Assembly: GCA_021442155.1 (NCBI GenBank)
Contig: CM038232.1
Span: forward strand, 57,939,436-58,003,435
Length of the DNA: 64,000 bases
Origin: Cymbidium sinense
Lineage: Eukaryota > Streptophyta > Magnoliopsida > Asparagales > Orchidaceae
Reading direction: 5' to 3'
Below, in pieces: positions 1 through 64,000 of the stretch; the first letter of the stretch is position 1, and each line of letters opens with the position of its first letter. The position numbers were made by a program, and so were the translations under genes. The notes beneath the pieces are model-generated. The model had not been told where the DNA came from and did no database searches. It saw nothing but the letters and a program-made list of their open reading frames with translations.

Positions 1-674
1 GCATGAATTTTGTAACAAAAGGGATTTTACACCATATCCAAACACACGTGCGCACACACACACACAGATATATATATATATATATATATATATAAGAGTA
101 TAAGAGAACTATGCAAGTAGGTGAATTTGTTAAAATAGGAAAGTGAGATTATCTAAGACCACATTGAAGCTACTTAAAGCCTCATTTTCTTGGGATGCCC
201 AAACCTATATACTTGCAAGTTCAAATATACATATAAACATATATGAATACAAAGGTGAAATCTTGAAAAATTGTAAACTATTATCTATAAAGACATGAAG
301 AACATATGAGTTTTTATTTAGTTTCATTACTTACAATATGACTTACAAATATAAAGTTTAACTTCAAATCATTTAATTAATGACTTGCATATGATTCTTA
401 GTTAAAAAAAGGAAAAATAATTTGAGATTTACTAATGATAATAGCCACACCATATAGTTTTTTTACATCATGCAATTAAATGCAACATTTTCTTTTAAGT
501 TTAAAACATGGATGTATGATATGATAATTGAAACAAAATAACTAAATACCATCAAATGACATACTTGACTTCATTAAAACCTAAAGATAATCACGTTAAA
601 TAAACACACCTTAAGCCTAATCAAAGCTTCTTTAAGATTTAAGTTTTATATTTAGAATTATTTTATCAAAGTTT
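1..674 (-). repeat. LTR fragment, inverted (LTR0)
   Basis: This stretch resembles the + strand of the inverted LTR near 58650-59650. Shared landmarks, in the same order, are a block on a short tract of fading identity around 'gggatgcccaaacctatata', followed by 'gataatagccacac'. It is therefore part of a Tat/Ogre-like LTR in minus orientation, cut by the window edge on the left. The right border near 674 does not coincide with an LTR end: it jumps inside the LTR into the 3' non-coding part of another element, so it is probably a deletion or rearrangement junction. No coding sequence is seen. Identity is moderate and the exact border could shift by 20-30 bases. Confidence 0.6.
42..94. repeat. 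CA/TA microsatellite
   Basis: A run of CA dinucleotides with a few CG interruptions (about 42-66) passes directly into an uninterrupted AT run (about 67-94). It lies inside the inverted LTR fragment and is absent from the related LTR copies in this window, so it arose or expanded locally. Confidence 0.9.
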
Positions 675-3222
675 TGTTATAGGAGGATGTGAATCCCTGA
701 GCTTTCTTCCTAGGTCGATTATTGCCAACAATGGGCTGGTTGGCGTTCTATCGAGTGACTCACCCGATGAGTACACCACTATTGGAAGATATGAGTTTCT
801 GTGCTTTCTCCTTGAGTTGGACATTGAATACCTATTGAATTTATGACTAGCCATGTCATTTTCTCCAGGGTATTGGATTCAACCCTTAGCGGCCCCATCT
901 CCTGTGGGCACTCTATTTGGATCAAGTCCTTCGTGACCCCATTTAGACACTACCTGGGTTACTTTTGGATTGGATAATCTCCCGTTTCTAGCAGCCATCC
1001 CTGTGGTTGGAAAATTTGTTCAATGGATGCACAAATTTTCCCTTGATTCATAAATTGAGATAGGTCTAGGCTGATATAAGCTCCTTCTTAGTTTGATCCC
1101 TCACAAACTAACAGGGTCCACGATAAAGTAAACAAATGAAATAAATAAACAAAAATTAATTCACCTATGGATTAGGATTCAAGTCCTTAAATTGCCCCTT
1201 CTCCCAAGCATGCATCCTATCTTTAGGCGTGTCGTAACTACCTATAGAATTGCGACTACGAGTTGAGATAAATCCGGTTGATCACCACCTTGTCTTAGTC
1301 GATTCAATCCATTTTGCCATAAATAGGTCACCCCGACAGTCATTCCACTTTGAAAGATATAATACTATAATGCATTCTTTATATCATGATTATGCGAAAG
1401 CGAGAGTCGGGTTTGATTTGTTGCCCAAAGTAACCGATCACCATAGTGATCTTTTCTTATGGAAGATATGAGTCCCTAAGCTTTCTTCCCTTCAATTGAT
1501 CATTGCAAACTGAAAGGCACTCCTTTGGTCGGATAGTTCTCCCATCGGCTGGGAAGATACTCCCTTTAGTTCAATAAATCTGAGATAGGTCTAGGCTTCT
1601 ATAAGCTTCTTCTCAATGTGATCCATCACAAACCAACAGAATCCATCAAAATAAATAAATAAAAAAGAAATCTATCTTGATTATTCTTTGAGTTGATTTA
1701 AGTCCCCGAGTGGCATTCACTTAGTAGTCAGCCATAGGCCGGGTTTGATCTATTTCCCAAAGCAACTGATCACCCTAGTGGTTCCTTGTTTCTAGAAGAT
1801 GTGAGTCCCTATGCTTTCTTCTCAAGACTTTTCCATTGTATATCAAATGGCATTTCCCCTTGGTTGGATAGTCCTACCTTATGGTTGGTAGACTACTTTG
1901 GAAATAAATTTGAGTTGTCCATCCATGCAGTTCATCATAAAAATGGGATCCATCATAATCAAAATAAACAAATCTAAAATGAAATTATCATCTATTCTTG
2001 AGTTGATCTAAGTCCCTGGCATTCACTCAATCATCTAGGTCGGTGTGATTTGCCCAAAGCAATGATCATCCCAATGGTTTTGATCCTAGAAGATGTGAGT
2101 TCCCATTGCCTTAAGACTTGACCATTGTCAAAAGACATTTCTCCTTGGTTGGATAGTCCTACCTTGGTTGGTAGACTACTCCTTTGAATTGGTGAGTTAG
2201 GTCTCTTCCACTCATGCGGTTCATCGCAAACCTATGGGATCCATCATAATCAAAATAAACAAATCTAAAAAAAGAAAGTATTCTTGACTATTCTTGAGTT
2301 GATCTAAGTCCCCAGTGACATTCACTCAATAGTCAGCCCTAGGTCAGGTGTGATTTGTTGCCCAAAGCAACTGATCATCCCAATGGTTCCTTATTCCTAG
2401 AAGATATGAGTCCCCGTGCCTTCTTCTTAATAGACTTGACCATTATGTACCAAAAGGAATTTCTCCTTGGTTGGATAGTCCTACCTTGTATTTGGTAGAC
2501 TACTCCCTTTGAATTATTAAATCTGAGTTAGGTCTAGGCTTCCATGGCCCCTACTCAGTGCGGTTCATCGCAAACCTATGGGATCCATCATAATCAAAAT
2601 AAATAAATCTAAAAATGAAATCAATAAATCAATAATGACTATCTTTGAGTTGATCTAAGTCCCCTAGTGGCATTCACTCAATAATTAGCCTTAAGTTGGG
2701 TTCAATGCATTGTCAATAGATTACCCCAGCGGTTTCTACTTTAGAGGGATGTAAGTCTACGCTTTCCTCCTAGTACTTAGCATAGAAAGGACATCCCTTT
2801 GGTTGGCTAGTACTATTTGCTTAGTAGACTACCCTTGGATTACATTAGGTCTTAGCCTCCATGGCTCCTATTCCCACGCAAACCAATTGAATTCATCCTA
2901 AAAATTCAAACTTAATAAAATTGAAACAAATTCAACCCTCTCCCCTAGTGGAGATCTCTCCCTAGTGAGATTCAAATCAAATCCAATCTTTCATCTCCTT
3001 GTAGATGACTTGAACTTGCTTCCCTAGTGGAAGGTTCACACTCTATCCTTTAGTGGATTTCTTCCCTCTCTGTTATGACTTGGACATAAGTAGAGCCACA
3101 TTGCACTAAGCTCTGATTCTTTCTTTTCCATTGGGGATTATTTGTTAGTGCTTGTGATCTTTTGGTGTTGATCATTTTGTCACAACATACGTGGTGTTCC
3201 TTGTCAATCGGACCTCACCCTT
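675..3222 (+). repeat. 3' non-coding internal region of element C with ~300-bp tandem repeats
   Basis: The block matches the stretch just upstream of LTR3 (31970-32573), for example 'gactagccatgtcat' and 'cactctatttggatcaag', and ends at an LTR start. It is therefore the spacer between integrase and 3' LTR of an element of B's family, called C here, whose coding part lies left of the window or is lost. It contains degenerate tandem units that each carry 'gaagatgtgagtccc', then 'ttggttggatagtcctacc', then 'gggatccatcataatcaaa'. The first landmark recurs near 1462, 1795, 2090, 2400 and 2738, a period of about 295-340. The short open frames here (1250-1471, 1786-1977) are not conserved and I do not call them genes. 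Such tandem repeats are common in this position in Tat/Ogre elements. Confidence 0.75.
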
Positions 3223-4439
3223 TGTTGACCTCATTTTTAGAATATGCTCTCAACACCTCCATCTTAGGCATAGAATTCCTCTTAAAATTTAAGAGTTCCT
3301 TAGTCTTAAGACACATCTAATGATTAGGTGGACACTCCCTTAGCCCTAGAAGACTTAGAAGAGTTAGCCATAGGAATAGGTCATGTTTTAGGGTTGTTAG
3401 GAAAATTCGCTACCCTTTAACTTAAACCATTCCTCACTTTCCTTGTTTCAAGTCAAACTCCAAATCAATTCTATTTGATATTCTCCTAACTCAAATCAAT
3501 TCCATGATTTAATTCCATGATTGAGATCCATGATTGAAATCCATGATTGAAACCCATGATCAAAATTTATCAAAAATTCCTAAGTTCAAATTTCCTAAGT
3601 CCTTAACCCTTTCTTAAGGACTTAGCCAAAATTATGATCAAAACCTATTCAAATCATTGCGATTGTCTCATGATCCATTTATATCCTCATTTATATTCAC
3701 ATTTATAAATGAAATATAAATTCAAACCCATCAAATCAAAATCAAAATTCTAAATCAGTTCATGAAAATTTTCTTAAGTCCCTTTAATTTTCCATTAAAA
3801 GACTTAGCCAAAATCAATTCTAAACTTTGATCAAACCTATTCAAACTCATGGGATTTTCTCAAAACTTATTTTTATTCTCATTTATATTCTCACATATAA
3901 ATAAAATATGAATATAAATCTATCAAATCCAACTCAAAAATTAAATTTCAAATTAAAAATTCTCTTAAATCTTTTAAATTCTCTTTAATGGATTTAACCC
4001 AAATCATGATTAAATCACTTCAAATTCTTGAAATTTTTCTTGATCAATTTATATTCTCATTTATATTTAGATATAAAAATGAAATATAAATTCAAACAAT
4101 CAAAACCAACTCCAAAAATCAAACTCAAATCAACTCAAAATCAAATCTAAGCCTTTCAAGTCAGAATCCTGAACTTAGCCAAATCACTTTCAAATCAAGC
4201 CAAATCCTTGATTTCCTCTCATGGTTCAATCAATCCTACAATAATGAGCTCATATAGAAATCCAAACCTCAATCAAACAATCAAAACCCAAATAAAAAAT
4301 CAAACCCAAGACCCTTTCATATTCTTCCTTTGAATATGAAATTTTCAAATGGATCAAAATCCATTTGACTTCAAACCACTTGTAAATGGATTTATATTTC
4401 AATCATAAGTCCATATACAAGATCAATCAACTTTAAATC

Positions 4440-5540
4440 AAGCTTTGACCAAGCCATTTGACCCACTTAGGCTCACTTGACCCAAAGTGACCTAAAGTAC
4501 CTTTATGAGCCAACTTTGATCCTAACCAAATTGGATTGAACCAAACTCCTACCTCTCATCATGATCAACAATCATCATGGGATGATCAATCAATCAAATT
4601 GGGTCAAACCAAGAAACCTTGACCAAGTCAACACTTAACCTAAAATGAAACCTAACATAGCCAAAATCCACTATAGGCCAAATTGATTGAAACCATTGAC
4701 TCAAGTTCACTCATGACCTATGTTTGAACTTTACCAAGCCAACATTTGAGCCTAACCTAGCCCAATTGGCTACTGTTGACCCATTTTTTGACCTAAAGTG
4801 TCAAAATATGTCAAAAATTGATCTAAGCCAAATTGATTGAAACCAATGGGTCAAGTCCGTCCTAAATCACTTATGGAACTTGAACAAATCCTCAATTGGC
4901 CAACTAGACCTAACCTAGCCCAATTGACCTTAGACCCAACATGACCTAAAGGGGTCATGTTGAGCCAAAATTGAACTTAACCTAAATTGATTTGAAACAA
5001 AGATACCAATCCTTCATATGACTAACCTAACTTAAACCTACCCTGACCTCCCAAATAGTCAAATGGATAAAATAGGTCAACTTGACCCATTTGACCTAAA
5101 TGAAGTCATATGACAAAACCAAATATATACCAAATTGAACCAAACCAAAGGCACCAAAATATTTCAAATGGTCATATGAACTGACTTTTGGTTTGACCCA
5201 ATTTGGCCAATTGGTCAAGTTGACCCATTTTGACCTAAATTGGTCAACATGATCCAAACCCTATCAAATAGATTCCAAATCAAATGAAACTTGGCCAAAC
5301 CTATTTTCTCAACATACTGAACATACCCAAAGTGCAAAAATAACAAAATGACCATTCTACCTCTAGGCTATAGAACAAATTTTAGTCTAGCCCATGGGTA
5401 TTTTGGTTATACCCTTTTCACAATCACTTGAGGCTTTCCTAAAAGTTCAAGGGGACTTAGGGATGAGTGGTGCACCAACGCAATGGGTTTGGGTTAGCCC
5501 ATTTGACCTATGGACCAAACCTGACCCTATGGCTTGAAAT
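4440..5540 (+). promoter_or_regulatory. W-box-like TTGACC/GGTCAA repeat zone in LTR1
   Basis: About 23 TTGAC or GTCAA cores occur in 1.1 kb, many arranged as near-palindromes such as TTGACCCAATTTGGCCAA. Longer degenerate units recur at roughly 150-bp spacing, each with 'gccaaattgattgaaacc' and a 'ttgacccattttgacctaaa' type block. TTGAC is the core bound by plant WRKY factors; binding here is inference. Matching zones lie in LTR2 (about 14040-14930), LTR3 (about 33960-34730), LTR4 (about 45360-45990) and LTR5 (about 54980-55930). Confidence 0.5.
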
Positions 5541-8500
5541 TGAGTTTACAAATTCCCTCTTAAGCTCAATTTCAACACATGGGAAGTTGGCATTCCACTA
5601 AAGGGATCAAACTGACCATGTGCACACTCAAAACAACCTAAACAACCTCCCTAATCTAGTTAATTGGATCAAAATGACAAGCTATGCTTGTGAGCCATGG
5701 GAGATATACTCCCCCTAATTCAATAAAAATTCACTTCACTCACACTAGATTAGAGCCTAGGAACCTTTAGAAATCATCAGAGAGCTTTCCCAAGGTCTTG
5801 AGAGAGGATTAGAATTCTTCCTTCTCGGTTTTGCATTGTGCAAAAATAGGGGAGGTGGAGTGATTAGGAAACTTCCTCTACACTTGATCTCATCCAAATT
5901 CCTTCTACATTCTTCATCTAAGGACCAATTAGAGTGCACAAGCATCCATTTGAGTTCTCACAGCAAGGAAAGCCTCAATTAGATCAAAGCCACAAGGGAG
6001 ATCAAGTGGTGTTGTCCATAGGAAGATCCACTCAACCCCAAGGCTTGAAACTTCAATGGGCTTCTCTCCAGTTACCTCACTCCTCGGGTCGGTGATCACC
6101 TCGAGGTATGTAATTTTTCACTTAGCATAGGTGTTGGTCCTTTGTGAAAGAAATTTTGCATGAGAAATCAACCTTGGATAGGTGGTAATTATAGATGGTG
6201 TGTGAATCTTGTATGATTCCATGTTATATCGTGTTTGGATCTCCCCTTGATCATGGATGATCTCCATAATACTTGGAAGAACTTGGCATCTCATCCATCC
6301 ATCCACATTTTAGATGGACTAGATTATTTGGAACATTTTATAAATCCTTTATCTATTTTAAGGGTGAATTATCCCAATCTTAATCGGACGGTGATATTAG
6401 TACCGCCTCCGCTTTGTGAGGTGACAACTTAAGTTGTCCCCTCACGACGTGACGCATGTAAAGCACACTGACCACCGCCACCACGCATTGAGCCGTTAGA
6501 AGATATTAAGCAAGGATTAGTTAAGGGTATTAATTAATTCCTAATTAATTCAGAAAACTTCTAAAATTATTAACTCTTCATAGAAAAATCAAAAAAATAA
6601 AAGGAAAAATGCCATGGAAAGATAATTTCATCTAGAATATTTTAAAATGATTTCAAAGTATTTTCAATTCTTTTCTGAATTTGGGTTTCAAATATTAATT
6701 AGCTAATTATCCTTTAATTAGTTTATCAATTAATCTCAAACTTAGGTTCATTTTAGGGGATGACCTGCCTCCCCCTTTTTCTTGAGATTTATTGAGGGCT
6801 CAATTGAGAAATTATTTCATTCCTACCCTCCCTTCATAATTAAGGTATAAGATGTGATTAGTGGATTTACCCTTGATTAAGTTTGATTAAGGTCAGATCT
6901 AGTGAGTAGGGGTTTTATGGAATAATTTTGGGGCATTTTCCCTTAAGCTATTCCCTAAACCCCTTTTCTTTTCTTAATCCCCTCTTAATTAATTCATTAA
7001 TTATCCCATTAATCAATTTTCAAAATTCTAAAAAGTTTCAGAACTTAATTAATCTACTTTGGGAAGATACTTAGGTGTTTAATAGCCTAGATCTAATTAA
7101 GGAAATTAAAACCCCTTTTGTAAGTATGAAAGGGTGTTTTAAAGTACTTAAGCTAAACCACTTAGTTTAATTAACTTTTAATTGTGAGTCAAATTGCATT
7201 AGACCTTTTTCATCATTAGGTGCATTGCAAATTTAAATACCTTGTGGGTTTTATGTCATCTCATTAAATCATAATTACTTAGTTAATTTTTCTAAGGTGG
7301 TGTAGGTGAGGGTTAATTAAGCCACTTAATTCATACATTAACCTATTCAATGCTTAAAATGGATTTAATTATCTAAAAATTAAACAAAAATACAAAACAC
7401 ATGTGAGAATGGGTTAGGAAAAGCATACTCATCTCACCTTTTCAAAATTAAATCAAACTTCAAACTAAACAAAAATTATTTTGAAATTCACTTTGATTTA
7501 TTCTAAATTTTTTTATTCCTTAAGAATGTCTTTAGGAATTATGTAAAGTGAGTTTGTTTACATGCTTTTTTTAGATATTTCCCAACATGTTATGTATGCC
7601 ATGTGATTTGTGCATTCATAATTTCATGTTTTAAATTTTAAAATGAAAATTATTTATTTTATGTCAAATGTGCATGTGTTGGCTAAAGTAAAATATGAGT
7701 GGCTATTATCACTACTAAATCCAAAATATTTTCAAAACTTATAAATGAAATATCAAATATGAAAGTGTTCTATTCATATCTTAATTATAAGCTTGCATGT
7801 GAAGTATTATAAAGATATGCTTAGTGTAGGTTTTCTTTCTTTCCTATGTTAGCATAGTTTTGAATAGGAGTTAGTAAAATGTAGGGTTCATTTGAAAAGA
7901 ACCCAACAGTTACTTAATCTCATACCCTATTCATCCCTATGCTATCACTTAAGAAATTTTACCTATACTTGCATAATAAATTCATAAACAAAAGCAAATC
8001 CATTAAACAACTTTGATATTCCTTTTTCATTTCATTTCTTTTATATACATGTTTGTACTTAAGAAAGTGGTATATTAGTCTGACAACCTGGTTGTGGTTT
8101 AAGTTCTAAGTAGCCTTGTATCTTACACCTTTGGTTAACAATGACGTTGTACTCACTTATGCCTTTCTTACTTTCATGTATGTATGTAAAATTTTGGATA
8201 AGGAAAACCCTTTTCGCTTAAGAAAAATCATGCAACTTCTAAATTTTCTTAAATGGATTACTTAGCATGCATTTAAAGTGTGTTAATTACTCATTTGCAT
8301 GTATAGATATGCTTAGGGTCCATCCATATGCATGTTATATATGTTGGAAAAGAAATGAAGTAATGTGTGTTATGTGAATTTTGATTCATTTTATTTAATC
8401 TTAAAATGCCTTTCTTTTTGAATAGGTTTGTTTAGAGTTTATCTAAACATAGGATTGATTAAAACATATAATCAAAACATTCACCTAAATGAAACTAAAA

Positions 8501-9200
8501 TATGAACCTACTTTAGAAATTACTTAGGATTAGGGAAGGAAAAAAAAGTTCTCTTCGCTTTCCCTCTTTTTATAACTTAGTAATTAATTGTAGGCTTCAC
8601 TTAAACCAAATTAAAACATGAAATATATAAACCCAAAATACTTAAACAACTTAAATAAAAACCTCCTCTAAGTTGAACATGTCCTTCACACATAGAAAAT
8701 TTAAACATAAAGTCCTAAGTTAAGCATACCACACAACCTTCAAAGACACATTAGCTAAGTCACCACTTCTAGCTTTAGTCTTGCATGGTTTGATGTTATG
8801 TTTTTTTATGATATATATTTTTGACTAATGGTGTATGCTCATAATGAATGGAAGTCTTAGTCTAACTATTCTTTTCTAGAGGGATTGTGCTAAAGGGCTA
8901 ATAAATAAAAAAAAAAATGCTGCTGCTTATACCTAAGATAATCCATAGGCCAAGTGGACTTAGTCACCCATGTGTGGGGTGATAAGTCCAATATACATAC
9001 TTGGGATTTGTGTGGTGTGATTTAACTAACATTTATTTTGTAGGTGTTAGTTAGATTTCTACTTTCCCCTTTTTATGTAAAAATTTGTATAAGTAGGATT
9101 TTGGAATGATTTGTTATGAAATTAGGATGAATATTAGTCGTAAGATCTTATCTTATATATCATGTGAAGCCTTGGATCATCCACCTTCCAACCATCCAAA

Positions 9201-9280
9201 GGAGGAACCAAAGAAGAAGAAGAAAGAAGAAGTAGAAGAAAGAAGAAAGAAGAAAGAAGAAAGAAGAATAAAGCTTGAAG
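9201..9280 (+). repeat. GAA-rich purine tract in LTR1
   Basis: A nearly pure A/G run of GAA and GAAA words is followed by 'ataaagcttgaag'. Equivalent tracts occur in LTR2 (about 18870-18935), LTR3 (about 38626-38687) and, shorter, LTR4 (about 49681-49720). The open frames over it (for example a poly-Phe/Leu/Ser frame on the minus strand) are by-products of low complexity. Confidence 0.75.
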
Positions 9281-10801
9281 ACCCCCATAACAATGAATTC
9301 CTTTGCTTAAATTGTAATTCAATTCATTTGTAATCCAGTTGTAGGAGAGCTCATTCTACATTTGATATTTTTGCGATGGTGATCACAAATGCCATTTATT
9401 CTTTTGATTAGCTTTATAAATTGTTTGATGATTTATATTTTGCATTAAGTGGCAAAATTTTCTAGTTTCTTTCTTTCTTTATGTATGTGATGTGGATTAG
9501 GCTCTTAGGGAAAAATAAATCTTTTACCTAACTTAATAATTCAAATTAAAATTAAACAACTCATAACCTCACCTAAAGTTTAGGATTAAAATCAAGATAA
9601 AAGATTTAGCAACCCCTTAGCTAGATGAGTATTTCTTTATAATATCATGCACAAATACATCTTTTTTCACTCTTGATTGGAGGGCATTCACCTTTTCCAG
9701 AAAAATTTTGATAAGGGTCGTGGTGGAAACTCACCTCCTACCTTCTCACTGATTTTGGCCAATAATTGTATTTCTCATGCATTAGCCATAAAAAATCAAT
9801 TATCCTGAGTTAAAATGATTGTCCAAAAATAATAATAAAATGAAATTTGAATTGCAATATATTTAGGTCATTTGAAGCATGCCCTTTACATGATCTAGCC
9901 TCTTTAGGGAGTGAGTTTAAGGACTTAGTATCTTTCTAAATAATAATACCTGCTATCTTGCATAAGCATAAAGACTTGCCTACATGTATTTAAAATCAGA
10001 GGAGTTAGTTGGTGGCCACCCAGGTGGTTGTAAGTCCAAGCGTGGCATGTCTCAGTGGAGGCAAACCCACATTTTTTGCCTTAGATTTAGGTTGTTCTTC
10101 CGACCCTCATCAAAGCTCCTTAGATTTAAGTTTTGAGGTTGCATTCCCCTTTATGGCCAATAAGCATAATTCCTCACCTCTTAGGCATTTCCTTAATCTT
10201 GTGTTACAGAATCTTAAGTCCTAAAATTCTAATGAAAAATGCGACTCAAATAAATTAAATCAATTTCCAAAATGTAAAGCCCAATTTTAGGATAGTTTGA
10301 GATGCTCGCTAGGTTTCCTAGCACCGTGAGCATCTCCTACTTATTCTCATTTTGGATCTAATCCCTCCCTCCTTTGATCAATCCCATTTGATCTTCAAAA
10401 ACATAAACTAATCAATTGATAGTCCTTCTTATTGAAATCTTCAGAGACAACGATCATTTACCTTAATCGAGAGTTTTCCTAAGGGATCTTGTCCCTACTT
10501 ATGTAATTAACTATGGGGCTTGCCTGTAGGAACTTAATGAACCCCATTTAAAATAAACTTTATTTTATTTTTTCATGTAAAGTAGGGAAGAATCTGGTAC
10601 ATATGCACCCATCATCCTTAGAGTCCTGGTGATTGGTTCCATTAAAGAGTGACTTTATCTCTTCGAGATAGTACACTATACCTTGATGACATCCATCAAA
10701 TAAGTACATCTGGATTTGGTGTCTTTAAGATGAATTTTATAAATTCTTTTCTTTCTTTTCTCCATAGATTTGAAAGGACCTAATAGGATTTATTCACCAT
10801 A

Positions 10802-12055
10802 GTCCTGCAAAGCATGTGTATCCATGTATTTTATGATTAGCATCGATAGAACCCTTTAACTCCACTTTTCCAAAATAGGTTTTGGAGTTAATGAAGAATG
10901 TACAACCACAAAGATTTAGAGGTTTTATAAAGGAGCAACATCCCCAAGTCAAGAAGTTGATGTAGAACTTGAGGATGATTCATATAAAGAATTAATAGCA
11001 TTGCCTTTTGACTGTTAATCACCCTATGTTCATAATTTAGCAAAGAAAGGTTTAATTCTACATATATGGTCTAAGCATAAGTCAAAATACTTTGAAAGGC
11101 TTTGGAAAAACAAATGCAAAAGCTCTCAATCAAGATAAGATCTATGCTTCAAATAAATAGTGATAATGATGATTGCTGGTCATCAATCATTTGTAATCCA
11201 ATAGATTCTTTTCAAATCACATTAACTCATATGAGGAGGCGTACATAGAAACTTCAGATGTTTGAGATGATTTCCAAGTCAAAAATGCACCATCATAATT
11301 TGAAGAAGAATTCAAATCAACCATTGATGAACTCAAAGAAATTAACTTGGGAACTGAAGACAATCCATATTTACATATTCCTTTTTAAATGAAACTAAAA
11401 CCAATGACTTAGTCTACTCCCAAGTTTAAGGATTTGGGAGTTATGAAAAAAATGCCTCGATTAGCTTATGATGTAGTGGTTCATAAGCTAGCGATACAAC
11501 CTTACGCTAACCCTATCAAGCAAACTTCTAGATGCATGCGAATAGACATTAAACAACATGTCATTTCTGAAGTCAAGAAATTAATCAATGTCAGTTTCAT
11601 CTAGGAGGAAAAATACCCCATCTAGTTGGCTAGTGTCATCCATATCAAGAAGAAGAATGGCCAAATTTGCATATGCGTCAATTTTAGGGATCTAAATAAG
11701 GCATATCCAAAAGATGAATTTCCACTACCAATACCAGAGCTAATGGTGGACATTGCCTCATCTCATGTAGTCTTCTATTTCATGGATGGTTCATCTCGAT
11801 ATAACCAAATAAAGATGGCCCTCAAAGATGAGAAAAATATTGCTTTCAGAACCCCGATCAGAATTTATTGCTATATGGTCATACCTTTCGTCCTTAAAAA
11901 TGTCGGTGCCACATACCAGCAGGTCATGACTCAAATCTTCGACAAACTCGTTCATCACAAAGTCAAATGCTACATCGATGATCTCATGGTCAAAGGCAAA
12001 GAAAAGGAAGACCATATCTTTGACTTGAGAGTAGTTTTCGAGTGGTTAGAATAAT
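10802..12055 (+). pseudogene. pol: Element A: pro-RT linker and reverse transcriptase, first half (Ty3/gypsy Tat/Ogre type)
   Basis: This is a decayed retrotransposon polyprotein. The first 650 bases match the linker before RT in element B (27840-28240), including the acidic stretch near 10960-10980 and an LGTEDNP-like motif near 11348. RT then runs to 12050. Landmarks are HKLAIQPYANP near 11480, KKKNGQICICVNFRDLN (11647-11697), FMDGSSRYNQI with the first catalytic Asp (about 11779-11811), and the catalytic Y-I-D-D (11971-11982). Within this frame a Trp codon became TAG at 11623 and an Arg-like codon became TAG at 11602. The frame 11626-12054 is open only because it falls between stops. Coding is cut at 12055 by element B; the rest resumes at 40277. 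Element A's gag, leader and 5' LTR are not in the window. Confidence 0.9.
12051..12055 (+). other. Target site duplication, left copy (ATAAT) of element B
   Basis: ATAAT precedes the first base of LTR2 and recurs at 40272-40276 just after LTR3. If B and one copy are skipped, the reading frame of A's reverse transcriptase passes from the left part to the right part without a shift. Confidence 0.85.
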
Positions 12056-12857
12056 TATCACATCATTTTGGATGAGCTCAACACCTCATCTACATACTTC
12101 AGACTTTAAGAGTTCCTTAGTCTTAAGACACATCTAGTGGTTAGGTGGACACTACTAGCAGAAGACTTTTAGCATAGGAATAGGTCATGCATGTGTTAGA
12201 AAATTTCTACAAGATAAACCATTCCTCACTTTCCTTCTTTCAAGTCAAACTCCAAATCAATACTATTTGAATTTCTCAAACTCAAATCAATTCCATGATT
12301 TAATTCTATGATTAAATTCCATGATTGAGATCCATGATTGAAATCCATGATTGAAACCCATGACCAAATTAATAAAATTTCAAGTTCAAATTTCAAGTCC
12401 AACCCTTTCTAAACTTAGCCAAAATCATGATTCAAACCTATTCAAATTTTGAGATTTTTCATCATTTATATTCTCATTTATATTCTTCATATAAATAAAT
12501 ATAAATTCAAACACATCAAATCAAATTCAAAATTCAAAATCACTCATGAAATTTTCTTAACTCCTTTAATTTTTCATTAATGGACTTAGCCAAAATCAAC
12601 TCCAAACCTTAATCAAACCTCTTCAAATTCATGGAATTTTCTCAAAACTTATTTATGTCCTCATTTATATTCTCATATATAAATATAATATAAATATAAC
12701 TAAATCAAATCAAACCCTCAAATTAAATTCCAAATTTAAAATGCTTGAAATTCCTTTAAATCCCTTAATTCTTCACAAATGGATTTAACCTAAACTTTGG
12801 TCAAATCATTTCAAACTCATGGGATTTTTTCAGAACTTATTTATATTCTCATTTATA

Positions 12858-13490
12858 CAATAACAACAACAACAAGCCTTAATCCCACTAGGTTCTACAT
12901 GAATCCTTTGTCTCCATTGTGTCCTATTATGTGAAATTCTCATTTAATTCAAGTATACCAAGATCATTTTTTTTATAATTTTAACCAAGTTTTTAGTCTA
13001 CCTCTACCTTTCTAACAAAGGCAAAATGATCTACTCTATGATCATTCCATATTGAAACCATCTCCACTCTCCCTAATCTTATCTACCATAAATACAACTT
13101 TTTTCTCAACATCCTATTTTGATTCTATCTTAAAAAAGCCACTCATCATGAGATCCTCATCTCAAATTTCTTAGTCTTACATTTCTTTATTAAATTCATA
13201 TTCATTCAAAATTCACCACCATCTTATAAAATTTTCATTTATAACTTTTCTATCAATAATAAAATGATTCCTCCACTTCAAATCCAACTTGAATTCTACA
13301 AAACTTATATTCACCATCATTTTGAACAATAGATAAATATTAAATATCTTATTAATGACTATCACTTATCAAATCAAAAAAATTAAATTTAAAATTAGAC
13401 TCATAATCCCTTAAATCTACTTAAATGATTACTCTAAATTGTCCATAATTCAAGTTTTTGTTGGATTCTCAACTTATCAACAAGAAGAAT
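12858..13490 (-). mobile_element. 5'-truncated RTE-type LINE, 3' end only
   Basis: This insert is missing from LTR1 and LTR3. On the minus strand it ends in (TTG)n. Just before that, a frame reads NRTQWRQRIHVEPSGIKA, the usual C-terminal end of plant RTE-clade LINE proteins (family pattern: ALDR..W..RIHVADP..LG). Further upstream on that strand GRGRLKTWLKL and RWFQYG-like pieces follow the same family order, with stops and frame breaks. It therefore landed in B's 5' LTR after B had inserted. The left border is sharp at 12858; the right border is uncertain by about 20 bases and I could not define a clean target duplication. Confidence 0.78.
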
Positions 13491-15672
13491 GTCTCAAAAA
13501 AATAAAATACATATAATCAATCAAATCCAATCAAAAAAATAAATTTCAATTTAAAAATTCTCTTAAATCCTTTAAATCCCTTTAATGGATTTAACCCAAA
13601 TCATGATTAAACTCTTTCAAATTCTTGAAATTTTCTCATGATCAATTTATATTCTCATTTATATTCACATATATAAATGAAATATAAATTCAAACAATCA
13701 AAACCAACTCCAAAAAATCAAACTCAAATCCACTCAAAATCAAATCTAAGCCTTTCAAGCTAAAATCTTGAACTTAGTCAAATCATCTTCAAATCAAGCC
13801 AAAAACTTGATTTTCTCTCATGGTTCAATCAATCCTACAATCATGAGCTCATATATAAATTCAAACTCCAATCAAACAATCAAAACCCAAATCAAAAATC
13901 AAACTCAAAACTCCTTCATATTCTTCCTTTGAATATGAAATTTCCAAATGGATCAAAATCTATTTGACTTCAAACCACTTGTAAATGGATTTATATTTCA
14001 ATCATAAGTCCATATACAAGATCAATCAAACTTCAAATCAAGCTTTGACCAAGCCATTTGACCCACTTAGGCTCACTTTTCCCAAAGTGACCTAAAGTAC
14101 CCTTATGAGCTAACTTTTGATCCTAATCAAATTAGATTGAATCAACTCATCAAACTCTCTCATAATGATAAACAATCATCATGGGATGATCAATCAATCA
14201 AATTGGGTCAAACCAAGTCAAACCTAAGGGTTGACCAAGTCAACACTTAACCTAAAATGAAACCTAACATAGCCAAAATCCACCATAAGCCAAATTGATT
14301 GAAACCATTGATTCAAGTTCACTCATGACCTATGTTTGAACTTGACCAAGTCAACATTTGAGCCTAACCTAACCCAATTGGCCCACTTGACCCAAGTTGA
14401 CCCATTTTGACCTAAAGGGCCAAAATGTGTTAAAACTTGATCTAAGCCAAATTGATTGAAACCAATGGGTCAAGTCCATCCCAAATCACTCGTGGTACTT
14501 GACCAAAGCTAATTAACCAACTAGACCCAACCTAGCCCAATTGACCTTAGACCCAAGATGACCTAAAGGGGTCATGTTGAGCCAAAATTGAACTTAACCC
14601 AAACTGATTGGAAAAAAGATACCAATCCACTCCATATGACTAACCAAACCCAAACCTACCCTTGACCTCACTTAACCAAATGGGTCAAATGGTCAAACTT
14701 GACCCATTTGACCTAAATGAGTCATATGAGCCAAAACCAAATCTAATCCAAATTGAACCAAACAAAGGCACCAAAACATTTCAAATGGTCATATGAACTT
14801 GACCCAAGCTTTGGTTTGACCCAATTTGACCAATTGGTCAACTTCACCCAAGTTGACCCATTTTGACCTAAATGGGTCAACATGAGCCAAACCCTATCAA
14901 ATGGATTCCAAATCCAATGAAACTTGGCCAAACCTATTTTCTCAACATACCAAACATACCCAAATTAAAAAAATAGCAAAATGATCATTTTACCCTAGGT
15001 CATAGAACAAATTTTGGCATAGTCCATGGGTATTTTGGTCATACCCTCATCAAAATCACTTGAGGCTTTCCTAAAAGCTCAAGGGGACCTAGTGATGAGT
15101 GGTGCACCCAACCCAATGGGTTTGGGTCAACCCATTTGACTCATGGACCAAACCCGATCCTTAGCCTTAAAATTGAAATTTCAAACTCCCCCCTAAGCTC
15201 AATTCAAGCACATGGGGAGTTGGCATTCCACTCCTCTGGCCAAACCGACCATGTTCAATGATCTAACAGCCAAAATGACACTCCATATGGTCAATTGGAT
15301 CAAAATGGCAAACTCATTGTCATTATCCATAGGGGAGATATACTCCCACTAAATTCACTTCACCAGGGTCTAGATAGAAATCATCGTGAGAGCATCCCTA
15401 ATCCTTCTAAGGAAGATTAGAATTGCTTCTTCTCAATTTTGCACTATGCAAAAATAGGGGAGGTGGAGTGATTAGAAAACTTCTTCTACACTTAATCCTA
15501 TCCAAATTCCTTCTACAATCATCATCTAAGGACCAAGTCGAGCTTGCCCAAGCATAGATTTGAGTTCCCACAGTAAGGAGAGCCTTAATTGGATCAAAGC
15601 CCCAAAGATCTTGAAGCGGAGTTGGTCAACCCATTGATTCACTCAACCTCAAGGCATAGTAACTTCAATAGG

Positions 15673-15695
15673 GCTTCGTCTCCATTAGACGAAGC
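15673..15695 (+). other. Conserved LTR stem-loop
   Basis: A 9-bp perfect stem, GCTTCGTCT with AGACGAAGC, closes a CCATT loop. A related stem-loop is at 61001-61021 in LTR6, and weaker versions precede the same 'TACCTC' word in LTR3 and LTR4. Function is unknown; an RNA structure in the LTR transcript is possible. Confidence 0.45.
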
Positions 15696-16019
15696 TACCT
15701 CATCGATCTCGAGCGTCGATGATCACCTCTGGCGAGGTTAGTGATTTTTCGACCACTTAGATTATGAGGTGTTGGTCCTTTGTGAAAGAAATTTTCATTT
15801 CATGTGAAATCCACCATTGGATTGGCTGCTCTATTCCTCTAAATGGTGTGGGTTGAGTCTTGAATGAATCTATGCTAGATCGGGCTTGGATCTCCCCTTG
15901 GATCATGGACAGTCTCCATTCATCCATCTCAATCATCCATCCCTGCATTTTAGATAGACGACTGAGATTAGTAGGCACGTTTATAAATCCTTTATCCATT
16001 TTATAAATTGTGAGTGTAT

Positions 16020-16165
16020 CCTCAGCTATCCGATCTTTGATCGGACAACTAAGGATATTAGCGCATGCGTCGCTAGCCGCCCCCTTGATTTGATGTTTAA
16101 GTGGCTCACGATGCATGTAAGCGTGGTCACCACGCCATGCCATCGCGTCGTGAGCGGTATTAAGG
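16020..16165 (+). promoter_or_regulatory. CpG-retaining GC islet in LTR2
   Basis: In an otherwise CpG-poor LTR this short block keeps many CpGs and contains the palindrome GCGTGGTCACCACGC (16121-16135). Counterparts sit at the same place in LTR1 (about 6385-6490), LTR3 (about 35755-35910), LTR4 (about 46720-46985), LTR6 (about 60535-60690) and LTR5 (about 63880-63995), each followed or preceded by a conserved 'gattagttaagg' type AT-rich block. It is a candidate core promoter or regulatory block; this is inference. Confidence 0.4.
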
Positions 16166-19100
16166 ATTAGTTAGGGATTTTAATTAATTCCTAATTAATT
16201 CAGAAATTATCTAAAAATCATAACTCTTCACATAAAAATCAAAAAAATTAAAGGAAAAATGCTATGGATAGATAATTTCATCTAAAATATTTTAAAAATA
16301 TTTTCAATGGATTTTGAATTCTCCTTTTCTCTAAATTTAAGTTTTTTTAGGAATTTTAATTAGCTAATTATTCTAATTAAGTACCAATTGATCTCAAATT
16401 TCTAGGGTTCATTTTAGAGATGACCTCTATCCCCCTAATTTTCTTGAGATTTATTGAGGGCCTTAATTGGGAAATTTTTCATTCCTAATTACCCTTCATG
16501 TAATATTAAAGGTATGATTAGTGGATTTACCCTTTGATTAAGTTTGATTAAGGTTTTATCCAGTGAGTAGGGGTTTTATGGAATAATTTTGGGGTATTTC
16601 CCCTAAGCTAATCACTAAACCCCCTTTTCTCTCCTTAATCCCCTCTTAATTAATCACTCCTTTAAAAATTTTCAAAAATTCTAAAAGGTTCCAGAACTTA
16701 ATTAATCTACCTTAGGTAGATGCTTAGGTCTTTAATAACCTAAGTCAAATTAAGGAAATTGAAGCCTATTTTATAAGTATGAAGAGGTGTTTTAAAAGTA
16801 CTTAAGTTAAAACCCCTTAGCTTAATTAACTTTTAATTGTGAGCCAAATTGCATTAGGCCTTTTCATTATTAGGAGCATTACAAATTTAAATACCTTGTG
16901 GGTTTTATATTGTCTCATTGGCCCATAATTACTTAGTTAATTTTCCTAAGGTGGTGTAGGTAAGAGGTAATTAAGCCACTTAATTCATACCTTAACCTAA
17001 TCAATGCTTAAAAAATGGATTTAATTATCTAAAAATTAAAAAAAATACAAAACACATGGGAATGGGTTAAGAATAGTAAACTCATCTCACCTTTTCAAAA
17101 TTAAATCAAACTTCAAACTAAACAAAATTATTTTTGAAATTCACTTTGATTTATTCTAAATTTTCTTATTCCTTAAGAATGTCTTTAGGATTTAAGTAAA
17201 GTCAGTTTTTATATAATTGCATTGCTATAGATTTTTCCCAACATGTTAAGTTGTATGCCATGTGATTCATGCATTCATAATTTTATGTTTCAAAATTTTA
17301 AAATGAAATTGTTTACTTTATGTCAAATGTGCATGTGTTGGCTAAAGTAAAATATGAGTGACGATTATCACTACTAAATCCAAAATATTTTTAAACTTTA
17401 TAAATGAAACATATAATATGAAAGTATGCTATTCTTATATCTTAATTATAAGCTTGCATGTAATAGATTATAAAGCATATTTAGCATAGGTTCCTTTCTT
17501 TCTTATGTTAGCATACTTTTGAATAGGAGTTAGTAAGATGTAGGGTTCATTTGAAAAGAACCTAACAGTTTCTTAATTCCAAAACCTATTCATCCCTATG
17601 CTCATCTAAAAGTTTATACTTGCATGAATAAATTGCATAAACAAAACAAATCTATTAAACAACTTTTGCATCTTCCTTTTCCATTTATTTCTTTTATATG
17701 CATGTTGTACTTAAGGAAAGTGGTATATTAGTCTACAACCCAGGTTTGAGGCTTTAAGTAGCCTAAGTAGGTCTTGTACCTTACACCTCAGTTAACAATG
17801 GCATTGTACTCACTTATGCCTTTCTTACTTTCATGTATGTATGTGAAATTTTGGATAAGGAAAACCTTTCTACTTAAGAAAAATCATGCATATTAACTTC
17901 TAAATTTTCTTAAATGATTACTTAGCATGCATCATAAAGTGTGTTAACTACTCTCATTTGCATGTATAGATATGCTTAGGGTCCATCCATATGCATGTTA
18001 TATATGTTGGGAAAGAATTGAAGTAATGTGTGTTATGTGAATTTTGATTCATTTTATTTAATCTTAAAATGCCTTTCTTTTTGAATAGGTTTGTTTAGAG
18101 TTTATCTAAACTTAGGATTGATTAAAAGATGTAATCAAAACATTCACCTAAATGAAATTAAAATGTGAACTTACCTTTAGAAATTACTTAAGATTAGGGA
18201 AGGAAAGAAGTTCTCTTCTCTTTCCCTCTCTTTATAACAATTAATTGTAGGTTTCACTCAAATAAAATTAAAATATGAAATAAAATAACCCAAAAACTTA
18301 AACAACTTAAATGAAACCCTCCTCTAAGTTGAACATGTCCTTCACACTTAGAAAATTTGAACCTAAAGTCTAAGCTAAGCATATACACACAAACCTTCAA
18401 AGCATATTAGCCTAAGTCACCACTTCTAGCTTTTAGGTGTGCATGGTTTGATGTTATGTTTTATTTTGTGATGAATGTTTTAGACTGGATGTTAGGGTGT
18501 ATGCAGTAGAATGAATGGTAGGATGCTTAGTCTAACTATTCTTTTTTCAAGATTGTGCTTAAGGGGCACTATCATAAATAAAAATATAAATGCTTCTTGC
18601 TTGCAGGTGCTTATACCCCTTAACATAATCCATAGGCGGAGTGGACTTAGTCCCAAGTGTGGGGTGATAAGTCCAATATACATGCTTAGATTTGTGGTGT
18701 GATTTGACTAACTTTATTTTGGTGTTAGTTAGATTTATACTTTTCCTTTCCATGTAAAATTTGTATATTTAGGATTTTGGAATGATTTGTTATGGGATTA
18801 GGATGAGCATTGGTCATAAGATCTTATACACCATGTGAAATGGAGCATCCACCATCTAACCATCCAAATGAGGAACCAAAGAAGAAAAGAAGAAAGAAAA
18901 AAAGAAGAAAGAAGAAAGAAGAATAAAGCTTGAAGACCCCCATAACAATGAATTCCTTTGCTTAAATTGTAATTCAATTCATTTGTATAATGGGTTGTAT
19001 AAGGGTAGAGCTCAGCTATTTGATATTTTTTTGTTTGTGGTGGTACCAATGACCATTTAATCTTTTTACAATTAGCTTTATAAATTATTTGATGATTTGT

Positions 19101-20438
19101 TTAGCTTTTGCATTAAGTGGCATGCTTTTCTTTCTTCCTTGCTTTATGTATGGCAGGATGTGGATTAGGCTCTTTAGGAAAAAAAATCTTTTTTACCCAA
19201 CTTAACAATTCAAATTAAAATTAAAAAATAACCTCACCTCACCTAAAGCTTAGGATTAAAATCAAGATAAAAGAATTAAACCCTTAGCTGGATGCATTTC
19301 TTTATAATATCATGCACAAATGCATCTTATTTCACTCTTGATTGGAGGGCTTCCATCTTTTCCGAGAACCCTTGAGCTTTAAGGGGTGGTGGAAACTCAC
19401 CTCCTACTTCTGTGATTTTGGCCAATAATCTACTTTCTCATGCATTAATCATAAAAAATCCTATTACTGAGTCAAAATGATTGTCCAAAATGAAAAATAA
19501 TATGAAATTTGAATTACATTAGATTTAGGTCATTTGAAGCATGCCCTTTACATGATCTAGTCTCTTTAGGTGAATTTAAGGACTTAGTCTCTTTCTAAAT
19601 AAAAATACTAACTATCTTGCATAAGCATAAAGACTTGTACATGTATTTAAAATCATAGGAGTTAGTTGGTTGGCCACCCAAGGTTGTAAGTGTTATTGGT
19701 GGTTTGTCCTTTCTTGTAGGAACCAATTACCCATTTTTGCCATTTAAGTTGTGCTTTTGGCCCTAATGAGGCTCCCTAGATTTAGGTTACGAGGTTGCTT
19801 CATGGCATAATTCCTCACCTCTTAGGCATTTCCTTAATCTTGTGTTAAGGAATCTTAAGTCTTAAAATTCTAATGAAAATGCAACTCAAACAAATTAAAT
19901 CAATTTCCAAAATGTAAAGCTCAACTGTAGGATAGTTTGAGATGCTCGCTAGGTTTCCTAGCATCATGAGCATCTCCTACTTATTTCTATTTTGGCTTCG
20001 ATAATAACTCTCTCTTTTGATCAATCCCATTTGATCTTCAAATACAAACCAATCGATTGATAGTCCTTCCTATTAAAATCTTCAAAGGCAATGATCATTT
20101 ACCTTAATCGAGTTTTCCTAAGGATCCTTAGTATGTAATTTATGGGGCTTGCCCTGTGAGAACTTAATGAACCCGATTTAAAAAACCGCTTTACTTTTCC
20201 ATGTAAAGTAGGGAAGAATCTACATATGTATCATCATCCTTAGGAGTCTTATTGAGGTGATTGGTTCCATTAAAGGTAGTCACTTCGTCTTTGAGATACT
20301 ACTATACCTTGATGACATGTCCATCGAATAAGTACATCTATGGCATCTTACCAAGATGAATTTTGTAAGGTCTCTTTCTTTTCTCCCCACAAATTTGAAA
20401 GTGACTCCATTATAGGAAATTTTCTCCACAGATTTTTT

Positions 20439-20460
20439 TGGCGACTCCACTGGGGATGGT
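20439..20460 (+). other. Primer binding site, tRNA-Arg-like
   Basis: The block TGGCGACTCCACTGGGGATG starts with the TGG expected to pair with a tRNA CCA end. From memory of the family, Ogre elements use a very similar site assigned to tRNA-Arg. It lies 8 bases after the CTCCACA end of LTR2, a larger gap than usual. No such site follows LTR1 or LTR4. Confidence 0.82.
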
Positions 20461-21340
20461 TCCTCTCTCCATCTTTGGTAAATGATCATTGTCTTTGAGT
20501 ATCGATAGTGGGTATATGAATCCAACTATCCTTCTTTCATTGGCACTTAGCTCATTTCATCTTGAGTTAAGTTAGCCAACATCTTTAGGTTTTAGGACCA
20601 CATTCCTTGTTGGTCTTAAAACCCCGTTATCCAATGGGTAAAATGAAAAGATCTAAAATAAAAAAAAACATCTTTAAGACTTCCTCCTTATCATTTTCAT
20701 GATAAAGGTTCATCTAAAATAAAATATAAATCTTCCATAAAGAACTTTGCTTTTCAAAAGCACCTTTTCAAAATGCACTTAATAAAATATTTTCCACAAA
20801 ATTTTTCACCCTCATTTAACAATTCATGTAATTGTTACATGTAGGGATTTTCAAAAATAAAACTAATAATATTTTCCAAAAGCACAAATGAATACCTTCT
20901 TTTAATTCACTTCGATGAAGATTTCATTTTTTTTTAAAATAAAATGAACAATCTTGTTTTCCAAAAATCACAATCATAATCATAATGTTTTCAAAAAGCA
21001 CACATGAATTCTTCTATTCAATACATTCACACCTATTGAATGGAAAGTTCATTTGTAAATAAAATCAAAATTTTCAAAAAAAAAAAAAAAACACACACAC
21101 ACACATGAATACTTTCATTTAATATGCTTAGGTTTGTTAAATGAAGATCATTTAGGAGATCTTACTTAAGCATATCCCACATATGTTTTTAAGTTAGAAT
21201 TACTCTCTTTCAAAAAAGCAACAATCACATACAAAATACAAATCTCATGTTTCAAAAATAAAATGGATCTCCATCTACATACTTAAATTTGTTGAATGAA
21301 GGTCTTCTTTTCAAAACATTAAAACCAACAATCATATTTC
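20461..21340 (+). other. Leader of element B, 5' part
   Basis: This is untranslated leader without a convincing open frame. It is A-rich, with repeated 'tttcaaaaa' words. Loose inverted repeats appear near 20810-20840, 20895-20930, 21010-21050 and 21103-21140 and look like early, diverged members of the hairpin array that follows. A poly-A plus CA run lies at about 21078-21104. Confidence 0.6.
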
Positions 21341-23095
21341 AAAATTTCAAACAACATTTGAAACTTTTAACATACCCAAATTTGTTAGAAAGTCTCCAAA
21401 TTAAAATCCAAATCACATTTGAAATTTCATTTAATACCCAAATTTGTTAAGTAAAGTTTCCAAATTCAAAATCAAAATCAACAATCACATTTTCAAATTT
21501 TCTAAATTTTGGAACTTCATAACATACCCAAATTTGTTAAGTAAGTCTCCAAATCCAAAATCAAAAAAAAAAATTTTTTAAAACACATTTGGAACTTCAC
21601 TTACATACAAAATTTGTTAAGTAAGTTTCCAAATCAAAAATCACATTTGAAAATTTTCTAAATACATTTTGGAACCCACTTAACATACCCAAATTTGTTA
21701 AGTGAAGTTTCCAAAATCAAAAATCTTTCAAAACACATTTGGAATTTCACTTAGCATAACCAAATTTGCTAAATGAAGTTTCCAAATCCAAAGATTCAAA
21801 ATCAACAATCACATTTAAAATTTTTTTAAACACATTTGGAACTTCATTTAACATACCCAAATTTATTAAGTGAAGTCTCCAAATTTAAAATCCAAAAATT
21901 CAAAATTTTCAAACACATTTGGAACTTCATTTAACATACCCAAATTTGTTAAGTGAAGTCTCCAAATTTAAATCCAAAAATTCAAAAAAAAAAAAAATTC
22001 AAACACATTTGGAACTTCATTTAACATACTTAAATTTGTTAAGTAAAGTTTCCAAATCCAAAATCAAAATTTCAAAAAATTTCAAAACACATTTGGAACT
22101 TCATTTAACATACTTAAATTTGTTAAGTAAAGTTTCCAAATCAAAATTCAAAAAATTCAAAACACATTTTGGAACCTACTTAAATATAAAATTTGTTAAG
22201 TCTCCAAATAAAATTTAAAAAAACATATTTACCTCAACATTTGTTAAGTTTTCAAATCAAAATTTCAAACAATATTTGGAACTTCATAAAATAAATCAAA
22301 TTCAAAACTTTGTCAAAACATATTTTTTAACTTCACCTAGCATACTCAAATTTTCTAAGTAAAGTTTCCAAACTCAAAACAAAAATTTCTCACACACCTT
22401 TGGAACTTCTTCCTTTAGCATACCAAATTTGCTAAGGAGAAGTTTCCAATTTTCAAAATAAAAATGAAATCAAAATTTTAAACACAGCATTTGGAATTTC
22501 ATTTAGCATACTCAAATTTTTGCTAAGTGAAATTTCATTAAAAAATTTCATCTTTAGCATACCAAATTTGCTAAAGTTGAATCTCCACTTTCAATCATTT
22601 CAAAAATAAAATGAAGCACCTTAGGATCCCCTTAGCATACCAAATTTGCTAAAGGATCCTACCCTTTTCAAAAAATCAAAATAACACTTGGATTCTTCAT
22701 TAAGCATACCTAAATTTGCTAAGTAAGAATTCCAAAATTTTCCAAAATAAAAAAAAATAAAATTTTTAAAAAGAAATAATCACTTTCACTTCACTTAGCA
22801 TACCTAAATTTGCTAAGTAAGTAAAAATTCCAAAACATTCAAACAAGACAATATCATTTGACCCTTACTTTAACATACCTAAATTTGTTAAAGGAAAGGG
22901 TCCTCGAAATCAAAAAAAAAAACTCAAATTCAAAACAAATGAACCTATGGAAGCATCCTATCAAAATTTTGAATCCATATTTCAACATACTCAAATTTGT
23001 TGAAGTTTGGATTCATACTCAAATTCTTCTTTCAATCAATCTTTCCAAATTCATTTGAACCCACTTAACACTTCCAAGTTGTTAGATTTGGGTTC
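21341..23095 (+). repeat. Tandem array of hairpin-forming repeats in the leader of B
   Basis: About 20 units recur every 70-110 bp. Each is an inverted repeat: left arm ending TTAACA or TTAGCA, a loop close to TACCCAAATT, and right arm starting TGTTAA or TGCTAA. A poly-A/TCAAAA spacer separates units. Examples are 21671-21712, 21838-21880, 21921-21963, 22402-22447, 22624-22659, 22690-22733, 22860-22903, 22971-23014 and 23057-23095. The arms differ between units but stay complementary: GGATCC with GGATCC (22624), GACCCTT with AAGGGTC (22860), GAATCCA with TGGATTC (22971), GAACCCA with TGGGTTC (23057, looser inside). The array precedes gag, a position where 5' RNA structure could act in packaging, translation or reverse transcription. 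Open frames through it (21919-22218, 22858-23058) are repeat by-products. Confidence 0.9.
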
Positions 23096-24300
23096 AAATT
23101 TTCAAAATTCAAAAATTCAAAATCTATGGAGACAAAAATGATGCAAGTTCATTTCTCATTCTGATTTTTTTAGTGATTCAATTTTGGTTTGGTTTACTTA
23201 TCAGTGCAATGGGGCTCTAAATTCATCTTTACCTTCCCTCATGGATCTAGCCTTGGATGGTGACTTCCCTCATTTGGATTGATCCATTTTGTATGGATTT
23301 GGAGATCACTTGTGAGGGCATTCCCCTCATGGTCGGCGAAGAAGGTGGTGGCGGCCGATCATCGGGTAGACTTACCCTCGATTGATGTCCTCATTGAAGA
23401 GGAAAGTGGTTACCACAAACTTTGGTTTAGTCTGATACGCATTCAATTCTAGTGGTGGTTCATCCTCGAGTTGCACATGTTGCCAAGTGCTGCACCTATC
23501 ATCTATACCCTCCAAGGGTAAGGCTCCCCTAGTTTTGGCTTGCCTCCCACATTTGAGTATGGTCTAGCTCACACTCCTTACCATCATAAAAGAACCGTAT
23601 GGTCAAATGATTCCATATTGATAGCGAGAGCTTGAGGTAGGCAGGTCGACCATGGATGAGTCTACGATGATCACATCACCACTGGTTACAGAGAACCAAT
23701 TTCATCCTCTCTCAGAATCAGATAGAGAGGATGCAGGATCCATCATCTCCTCAGTGGTGCATCTACAACCAAAGTTTCTCAGTAGGAGGTGGTCTTTCTT
23801 CTTCCCTCGTGAGAGCATATATGCTTTGAGTCGGTCTTTGATTTATGATTATCCCCAACAGGGAGGTAGATCCATCAGGAGAGGGATTGTGAGGCCCACA
23901 CATCATACATATCATACAGCGACCAGGTTCAGCATCGGTCAACTCTACCTTGGTTGACTTTCCATTTCGGTGTGTACCATCTGATAGTATCCTCCTCACA
24001 GGGACCATCCATCATAGGAGGGCAACTCCTGTACACAGAGAGTCGGTGGTGTCTCCACCCCATCGCTCAACACCCATTCCATCCAAGGCCATGAAGGCCA
24101 CATCCGGGAAAAAATGTACCCCGTTGGTGATCCGGTTATGACCAAGGGATTCTACTCTTCCTACACCACCCATTATGGTAGGGCCAAGTTCTCATGCTTG
24201 ACCTTATAGTGGTGTGCGGAAGGAGTGGCCCAGCATCATGGTCTTCCTTCACCAACTCCACCCATTCAGCGGATCTGAGATGGTGATGGTTCTAGATATT
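23096..24300 (+). other. Leader to gag region of B, unidentified
   Basis: This part is more GC-rich than the array before it. It holds a frame of 101 residues (23652-23957) with a serine/acidic start (MDESTMITSPL) and another at 23950-24141. I cannot match either to a known family. Ogre elements may carry an extra ORF upstream of gag, so a decayed copy of that, or the N-terminal part of gag, are the two likely readings. No counterpart occurs in A or D because those parts are outside the window. Confidence 0.4.
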
Positions 24301-25690
24301 CCGGATGATGATTAGTGGCGGTAGAGGATCATCCCAAGATTGTTACCCTATTACAGCCAACATTGATTATCATTCTTCTAGTGAGTACATACAAGATTGA
24401 CTCAACTTAGTGAGGTTGGTGCCTCTGTTCGATGGCGATCACACCAAGCTATTTATACAGTAAATTAGATCAATCCTTAGATGAGATAGTTGCACACTAT
24501 TTTATGGAGAAAAAGGAGATCTTAGATGCATGCGATGAAGAAAGAGTCGATCCGAAGATGACTTGATGGGGATTCAGGTGTATGCATGGTCAATACTATA
24601 GGTTCTCTTCTTAGGGAATAATAGGCCATGGAAGGTGATGAGGTTGATCAAGGAGACACCACAAAATCAACCCATCACCTCATAAGGTAGAAAGATGAGC
24701 AGTTGATAGGCACAATTTGCAGGACTTGTTGGCGTAGTGCTTGAAGCAAGCCCCTCAGTTCATCCTATACAATGTCGTTAGTCAACTGAGCTAGTCATGT
24801 CTTAGATCCAGTTAAGACTCTACCTCCCATTGAGCAAGGTAGCACTAGTATGTATAGGAAGGTAGTGGATAGTACCTCCATACATGAAAAGATCTGAAAT
24901 CCATGGTTGAGCAGCAGGTGAAGGAAGCTTGGCTCAAGCGGGAGGATCATCGTTCAAAGGGTAGACCCCGGAGGAATTTGATGCTATCCAATATCCCAAG
25001 GGTTTCATGCCTCCTTCCTTCAAGAGCTTGATGGTAGTGAATCGACATAGCTCACTTGGTAGTTGTTTGCAACATGGGTGCGTGATGCTTTACTCTTTAG
25101 ACTCTTTATTAGTAGCCTATCGAGTATCACTTTTTATTGGTATGTTGAATTGCCCAATGATTGTTAAGACATTTGAGTTAGAGTAACTCTTCATCAAGAG
25201 ATTTCTTTGGAGCTTCAGAAGGGTTATATAGGTGATCTCATTGTAGCCCAACAACACTCGGTGAGTCACTTGTTGATTATATTCTGATAACTGAGTATGA
25301 AGTGTGAACCTGAATATAGCATGCAAATGCCATTGAGATTCTCTTGAAGAATATCCATGGCCAGGCCTTCATGCTTAAGGGCTTCACCATAAAGACATTT
25401 GAGAAGCTAATCAATAGGACAACTAGTCTACAAGGAGAGGCCAAATAGTTGCCTTTTTTAGATCAGTTGCAAAATCCCAAAAGGTCTATGAGAAGAAACC
25501 TGAAGCGGTAGTTGACGGTTGAGAAGCGACGACTAGAGATCAGTCAGACCATGACCTGTAGCCTCCACCTCCTTTTTCCACCAAGCAAACATACCGGCCT
25601 CCACGGCCACCACCACCGCCTGACCACCCTCCCATACCGGTGCATGCATATCCACCAGGTAGCTATGGTCCACTACTCTATTAGATAAGT
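24301..25690 (+). pseudogene. gag: Element B gag remnant
   Basis: This is the capsid region of B, badly broken. The clearest part is the C-terminal half near 25340-25440, where a frame reads LKNIHGQAFMLKG followed by TFEKLIN, a pattern like the gag end of Tat elements (family: LLPEYQ..M...PL.TFE.L). A proline-rich tail follows (about 25566-25683: PPPPFSTK, then RPPRPPPPPDHPPIP) and ends in a TAG. Upstream, 24360-25300 has stops in all frames and only weak likeness to capsid sequence. Gag would form the virus-like particle. The order leader, gag, zinc-finger block, protease fits the lineage. Confidence 0.6.
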
Positions 25691-25779
25691 TAAACAAACC
25701 TTATTCTTTTAAGAGGAGGTAATCAGGCTTTAAGAATCTTAAAGAAACTTGATTTTTAGCTAAGAGACGAAGTTGGCAA

Positions 25780-27290
25780 AGTCATGATCCAAACTTTTGC
25801 CCTTACCACCATATGCTAGGCACATTTTGGAGGATTGCTTTACATTCAAGGATTGGCTTGAACAGTTTCAAGAGGTGTATCATTATCCCAAAGGAATACC
25901 TTGTGGAACAACCTTCAGTTCCATTAGGGTAATCCTTGGGGATAGATCCTACCAAAACCAAAGAAGGTTGGGACATTTCTTTGTCTAAAACCTCTAAGAA
26001 AATAGAAGATCAAGAAGCTTTCCTTGTGTGTCAACTCAAACCTCAACACCAAGGAAGGTTTGCAAGTTCAATGTAACTCTAGGAAAGTGGGAGCTGAGGT
26101 AGCGGGCATGTGCTTAGGATAGCCCCTGCCACCCATCGTGTCAGATTCTACCATTGCGGCTTCCACACGGTGACTTCTACCATTTAGTTCTTCTATTTTT
26201 TGTACTAGTAGAACTCTTGTATCGGCGGATAAGGGCATCAAATCCCTTACCACTCACTTACTTGACTTCTACTTTGTACTCCAAATGCTTCCAAGAAATT
26301 GAAGAATAAAGCTAATTTGAATTACATCATGTCTCTTTGATGAGTTATCTTCTTCTATTCCTAGATAACTCTTCAAGTCTAATTAACTATAATTTTGATC
26401 TTCCTCTTTATATTTAGAGTTGGACTTTCCAACTCACGAATACTATGGGTTCCTCTTGAGATAGACTTAGAATCATCGATTTGAGAGTCCATAGGAGAAG
26501 GCTGGGTGAGCTTTGAAGTAGTAGAACTTGCCACCACCTTGCCTCCAGATATTACTGAAGTCAACCTTCGTAGTGGCAAGTTCTACCTCATAGGATAGCA
26601 CCTCTAGATGGAGGAAAACAAGTCATTGGTACTGAAGATCAAGAATCCCCTCTACAAGATACTCCACCTTTGGATATGCTTGTGGAAGACTAGCCGAAGG
26701 TGGAATATGATGTCCTTTCTCATCTAAGCTAAGCATAGATGATGCCCTTGTCTTATCCAAAGAGATGAGGGAATCACTAATCAAGTCTCTCCATGATCTT
26801 GAAATATGCTTAGCTTTCAATATAGGTGAGGAAGCACACTATGCAAAAGAAGCCCAAGGGATGAAGACTTTCTTGGGGACTTGGAGCACAACCATCCCTA
26901 TACATTATAGTTGACATGGGCAGTTGAGACTCCCAGGTTCTCATGGATTAGGTGCATCAGCAAACATTATGAGTCTAAAGACCCTTATTTGAAGATCAAC
27001 ATCTACTCTCAGGAGATAGGATGATGTTGTTGAGGATTCAATGATCAAGGTAGTGATTTAGGTTCTATAGTGTTTCATTGAGATCGATGTGAAAGGCTGA
27101 AGCTAATTCTACATCATTTTGAATACTTCATTCTTGCTTTTCTTGGTAGGCCTTGGATACATCAGAAAGATCAGTTCCATCCCTTCATCGATTGTATCAA
27201 GTTGAGAAAGATGGAATTAATTGCGGGGGGCAAAAACCTTTCTCAGTTAGAGAGGTTGAGATTTATGAGGATGCGACCTATTATCTTTCT
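25780..27290 (+). pseudogene. pro: Element B Cys/His block and protease remnant
   Basis: At 25795-25870 two frames together show a Cys/His cluster typical of the gag-pro border in Tat elements: CPYHHMLG in one frame, then HILEDCFTFKDWLEQF in another, so a frameshift lies between. An aspartic protease start is suggested near 26910 by a VDMG-like motif after a hydrophobic run. The strongest landmark is LGRPWIH at 27142-27162, inside LAFLGRPWIHQKDQF, which marks the protease C-terminal side in this lineage. The matching motif in D is at 52518-52538. The protease would cut the Gag-Pol polyprotein. Several stops and frameshifts make it non-functional. The minus-strand frames here (26379-26579, 26623-26820) are shadows. 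Confidence 0.72.
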
Positions 27291-27840
27291 CAAAATATCC
27301 TTTCTCATAAACTTGGACAAAATTTAAATGCAAATGCAAAAGCAAAATAAAACGAAGCAAAATAAAAGATAAAATAAAATGAAAAGGAAAAGAAAAGTCC
27401 AAGTGAGCAAGATAGGGGAATTGAAGAAGTGGATCCGCATATCACATTGCAGTTCATTCCATCCATATGGATATATGGGTAGAATGGTTCAACCTCCACT
27501 AGGTAGAATAGAAACAAGGTAGTTCAGGGAGACCTAGTTGGCCTTGAAATAGATGTCATGTTCCAGTTAGGAGTACTATTCACATAGACTTGGAATCTAG
27601 CTAGAAGGATGAGTCTAATGTGATTAGTATACAAGCCAACCCCTAGTGGGTTTCATTGGAGGTGACTTTTGATCCAACAAGAGACGAAGACCAGGCCTCC
27701 AAGAAAAGTAAAGTATTTGAATCTGGTTCATGTGAAACTATTTGGCAGTAGCTAGGAACCTTAGCTCTTACCTCACACGAGAAAGTTGAAGGTTTAGTAG
27801 TTAAGGAAGTCCCTAAGTCTTCAGTGACATAAGCGAGAAG
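27291..27840 (+). other. Pro-RT linker of B
   Basis: The linker begins with a lysine/alanine-rich low-complexity run (27325-27400). It then holds decayed sequence without recognisable domains, and from about 27720 the part that corresponds to the start of the A remnant at 10802. In Ogre elements an intron has been described between pro and RT; I see no splice signals clear enough to claim one here. Confidence 0.45.
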
Positions 27841-29110
27841 AGGTTCTTTTTGGGCTCATCATCCTCAAGTCGAGCTTGATGTAGGACTTGAGGAAGATAC
27901 AATTAATGGAATTACCTTTTGACTTTTACGTCTTGTGCTTAAAATCTTATACTGAAGGTTTAGTTCCTTACACTTGGTCCAAGCTTCAGTCGAGAATAAA
28001 AGTTATGGAATATCTGAGGAAGCACAATCAAGGCGACTAGGATTGATATAGTGGGTCGGTCGATGAAGAAAGATTATTACTGTTGTCACCATATTTGGAT
28101 TTTGATAGATTCTCCTCACATCCCCAACTCTTATGAGAATGTGTGTTTAGAAACTTGAGATGATCGGATGATCTCAAGTCAAGAGGCACCCGAGTTTGAA
28201 GGGAGATTCATTCAATAATTGACAAGATAAAAGAAGTCAACCTTGGGACAAAAGAAAATCCTCACGACATACATGATTCGTTCTTTGAATGAAGAAAAAA
28301 CATGACTTAGTTAGGCTATTGGATGAGTTTAAAGGCGCATTGGAGTTATGAAGAAATATCGGATTATCTCACGTTGTGTCCACAAGCTAGCAATACATTA
28401 TTAAGCAAGCTAGGCATGCGATTAGAAATTGAACAACATGTCATTTTGAAGTCGACGTCGATGTTGGTTTCATCGAGGGAAGAAAAATATCCTATTTAGT
28501 TAGTGTCATCTCGGTTAAGAAGAATGGAAATTCATTTGCATTGATTTTAGGGACTTAAATAAGCATGTCACAGGATGAGTTTTCTCTTCTATAGAATTAA
28601 TGGTGGACATTACTCATCTCTCATGCTTCTCTTTCATGGATGGATCATTTAGCTATAATCAAATAGATGTCTCTAAAGATGAAAACGCTTTCTAAACCCA
28701 TTCGAAATGCCTTTTGCCTTAAAAAATGTTGCTACATACCAGCGAGCCGACTCAATTCTTCAACGAACTCATCATCATCGGGTTGGGTGCTGTTGATGAT
28801 CTAGTAGTCAAAGGCGAAAAGGAAGACCATCTCTTTGACTTGAGTTATTTTCAAATGGTTAAGACAATATAACAAAATAATCCCCAGAAGTGTTCATTGA
28901 GGAACTTTGGGAAATTCTTTAGGTTTGTTGTTGGGAGTAATAGATCAAGAAAGAAAAGATTAAAGCTATCTTAGAAATGCCACCTCACGGAGAGTTTAAC
29001 TCAACTTCGGAGATCCTTTCAAAGGATGGGTGTATCTAAGGCTGCTTTATCTCGCAAACTTATGGGAGATGCAAGCCCTTACACTTTCAAAAGGATGCTA
29101 AATTCAAGTG
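27841..29110 (+). pseudogene. pol: Element B reverse transcriptase remnant
   Basis: This is the RNA-dependent DNA polymerase of B. Landmarks in order are an LGTKENP motif (about 28238-28260), the HKLAIHY region (28380), RLEIEQHV (28420-28445), ICIDFRDLN-like sequence (28535-28560), FMDGS-like sequence with the first catalytic Asp (about 28635-28650), and the catalytic box, here A-V-D-D (28789-28800) instead of Y-V-D-D. The IKAILEMPP motif is near 28960-28985. Compared with the homologous half in A, it carries many losses of 1-12 bases that shift frame, and several stops. The protein cannot be made. Nucleotide likeness to A is clear through the whole domain, including the KGEKEDHLFDL tail after the active site. 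Confidence 0.85.
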
Positions 29111-29570
29111 GGATGACAAGTGTATGCATTTAAGACATCAAAGTACATCCCTATCAGGTCTGATCCTTTACCTTCTTGCATTGGATGACTCTCTATTGCT
29201 CATTGGCCCAAATAATGATGAGGAAGAAAAGCACTCTACTACCTCGTCATCATCGATCCTGAAGCAAACTATCCACCTATTGAAACATTGCCTAGCTTTG
29301 ATCTTTGCATCTGAGAAGCTATGACACTACATATTTTCTCATAAGGTGAACTTTATCTTAAGAACCAATCCACTACAGTACCTCATGACACGGCCAATGC
29401 TTTCCAGATGTTTGGCTCGCTGGTCCATGATACTCTCACAGTTTAATATCATATTTGTACCCCTCCGTGAAGTAAAAGGTCAAGCACTAGCGGATTTCTT
29501 AGTAGCACACCCACTTCCTGCTAATTATCTACTTAGTGACGATCTCCTCGATGATCAAATCATGAACTTA
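29111..29570 (+). pseudogene. pol: Element B RNase H domain remnant
   Basis: This is the RNase H that follows RT in Ty3/gypsy elements and degrades the RNA strand of the hybrid. Frame 29124-29324 shows LLALDDSLLLIGPNNDEE, then IHLLKHCLALIFASEKL. The next frame (29346-29642) shows LRTNPLQYLMTRPML, RCLARWSMILSQFNIIFV, then GQALADFLVAHPLP. This matches the conserved order 'H-C-L-A', 'T-D...P-L', 'A-D-F-L' in this family. A single stop and a frame change separate the two frames. The corresponding part of A lies at about 40610-41000. Confidence 0.85.
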
Positions 29571-29960
29571 GGGAAAACTGGCAACTGCCGATGGGAGATG
29601 TATTTTGATGGTGCTGCTTCTTTTCTTAAAGGTGAAGCATGATTATCTTGTCCAGAAAGCGGGGAAGGAATAGTTCTCTAACTCAACTTGTGAGATTCTC
29701 ATACTATCTTTTCAACCCTGTACCAACAAAGCAGTATGAGGCTTTGATTTGGTTTGGAGTTAGCCATCACTATCATGTCAAGCATCAACATCTTTGGGAT
29801 TCTTAGATGGTCATCAACCATTATTGGGTCCTACCAGTCCTCAAACAAGCTTCATCATTACTGAGTATACCATGAATGTTGGATTCCCATCTACTACAAG
29901 GTTCCCAGAATGAGAACATAGTAGCGGATGCCTTGGCCCTTGAAGAGTTGGCATGTCGGA
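29571..29960 (+). pseudogene. pol: Element B second (archaeal-type) RNase H remnant
   Basis: The domain starts WEMYFDGAA at 29592-29618, in the same frame as the end of the first RNase H. Later pieces correspond to the family pattern: GLELAIT-like sequence near 29755, the 'IIGSY' piece near 29822, and an 'ENIVADALA'-like piece near 29915. The first Asp of the active site (YFDG) is kept. A second, separately acquired RNase H placed between the usual RNase H and integrase is known from the Tat lineage and supports the classification. Stops at 29640 and beyond disrupt it. Same arrangement in A at 41066 onward. Confidence 0.78.
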
Positions 29961-30059
29961 AGATGAGTCCATTTCAATAAGGGTCCAAAATAGACAAATC
30001 CTATCCTTATTGATTGAACTCATAGAGACTTTCTCTTGAAGGGAGGTTGTCATTTTCAA

Positions 30060-31210
30060 AATGGACAAGAGCTGGGTGAAGGCAATAGATTACTTGAACA
30101 GAACAAACCTCAAGAGAAATCTCAAGCCATCGGGTGAAACAAAGAATTTCACTCTTGTTGATGGCACCTTGTAATCCTTTGACAAAATATGGTTATGTTA
30201 TTTAGACAAACATGAAGCTGATTATAATCGAGGTCGGTTATGTGGAGCTCATCGGTGGTCAGAAGATGAAATGAAGATCAAAGACTTGGATACTCGGCCT
30301 TCTATGATCACGCAGTCATGGATGTAGCTAGAGATGCCATTAGTGTCGTGCGGTGTGGTCCTCCACCACCACCCAACATTCTACACCTACATTGACTTCA
30401 TGGCCATTTGAGTGTTGGTACCGTATTGTAGGTTCGATCGATCCTCCTTCTTCCAAGGGCATCAATTCATCTTAACTCTGCTACTTTTCAGTGGGCAAGT
30501 CATCCACTCGAGAGTCATACTCACCATGTGCTTCAATTTTTCAAGAACCATATTGTATATAGGTTCGGGGTGCCTCGATGAATTATATCCGATAATGGTA
30601 TTTCATTGAAAAGCACAAAGATCAATAACTTTTCCAGAAGACACATTATAGATTGGAGATACTCCACCATCTACTACCCCAGAGCTAATGGTTTAGAAGA
30701 AGCATTCAACAAAACTCTCATCCAGATACTAAAGAAGACTCTTGATGATAATGCGAGTGGAATGTTGTGGTTAAGCTTGTGGGCCTACCGCACCACATAT
30801 CAAACTCAACTCGGTCTATTTTCTTAGTGTATGGGTTGAAGCCATTCTTCCTTAGAAGTTCAACTCCATCACTAAAGGATAACATTGGGTAACAAGATCA
30901 CTATAGAGCGAATGCAAAGTTGCTGGTTAGAAGAGCTTGAGGTTTGGAGGAAAGTCACCGCGAGAACCTCAGTTGTACAAGCCAAAATGATTCAAGCTCA
31001 CAACAATGGTCCACCCAGTCTTTTAGTAGGAGAACTTGTTAGTCAGGAGACTAATTGTTGCCCTTCAAGATGGGAGGCAAGTTTGAACCACTTGGGAAGG
31101 CACATGTCATAGAAGGCCTACCAAGGAGGATCTTATCATCTTATTGATTGTAAAGGGGAACAGTCGATGCTTCCAATTAGTGGGCTCTATATAAAGAAAT
31201 ATTACCCATG
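30060..31210 (+). pseudogene. pol: Element B integrase remnant
   Basis: The integrase inserts the cDNA into host DNA. The N-terminal zinc-binding part is represented by LCGAHRW near 30240-30260. The catalytic core shows the DNG region near 30590, then YSTIYYPRANGLEEAFNKTL (30658-30717), which contains the third acidic residue, then LWAYRTTYQTQ. The C-terminal part, around 31060-31190, corresponds to the clearer version in A (42577-42882). The core is split among at least three frames and contains stops (for example at 30603 and 30824). There are 350 bases of poorly matching sequence between the first RNase H pieces and the zinc part. Confidence 0.83.
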
Positions 31211-32573
31211 AAACAAAACTTGTTTGAAAATAATTCATTAATAAAAAGAACAAAAACCTGATTCCATTCATCAAATCTTCTCTTCTTTTCAAAGTGTTGT
31301 TAGCTTGTCTTACGAATCCACCATGGCATGTTTAGGTAGGTGTAAGAGTCCCCAGGTGGCATCTATCCTCTTTTACACAAACACAATCTCAATGCTATTA
31401 GAATAGGTGTAAGAGAACAGAGGAATCTATGTCAATTAGCATAACTAAGTTAGGTGTGAAGAAGCTTCCTTTGGGAATTCTTGTTGCCATCTGTGGCATC
31501 ATTTCATAATTCCCCAACATGTTTTAAGGTAGGTGTAAGAGTCCCCCAGAGGGGTTCCATTCCTTTTAGCACATGCACACAACAATCATAAATCTTTTAT
31601 CTCAAGCTATTTTGATGTGGGAGCTCATGTCACTCACTCATTAGGCTGCTCTAGGTGGGTCTACTACCAGTATGTCACCATAGTGGTCTCTTATTTTTGG
31701 AAGATGTGAGTCCACACTTTCTTCCTAACTTGATCATTGCAAAACCGATCATTTTGCCGGTAAGCTACCTCATGTTACTTTGTTCTTAAGAAGATGTGAG
31801 TCCCTGCTTTCTTCTTGAACTAGCTCATGCTCTAACTAGGTTGTATATTTGAGGTTTAGGATAAATCCCCAGGCTCCTTTCCTCTTGACTACTTTTGTTG
31901 TTATAAGTCCCCAGTGGCATTCACTCATAGTCTCCCTTGGTCGCAAAAAAGGACTATCCCCAATCATTTGTTATGGGAAGATGTGAGTCGAGCTTTCTTA
32001 GGATTGATTGTTGCAAATGAGCACCTTAGGTTGGTTTGTTCACCATGCTAGACTCACGGTGAGTACACCACTCTTCATATATATGAGTTCCTAAGCTTTC
32101 TCCTTAAGTTGGGCACCAAATGCCTATTGAATTTATGACTAGCCATGTCATATTCTCAAGGGTGTTGGATTAACCCATTACTGGCCCCATCCCCTGTGGA
32201 CACTCTATTTGGATCAAGTCCTTTGCAGCCCCATTTAGACACTACGGTTACTTTTGGATTGGAGTTCCTCAGCCATATGGTTGGATTTTTTGTTAGATGC
32301 ACAAATCTCCCTTGATAAATAGATAGGTCTAGGCGATATAAGCTCCTTCTCGGTTTGATCCCTCCAAACTAATAAGATTCCTAAAATAAATAAAATTAAT
32401 TCTTGTGGATTAGATTCAAGCCTCCAAGAGCCTTCTCTGGCGGGCATCCTATCTTTAGGTGTAGAACTCCATGGAATTCACGACAACTTGAGTTAAGACA
32501 AATCCTCGGGTCGGTACTCACTCCATAGTCTCCCTTGGGTGGGGTTCAATCTGTTCGCCTATTGGGTGCCCTT
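31211..32573 (+). repeat. 3' non-coding internal region of B with tandem modules
   Basis: This is the spacer between integrase and LTR3. The module 'aggtgtaagagtcccc' occurs at about 31337 and 31530. The 'gaagatgtgagtcc' module occurs near 31700, 31793 and 31978. It matches the C block at 675-3222 and the A block at 42883-44886. There is no clear canonical polypurine tract directly before LTR3; the closest G-rich run is GGGTGGGG at about 32536-32545. Confidence 0.75.
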
Positions 32574-35500
32574 TGTTGACTTCTTTTTTAGGATGAGCTC
32601 TCAACACCTCCATTTATACATAGACTCTCTTAGACTTTAAGTTCCAGTCTTAAGATCTAGTGATTAGTGGACACTCCCAGCCCAGAAGACTTAGAAGAGT
32701 TAGTCCAGGAATAGGTCATGCTTGAGTATTAGGAAAATTTTACCCTTTAGCTTAAACCATTCCTCACTTTCCTTCTTTCAAGTCAAACTCCAAATCAATC
32801 CTATTAGATTTTTTCAAACTCAAATAAATTCCATGATTCAATTCCATGATTGAACTCCATGGCCAAATTCCATAAAAAATTCCTAAATCCTTAATTCTTT
32901 CTTAAGGACTAAGCCAAAATCATGATTCAAACCTATTCAATTTTTTGAGATTATCTCTTGATCTATTTATATTCTCATTTATATTGAGATTTTCTCTTGA
33001 TCCATTTATGTTCCCATTTATATTCTCATATATAAATGAAATATAAATTCAAACCCATCAAATCAAATTCAAAATTCAAAATTCAAAATCAATTCATGAA
33101 ATTTTCTTGAGGCCCTTTAATTTTTCATTAAAGGATTTAGCCAAAATCAACTCCAAACCTTAATCAAACCCCTTCAAATTCATGGGAATTTCTCAAAACT
33201 TATTTTTCCTCATTTATATTCACATATATAAATGAAATATAAATATAACTCTGTCAAATCAAACCCTCAAATTAAATTCCAATTTTAAAATGCTTGAAAT
33301 TCCCTTAAATCCCTTAATTTTTCATTAATGGATTTAACCTAAACTTTGATCAAATCATTTCAAACTCATGGGATTTTCACAAAACATATTTTTATTCTCA
33401 TTTTTGTTCTCATATATAAATGAAATATAAATATAAATCAATCAAATCTAATCCAAAAGTTAAATTTCAATTTAAAAATTCACTTAAATCCTTTAAATCC
33501 CTTTTAATGGATTTAACCCAAATCATGATTAAACTCTTTCAAATTCTTGAACATATTTCATGATAAATTTATATTCTTATTTATATTTACATATATAAAT
33601 GAAATATAAATTCAAACAATCAAAACAACTCCAAAAATCAAACTCAAATCCACTCAAAATCAAATCTATGCCTTTTAAGCTAAAATCTTGAACTTAGTCA
33701 AATCATCTTCAAATCAAGCCAAATCATTGATTTTCTCTCATGGTTCAATCAATCCTATAATCATGAGCTCATATATAAATTCAAACTCTAATCAAACAAT
33801 CAAAACCTAAATGAAAAATCAAACCCAAAACTCCTTCATATTCTTTCTTTGAATATGAAATTTTCAAATGGATCAAAATCCATTTGACTTCAAACCACTT
33901 ATAAATGGATTTATATTTCAATCATAAGTCCATATACAAGATTAGTCAAACTTCAAATCAAGCTTTGACCAAGCTATTTCACTTGACCCAAAGTGACCTA
34001 AAGTACCCTTATGAACCAACTTTTGATCCTAACCAAATTGGATTGAACCAAACTCATCTATCATCAAATCATCATGGGATGATCAATTCAAATTGGGTCA
34101 AAGTCAAACCTAGGGTTGACCAAAACACTTAACCTAAAATGAAACCCATAGCCAAAATCACCATAGGCCAAATTGATTGAAACCATTGATCCAAGTTCAC
34201 TCATGACCTATGTTTGAACTTGACCAAGTCAACATTTGAGCATAACTAGCCCATTGGCCCACTTGACCCAAGTTGACCCATTTTGACCTAAAGGGCCAAA
34301 ATGTGTCAAAACTTGATCTAAGCCAAATTGATTGAAACCAATGGGTCAAGTCCATCCCAAATCACTTGTGGATTGACCAAAGTCTTTGCCAACTAGACCC
34401 AACTAGCCAATTGACATTCAACATGACATAAAGGGGTCTTGTTGAGCCAAAATTGAACTTAACCCAAATTGATTGGAAACAAAGATACCAATCCTCCATA
34501 TGTAACCAAACCTAAACCTACCCTTGACCTAACCAAATAGGTCAAATGGGTCAAATGGGTCAACTTGACCCATTTGACCTAAATGAGTCATATGATCCAA
34601 AACCAAATAATCCAAAATTGAAGGCACCAAAACATTTCAAATGGTCATATGAACTTGACCCAACCCTTGGTTTGTTGAATTTGACAATTGGTCAACTTGA
34701 CCCAAGTTGACCTAAATGGGTCAACATGAAAACAAACCTATCAAATGGATTCAAATCCAATGAAACTTGGCCAAACCTATTTCTCAACATACCAAACAAA
34801 ATTAAAAATAACAAAATGACCATTTTACCCTAGGCCATAGAACAAATTTTGGCTAGCCATGGTATTGGTCATACCCTCATCACTTGAGGCTTTCCTAAAG
34901 CTCAAGGGACTAGTGGTACACCCAATGGGTTTGGGTCAACCCATTTGACCCATGGACCAAACCCAACCCTTAGCCAAATTAAAATTTCAAACTCCCCTAA
35001 GCTCAATTCAAACATGGGAGTTGGCATTCCACTTGCCAAACCAACCATGTGCATGATTTAACCACAACCTCCATATGGTCATTGGATCAAAATGGCAAGC
35101 TCATTATGCTCGATTGCCATAGGGGATATACTCCCCAAGTCAAAAATCTCACCACTCACTCGATTGGTCAGAAGTTAGCAATCATCAGAGAGCATCCCAA
35201 GCCTTAAGAGATTGATCTTCTTCTTGATTTTGTGTAGAAATAGGGGAGGTGGAGTGATTATCAAACTTCTTCTACACTTGATCCCAATTCCTACACTCAT
35301 CATCAGGACCAAATCAAGCAGCCCGCTTCCATGAGTTCCCACAAGGGAGAATTGGATCAAAGTCACAAGGATCTTGAAGAGGAGTTGGTCCACCATTGAT
35401 CCACTCAACCTCAAGGCTAGAAACTTCAGGCTTGTCTCCACTAGAAGCTACCTCATCGATCTCAGTGTGATCACCCAGTGAGGTTGATTTTGACCACTTG

Positions 35501-38500
35501 ATGAGGTGTTGGTCCTTTGTGAAAGAATTTTCATTGCATGTGAAATCCCGTTGGATTGGCCAATTCCTCTAGATGGTGTGGGTTTAGTCTTGAATGAATC
35601 ATGCTAGTGGATCTCCCCTTGGATCATTGACGATCTTCATTCATCCTTAGGGAAGAACTCGGCCCATCTCAGCCATCCATCCAGACATTTTAGATGAATG
35701 GCTAAGATTATTAGGCACGTTTATAAATCCTTTATCATTTTATAAATCGTGGGTGTATCCTCAGCCATCCGATCTTTGATCAAACGATTAAGGATATTAG
35801 TGCGTGCACCGCCAGCCACCACCTTCATTTGATGTTTAAGTGGGTGGCTCACGGTGCGAAGCGTGTAAAGCATGCTGACCGCCGCCGCCATGCATCGTGC
35901 CATGAGCCGGTATTAAGCAGGGATTAGTTAAGGATTTTAATTAATTCAAAAATATTCTAAAAAACATAACTCTTCACATAAAAATCAAAAAAATAAAAAG
36001 AAAAATGCTATGGATAGATAATTTCATCTAAAATATTTTAAAATGTTTTCAATGGATTTTGAATTCTCCTTTCTCTGAATTTGGGTTTCTTTAGGAATTT
36101 TTAGCTAATTATTCTAATTAAGTAACAATTGATCTCAAATTTTAGGGTTCATTTTTTGGGGATGACCTCTACCTCCCTAATTTTCTTGAGATTTATTGAG
36201 GCTTAATTAGGAAAATTGATTTCATTCCCTAATTACCCCCTTCATAAAGGGTAATTAAGTAATTAAGGTATTTTACCCTTTGATTAAGTTTGATTAAGGT
36301 TAGATCCAGTGAGTAGGGGTTTATGGAATAATTTTGGGGATTTCTCATTCCCTAAACCCCTTTTCTCTCTTAATCCTCTTAATTAAAGGGTTAACTCATT
36401 AATCATCCTTTAAATAATTTTCAAAAATTCTAAAAAGGTCCAGAACTTAATTAATCTACCTTGGGTAGATTCTTATGTGTTTAATAGCTTAAGTCTAATT
36501 AAGAAAATTAAAACCCCTTTCATAAGTATGAAGAGGTGTTTTAAAAGCACTTAAGCTAAAACACCTCAGCTTAATTAACTTTTAATTGTGAGCCAAATTG
36601 CATTAGGCCTTTTCATTATTAGGTGCATTGTAAATTTAAATACCTTGTGGGTTTTATGTCATCTCATTAGCACATAATTACTTAGTTAATTTTCCTAAGG
36701 TGGTGTAGGTAAGGGGTAATTAAGCCACTTAATTCATACCTTAACCTAATCAATGCTTAAAAATGGATTTAATTATCTAAAAATTAAACAAAAATATGAA
36801 ACACATGTGAGAATTGGCTAGGAACAACAAAATCATCTCACCTTTTCAAAAGTAAATCAAACTTCAAACTAAGCAAAATTATTTTTGAAATTCACTTTGA
36901 TTTATTCTAAATTTTCTTATTCCTTAAGAATGTCTTTAGGATTTAAGTAAAGTGAGTTTGTTTATATTATTGCATTGCTCTAGATCTTTCCCAACATGTT
37001 AAGTTGTATGCCATGTGATTCATGCATTCATAATTTCATGTTTCAAAATTTTAAAATGAAATTGTTTACTTTATGTCAAATGTGCATGTGTTGGCTAAAG
37101 TAAAATATGAGTGGCTATTATCACTACTAAATCCAAAATATTTTCAAAACTTTATAAATGAAATATCAATATGAAAGTATGCTCTTATATCTTAATTATA
37201 AGCTTGCATGTGATAGATTATAAAGCATGTTTAGCATAGGTTTCCTTTCTTTCTTATGTTAGCATAGTTTGAATAGAGTTAGTAAGATGTAGGGTTCATT
37301 TGAAAAGAACACTTGCTTAATTCAAACCCTATTCATCCCTATCTCACTTAAGAAGTTTTACTATACTTGCATAAATTGCATAAACAAAATAAATCTATTA
37401 AACAACTTTTGCATCTTCCTTTTTTACTTTATTTCTTTTATATGCATGTTGTACTTAAGGAAAGTGGTATATTAGTCTGGACAACCCGAGGATGCAAGCT
37501 TTAAAGCCTAAGTAGGTATATCTTACACCTGTTAATAGCATTATACTCACTTTCTTATGTATGTGAAATTTTGGATAAGGAAAACCTTTCTACTTAAGAA
37601 AAATCATGCATATTAACTTCTAAATTTTCTTAAATGGATTACTTAGCATGCATAAAGTGTGTTAACTCTCATTTTCATGTATAGATATGCTTAGGTCCAT
37701 CCATATGCATGTTATATATGTTGGGAAAGAATTGAAGTAATGTGTGTTATGTGAATTTTGATTCATTTTATTTAATCTTAAAATGCCTTTCTTTTTGAAT
37801 AGGTTTGTTTAGGGTTTATCTAAACTTAGGATTGATTAAAAGATGTAATCAAAACATTCACCTAAATGAAACTAAAATGTGAACTTACTTTAGAAATTAC
37901 TTAAGGATTAGGGAAGGAAAGAGAAGTTCCTTTCTCTTTCCCTCTCTTTATAACTTAGTAATTAATTGTAGGTTTCACTCAAACCAAACTAAAACATGAA
38001 ATAAAAATAACCCAAAACACTTAAACAACTTAAATGAAACCCTCCTCTAAGTTGAACATGTCCTTCACACTTAGAAAACTTGAACCTAAAGTCCAAAGCT
38101 AACCATGCCACACAAACCTTCAAAGCACACATGTTAGCCTAAGTCACCACTTCTAGCTTTAGGTTAGGTTGGTGTATGGCTTGATGTTATGTTTTGTTTT
38201 GTGATGAATATTTTAGACTAGATGTTAGGGTGTATTCTTATAGAATGAATGGTAGGACGTGCTTAGTCTAACTATTCTTTTATGTAAGGGATTGTGCTAA
38301 AGGGGAATTTTCGTAAATAAAAATATAAATGCTTCTTGCTTGCAGGTGCTTATACTCCTTAGCATAATCCATAGGCTAGGTGGACTTAGTCACCCATGTG
38401 TGGGGTGATAAGTCCAATATACATGCTTGGGATTTGTGTGGTGTGATTTGACTAACATTTGTTTTGTAGGTGTTAGTTAGATTTATACTTTTCCTTTTCA

Positions 38501-40271
38501 TGTAAAAATTTGTATATTTAGGATTTTTGAATGATTTGTTATGGGGGATTAAGATGATAATTGGACATAAGATCTTATCTTATGCACCATGTGAAGCCTT
38601 GGAGCATCCACCATCCAACCATCCAAAGGAGGAACTAAAGAGGAAAAGAGGAAAGAAGAAAAGAAGAAAGAAGAATAAAGCTTGAAGCCCCCCATAACAA
38701 CGAATTCCTTCGCTTAAATTGCAATTCAATTCATTTGTAATCTGAGTTGTATAAGGGTAGAGCTTGGTTACCCACATTTGATATTTTTGAGTTTGTGCGG
38801 TGGTGCCCGACCATAAACAACCATTTAATCTTTTTGTGATTAGCTTTATAAATTATTTGATGATTTGTTTAGCTTTTGCATTAAGTGGCATGATTTTCAG
38901 TTTCTTCTTGCTTTATGTATGGCTGGATGTGGATTAGGCTCTTTAGGAAAAATAAATCTTTTACCCAACTTAACAATTCAAATTCAAATTAAATAACTCA
39001 TAATCTCACCTAAAGCTTAGGATTAAAATCAAGATAAAGAATTAGCAACCCTTATGGATGAGCATTTCTTTATAATATCATGCACAAAATCTTATTTCAC
39101 TCTTGATTGGAGGCTTCCACCTTTTCCAAAGAACCCGCTTGACCTTTGAGGGTTGTGGTGGAAACTCACCTCCTACCTTCTTACTAATTTTGGCCAATAA
39201 TCTGATTTCTCATGCATTAGTCATAAAACTCCTATTAGCCTAAGTCAAAATGATTGTCCAAAAACAAAATAAAAATGAAATTTGAATTGCAATAGATTTA
39301 GGTCATTTGAAGCATGCCCTTTACATGATCTAGTCTCTTTAGGGAATGAGTTTAAGGACTTATTCTCTTTCTAAAAATAATATATCTTGCATAATCATAA
39401 AGACTTGCCTATGTATTTAAAATCATGGGAGTTAGTTGGTGGTCACCCCAGATTTTTAAGTCCAGTTGTCGGTGGTTTGTCCTCACTTGTGGAGGCAAAC
39501 TAATTACCCATTTTTCACCTTAGATTTAGGATGTGCTTCTGGCCCTCACTGAGGCTCCCTACATGTAGGTTCTGAGGTTGCTTTTCCCCTTTGTGGGCCA
39601 TAAGCATAATTCTTCACCTCTTAGGCATTTTCTTAATCTTGTGTTAAGGAATCTTAAGTCTTAAAATTCTAATGAAAAATGCAACTCAAACAAATTAAAT
39701 CAATTTCTAAAATGTAAAGCCCAACTATAAGATAGTTTGAGATGCTCGTTAGGTTTCCTAACATCATGAATATCTCCTACTTATTTCTATTTTGGCTTCA
39801 ATAATAATACCCTCTTTTGATCAATCCCATTTGATCTGATCAATAAACCAATCGATTGATAGTCCTTCTATTGAAATCTTCAAAGACAATGATCATTTAC
39901 CTTAATCGAGTTTTCTAAGGGATCCCATCCCGAGGATGTAATTAACTATGGGGCTTGCAGAGAACTTAATGAACCCAATTTAAAATAAACCCTACTTTAC
40001 TTTTCTATGTAAAGTAGGGAAAGAATCTCTGGTACATATGCTGACCCATCATCCTTAAGAGTCCTAATTGAGATGATTGGCTCAATTAAAGGGTAGTAAC
40101 TTCTACCCTTTGAGATGATATACTATACCTTGATGATGTATCTGATCACCGAATAAGTACATATGTGGATTTGCATGGAATCTTACCAAGATGAATTTTT
40201 GTAAGGGTGTCCTCTATCTTTTCTTCCCATAGATTTGAAAGGTGACTCCATTATAGGAATTTTTCTCTATA
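32574..40271 (+). repeat. LTR3, 3' LTR of element B (7.7 kb)
   Basis: The LTR starts TGTTGAC at 32574 and ends CTCTATA at 40271, followed by the ATAAT duplication. It is collinear with LTR2 but lacks the LINE insert. Compared with LTR2 it has lost many short words (2-12 bases), most densely at 34240-35500. It contains the TTGACC zone (about 33960-34730), the CpG islet (about 35755-35910) and the GAA tract (about 38626-38687). The end CTCTATA differs from CTCCACA of LTR2 by two C to T changes, as expected from loss of methylated cytosines. Confidence 0.92.
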
Positions 40272-40276
40272 ATAAT
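40272..40276 (+). other. Target site duplication, right copy (ATAAT) of element B
   Basis: This is identical to 12051-12055. The next codons (YNLKMNPLK-like, in sequence TATAACCTCAAAATGAACCC from 40276) continue A's reverse transcriptase. Confidence 0.85.
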
Positions 40277-40610
40277 ATAACCTCAAAATGAACCCTCTGA
40301 AGTGTGCATTCAGAGTATCTTAATGGAAATTTATTAGGTTTGTTGTCCAACATCGTGGAATTGAAATCGACTAGGAGAAGATTAAAGCAATATAAAAAAT
40401 GCTACCCCATAAAAGTTTAACTCAACTCAAATCATTCCAAGAGAGGTTGGTGTATCTAAGATGCTTTATATCTAACCAATCAGACAGATGCCAACCATTC
40501 TCGTCACTAGTTAAGAAGGATGCTAAGTTCAACTAGGATGATAAGTGCCAGTATACCCTCATGAATATCAAGCAGTACCTTATGACGCTGCTAGTCTTAG
40601 CCTCCCCTAT
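40277..40610 (+). pseudogene. pol: Element A reverse transcriptase, second half
   Basis: This continues the RT gene interrupted at 12055. The sequence corresponds to the thumb and connection part: NLKMNPLKC region at 40280-40300, IEID near 40360, then a MLPHKSLTQLKSFQ-like piece near 40402-40440, and KKDAKFN near 40510-40530. Stops and small frame breaks are present. It matches B at 28890-29110 and D at 54160-54420. With the first half it gives a nearly full RT domain for element A. Confidence 0.85.
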
Positions 40611-41465
40611 CTAGGGAAAACTACTTATACTCTACACTTCAACATTGAATGACTTCTTTGGACCATTGTTGGCCTAAGCTAATGATGAAGGGAAAGAGAA
40701 CACACTATACTACCTGAGCCATCATCTAATACCTGCTGAAGTAAACTATCCACCCATTGAGAAGCATTGTTTAGCTTTGATCTTTGCAGCCCAAAAAATA
40801 TGACATTACATGCTCTCTCATAAAGTTAAGTTGATTTTTAGAATCAATCCACTACAATATCTCATGACAAGGCCATTATCTAGATAGTTAGCATGATGGT
40901 CCATGATTTAATTATAGTTTGATATCACTTTTGTAACCCTCCATGCGGTGAAAGGATAAGCACTCATGGATTTCTTAGCGACATCCACTTCTAGCAGATT
41001 CTATGCTTAGTGTTGATCCCCCTGGCAAAGAAATCATGAGCTTAGGGGAGATAAGCATTCTCCACTGGGAGATGTATTTTGATGGCACAGTTTCCTCTTA
41101 AAGAGGAGAAGAATCATAATATACTCTCCCAAAAAATGCAGGTGTAGGAATAGTTCTCCTAACACCTGACTATGATATGATGAGATTCTTATATCATCTA
41201 TCCAATCTTTGCACCAACAATGAAGCTAAATATGAGGCTTTGATTATCGGTCTAGAGTTAGCCATTTTGCTAGGAATCTAGAACATCAACATCTTTAGCA
41301 TTTCTCAACTAATTGTCAACCAGATCATTGGGTCTTATAAAATCTTGAAGCCCAAACTCTATCATTATCACAAGTACACCATAGAGTTGCTAGCCTAAAT
41401 CCCGGTCATTTATAAGATTCTTGGAGAAAATTCCATACGATGCCTTGAAGCTTGCCAAGAATTGA
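40611..41465 (+). pseudogene. pol: Element A dual RNase H remnant
   Basis: The first RNase H runs to about 41000: ANDEGKENTLYYLSHH (40677-40725), NYPPIEKHCLALIFAAQKI (40747-40800), LSHKVKLIFRINPLQYLMT (40820-40870), then an ALMDFLA piece near 40960. The second, archaeal-type RNase H starts near 41030 with WEMYFDG (41066-41086). It goes on with LSNLCTNN (41195-41220), EYEAL-like sequence (41226) and a QIIGSY-like piece near 41320. The acidic residues of both starts are visible, but stops and frameshifts break both domains. The pairing of the two RNase H domains repeats what is seen in B. Confidence 0.82.
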
Positions 41466-42882
41466 CATGTCGAAGATGAGTCCATATCAAGAGGTCCATA
41501 ATAGGCAACTCCTACCTCTCATTGATATTGAACTCATCGATAAATACTCTCTTGAAAGGGAGGTTACCCAAAAAGGACAATGAACTGGATTGGAGGCAAC
41601 CCTTCATTGATTACCTAAATAAGGGAAAACTACCTCAAGAGAAGTCTCAAGCACATCAATTGAAGCAAAGGGCACTCTCCTACGCCCTCATGGATGGTGT
41701 TTTATACCAACGGTCCTTCAATCATATGTGGTCACATTATTTAGACAAACATGAATCCCATAAGATCATGACCAAGGTACAGTCAGGATTATGCGGAGCT
41801 CATCAATCTGGTCCTAAGATGAAAGCCAAAATCAAGAGTCTTGGATAGTATTGAGATGATCATTGATTATATGTAGCCAATGATACCCACCAATGCCAAG
41901 AATGCATGTCCTACACTAGCCACTAAACATTCTACAACCAACATTAGCTTCATGGCCATGCGAGTGTTGGGATACTGACATAGTGGGTTTGATCGATCCT
42001 CCTTCATCTAAGTGTCACCGGTTCATCTTGCAGCTACATACTACTTTTCAAAGTGGGCAGAGATGATTCTGCTCAAGGAGTTCAAAGCTCAGCTCTAGTT
42101 TTTTAGAAACCATATAGTGTATAGATTTGGAGTACCCCATTGAATCATATCCGATAATAGTACTACATTCAAGAGCACCAAAATCAATAAGTTCACTAGT
42201 GACATAACATTGATAGGAGATACTCTACCATCTACTACCCTTGAGCAAATAGTTTAGCATAAGCCTTCAACAAAGCTCTCATCCAAATACACAAGAAGAT
42301 GCTCTATGACAACAAGAGACAATGGCCTGGGTAATTAGTTGAAGCTTTGTGGGCCTATCGTACTACCAACAAAATTCTAACTCAATCTACCCTTTTCTCC
42401 TTAGTGTATGGGTCTAAAGCTGTTCTACCATTAGAATTCCAACACCAATCACTAAGGATAATTATGGATAGCAAACTCACAACTATGCAAAATTCCAAAT
42501 ACGGTTAAAAAAGCTCAAAGGTTTGGAAGAGAGACGCTTAGGAGTGAGCTAGAACCTCAAGCTATACAAAGTAAAAGTGATTCAAGATCACAACAAGTTG
42601 GTCTGTCCTAGAGATTTTGAAGTAGGAGAGCTTATTTTAGTTCTAAAAAGACCAATTGTTGCCTGTCACAATATGGGAGGCAAGTTTGAACCCACTTGGG
42701 AAGGCCCTTTTTCCATAGAAAAGGCTTACCAAGGTGGATCCTACCAACTCATCAACCATAAAAGAGAACACCCAATGCTTCCAATCAACAAGCTTTATCT
42801 TAAAAAAAATATTATCCATAAAAACAATGCTCAAATTTATTTTCCATCAATGAAATTCCATTTCAATCAAATTTCTCTCTAA
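41466..42882 (+). pseudogene. pol: Element A integrase remnant
   Basis: This is the best-preserved integrase in the window. Frame 41522-41848 (108 aa) holds LDWRQPFIDYLNKGKLP, a long charged stretch, and SGLCGAHQSGPKM, the zinc-domain side. The matching C-x2-C pair is CQEC at 41894-41905. The core follows in pieces: a DIVG motif near 41978, a DNS-like second acidic site near 42160, the third acidic region near 42240-42280, then LWAYRTT near 42350. Frame 42577-42882 (101 aa) is the C-terminal domain: VGELILVLKRPI, GGKFEPTWEGPFSIEKA, YQLINHKREHPM, LYLKKN. The two open ends are intact enough to identify with confidence; the core has stops and frameshifts. Confidence 0.9.
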
Positions 42883-44886
42883 ATTGAAATGTCTCTAAAT
42901 TTCTAAACTTTTGTGATGTGTTTAGAGTAGGTATAAAAGAACCTGAGCGGAATCCTATCCCTCATTAGAACAAAAAAATATAAAATTACACACAAGCACA
43001 AACAAATCAAACATAAATTCAATTATTTCGGGCTACTTTGAGTCGAGATAAAAACCACAGTGACCCTAACTTAGTAGTTGCTCTAGGTTGGGCTTGATTC
43101 ACTATTTAGCTAGTGTATTTCGTCTATGGTCTTCTCAGCTTAGGAGGATATGAGACCCCATGCTTTCTTACTAGCTTAACCATTACAAATTAATGAGCAC
43201 CTTAGTTTATGTCTTACATAAATTTTCCGATGGTTGGCCACTTAAAGAAGATGTGAGTTGCTTTCTTCTTAAACTAGTCATCGTGCACTAATTAGGTCCA
43301 AATTAATATATTTGAGGATTATGGTATGACCCCCCAGTGGCTCCTCTTCCTTCTGACTACTTCAATCTTGTGACTCCCTACTTGTTTGTCGCCCTAAGTT
43401 AGATAGTAGTTGTCTAACCATCGATAGACTGCCCCGATGATCCATTCCACTTAGGAAGATGTGAGTTTTTGATGCTTTCTTCCTAGATTGATCATCTTGT
43501 GGTGGGCAGGCTGGTGTTCACTTTTCTTGATAACTCACCTAATAAAATGAAATTAGGCAGTACGCTTTCTCAGCCATCCTATACTACAGCTTTACATTTT
43601 AGGGATTAAGATAAGAACCCCAGAGCCACCTTCCTTTTAAGCATTCTATTTGGACTACATCTTCATGACCCCATCTAGACAAGACCCAAGTTACTATTGG
43701 ATTGAACAATTCCCCTTTCCTAATAACCACCCCTGTGGTTGGAAGTTCTATATTGTGGATGTATGGACTATCCCTTGGGCGAGTAAATCTGAGATAGACC
43801 AAAGCCCCCATGACTCCTTCTTAGTGTGGTTCCTCACAAACCAACAGAGTCTATGCTAATCAAAACAAATAAACAAATAAATAAATAAACAAACAAAATG
43901 ACACCTCTTGTGGATTAGGATAAGACCCCTAGAGGCACCTCTTCCCAAGTAGGCATCTTATCTTTTGGGCAGTGTTAGCAAAACTCCCTAAAAGAATCAC
44001 CTTGACTACTCTGAGTTGAGATAAGACCCCTAGAGGCACTCACTCAGTAGTCACCCTAGGTCATGTTTGACTTATTGTGCCATCAGTGGATCACCCCAAT
44101 GACTGACTCTATTTTGGAAGATGTGAGTCTCTGAGCTTTCTTCATAGGTTAAATAGTCTTTACCATAAAGCAGGCAAACTACCCCTTTAGATTAGTAAAT
44201 ATAAGGGATGTCCAAGCTCATATATCCCCTCCTTAGTGCGGTCCATTATAAACTTATAGTGTCTAAATTAAATTAATTAAATAAAATCAAAATTAAAAAA
44301 AATTAAGCTTGAACTTACATCCCCAGTGGAGTCAAAAACAAATCAAACAAATGCAATCAAAGCTCAATCCCCCACGAATTATCTTATGAATCAATTAACT
44401 AAATTCAAATTAGATTAATCAATAACAAACCAATTAAATTAAGTCAAGACAAACCCAATCATAATCTTAATCCCCAGATTCCAATAACTCCAAAGCTTCA
44501 TTCTATATCTTCCCTAAATCAAATCAATCCAAATCAACAAGTTCAATCAAGTTTCAATCCCCAATGGTCTTCCCCCTTTATGCCTTAGCATAAATCAATC
44601 TATAATCCAATCAAATTCATGTGTGAATCCCTAGCAGATCTCCCTTTGTATCCCTAATACGAAGCCAATTCCTATCCAACTAAATCAAATTCACTTGGCT
44701 CTCTTATACCCCTAGTATAAGATGAGTTTCAATCTATTAAGATCATGATTTCATCTACTTCATTTGCTTAGATACAGATCTCTATTCTTAGTACTTGTGA
44801 TCTTCTTAGATGTTGTTGATCTTCTCGGTCAATGCCAATTTGTGTGGGGTACCTTGTCAGTTACAACACACCTATTGGGGTCCTTT
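42883..44886 (+). repeat. 3' non-coding internal region of A
   Basis: The spacer from integrase to LTR4 shares modules with 675-3222 and 31211-32573: 'aggtataaaagaacc' near 42930, and 'gaagatgtgagt' at about 43246, 43455 and 44117. A 'gataagacccc' module recurs near 43610, 43920 and 44020. The part 44280-44760 is AT-rich. No purine tract of the usual kind is visible before 44887. The short frames (43650-43859, minus 43599-43811) are not conserved. Confidence 0.7.
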
Positions 44887-47800
44887 TATTGACCTAACTT
44901 TTGGAGTGAGGATTGACTCATCCTTTTTTAGACTTAGGGATTTCCTAGACACTAGAATCTCCTTATTTGTAGTACACTCCTAGTGATTAGGTGAACACTA
45001 AACCAAAGCCTAGGGACTTAGGAATGTGTACCATAAGTTTAGGCTATACCTTAGGATAGAGAGAACCTACCTATCCTATGGCCTAAATCAAAACCTATAC
45101 CTATCCACTCATCCAAATCCAACCTCTAATCAATATAATAAAACTCAATTAAATTATATTTCATATCCAAGCTCCTAGCCAAAATGATTTAGACCCAAAT
45201 CTTACAATCATCACATGATCCAATTCTATGGATTCAACCCAGGCCTACTCAATTAAACTAAACTCAATTGATTTTCAAAACACTCCAACTATTCAAATCA
45301 TCATTTTAAACTTATCCAAGACCTATAATCAAATCAAACCAACCAAACCAATTCAATCAACCCAACTTGGCCCATTTGACCTAAAGGGTTTGCATGAGCT
45401 AAATTCCAATTAAATCCAAATCAATTGAAATCAAAGCCATCAACAATCCTAAATCAATCATCAAACTCAATTCAACCTAATCCAACTCAAATTGACCCAT
45501 TTGGTTCATTTGAGGCAAAGTGGCTTAAAGGATTCATTTACTCCAAACTCCAATCCAACCAAATTAGATTGAAACAGCCCATTCAATAACTTCTATAATG
45601 GCTGTTGATCCCCTTTGATTATCCAATTGCAATCAATTGGGTCAAACCAATCTAATTTGATTACTTGACAGTTGACTCAATTAGCCTACATGGGCCAAAT
45701 TGAGCCAAACCTATTCAAACTTAGCCCCAAACCCAACCAAACTTGGCATGACCCATCCTTGGGTCACCACGGGTCAGCCCAAATGAACCCAACCTATGGG
45801 TGACCTGAATTAGGCCAATACCCATTGGGTAAATCTCTCCAAATAGGACAAAATTAACATTTGGGTGGTCTTACCTACCCTTTGCACTTGGTAGCCTCCC
45901 TAAGCTCAGTTTTGACCCTTGGATAACTGACTAACCTGACCCAAAGTTGATTGGGTCAACCACGGGTCAAAGGAGGTGTGCTAAACCTTGCATTCCCATT
46001 GACACACCTAGGAGAAGGAGGACCAGCCATTGCAGCCCATCCCAGACCTTCACCCACTCAAGGCTCTCCACCACAGCCAGCCACTGACATCTTCGACCAC
46101 CTGCATTGGCCGGATGACTGCCAAATACCTAAAAGCCTAGCCATCAAGTCACATTGGGTAGGTGGGTATACTCCTCCACATCTCATTCCAAATAGACAGA
46201 GAGCTAGAGTGAGTCAAGGAAAACTTCCCTAGAGCCTTCCAAACCTTCCCGGAGCTCCCCATAACTAGCAATGCCAAACTTGAACGAAACCAAGCCTCCA
46301 CTCCATCCAACTCTACAAAAACTCAACCAAATCTAAATTAACTTCACCCACACCTTCCCCAAGCTCTGATGATCTAAAACAAATTAATTCTCGATCAGTT
46401 CAAGCACTGGAGACCACCTCAAGACCAACTACAGTGATGCTTAGTCCATAGAGTCATCAGTGAGGAGGCAAGTCTCGAGCTTCTCTACAGGGCTTCAGCT
46501 CTTAAAAATGAAGCTACCTCAGTAGTTGAAGTACCGACCTTGAGCTCCAGCGAGATAAATTCTGGAAAATTATAGAAAATCCCCTAGGTTTGGTCTTTTG
46601 TGAAGAATTTTGTCATTTAATGCAATTCCAACTGTAGGATCCTCTTAGATCTCTTCCTTCAAGCTTTTGGAGTTGATCTCGATGCCTCATGAGCTCTAGC
46701 TAGCTCAAATCGAGTGGAGGAGGGCAGACAGTGTTCATCTTCCATCACTCGTGGGATGAAAGATCATCCGCCATTTGTTCCGCATTATTGGAACAGACCG
46801 CCATGATTAATCCATTAGATTTATTCAATTTAATCTTATTAGATCCACAAGATTAATCCCCACCATCCAATCTGAGATAAGATGGTGGGGATGAAAGCTT
46901 ATCTGCCGTTGACTCATTCTACATCGAATCATTTTAAGCCAATCCCATGCCATATGGAAACATCGACTCCCATGAGGTGATGACTGGATTAGGGATTAAT
47001 TAAGGGTTTAAATGTGTTTAATTGCTTAAAACTTCATAAATTCATAAATAATTGTAAAAAAAATCTTTAAAATATGCATAAACCCATTTTATAAAGGGTA
47101 AATAGAGGAGATTTTAATAAAAAGAATTTCATTAAATTTTGAGCAGTGATGAGCTTAGTTAGGTTTAAAGGTTTTCCAAATTGCTCTAATTAAGCCCTAA
47201 TTACTTGGCTAATTGATCCCAAATTTGAAATATTGATCTAATGGGATGTTTTCTACCTCCCATAATTATTTTGGGATTTATTGCTTTGGTAATTAGGAGA
47301 ATTTGAAATTCAAACCTTAATCACCTTCATTAATTTAATGATTATTTAAAACCCAAATAGTGAAAATTAATTACTTAAGCTTAATTAATCTCTGATCAAC
47401 AGTGAGATGTTGAGGGGGAGTGATTAGGGCCTCTTTCCTAATCATTTTCCCAAACTTATCTCATTAAGGAAGTTAATTAACTTATGATTTAATAAATACC
47501 TATTTAAATAATTAATTAGCAAATTAAATCAAATTGAAATGATAATTAGATCAGATAACTCAAATTAAATATGTGGGTTCCTCTTTATGTGTTCAATAGC
47601 ATAAAGACCCTTAAGGAAATTATGATTAGCCCATGGGTGTGGGGAAATCATAAGAGTACTTAATTAGATTCTCCTTTAATTTAATTAATCTTTAATAATG
47701 TGCTTATTGGATTAGATCCTTAAGTGCATTGCAATTTTATTTTTGTCATATGCGTATCATGTGTGGCTCATGATTAAATGGTTAATCAAATTAAAGAAGT

Positions 47801-50800
47801 ATAATAAAGGAAATTAAAGTTTATTGCTTAATGACTTGAACTTAATTAAATCATTAAAGTCACTTAATTATCTTTCCTTAAACATATTAAAATTACCAAC
47901 ATGGAATGGGGTAAAATAACAAAAACCATCACTCATCTTTGAAATTTAATAATTCAAATCCAAAATTAAATTACATAAAAAAAGCCTTCGTATTCCTTAA
48001 AGAATGTTATTTAACATGATTGTCCAAGGAATTAGTGTGATTGAATATATCATGTGGTGATGTTTATTCATTCCTTTCAATATCATAAATTTATATGTCA
48101 TTTGTTTCATTCATTCACATCTTTTCAAAAGAAATTAAAAGAGGATATACTTATATTTAAATTGCATGCTTTGGTTTAATCTTACTATATGTGTATCATT
48201 ATAATAAATTTCAAAAGATATTTTCAAAGTTATAAATTGATAATAAAAATTTAGATTGATAATTAACTATGAATGTCATATATGATTTGCATGTGTTTAT
48301 CGCTTAAACATGTTAAAATATTATTTTGTCTTTGTGATTCATGTATGAGTTTACATATGTTTGAATGATAATAAGTATATAGTCTGGACATCCCCAGAAT
48401 ACAAGGCTTTAACTTGCCCCAGGTCATTGATTATCTCACTTCCCTGGTTAATAAAGGCATGTACTTATTTAATTTCATTCTTATGTATACATGTACTAGA
48501 ATCTAGATATAACTTTATTTTCCATGCATAAATAATTCACTAAAAATAAAATCTTTTGCATTATTTTTGTTCTCATGGTTGTGTGTACATCCATATGTAT
48601 TTAAGATAGCAGGTATATAGTTTGGATATCTCAAAAATATGAGGCTTTAAGTTGCCCCAAGGAGGTCTTAGATTACTTCACTTCCCTGATTTAACAATGG
48701 CATGTACTTGCTTAAAACTTTGATACATGTGTATATTCATTTAGCTAAGGAATGAAAGTCCTCTCTTCTACCAAAATATATACATTCATAATCATTTAAA
48801 TGTGCCAAAAATACATTGCATGTATAGGTATATTAAGTCTTAAATCATATGCATGTTATAGATAATGAAATGAAATGGTGTACCATGTTCTATATGATGG
48901 TAATCCAACTACATTAATCTTATGATTAACATGATTCATTACGGTTAACCTAAACTTAGGATCAATAAAACTTGGAATAAATCATACACTAAAAGAAACC
49001 AAGTCATAATAATATGCTTCTAGAAAATAACTTAAGGTAGGGATGAAAGAGGTTAAGCCTTATTCTTCTCTTTACAATATCTAGATGCTAATTAAATATC
49101 AAATGAAAAAAATATATAAATTAAAACCCACCATTCTCCTAAATAACTTAAAATGAAACAATCCCTAATGCTTAACTTAAATAATTTTAAACTTTAGGTA
49201 ATCATAATCCTACAGCTTAGCTAAGACATACTACACTAAGCCTAAGCACACACATTAGAATACTAAGTTGCCACTTCTAGATTTAGGTTAGGATGGTATA
49301 TGTAATGATGTTACATTTTTATTTTATGATGTAATATTTTAGATTGATGTTAGGATTGTTGAGAGTAGACTGGATGTTTGGTCGTTGTTAGCCTAATGTT
49401 GTTTTTTTACAAGGGATTGTGCTTAAGGGGCTATTGGAAAATAAATATAAATGCTTCTACTTGCAGGTTGCTTATGCCCCAAGCATAATCCATGTTAAGA
49501 AAGTGGGCTTAGTTACCCATGTGGGGTGCTAATTCCAAATTATATAATATAATTTCTTGGGTTTGTATGTATGTTTAGCTAACATCTATTTTACAGGTAT
49601 AGTTAGATTTACTACTATGGGGTTTAGAATGAGCAATGGCTAGAAGGCAAAGTCCTGGGAGGCTTTGTGAAGCTTTAGAGCAAATCAAAGCAAAGAAAAG
49701 AAAGAAGAATGAAGACTTATATAGTATGTATTCAATTTAAATTGTAATATTATTTTATAATTTAGGTTGTATAAGGGTAGAGCTCGACTACCTTTTTTTT
49801 CTCTTTTTCAGAGTGTATGACAGAACCCGATCATGCTGGCCTCTTATCATTTTATGAAATTTATGAATGGCTATTTGTTGTGTTCAGATTGTGCAATAGA
49901 ACAACATGATTTTCATAGGTTTCTTATAGATTGATGTTTGAATGTGTGGCTTGGATGCGGTAGGCTCTTAGAATAAAATTAATTTTTCTATCCCAATTAA
50001 TAACTCATAATAAAGTTTTAAAAATAACTATCAACCTCACTTTAAAGCCTAAGATATAATCAAAATAATTAAAATATTTAGTAACCCCTTAATTGAATGT
50101 TGAATGTCTAACATCATGCATGTCATCTTGTTTCACTCTTGAATAAAGAGGGCCTCCATTCTTGCACTTTAGGGAATGCTTGACCTATGAGAGCACTCCC
50201 ATCATGATGGAGATCTCCCTCTTCTTCTCTAATTTGGCCAACAATGTAATTTCATCATGCATTTAGGCATGAAATATCCCAACCTTTGCCCAAAATATTT
50301 TGTCAAAATGATATAAAATTTGTAAATTGTTTGCATTTAGATTAAGTCATATACTCATGCTAGTCATGATCTAGTCTTTTGGAGAGTGAGTTTAGGACTC
50401 TTATCACCTTCCCAAATTAAATAATAAGCTATCTTGCAACTACATAAGATTGGACTACATGGTTTTGAATAATAGGAGATATTAGTTGGTAGCCAATCCA
50501 GGTAGTTGTAAGTCCAGAAGAGTCCGATATGTTTACTCTCTTTATGGAGATAAACCATTATATTCCCCTTCCACTTAGATTTAGATCATGCTCTTAGCTT
50601 GAGTTAAAGCATCCTAGATTTAGGATCCAAGGTTGCTTGTTTCTTCCGCTATAGGTATAAATCCTCACCTCTTAGGTATTTTCATAATCTTGTGTTGATG
50701 GACTATAAGCCTAATATTCTAATAAAATTTCAACTCAAACTAAAATAAATCTTCTCTTCAAATATATAAAGCCTCACCATAGGATAAGATGGAGTGCTCA

Positions 50801-51265
50801 TTAGGCTTCCTAGTATAATGAGTGCTCCCTACTTATCATCCTTTGGAATCCAAAATAAGTCTTTCCATTCAGACTTTCCCACTTGACTTTCCAAAAAACA
50901 TCCACTCCTTTGATAGTCTAGTTTTAAAATTTTTGGAGATATGATTGACTACTTTAATCGAGAGTTTTCTTAGGAGATTTCTATTTCTAGGATGTAATTA
51001 ACTATGGAAGCTTGAGTTTATAGGGAATTAAAGAACCAGATATAAAATAAACCCTACTTTACTTTTCCATGTAAAGTTGGGAAAGATCTCTGGTATATAT
51101 AAAGACCCATATGCCTTAAGAGTCTTTAGGTGATTAAGTCCATTGTAGAGTGATGCCTCCATCTTTTGAGATGGTACACCATACCTTAATATCATACCCA
51201 ATTACTTCAATAAACCCCCTAAGATTTGTTTGGTGTCCACATGACTCCAAGTTAAAACACCATTG
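44887..51265 (+). repeat. LTR4, 6.4-kb LTR of a second subfamily (3' LTR of A)
   Basis: The LTR starts TATTGACC (from TGTTGACC) and is collinear with LTR1-3, but much more diverged; LTR5 is its closest relative. Shared blocks in order include 'ggtcttttgtgaagaatttt' (46590), 'gcttaaggggctattgg' (49425), 'gggttgtataagggtagagctc'-like sequence (49765) and 'taaagtagggaaagatctctgg'-like sequence (51070). The right end is placed at CACCAT near 51265 by alignment with the outer end of LTR6; CTCCACA at 51297 is the alternative. It has a GC-rich block at 45955-46440 lacking in LTR1-3. No primer site follows it, which fits a 3' LTR inserted in an older element. Confidence 0.82.
45955..46440 (+). other. 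Subfamily-specific GC-rich block in LTR4
   Basis: The block is richer in C and G than its surroundings and open for 93 residues at 45951-46232, with proline-rich sequence. LTR5 has the counterpart at about 62960-63480. The two do not keep a common long frame (LTR5 has stops and shifts where LTR4 is open), so I treat it as non-coding. Confidence 0.5.
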
Positions 51266-51990
51266 AGCATAAATAAAGACAAAGAAAAAACTCCACAAGT
51301 ATAAGCAGGAGAGGAAGGTGGATGAGAAACTTTCATCTCAAAGAATACTAAAAGAAAGTTTAATATTTGTTTAGCTATAGAATTCCCTAGAACTTGAAAT
51401 TGATCCCAAGATACTTCCCTAATCAAAATTCAACTTTTATATAATATGAAGGAGTAAAAAAATAATGAACCTTCTACATGAAAGCCTTATAAGCTAAGAA
51501 AAAAAACTCAAAAACTAAATATCCGAGACACGAAAAATGATAGATTCTCTTTAGGAGTATAAACAACCTCCCCAAAGACTAGTTAGGTTGGAGAAATATA
51601 TACACCATTTACAACTTAACATAGAAGAGCCTAAATAAGGAGTTGTAAGAGAAACATATCAAATGATAAGTATGGTTACAATGTCAACTAATTTTAAAGA
51701 AGAGCTATGTTATCTCATAGAAAAGTTTATCAAATGGAAAAATAAGCTAAGCTTTAAGAAGTTACGACATTATTCAAGCAATAGTTCTGAAAGTCATAAA
51801 GACTCTAGAAACTCCAAAGAGTTATAAAGCTCAAAAACTTCTTATGATGAGGAAATCCAAGCAGAAGAAGTAATACAAGTGCAATTATGGAGTGAAAAAA
51901 AAGATTCCTCCACCTCGATAATAAAAACCCAATGAAAAAGGCAAATAAATTCAAATTAATGATGATTCCTTACCTCCACCATTGGATAAA
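51266..51990 (+). other. Element D, 5' remnant (gag/pro side)
   Basis: This is AT-rich, heavily decayed internal sequence. The left part (51300-51650) has no match that I recognise. From about 51700 a charged, lysine/serine/glutamate-rich stretch appears in several frames, such as the spacer between capsid and protease in Tat elements. The minus-strand frame at 51202-51426 spans the LTR border and is not supported. Confidence 0.45.
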
Positions 51991-52600
51991 CCCCAAAAGT
52001 CTACTAAAACAAGAGTAGACTATAATATTCTAGCACACTTACACAAGCTTCCTGCCTTATTAAGTATATATGATGCTCTCATGCTATCCTAAGATATACT
52101 AGAGACCATAATAAAAGCCTTATAATGTCCAGAGTAATATGAAGCATTCTTCACTGAAGAGAGGATGAAAGAATATCTTACCTTATAAAATTAGTAACTA
52201 TCACTTTCAATGATAAAGGCTTACTGCTTAGAATAACTGAACATAATCAACCTCTTTATGTTACAGTTGAAATTATTTCTACACATGCAAAGAGAATGTT
52301 GATTGACCTAGTGCTTTAGTCAATCTTTATTAGCCAAAAAACATAGGACATTAGCTTTGGATGCTCGATACCTCGACAAGAGCATAATATTTTTACAAGA
52401 TTTTATTGAACAAGGACAACATACCTTAAGGTCTATTGTCATGCCCATACACTTCAAGGAATTAAATATAAAGCTAAATTTCATGTAATCGAGGCCAAAG
52501 TTACATATAAGGCACTCCTAGGTAGGCCATGGATTCATTAGTATGGTATAGTACCCTCGACTCTTCAATAATGCATGGAATAAATATCCAAATGGTGAAG
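51991..52600 (+). pseudogene. pro: Element D protease remnant
   Basis: The frame from about 52012 reads VDYNILAHLHKLPALLSIYDALM, the family block before the protease (pattern: YD.I.HL..IPA.LS.YDAL). It is followed by the protease-side pieces LLLRITEHNQPLYVTVEI and KRMLIDLVL at 52220-52320. The closing motif LGRPWIH (52518-52538) is followed by a stop, then YGIVPSTLQ. This is the same order as in B (25780-27290) and identifies D as a Tat/Ogre-type element. There are stops in most pieces. Confidence 0.78.
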
Positions 52601-53500
52601 AGCATCAATTTATGGAGACATGAGTCCATTCTTGATACATGAAATAAATATCTATGATGATGCCAAGTATAATATCCCTAAGATGATTGAAGATGTTTAT
52701 GCATAAAAGAAAGAACACGACCTATCAAACTAATGCTAAAGAGTGGCGATTCAAAATTAAAATTATTAATGAATCAAAACAAACCAAGGTAATTCCTCAC
52801 CTCAGTGATGAATGAGGATGAGGAAGAATTGGTACATAGGAGGGCCTAAACTAATCAAAAGAAAGAAGAGGCTAGTACCAGCAGTGTGACTAAATAATTT
52901 AAAAAATATGCATATCTCTAGTAAGATTGTATGAGTCTCAGGTTTATGATGAGGCTATAAAATAACGTTACTACCAAAAGCACATATAAAAGCCTTATCA
53001 ACTCCAAAGAGAGAATATATAAAACAATTTGAAATGTTTTATGTTTCTTATATAAGGGGTTACAAAGATTGTGGAATCGTCTTCTATAAAGTTGAAGAGT
53101 GAATCATAAATTCCACACAAGAATCATTTGAAGAAGATGAATTTGAGAAAGAAGATGTTTCAATCAACATTCCTGAATGCTTTTTATCGCTTTGATAGAG
53201 ATTAATTAGAAATAATGTCCAATTATCATAATCAAATGCATAAGCTTGATTATTCAAAAGGCTCTAGCAAGGGGATAATGTTTAGAGTTCCATCAGATAT
53301 GGAAAATTTAATACAAAGGGATTAGGATATATTCCTTCATCAAATTTCTCAACAAGTCCATGCCATGCCATATCCAATAAAGAAGTAATTCCATTCAAAA
53401 CCATAAATATAGAAAAGAGTACCCACAAGGGAACAAAAATCTACCTAAAGATGAATTAATAATTGACCTCAAAGAAGCTTTGAAATAATTTGAAGAAGGT
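52601..53500 (+). other. Element D pro-RT linker
   Basis: This is decayed linker between protease and RT, with lysine- and glutamate-rich frames and an acidic stretch near 53120-53170 (EEDEFEKEDV). Its equivalents in A (10802-11340) and B (27720-28240) are also poorly conserved. No intron border is evident. Confidence 0.5.
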
Positions 53501-54480
53501 ATTCAAGCCACAGTCGATAAACTTCAAGAAATTAACCTAGGTACTGAAGAAGAGCCTAGACCAACCTTTGTTAGTGCTAATCTTATATTAGAAAAAAATG
53601 GAAGAATTAAAAGCACTACTCTATGAATATAAAGACTACTTCACATGGAATTATAATGAGATGCCAGGTTTATCGCTAGATGTAGCTGTACATAAACTGC
53701 CTATTAAATCTGATGTATAACTAGTAAAGCAAGCATCAATGTGAATGCAATTAGAAATTGAAGAACAAGTAATTGCTAAAACAAAAATGCTCATCGAAGC
53801 AAGATTTATTCGAGAAGAAAAATATGCTGATTGGATTGTTAATATTATTCTGGTAAGAAATAAAAATGATCAAATCTGAGTCCATATCAATTTTCAAGAC
53901 TTAAATAACTCAAAAGATGATTTCTCATTACCCAATGTAGAGATCATGGTTGATCATACATCCTTCCACATGCTAGCCAACATATATTGCTACGAAGTAA
54001 TTCCATTTGGCTTGAAAAGTGTAGGTCCCACTTACCATAGTGATGACTCATCTTCGATGAACTCATACATAAGCATGTAGAATGTTAGTCAATGATTTCA
54101 TTGTTAAAAGTAAAACACAAAGAAAACATATAAGAGATTCAAGGATCACATTCAATAGGATTCATAGATTCAATTTGAAAATGAATCCACTAAAGTGTGA
54201 TTTTGGTGTGACCTTTGAAAAGTTTCTAGGATTTATTTTAAGCCATAGAGGGATTGAAATTGATCCTTCTAAAATAAAAGCAATAATGGAAATGCCACCA
54301 CCTAAAATTTTGAAGCAATTACACTCCTAAGGCAGATTGGCTTATATTAAAGATTTAGTTTTAATCTCTCAGACAGAAGCCAACCTTTCACTTGATTATT
54401 GAAAAAGGATGCACTTTTTATATGTTATAATTCTTGTCAAGAAGCATTTGATAGGATAAAATAATATTTATTGCATCCCC
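53501..54480 (+). pseudogene. pol: Element D reverse transcriptase remnant with internal deletion
   Basis: Landmarks are NLGTEEEPRPTFVSANL (53542-53592), YKDYFTWNYNEMPGLS (about 53625-53675), VAVHKLPIKS (53684), QLEIEEQVI (53749), ARFIREEKYADWIVNII (53800-53850), VHINFQDLN (53881), then FSLPNVEIMVDH (53924). From there the sequence jumps to IYCYEVIPFGLKSVGPTYH, so the region with the first catalytic Asp (FMDG in A) is missing. The Y-V-D-D box has become V-N-D-F near 54088-54099. The frame 54082-54330 gives the thumb: LKMNPLKCDFGV, KFLGFILSHRGIEIDPSK, IKAIMEMPPPK. This RT could not have worked in its present form. Confidence 0.87.
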
Positions 54481-54866
54481 CAATCTTAGCAGCACCAATT
54501 ATGGGGAAACCATTGATATTATAAATGGCAGCCCAAGAAGAGTCACTAAAAGCTCTAGCACAAAATAATGAAGAAGGAAAGAAAAAAAAAGGTCTATATT
54601 ATATAAGTTGACATTTAATAAGAGTTGAAATGAAGTATTCTCCTATTGAAACATAGTGTTTAGCATTAATAATTACTACAAAGAAACTATGAAACTACAT
54701 ATTATCTTAGAAGATAACATTAATATCTAAAGTCGATCCAATTAAATTTTTGATGATGAGGCCTACCTTAAGAAGTTGCTTGGATAAATGGACTATCCTA
54801 TTACCCACAAAAGGCTATAAAAAAGCAAGACTTAGTTGATATCTTAGCTGCCCACCTCTTACCAAG
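54481..54866 (+). pseudogene. pol: Element D RNase H, truncated
   Basis: Pieces of the first RNase H are visible: AQEESLKALAQNNEEGKKKK (about 54531-54590), YSPIET, LALIITTKKL and SKVDPIKFLMMRPTLR (54728-54775). It ends with QDLVDILAAHLLP (about 54827-54865), the normal end of the domain. Directly after this the sequence switches to the inside of an LTR (54867), so the second RNase H, the integrase, the 3' spacer and roughly the first 370 bases of the LTR are deleted. Short homology (TCAAT) may lie at the junction. Confidence 0.8.
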
Positions 54867-55940
54867 TTCAATCAATTTTCACAAAAGCACTCCAACCATT
54901 CAAACTTCTATTGCAAGCCTTTCCAAGACTTATAATCAAACTAATTAAACCAAACTAATCCAATCAATCGAAGTTATCCCTATTTGACCTAGAGGGTCTA
55001 AAGGAGCCAAAATCCAATTAAATCCAAATCAATTTTAATCAAAGCCATCAATCAATCCCAAACCTTTCCTCAAACTCAATTCAACTCAATTTACCCATTT
55101 GGTCCAGTTAACCCAAAGTAACGTAAAGGACCCATTTGATCCAAAATTCAATCCAACCCAAATTGGATTGAATCAACCCATCCAATCTCCTCTATAATGA
55201 TTGTTGATCATCCTTGATTGACCAATTGCAATCAATTTGGTCAAACCAAGCCAATTTTTCCATATGACCCAAGTTGGCCCAATTAACTCATGGAACGAAA
55301 TGAACCAAACCCCATCTAAACCCAATTGCTTGCAGTCAATGGTTCCCATCAATCATAAATTTAGTATTGAATATGACTCAACCACCAATTGAACCAAACC
55401 AAACAACTTGGGCTCTTGACCCAACCCAATTTGACCTAAAGGGCCAAATTGAGCCAAATCCAATCCTAAATCAAATTGATTAGAACCAATGCCTCCAATC
55501 AATCATAAATTGATTATTGAGCATGATCCAATATCCAATTGAACCTAATTTGATCAAACTAACCAATTGATCCATTTAGCTCAAATTGACCAAAAGGGTC
55601 AAATTGAGCTAAACCATCCCCCAAATCCAAATCAATTCAAATCAACACCTACAATCATTCTCAAATCATCAATTGAACCTAAAAATCATCAATTGAACCT
55701 AAACCAACCCTCCACTCAAGCCAATTTGGCTTGACCAAATTGGTCAACTTAGCCCATTTGACCCAAATGAATTCAAATGAACTAAAATTTAATCCACTTC
55801 AAATTAAACCAAACTAATTGAACCAAAACATCCCAACTGATTATTTGAAGATTCAAACCCTTGGGTTGACCTAATTTGACCAATTGGTCAACCTAACCCA
55901 ATTAAACCCAATTTGATGGGTCAAATTGAGCCAAACCCAT
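54867..55940 (+). repeat. LTR5, first part (3' LTR of element D)
   Basis: The part matches LTR4 from about 45262 on ('cactccaac.attcaaa', then 'gacctataatcaaa'), so its own start is missing. It contains an expanded TTGACC zone (about 54980-55930) with more copies than LTR4. It stops at 55940, where the inverted solo LTR6 begins, and resumes at 62712. Confidence 0.83.
55936..55940 (+). other. Target site duplication, left copy, of solo LTR6
   Basis: CCCAT here and CCTAC at 62712-62716 flank LTR6. The empty-site relative in LTR4 reads CCTAT (45710-45714), so each copy differs by one base from a likely CCTAT original. Confidence 0.6.
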
Positions 55941-58900
55941 TATGGTGTTTATTTTTGAGATGAGTATGGGGGACACCATGCAGATATGATGGTGTACTTA
56001 TTAACGTGATCTGGTATGACATTGAGGTATAATGTATTATCTCAAAAGATAGAGGCATCACCCTTTGATGGACCTAATCACCTAATAAAGACTCCTAAGG
56101 CATGATGGGCCTTCGAATATACTAGAGATTTTTCTCTACTTTACATGGAAAAATAAATTAGGGTTTATATTATCAGGTTTTAAAGTTCCATATGGGGGCA
56201 AGCTCCCATAGTTAATTACATCCTAAGAAAGGTGAGTTCCTTAGGAATGCTCTGGATTAAAGTAGGCAATTATTGTCTCCAAATATTTCAAGAGTAAGAC
56301 TATCAATAAATTGGTTATATTAGAAAATAAAGTGGGAAAGTCTGAATGGAGAGACTTATTTTGGAAGTCAAAGAAAATGAGTAGGTAATGCTCATGATAC
56401 TTGGAAAAATCTAGTGAGCATTCCAATATACCCTATAGTTGGGATTTATATATTTAAAATTAAATAAAATTATTCATTCAAGTTGAAATTTTATTAGATC
56501 ACTAGGGTTTATAATCCAATAATACAAGATTGTAGAAATTCCTATGAGGTGAGGATTTATGCTTGTAGCCCGAAGAAAACAACTACCATAGATCCAAAAT
56601 TTAGAGAGCTTTAATGAGAGCTAAAGCATGACCTAAATCTAAGAGAAAGTGGGCATATAGTTTACCTCCACAAGAGAGAATAAACTACCCAACTGCTGGA
56701 CTTATAACTACCTAGAGTTGCAGCCAGCTAACTCCTCCTCCACTTTAAAACCATGTAAGCAAGTCATATGATTTTGCAAGATAGTTGGGCTATTATTTAT
56801 TTAGAAAGAAACTAAAGTCCTTATACCCACTCCCTAAGAGACTAGAGCATGAACAGTATGAATAATGACTTAGTCTAATGCAAATCGTTTCAATTTTTAT
56901 TTGATTTTGACACTTCATTTTGATAAAGGCCATAGGATTTTTATATGTCCAAATGCATGTCGAAATGGGTTATTGGCTAAATTAGAGAGAAAGAAGTGTT
57001 TTCCATTATAGAGGAGACCCTCAAGGTCAAGTCTTCCTCTATCATACAAGGATGGAAACTCTCTCTAAGCAATAGTGAAGCAATATGAATGATTGATGTT
57101 AAATATACAACATTCAGCTAAGGGGTTGTTAAATCTTTTAATTATCTTGATTTAATGCCTAGGCTTTATATGAGGTTATGAGTTATTTACAAAACCTAGT
57201 TATGTGTTGTAGTTGGGGTAAAAAAATTAATTTTTCCCTAAGAACCTAATCGGATCTAGGTCACACATTAAATCATCATTCATTATGAAACTATGAAAAG
57301 GCATGTTATCTCTATTGCATAATTTAAATATGACATCCAGCATTTTATAAATCCAACATGAAAGAATAACAGGCTAGTGCGATCGGGTACAGTCGTACAA
57401 CCTGAAAAGACAAATGGGTAGCCAAGCTCTACCCTTATACAACCTAAAATATGAAAGAATAATTACAATTTACAAATGAATAATTATGGGGTCTTCTAAT
57501 CGTCATTCTTTATATCTCCTTCATTTCTTCATTTCACTTGATTTGCTCCACTTCAAAGGCATCACAAGGCTTCCCAAAATAAAGCCTTCTAGCCACTGCT
57601 CATCCTAATCCCCCATAATACTAATCCTAATTCTTAATGCATTAAAAATAAGAAGAGTAAATCTAACTACACCTCCAAAATAAGTGATAGCTAAACCCAC
57701 CATACAACTCAAGCAGTTATATGTATAATTTGGACTTAGCACCCTACATATGGGTAGCTAAGCCCACCTGTCCTAACTTGGGTTATGTTTAGGGGTTTAA
57801 GAAACCTGTAAGAAAAACATTTATATTTATTTTACTATGGCCCCTTAAGCACAATCTCCTATAGAAAATATGATTAGGCTAATCACAGCCTACCATCCAG
57901 TCTATGAAACATACACCCTAACATCCAGTGTAAAATAATACATCATAAAACCAAACATACATCATACCATGCACCATCCTAACATAAAGCTAGAAGTAGT
58001 GACTTAGTCTAATGTGTCTGCATTAAGGCTTGTGTAATATGTCCTAACTGAGCATTAAGGTTATGGTTTTCTAAATGTAGAAGGATTTAATTTAAAGGGT
58101 GGTTTCACCTCAAGTGCTTTATTTGATTTACAAGTTTTAATTTGTTTTAATTTGGTTTCATGTGACTTATACTTAGCAAATAAGTGTTATAAAGAGAAAA
58201 AAGAGAATTATTCTTTTTTTTATCTCTACCTTAAGCCACTTTCTAAAGCATGTTAACTAATAAGTTCTCTTTAGTGAATGGCTTATTTCACATTTCAAAT
58301 TAATCCTAAGTTTAGGTTCACCTTAAGTGACCTCATTCAATAAGAGAGGCATCTTAAGATTGATTAGAATGAATTACTATCACATGACACATGTGCACTC
58401 ATTTCATTCCATCATATGTAACATGTATATGATTAAATCCTAAGTATACATATACATGCAATATGTCTTAACACATTTAAATGATGAATGTAAGCATATA
58501 CATTTGGAATTTGGAGGTTTCATTTCATTGAATTACTTTATCATATTAATTTAAAGCCCTATCTAAATTATTATATAAAAATACATAGGGATGAAATTAA
58601 ATAAATGTCTGTCATTGTTAACCAGTGAAATGAGATAATTAAATGACCTCCTTGGGGCTAGTTAAAGCTTCATGTTCCCGAGATGTCCAAACTATATACC
58701 CATTATATTCAAACATATGTAAGTTTATACACATGAACATAAGAAAGAAGACTTTAAACCATGTTGTCAATTAATTCAATCACTTGAACACATGTGAATG
58801 CATGCCTTTCTTAATATAAAAGGGATTTTCATTCATTAGCTAAATGCATATATAAGTATATAAAAGTTTTAAGCAGATACTTCACCATTATTAAACTAGG

Positions 58901-61900
58901 GGAGTGAGGTAAAGACCTCCTTGGGGCTACTTAAATCCTTGCATCCCAGGAATGTCCGGACTAGATATACCCACTACTCTTAAATACACATGAATGTACA
59001 AATAACTACAAGAAAGGGAAAGTCATGCCAAAGTTGTATTTGATTTGATTTGATCATTTATACATATGAGCTAAAGTTCTATCGAAGTTCTAACATAGAG
59101 GTACATAGGAATAAATCCAAACAAATATTGTGTCCTTTTCAAATGTACTATACACTTGTTAACATTCAAACTTTATCTAAATTCATGAAGATTAAAGAAA
59201 GAGAACTCCATATCACATGTTCTAAGCTATAGAAACATGCAAGCTTATGAGTATTTATAATTATCATCAATCCATATATTATCATTGATTTATATGCTTT
59301 TAAAAATAAATTTTAATTTAATAGTGATAATAGCCACACATATTTTTATTCAAATCCACACATGCAAGCTATTGACATTTGGAAAAAGATCTATGCATGA
59401 CTACAAGTGACATACAACATTAATATGACTGGAAAGATATAAGGGGACATAAGCACATGATTTCAATCATTCCAATCAATTTCTAAAGACAATCATACTA
59501 AATAAACTCATTTAAAATAAACCAAAGTTTCTTAATATCATTTTTAATTTAAGTTTGATTTGATTTAATAAATATGAGAATAGGTTTGCTAATCTTAATC
59601 CCATTCTCCATGTGTAAATTAATTTGATTTAATGAAAAGGTAATTAGATCAATTTTATGGATTAATTAGGTTAAGGTATGAATTAAATTAATTAATTAAA
59701 CCCTTATCTATATTACCTTAAGATAATTAATCAAATTATTATGAGCCAATGTAATATATAAATGAATTGAAATGTAAATAACAATGACCCTATGAAATGA
59801 AAGGGGCCTAATGCAATTAGCTCACAATCATTGATTAATTAAGCTTAAGGAACTTACTTAATTACTTTTATAGTTTTCTCACACATGTGAGCTAACCATA
59901 ATTTCATTAAACCTCTTTAAGCTATTGAAAACCTAAAGACCTACCCCTGAATTAATGAGGACCTGATCCTTTTTAAAAATAATAATTAAACTAATTAAGT
60001 AATTATTAAGTTAATTAATTCCTAGTTAATTTCTCTTGAAAAGTAAAGGAAATTAAAGGAAAAGATTAGGAAGAATTCCCCAATCACATTCCCTAAACCT
60101 CCCAACTGTTAATCAGTGCCAAATGAGTCCAATTAATTAGTTAATTTACTATTCACATGCATAATTAATCCTTAATTGAGTTAGGAAGGTAATTAGGGCT
60201 TAATCAATCAATTTACATAATTAATCATCCAATAAATTCCAAAAAAGATGGGGGAGGTAGAGGTCATACCCCTAAACAACCTCAAAGTTTGAAACCAATT
60301 AGGTTATTACTTAAGGAGTAATTAGATTAATTATATTTTTAATTAAACCTTAATAAGCTAAAATTACTATTTAAAATTAATTAAGAATAATTTTAATAGA
60401 TTCCCCTATAAAATACCTTTAAAATGAGCCCTCATTTATATATTTTGAATTTTTATAGAACTAGTTATGAATTATAGAAGTTTCAGCCTTAAAAATTAAT
60501 TAAATTAACCTAATTAATCCTTAATCCCACCGACACCATGTGGCGTGCTAACGCTATGCACTTTCCACGTGGAGCTATGAGATTGGCTATTAAAGTTATC
60601 ATATCCACAGTTGACTCGGATGGCGGGATGCGCATTCGTGGGCGTCGATCTAGGTTAGGCGATGATCAAACTACTAAGGAGATTAAACAACATATCTAGT
60701 GTGATTTGATCAGAGCTGTCCATTCCAATCACACAGAATGGATAGCTTGTGATATCTCTTTCTATGGCAATGAACAATGCATCCCATTCACCATAGATTG
60801 CTCGATCTGATCTCACTCGAGCTCAGATTCACTCCAAAATTAACACACCTTTGTGAGAGGGATCCACAAAAATCCAATGGCTAGGATGGGCTCACATGTG
60901 ATTTTTTTTCAAAAAGCTCCACAAAAAATTTTCTATATCTATGGTTTTGAGAAATTATGTCACTGGAGCTCAAGATTGGTGGTGGGATCGACGGAGGTAA
61001 CTTCGTCTAGAAGAGACGAGGCCCTATTGAGTAGTAATTGGATTGTTTCCACCCAGATTGCTCGGAAGGCTAAGGACCTAGCTTTGGAGCTTTGGTCTTA
61101 ATCAAAATCTGTCCTTCGATTGATTTAAAGCTCGATAAATGGCTAGAGTAGCCTCGACGAGGTATGTAGGATGAGTTTTGGCTAATTTGGGTTTCATATG
61201 GGCTAAAGGTTGACTTGGTTTGACCAAATTCAAGATAATTGATCATCCAAGGGTGATTGTTGATCATGATAAGAGGCTTGGATGGGCTTGGTTCAATCCA
61301 ATTTGGGTTGGATTAGAACTTTGTTTAAAAAGGTCTTAGGCCACTTTGGGTCAAGCGGACCTAAATGGGTCAATTGGCTTGGTCTTGGCTTGCTTCAAGT
61401 TTAGTTGATCTTATATATGATCCTATGATTAAAATATAAATTCAACTGCAATCAATTTAGAGTCCAATGGACTTTGGATCATTTGAAGTTTCAAGTTAAA
61501 AAAAGGCTAACTTGGGCTTGGCTTGGGTTGACTTGAGTTTGGTTTGATAATTGTATGTTTCATTTATATTTGGATATATGATTGAAAGAATGATTGATTC
61601 AAGAGAAAATTCATTGATTTTAGCTAAATTTGGATAGAATTTAGTTAAGTCCAAGGAAATGGCTTAAAAGGCTTGAATTGGATTTTGATTTGATTTTGGG
61701 TTTGATTTGGCTATTTTAATTTATATTTCATTTATATTTGGAAATATAAATGAAGATATAAATGATTCATGAGAAAATCACTTGAGTTTAGAGTGATTTG
61801 GAAGCAAATTTGATAAAGCTCATGTAGGTAGGTCAAAAGTGCTTAGAAAGAAATTGATTTAGTATGATTTAGCTTTGGTCATTGGAATGTGGGTTTCATT

Positions 61901-62711
61901 TATATTTGTGAATATAAATGAATATATAATTTATTTATAAAAAAATCAATTGCTTTTGGGTTGATTTGGGTTGAGATTTGGTTAAGCTCATAGAGGTGGG
62001 TCCAAATGGATTAAGAAGGGTCTTGGTTTGACTTGGATTTAGTTTGGTTTAGTTTTGATAATTTAGGTTTATATTTTATTTATATTTTTGAATATAAATG
62101 AAGATATAAATTATTCATGAAGAGATCAATCAAATTTGGGTTGAATTGGGTGGAGATTTGGTCAAGTTTATGGAATTCAATCTTAAGGTTTATGAAGAAT
62201 TTTTGGACTTGAATTTGATCATGGGATTGAATCATTTGAAGTCAGGTTTGAATTATAATTCGATAGTTCTATTGAACGATTGGATTGACATTTGAGAAAA
62301 TCAAGTGAATTGGGATTGCTTTGAATTTGGTTAAGGCTAAGTCCATAAGGTGAAATCAAAGGGCTTAGGAAGGGTTCTGAATTTGAGTTTGGTCATGGAT
62401 TCCAATCAAATGTTTTGGAATTTAGATTCAAATTTAGAATTTGAATTATGATTTGGGGTTTGGTTTGAGATATGGACTTGGGATTGGATTTGAAAGTGCA
62501 CATAGATTAAATTTAGGCCATAGGGTGGATGACTCCCTTAAGTCATAAGGTATGACCTAATCCTATTATTAACCTTCTAAGTCTCTAGGCTTAGGTTAAG
62601 TGACCACCTAATCACTAGATGTGTCTTGAGACTAAAGAACTCTTAGTGTCTATAAGAGTCCTAGATCTATGCTGAGGAGGTTGAAGACTAACTCTAAAAG
62701 TGAGGTCAACA
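55941..62711 (-). mobile_element. LTR6, 6.8-kb solo LTR in minus orientation
   Basis: On the minus strand this reads as a full LTR. It begins TGTTGACC (reverse complement of 62704-62711) and ends CACCATA (reverse complement of 55941-55947), with no internal sequence on either side. Landmarks in reverse order include the complement of the TAAGTAGGG-type block (56140), 'gggtagccaagctctaccc' (57416), the GC islet (60535-60690) and the stem-loop (61001-61021). It interrupts LTR5, which continues seamlessly at 62712. A solo LTR arises when the two LTRs of an element recombine and delete the interior. The frames 60853-61101 and 59050-59232 are not supported as genes. Confidence 0.86.
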
Positions 62712-64000
62712 CCTACTCAAACCAAGTCCAAACCCAACCAAACTTGGCATGGCCCATCATTGGGCCACTATGGGTCAGCCCAAATGAACCCAACCCATGT
62801 TGGTCCCTGATTAGGCCAAAACCCATTGGACAAATCCATCCAAATGAGATAAAGTCCACATTTTGATCATCTTACCTACTCACCAACCCTTGGTAGCTCC
62901 CCTTAGCTCATTTTGGACACTTGGACCACCGACTCACCTGACCCAAGGCTGTTGGGTTCAGCCATGGGTCAAGAGAAGATGAGTTCACCCACGGCTCCCC
63001 ATTGGCACACTTGGGGGAGGAGGTACACACCACCTCAACCCATGACATTCCCTCAGCCACTCAAGACCCTCCACCTCAGTCCATCACTGACACCTCCAGC
63101 CGCCTGCATTAGCTGGATGACAGCCAAAAGCCAAGATGATCCAAGCCATCGGATCACTTGGGTAGGAGGGTATACTCCTACCCATCCAATTCAAACCACG
63201 AAGAATTCTTGAGTGTTTATGAGCAATCTAGAGCCTTCCTCGATCCCATAGTGCACCCCATCACTGGTGACACCAAACTCCACTCAAAATTGAGCCCTCT
63301 ATTTGTCCAACCTCACTCAAACCCCACCAAAATTCAATTAACTTCTCCCACACCTTTCCCAAGCTCCAGTGAGTCGAAATGAATCGATTCCCAATTGATT
63401 TGATCACCGAAAGGCACTCCAAGACCAACTCCAGTGAGCTTCGTGGTAACGTCTGATCCATAAAGCTATCGATGGGGACGCAACATGTGAGCTTCCCAAT
63501 AGAGCTTCCTCTCTTCAAAATAAAACTACCTCAGTCGTTGGACTACCAATCTTGAGCTCTGGTGATGTAAATTCTGGAAAATCGTAGAATATCCATTAGG
63601 AGTTGGTGTTTTGTGAAAAATTTTGTGATTTCATGCTATTTGCACTATAGGACCCTTTAGATTTTCTCCCCAAACATTTTGGGGTCATTCTGACATCCCA
63701 CGAGCTCCATCAAGCTTGGATCAAGCGGTAGAAGGTGGATGGTGTCCATCTTCTGGAGCTTAGAGGATGAAGGATCATCTGCTATCCATTTCATGTGATT
63801 AGAATGCATGGTCATGATTTAATCCATAAGATAATTTTATTTAATCCTTTAGAGACCATGAGATTAATCCCCATCGTCTAATCCAAGATTAGACGGTGGG
63901 GACGAAATTGCATCCACCGCCGCTGACTCAGCCACCATGGGGCACATTTTAAGTAGCATATCTCGTGACGCCACATGGAAAAGCGATGCCACATCAGCTC
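62712..64000 (+). repeat. LTR5, second part, cut by window end
   Basis: It continues LTR5 from the point matching LTR4 at 45710. 'cccaaccaaacttggcatg' and 'gggtcagcccaaatgaaccc' are shared with 45730-45790. It includes the GC-rich block (about 62960-63480), the block 'ggtgttttgtgaaaaatttt' (63606) and a CpG islet (63880-63995). The frames 62913-63212 and 63158-63382 have no conserved counterpart in LTR4 and are not called genes. The rest of the LTR lies beyond the window. Confidence 0.85.

Follow-up and report, generated by a model that had tools for sequence, protein, structure and literature searches.

A covarying hairpin array in the leader of a decayed giant retrotransposon from the orchid Cymbidium sinense

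Results

The leader of a giant retrotransposon in Cymbidium sinense contains a tandem array of hairpins in which the two arms of the stems change together, and the analysis of a 64-kb window (the whole stretch of DNA that was studied, 64,000 nucleotides) confirms this observation. The core of the array lies on the + strand at 21249–23101, where folding, alignment and a covariance model place stems, a loop near TACCCAAATT and intervening linkers, and it sits between the PBS (20439–20456) and the presumed coding region. The predicted stems of the core span 8–24 pairs, mostly 12–20, and the linkers between units are A/C-rich and G-poor. The initial annotation described about 20 tandem units at 21341–23095; the array itself stands, with 23 units aligned, whereas its extent does not, as the start was clipped and consensus-like units run from ~21000 to 23101. 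The four stems quoted there, at 22624–22659, 22860–22903, 22971–23014 and, for the CTTC.TCC/GGAGAAG type, 22402–22447, were all found in place. At the 5′ edge, folding predicts two divergent hairpins (21000–21175, + strand; 21000–21056 and 21122–21175), which the covariance model also matches (21000–21054 and 21103–21154), and, upstream of the array, further + strand hairpins with unrelated loops at 20504–20846, for example 20540–20579, 20588–20623 and 20809–20846. The covariance model recovered 22 of the 23 units on the + strand at E ≤ 0.01, as expected by construction for a model built from these same units, with unit 22555 missing, and added one unit at 21103 (E 0.0086 on the + strand and 0.0019 on the − strand). 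Many units were matched on the − strand as well because near-palindromes must be. Outside the leader, the model gave a single weak match in the whole window, at 3675–3724 (E 0.073). Open frames of 109 and 77 amino acids within the array were taken as stop-poor, A-rich sequence and a coding reading was rejected.

Pairing of each arm with its own partner (−13.93 kcal/mol) is clearly stronger than with the arms of other units (−8.28 kcal/mol), a result reached by none of 100,000 permutations. Units 22180 and 22337 are exceptions, pairing with their own partner worse than the mean of their row. Swapping arms between adjacent units lost energy in 16 of 22 cases and gained it in 2. The observed advantage of own over cross pairing, 5.77, was likewise reached in none of 200 runs of a null evolved along a phylogeny without pairing constraint (sd 0.40, maximum 1.49), so that the proposal that the arms change together holds against a null of this kind as well. 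This null used a FastTree tree of the units, substitutions only and a fixed HKY model, and the tree behind it is poorly resolved and long (13.6 substitutions per site in total). Hairpins in the null are much less stable than the real ones, with an own mean of −1.5 kcal/mol, and the spread of the null may therefore be too small; the permutation test is free of this decay problem. The signal is present in both the inner (z −4.3) and outer (z −6.4) parts of the stem, persists when three near-duplicates are dropped (z −6.1) and is found in a by-eye selection of 11 divergent units (z −4.9). For the outer stem in the other 12, canonical, units alone, covariation was not significant (z −1.5, with 3355 of 50,000 permutations equally good or better). 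Across 22 distinct rows of the inner helix, which comprises 8 pairs, 92.9% of cells are paired, compared with 31–44% when the arms are slid, and 17 cells have changed on both sides. None of 500 shuffles reached this last count, the paired fraction or the covariation score, and two of the five pair-count measures lay within the shuffles (both-side-changed pairs, 82 of 500; pair types, 277 of 500). RNAalifold recovers the same inner helix, including one pair that is AU in 13 units, GC in 8 and gapped in 2, which bears out the proposed exchange of AACA/TGTT and AGCA/TGCT as pairs. Non-Watson-Crick combinations account for 51 of 429 aligned pairs (12%), with 36 gaps counted apart. This is near the 8–10% breakage predicted from LTR decay alone, and the stems may thus have been nearly perfect at insertion. 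A comparison across three LTR copies gave 1 compensatory pair of 307, the copies being too similar. Higher conservation of stem columns in LTR hairpins was set aside as evidence, as the pairs had been picked for their presence in at least two copies.

The leader as a whole is strongly folded. Compared with 100 dinucleotide shuffles for each strand, its MFE has a z of −17.7 on the + strand (−456 against −227 ± 13) and −8.2 on the − strand. Folding with a 70-nt span yields 35 hairpins of at least 8 pairs in 20460–23110, a number close to that in shuffles (32.7 on average), and it is the stability that differs. In 250-nt windows across the whole window, the leader ranks among the most structured parts alongside segments of the LTRs, and strong hairpins in the window number 68, whereas three block shuffles gave 8, 10 and 10. 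Four units pair poorly (21367, 21429, 22180 and 22337, with own energies of −6.4 to −2.3 kcal/mol).

Conservation is uneven along the unit. Loop columns have a mean identity of 0.78, those of the inner stem 0.71 and those of the outer arms 0.46, the last probably an underestimate because the alignment hangs on the core, and it is a 22-nt core that is conserved and the outer arms that are not. The six best-conserved columns read AAATTT, which is exact in the loops of 21 of the 23 units with its final T belonging to the closing pair, and which places a self-complementary hexamer at the tips of predicted hairpins near the presumed 5′ end of the RNA. The replacement of stem sequence with pairing and loop kept is better explained by selection on the hairpins than by drift of a tandem repeat. 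The initial annotation had argued that plain repeat drift would not keep the arms complementary; the nulls agree with this, but correction by template switching could also do so. Such a mutational origin, in which a palindromic unit was amplified by reverse-transcriptase slippage and perfected by intra-strand template switching with no selection, is in our view unlikely, although it accounts for several features. These include the tandem order of the units, two of which are identical over 54 nt (22005–22058 and 22089–22142), the wholesale replacement of the outer arms in divergent units, equal numbers of G-T and A-C mismatches, and the fact that the LTRs are also rich in hairpins. However, a process that perfects palindromes would leave the loops free, and the loop is better kept than the outer arms, so that selection on the hairpins again fits better; the occurrence of single-pair swaps and the restriction of G-poor linkers to one strand also count against this origin.

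The composition of the array differs between strands. On the sense strand, G makes up 16% of the stems, 1.9% of loops and bulges and 2.5% of linkers, and the share of all G found in stems is 0.84, compared with 0.61 ± 0.05 and a maximum of 0.74 in 100 shuffles. When the whole leader is folded with a partition function, the mean own-pair probability is 0.56 on the + strand and 0.32 on the − strand, with 13 and 7 of the 23 units, respectively, above 0.5. The confinement of G to stems together with the better whole-leader folding of the sense strand favors a sense RNA, although both follow from composition and could have a mutational cause. The mismatches lend no support to an RNA reading through wobble, since G-T and A-C occur 14 times each in the array; in LTR hairpins the corresponding counts are 6 and 10 by majority and 28 and 38 by cell. 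This absence of wobble bias, and a hairpin stability that is alike on the two strands (−13.9 on the + strand and −14.4 kcal/mol on the − strand), would also be compatible with an element acting as DNA, in which the repeated inverted sites are bound by a chromatin protein or are extruded as cruciforms, for instance as an insulator. A precedent is described for Drosophila LTR retrotransposons, whose 5′ UTRs can carry tandem repeats, some of them insulating (PMC8872304). We regard a DNA-level role as improbable, as a protein recognizing a dimeric site would conserve its half-sites, whereas the outer arms retain their pairing at an identity of 0.46, and the composition is strand-asymmetric. Covariation may be compatible with the cruciform variant.

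Strong hairpins that precede the presumed coding region could also act in translation, with ribosomes bypassing the array by shunting or entering internally at it. ATG is scarce on the + strand of 21341–23095 (5 against 15.9 ± 3.3 in 200 shuffles), which is weak support for this role; over the whole leader it is at a normal level (26 against 27.9 ± 4.2, with 21 upstream of 21300) and, as the units share ancestry, their missing ATGs are not independent, leaving translation control distinctly improbable. The minus strand of 21341–23095 has more ATGs than expected (53 against 39.3). An array of small-RNA precursors that feeds or deflects Dicer-like enzymes would suit stems of mostly 12–20 pairs, but it would not predict conservation of the loop, and with 0 Rfam matches at gathering score in the whole window, and hence no known ribozyme or riboswitch family, it is hardly credible.

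The array is hosted by what we presume to be a decayed Tat/Ogre-like Ty3/gypsy element of ~28 kb, a size that, together with its very long LTRs, agrees with this lineage. Self-comparison of the window, which is plant-like DNA crowded with decayed retroelements, reveals direct repeats of ~7 kb and delimits an inner element of ~28.2 kb with LTRs of ~8.4 kb (5′, 12056–20430) and 7.7 kb (3′, 32574–40269), both on the + strand and with approximate ends, set by eye for the 5′ LTR. Directly 3′ of the 5′ LTR lies an exact match to the PBS TGGCGACTCCACTGGGGA (20439–20456, + strand), which is putatively antisense to tRNA-Arg, by analogy with an orchid Ogre-like element (PMC9289625). The search pattern was typed from the letters of the window itself, and its sole other match in the window at up to 3 mismatches is at 44320–44337 on the minus strand, with 3 mismatches. 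The long LTRs and the PBS agree with the placement of the array, in the initial annotation, in the leader of a giant retrotransposon; the interpretation offered there is, as a whole, partly supported. The presumed decayed gag-pol region (23625–31112, + strand) was recognized by DNA homology of its RT (~27839–28861) to the RVT_1-bearing segment 10918–12048, and gag was not identified within this region. The RT piece at 11626–12051 matches Pfam RVT_1 with E 1.1e-14; its best relative is 72% identical, and that from the orchid Dendrobium catenatum 70%. A RT_RNaseH match in the inner element (29325–29639, E 0.0054) and an RVT_3 (RNase H-like) piece in an outer copy (41120–41278, E 4e-4; 20.7 bits, cut-off 21.6) are both below the Pfam cut-off and stand in different copies; the weak RVT_3 match may point to a dual RNase H as in Tat elements. 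We read the arrangement as a nested insertion in which the inner element interrupts the pol region of an older member of the same family, whose sequence continues from 40274, and the ATAAT/AATAAT at the two ends of the inner element (window 12049–40274) is a possible target duplication of 5–6 bp. In the older copy, ~140 bp separate LTR homology from RT homology, and its leader therefore seems to have been lost. The LTRs of the inner element have diverged by a K2P of 0.08–0.10, indicating that it is old and dead, and no closed stop-to-stop frame of 150 amino acids is present anywhere in the 64-kb window. Weak Pfam matches to Dsl1_N, Keratin_assoc, ASMase_C and SCP-1 (23.6–31.4 and 40.4–42.9 kb) are below the cut-off and were taken as chance, and the piece 41480–41845 has no protein relative. 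Searches of viral contigs gave no relative of the RT piece and 0 matches to a sequence pattern, a plasmid search gave no match, and 2 pattern matches in genome contigs, both bacterial, were taken as chance.

Similar structure is found in the LTRs. A segment of the 5′ LTR (13500–14930, + strand) is hairpin-rich and G-poor, as are its homologous segments at 4060–5620, which was folded, and 33000–34750, for which z-scores alone were obtained, indicating that this structural style extends beyond the leader. Short hairpins of the LTRs, such as 4315–4341, 4345–4368 and 4937–4962, lie on the G-poor strand as in the leader, and one of 43 nt is identical in two copies (4379–4421 and 13978–14020). The 3′ LTR also contains a tandem duplication (33155–33503; 188 bp, 81% matches). 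Elsewhere in the window, a related LTR family, ~64–70% identical, occupies 55087–62711 in minus orientation, an adjoining stretch (55087–55938) matches the LTR in plus orientation, and the flanks of the region match 45264–46896, as if an LTR had inserted with an internal inversion. A weak RVT_1 piece at 54073–54330 (E 6.4e-4, below the cut-off) belongs to a further decayed element.

Discussion

The persistence of pairing while stem sequence changes suggests that the folded shape was important to the life cycle of the element when it was active. Our preferred reading, held tentatively and at somewhat less than even confidence, is that the array consists of cis-acting hairpins in the sense RNA that served as a multivalent dimerization or packaging signal. 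Retroelements carry dimerization and packaging signals at their 5′ ends. In the transcript, about two dozen hairpins, most presenting AAAUUU at the loop, would be spaced by A/C-rich linkers that hardly pair. Selection would have acted on this RNA during the active life of the family, leaving stem sequences free to vary provided that pairing held, and the mutual divergence of the stems would keep units from mispairing with one another. The loops would then offer multivalent dimerization through kissing contacts, a Gag-binding packaging signal, or both, for a very long genomic RNA. Counting against this reading, AAATTT is a weak A/U hexamer that is also frequent outside loops, with 21 of its 45 occurrences in the leader at loops, and the covariation evidence comes from one dead copy. 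A more specific proposal, which is speculative and which we think rather unlikely to be correct in full, is that some two dozen insulated hairpins, mutually distinct in their stems but having one self-complementary loop in common, made the leader a modular, multivalent kissing-loop scaffold for packaging, in a style that reaches into the LTRs. If true, such a scaffold would pair or condense the very long genomic RNA of a giant element for packaging.

To our knowledge, little is established about RNA signals that act in cis in plant LTR retrotransposons, and the array points to a testable dimerization or packaging signal in giant elements. With two dozen natural variants of one hairpin in a single transcript, it also constitutes an internal covariation experiment that does not need other genomes. 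In Fabeae, 57% of the variation in genome size has been credited to Ogre elements (PMC4659654), to which the orchid element is probably related.

A close counterpart by description is Gypsy_Pa_2799 of Phalaenopsis, reported as a giant Ogre-like element of 25.5 kb with 6.4-kb LTRs, an RT sister to Ogre within Tat, a PBS antisense to tRNA-Arg and a dual RNase H (PMC9289625). The likeness lies in giant size and long LTRs, and the main text of that paper nowhere uses the word "hairpin". BARE is a plant LTR retrotransposon of the Ty1/copia type. Conserved dimerization and packaging signals are mentioned for it in PMC3735527, the main text of which uses "hairpin" and "stem-loop" 0 times. Tandem repeats in the leader have a parallel in Drosophila, where PMC8872304 describes them in the 5′ UTRs of 19 of 49 LTR retrotransposons, ZAM, accord and Tirant among them, some with insulator activity; insulator action has been reported for leader sequences of gypsy, Idefix and ZAM. 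In that source the Drosophila repeats are described as DNA motifs or insulators, whereas those of the orchid element are hairpins with covarying stems. Yeast Ty3 dimerizes in vitro via PAL6, a palindromic hexamer located at the tip of a hairpin close to its 5′ end (PMC11381356), and the predicted orchid hairpins resemble it in presenting a self-complementary hexamer at the tip near the presumed 5′ end of the RNA. As described there, however, PAL6 is a single GC-rich site that, judged from its order among the listed palindromes, lies in GAG and not in the leader, in contrast to the leader array of the orchid element. No covarying hairpin array in a retrotransposon leader was found among the top-ranked matches listed from the openly accessible literature. 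Leader tandem repeats and giant orchid Ogre-like elements were already known, and the covarying hairpin array is without counterpart among the matches listed.
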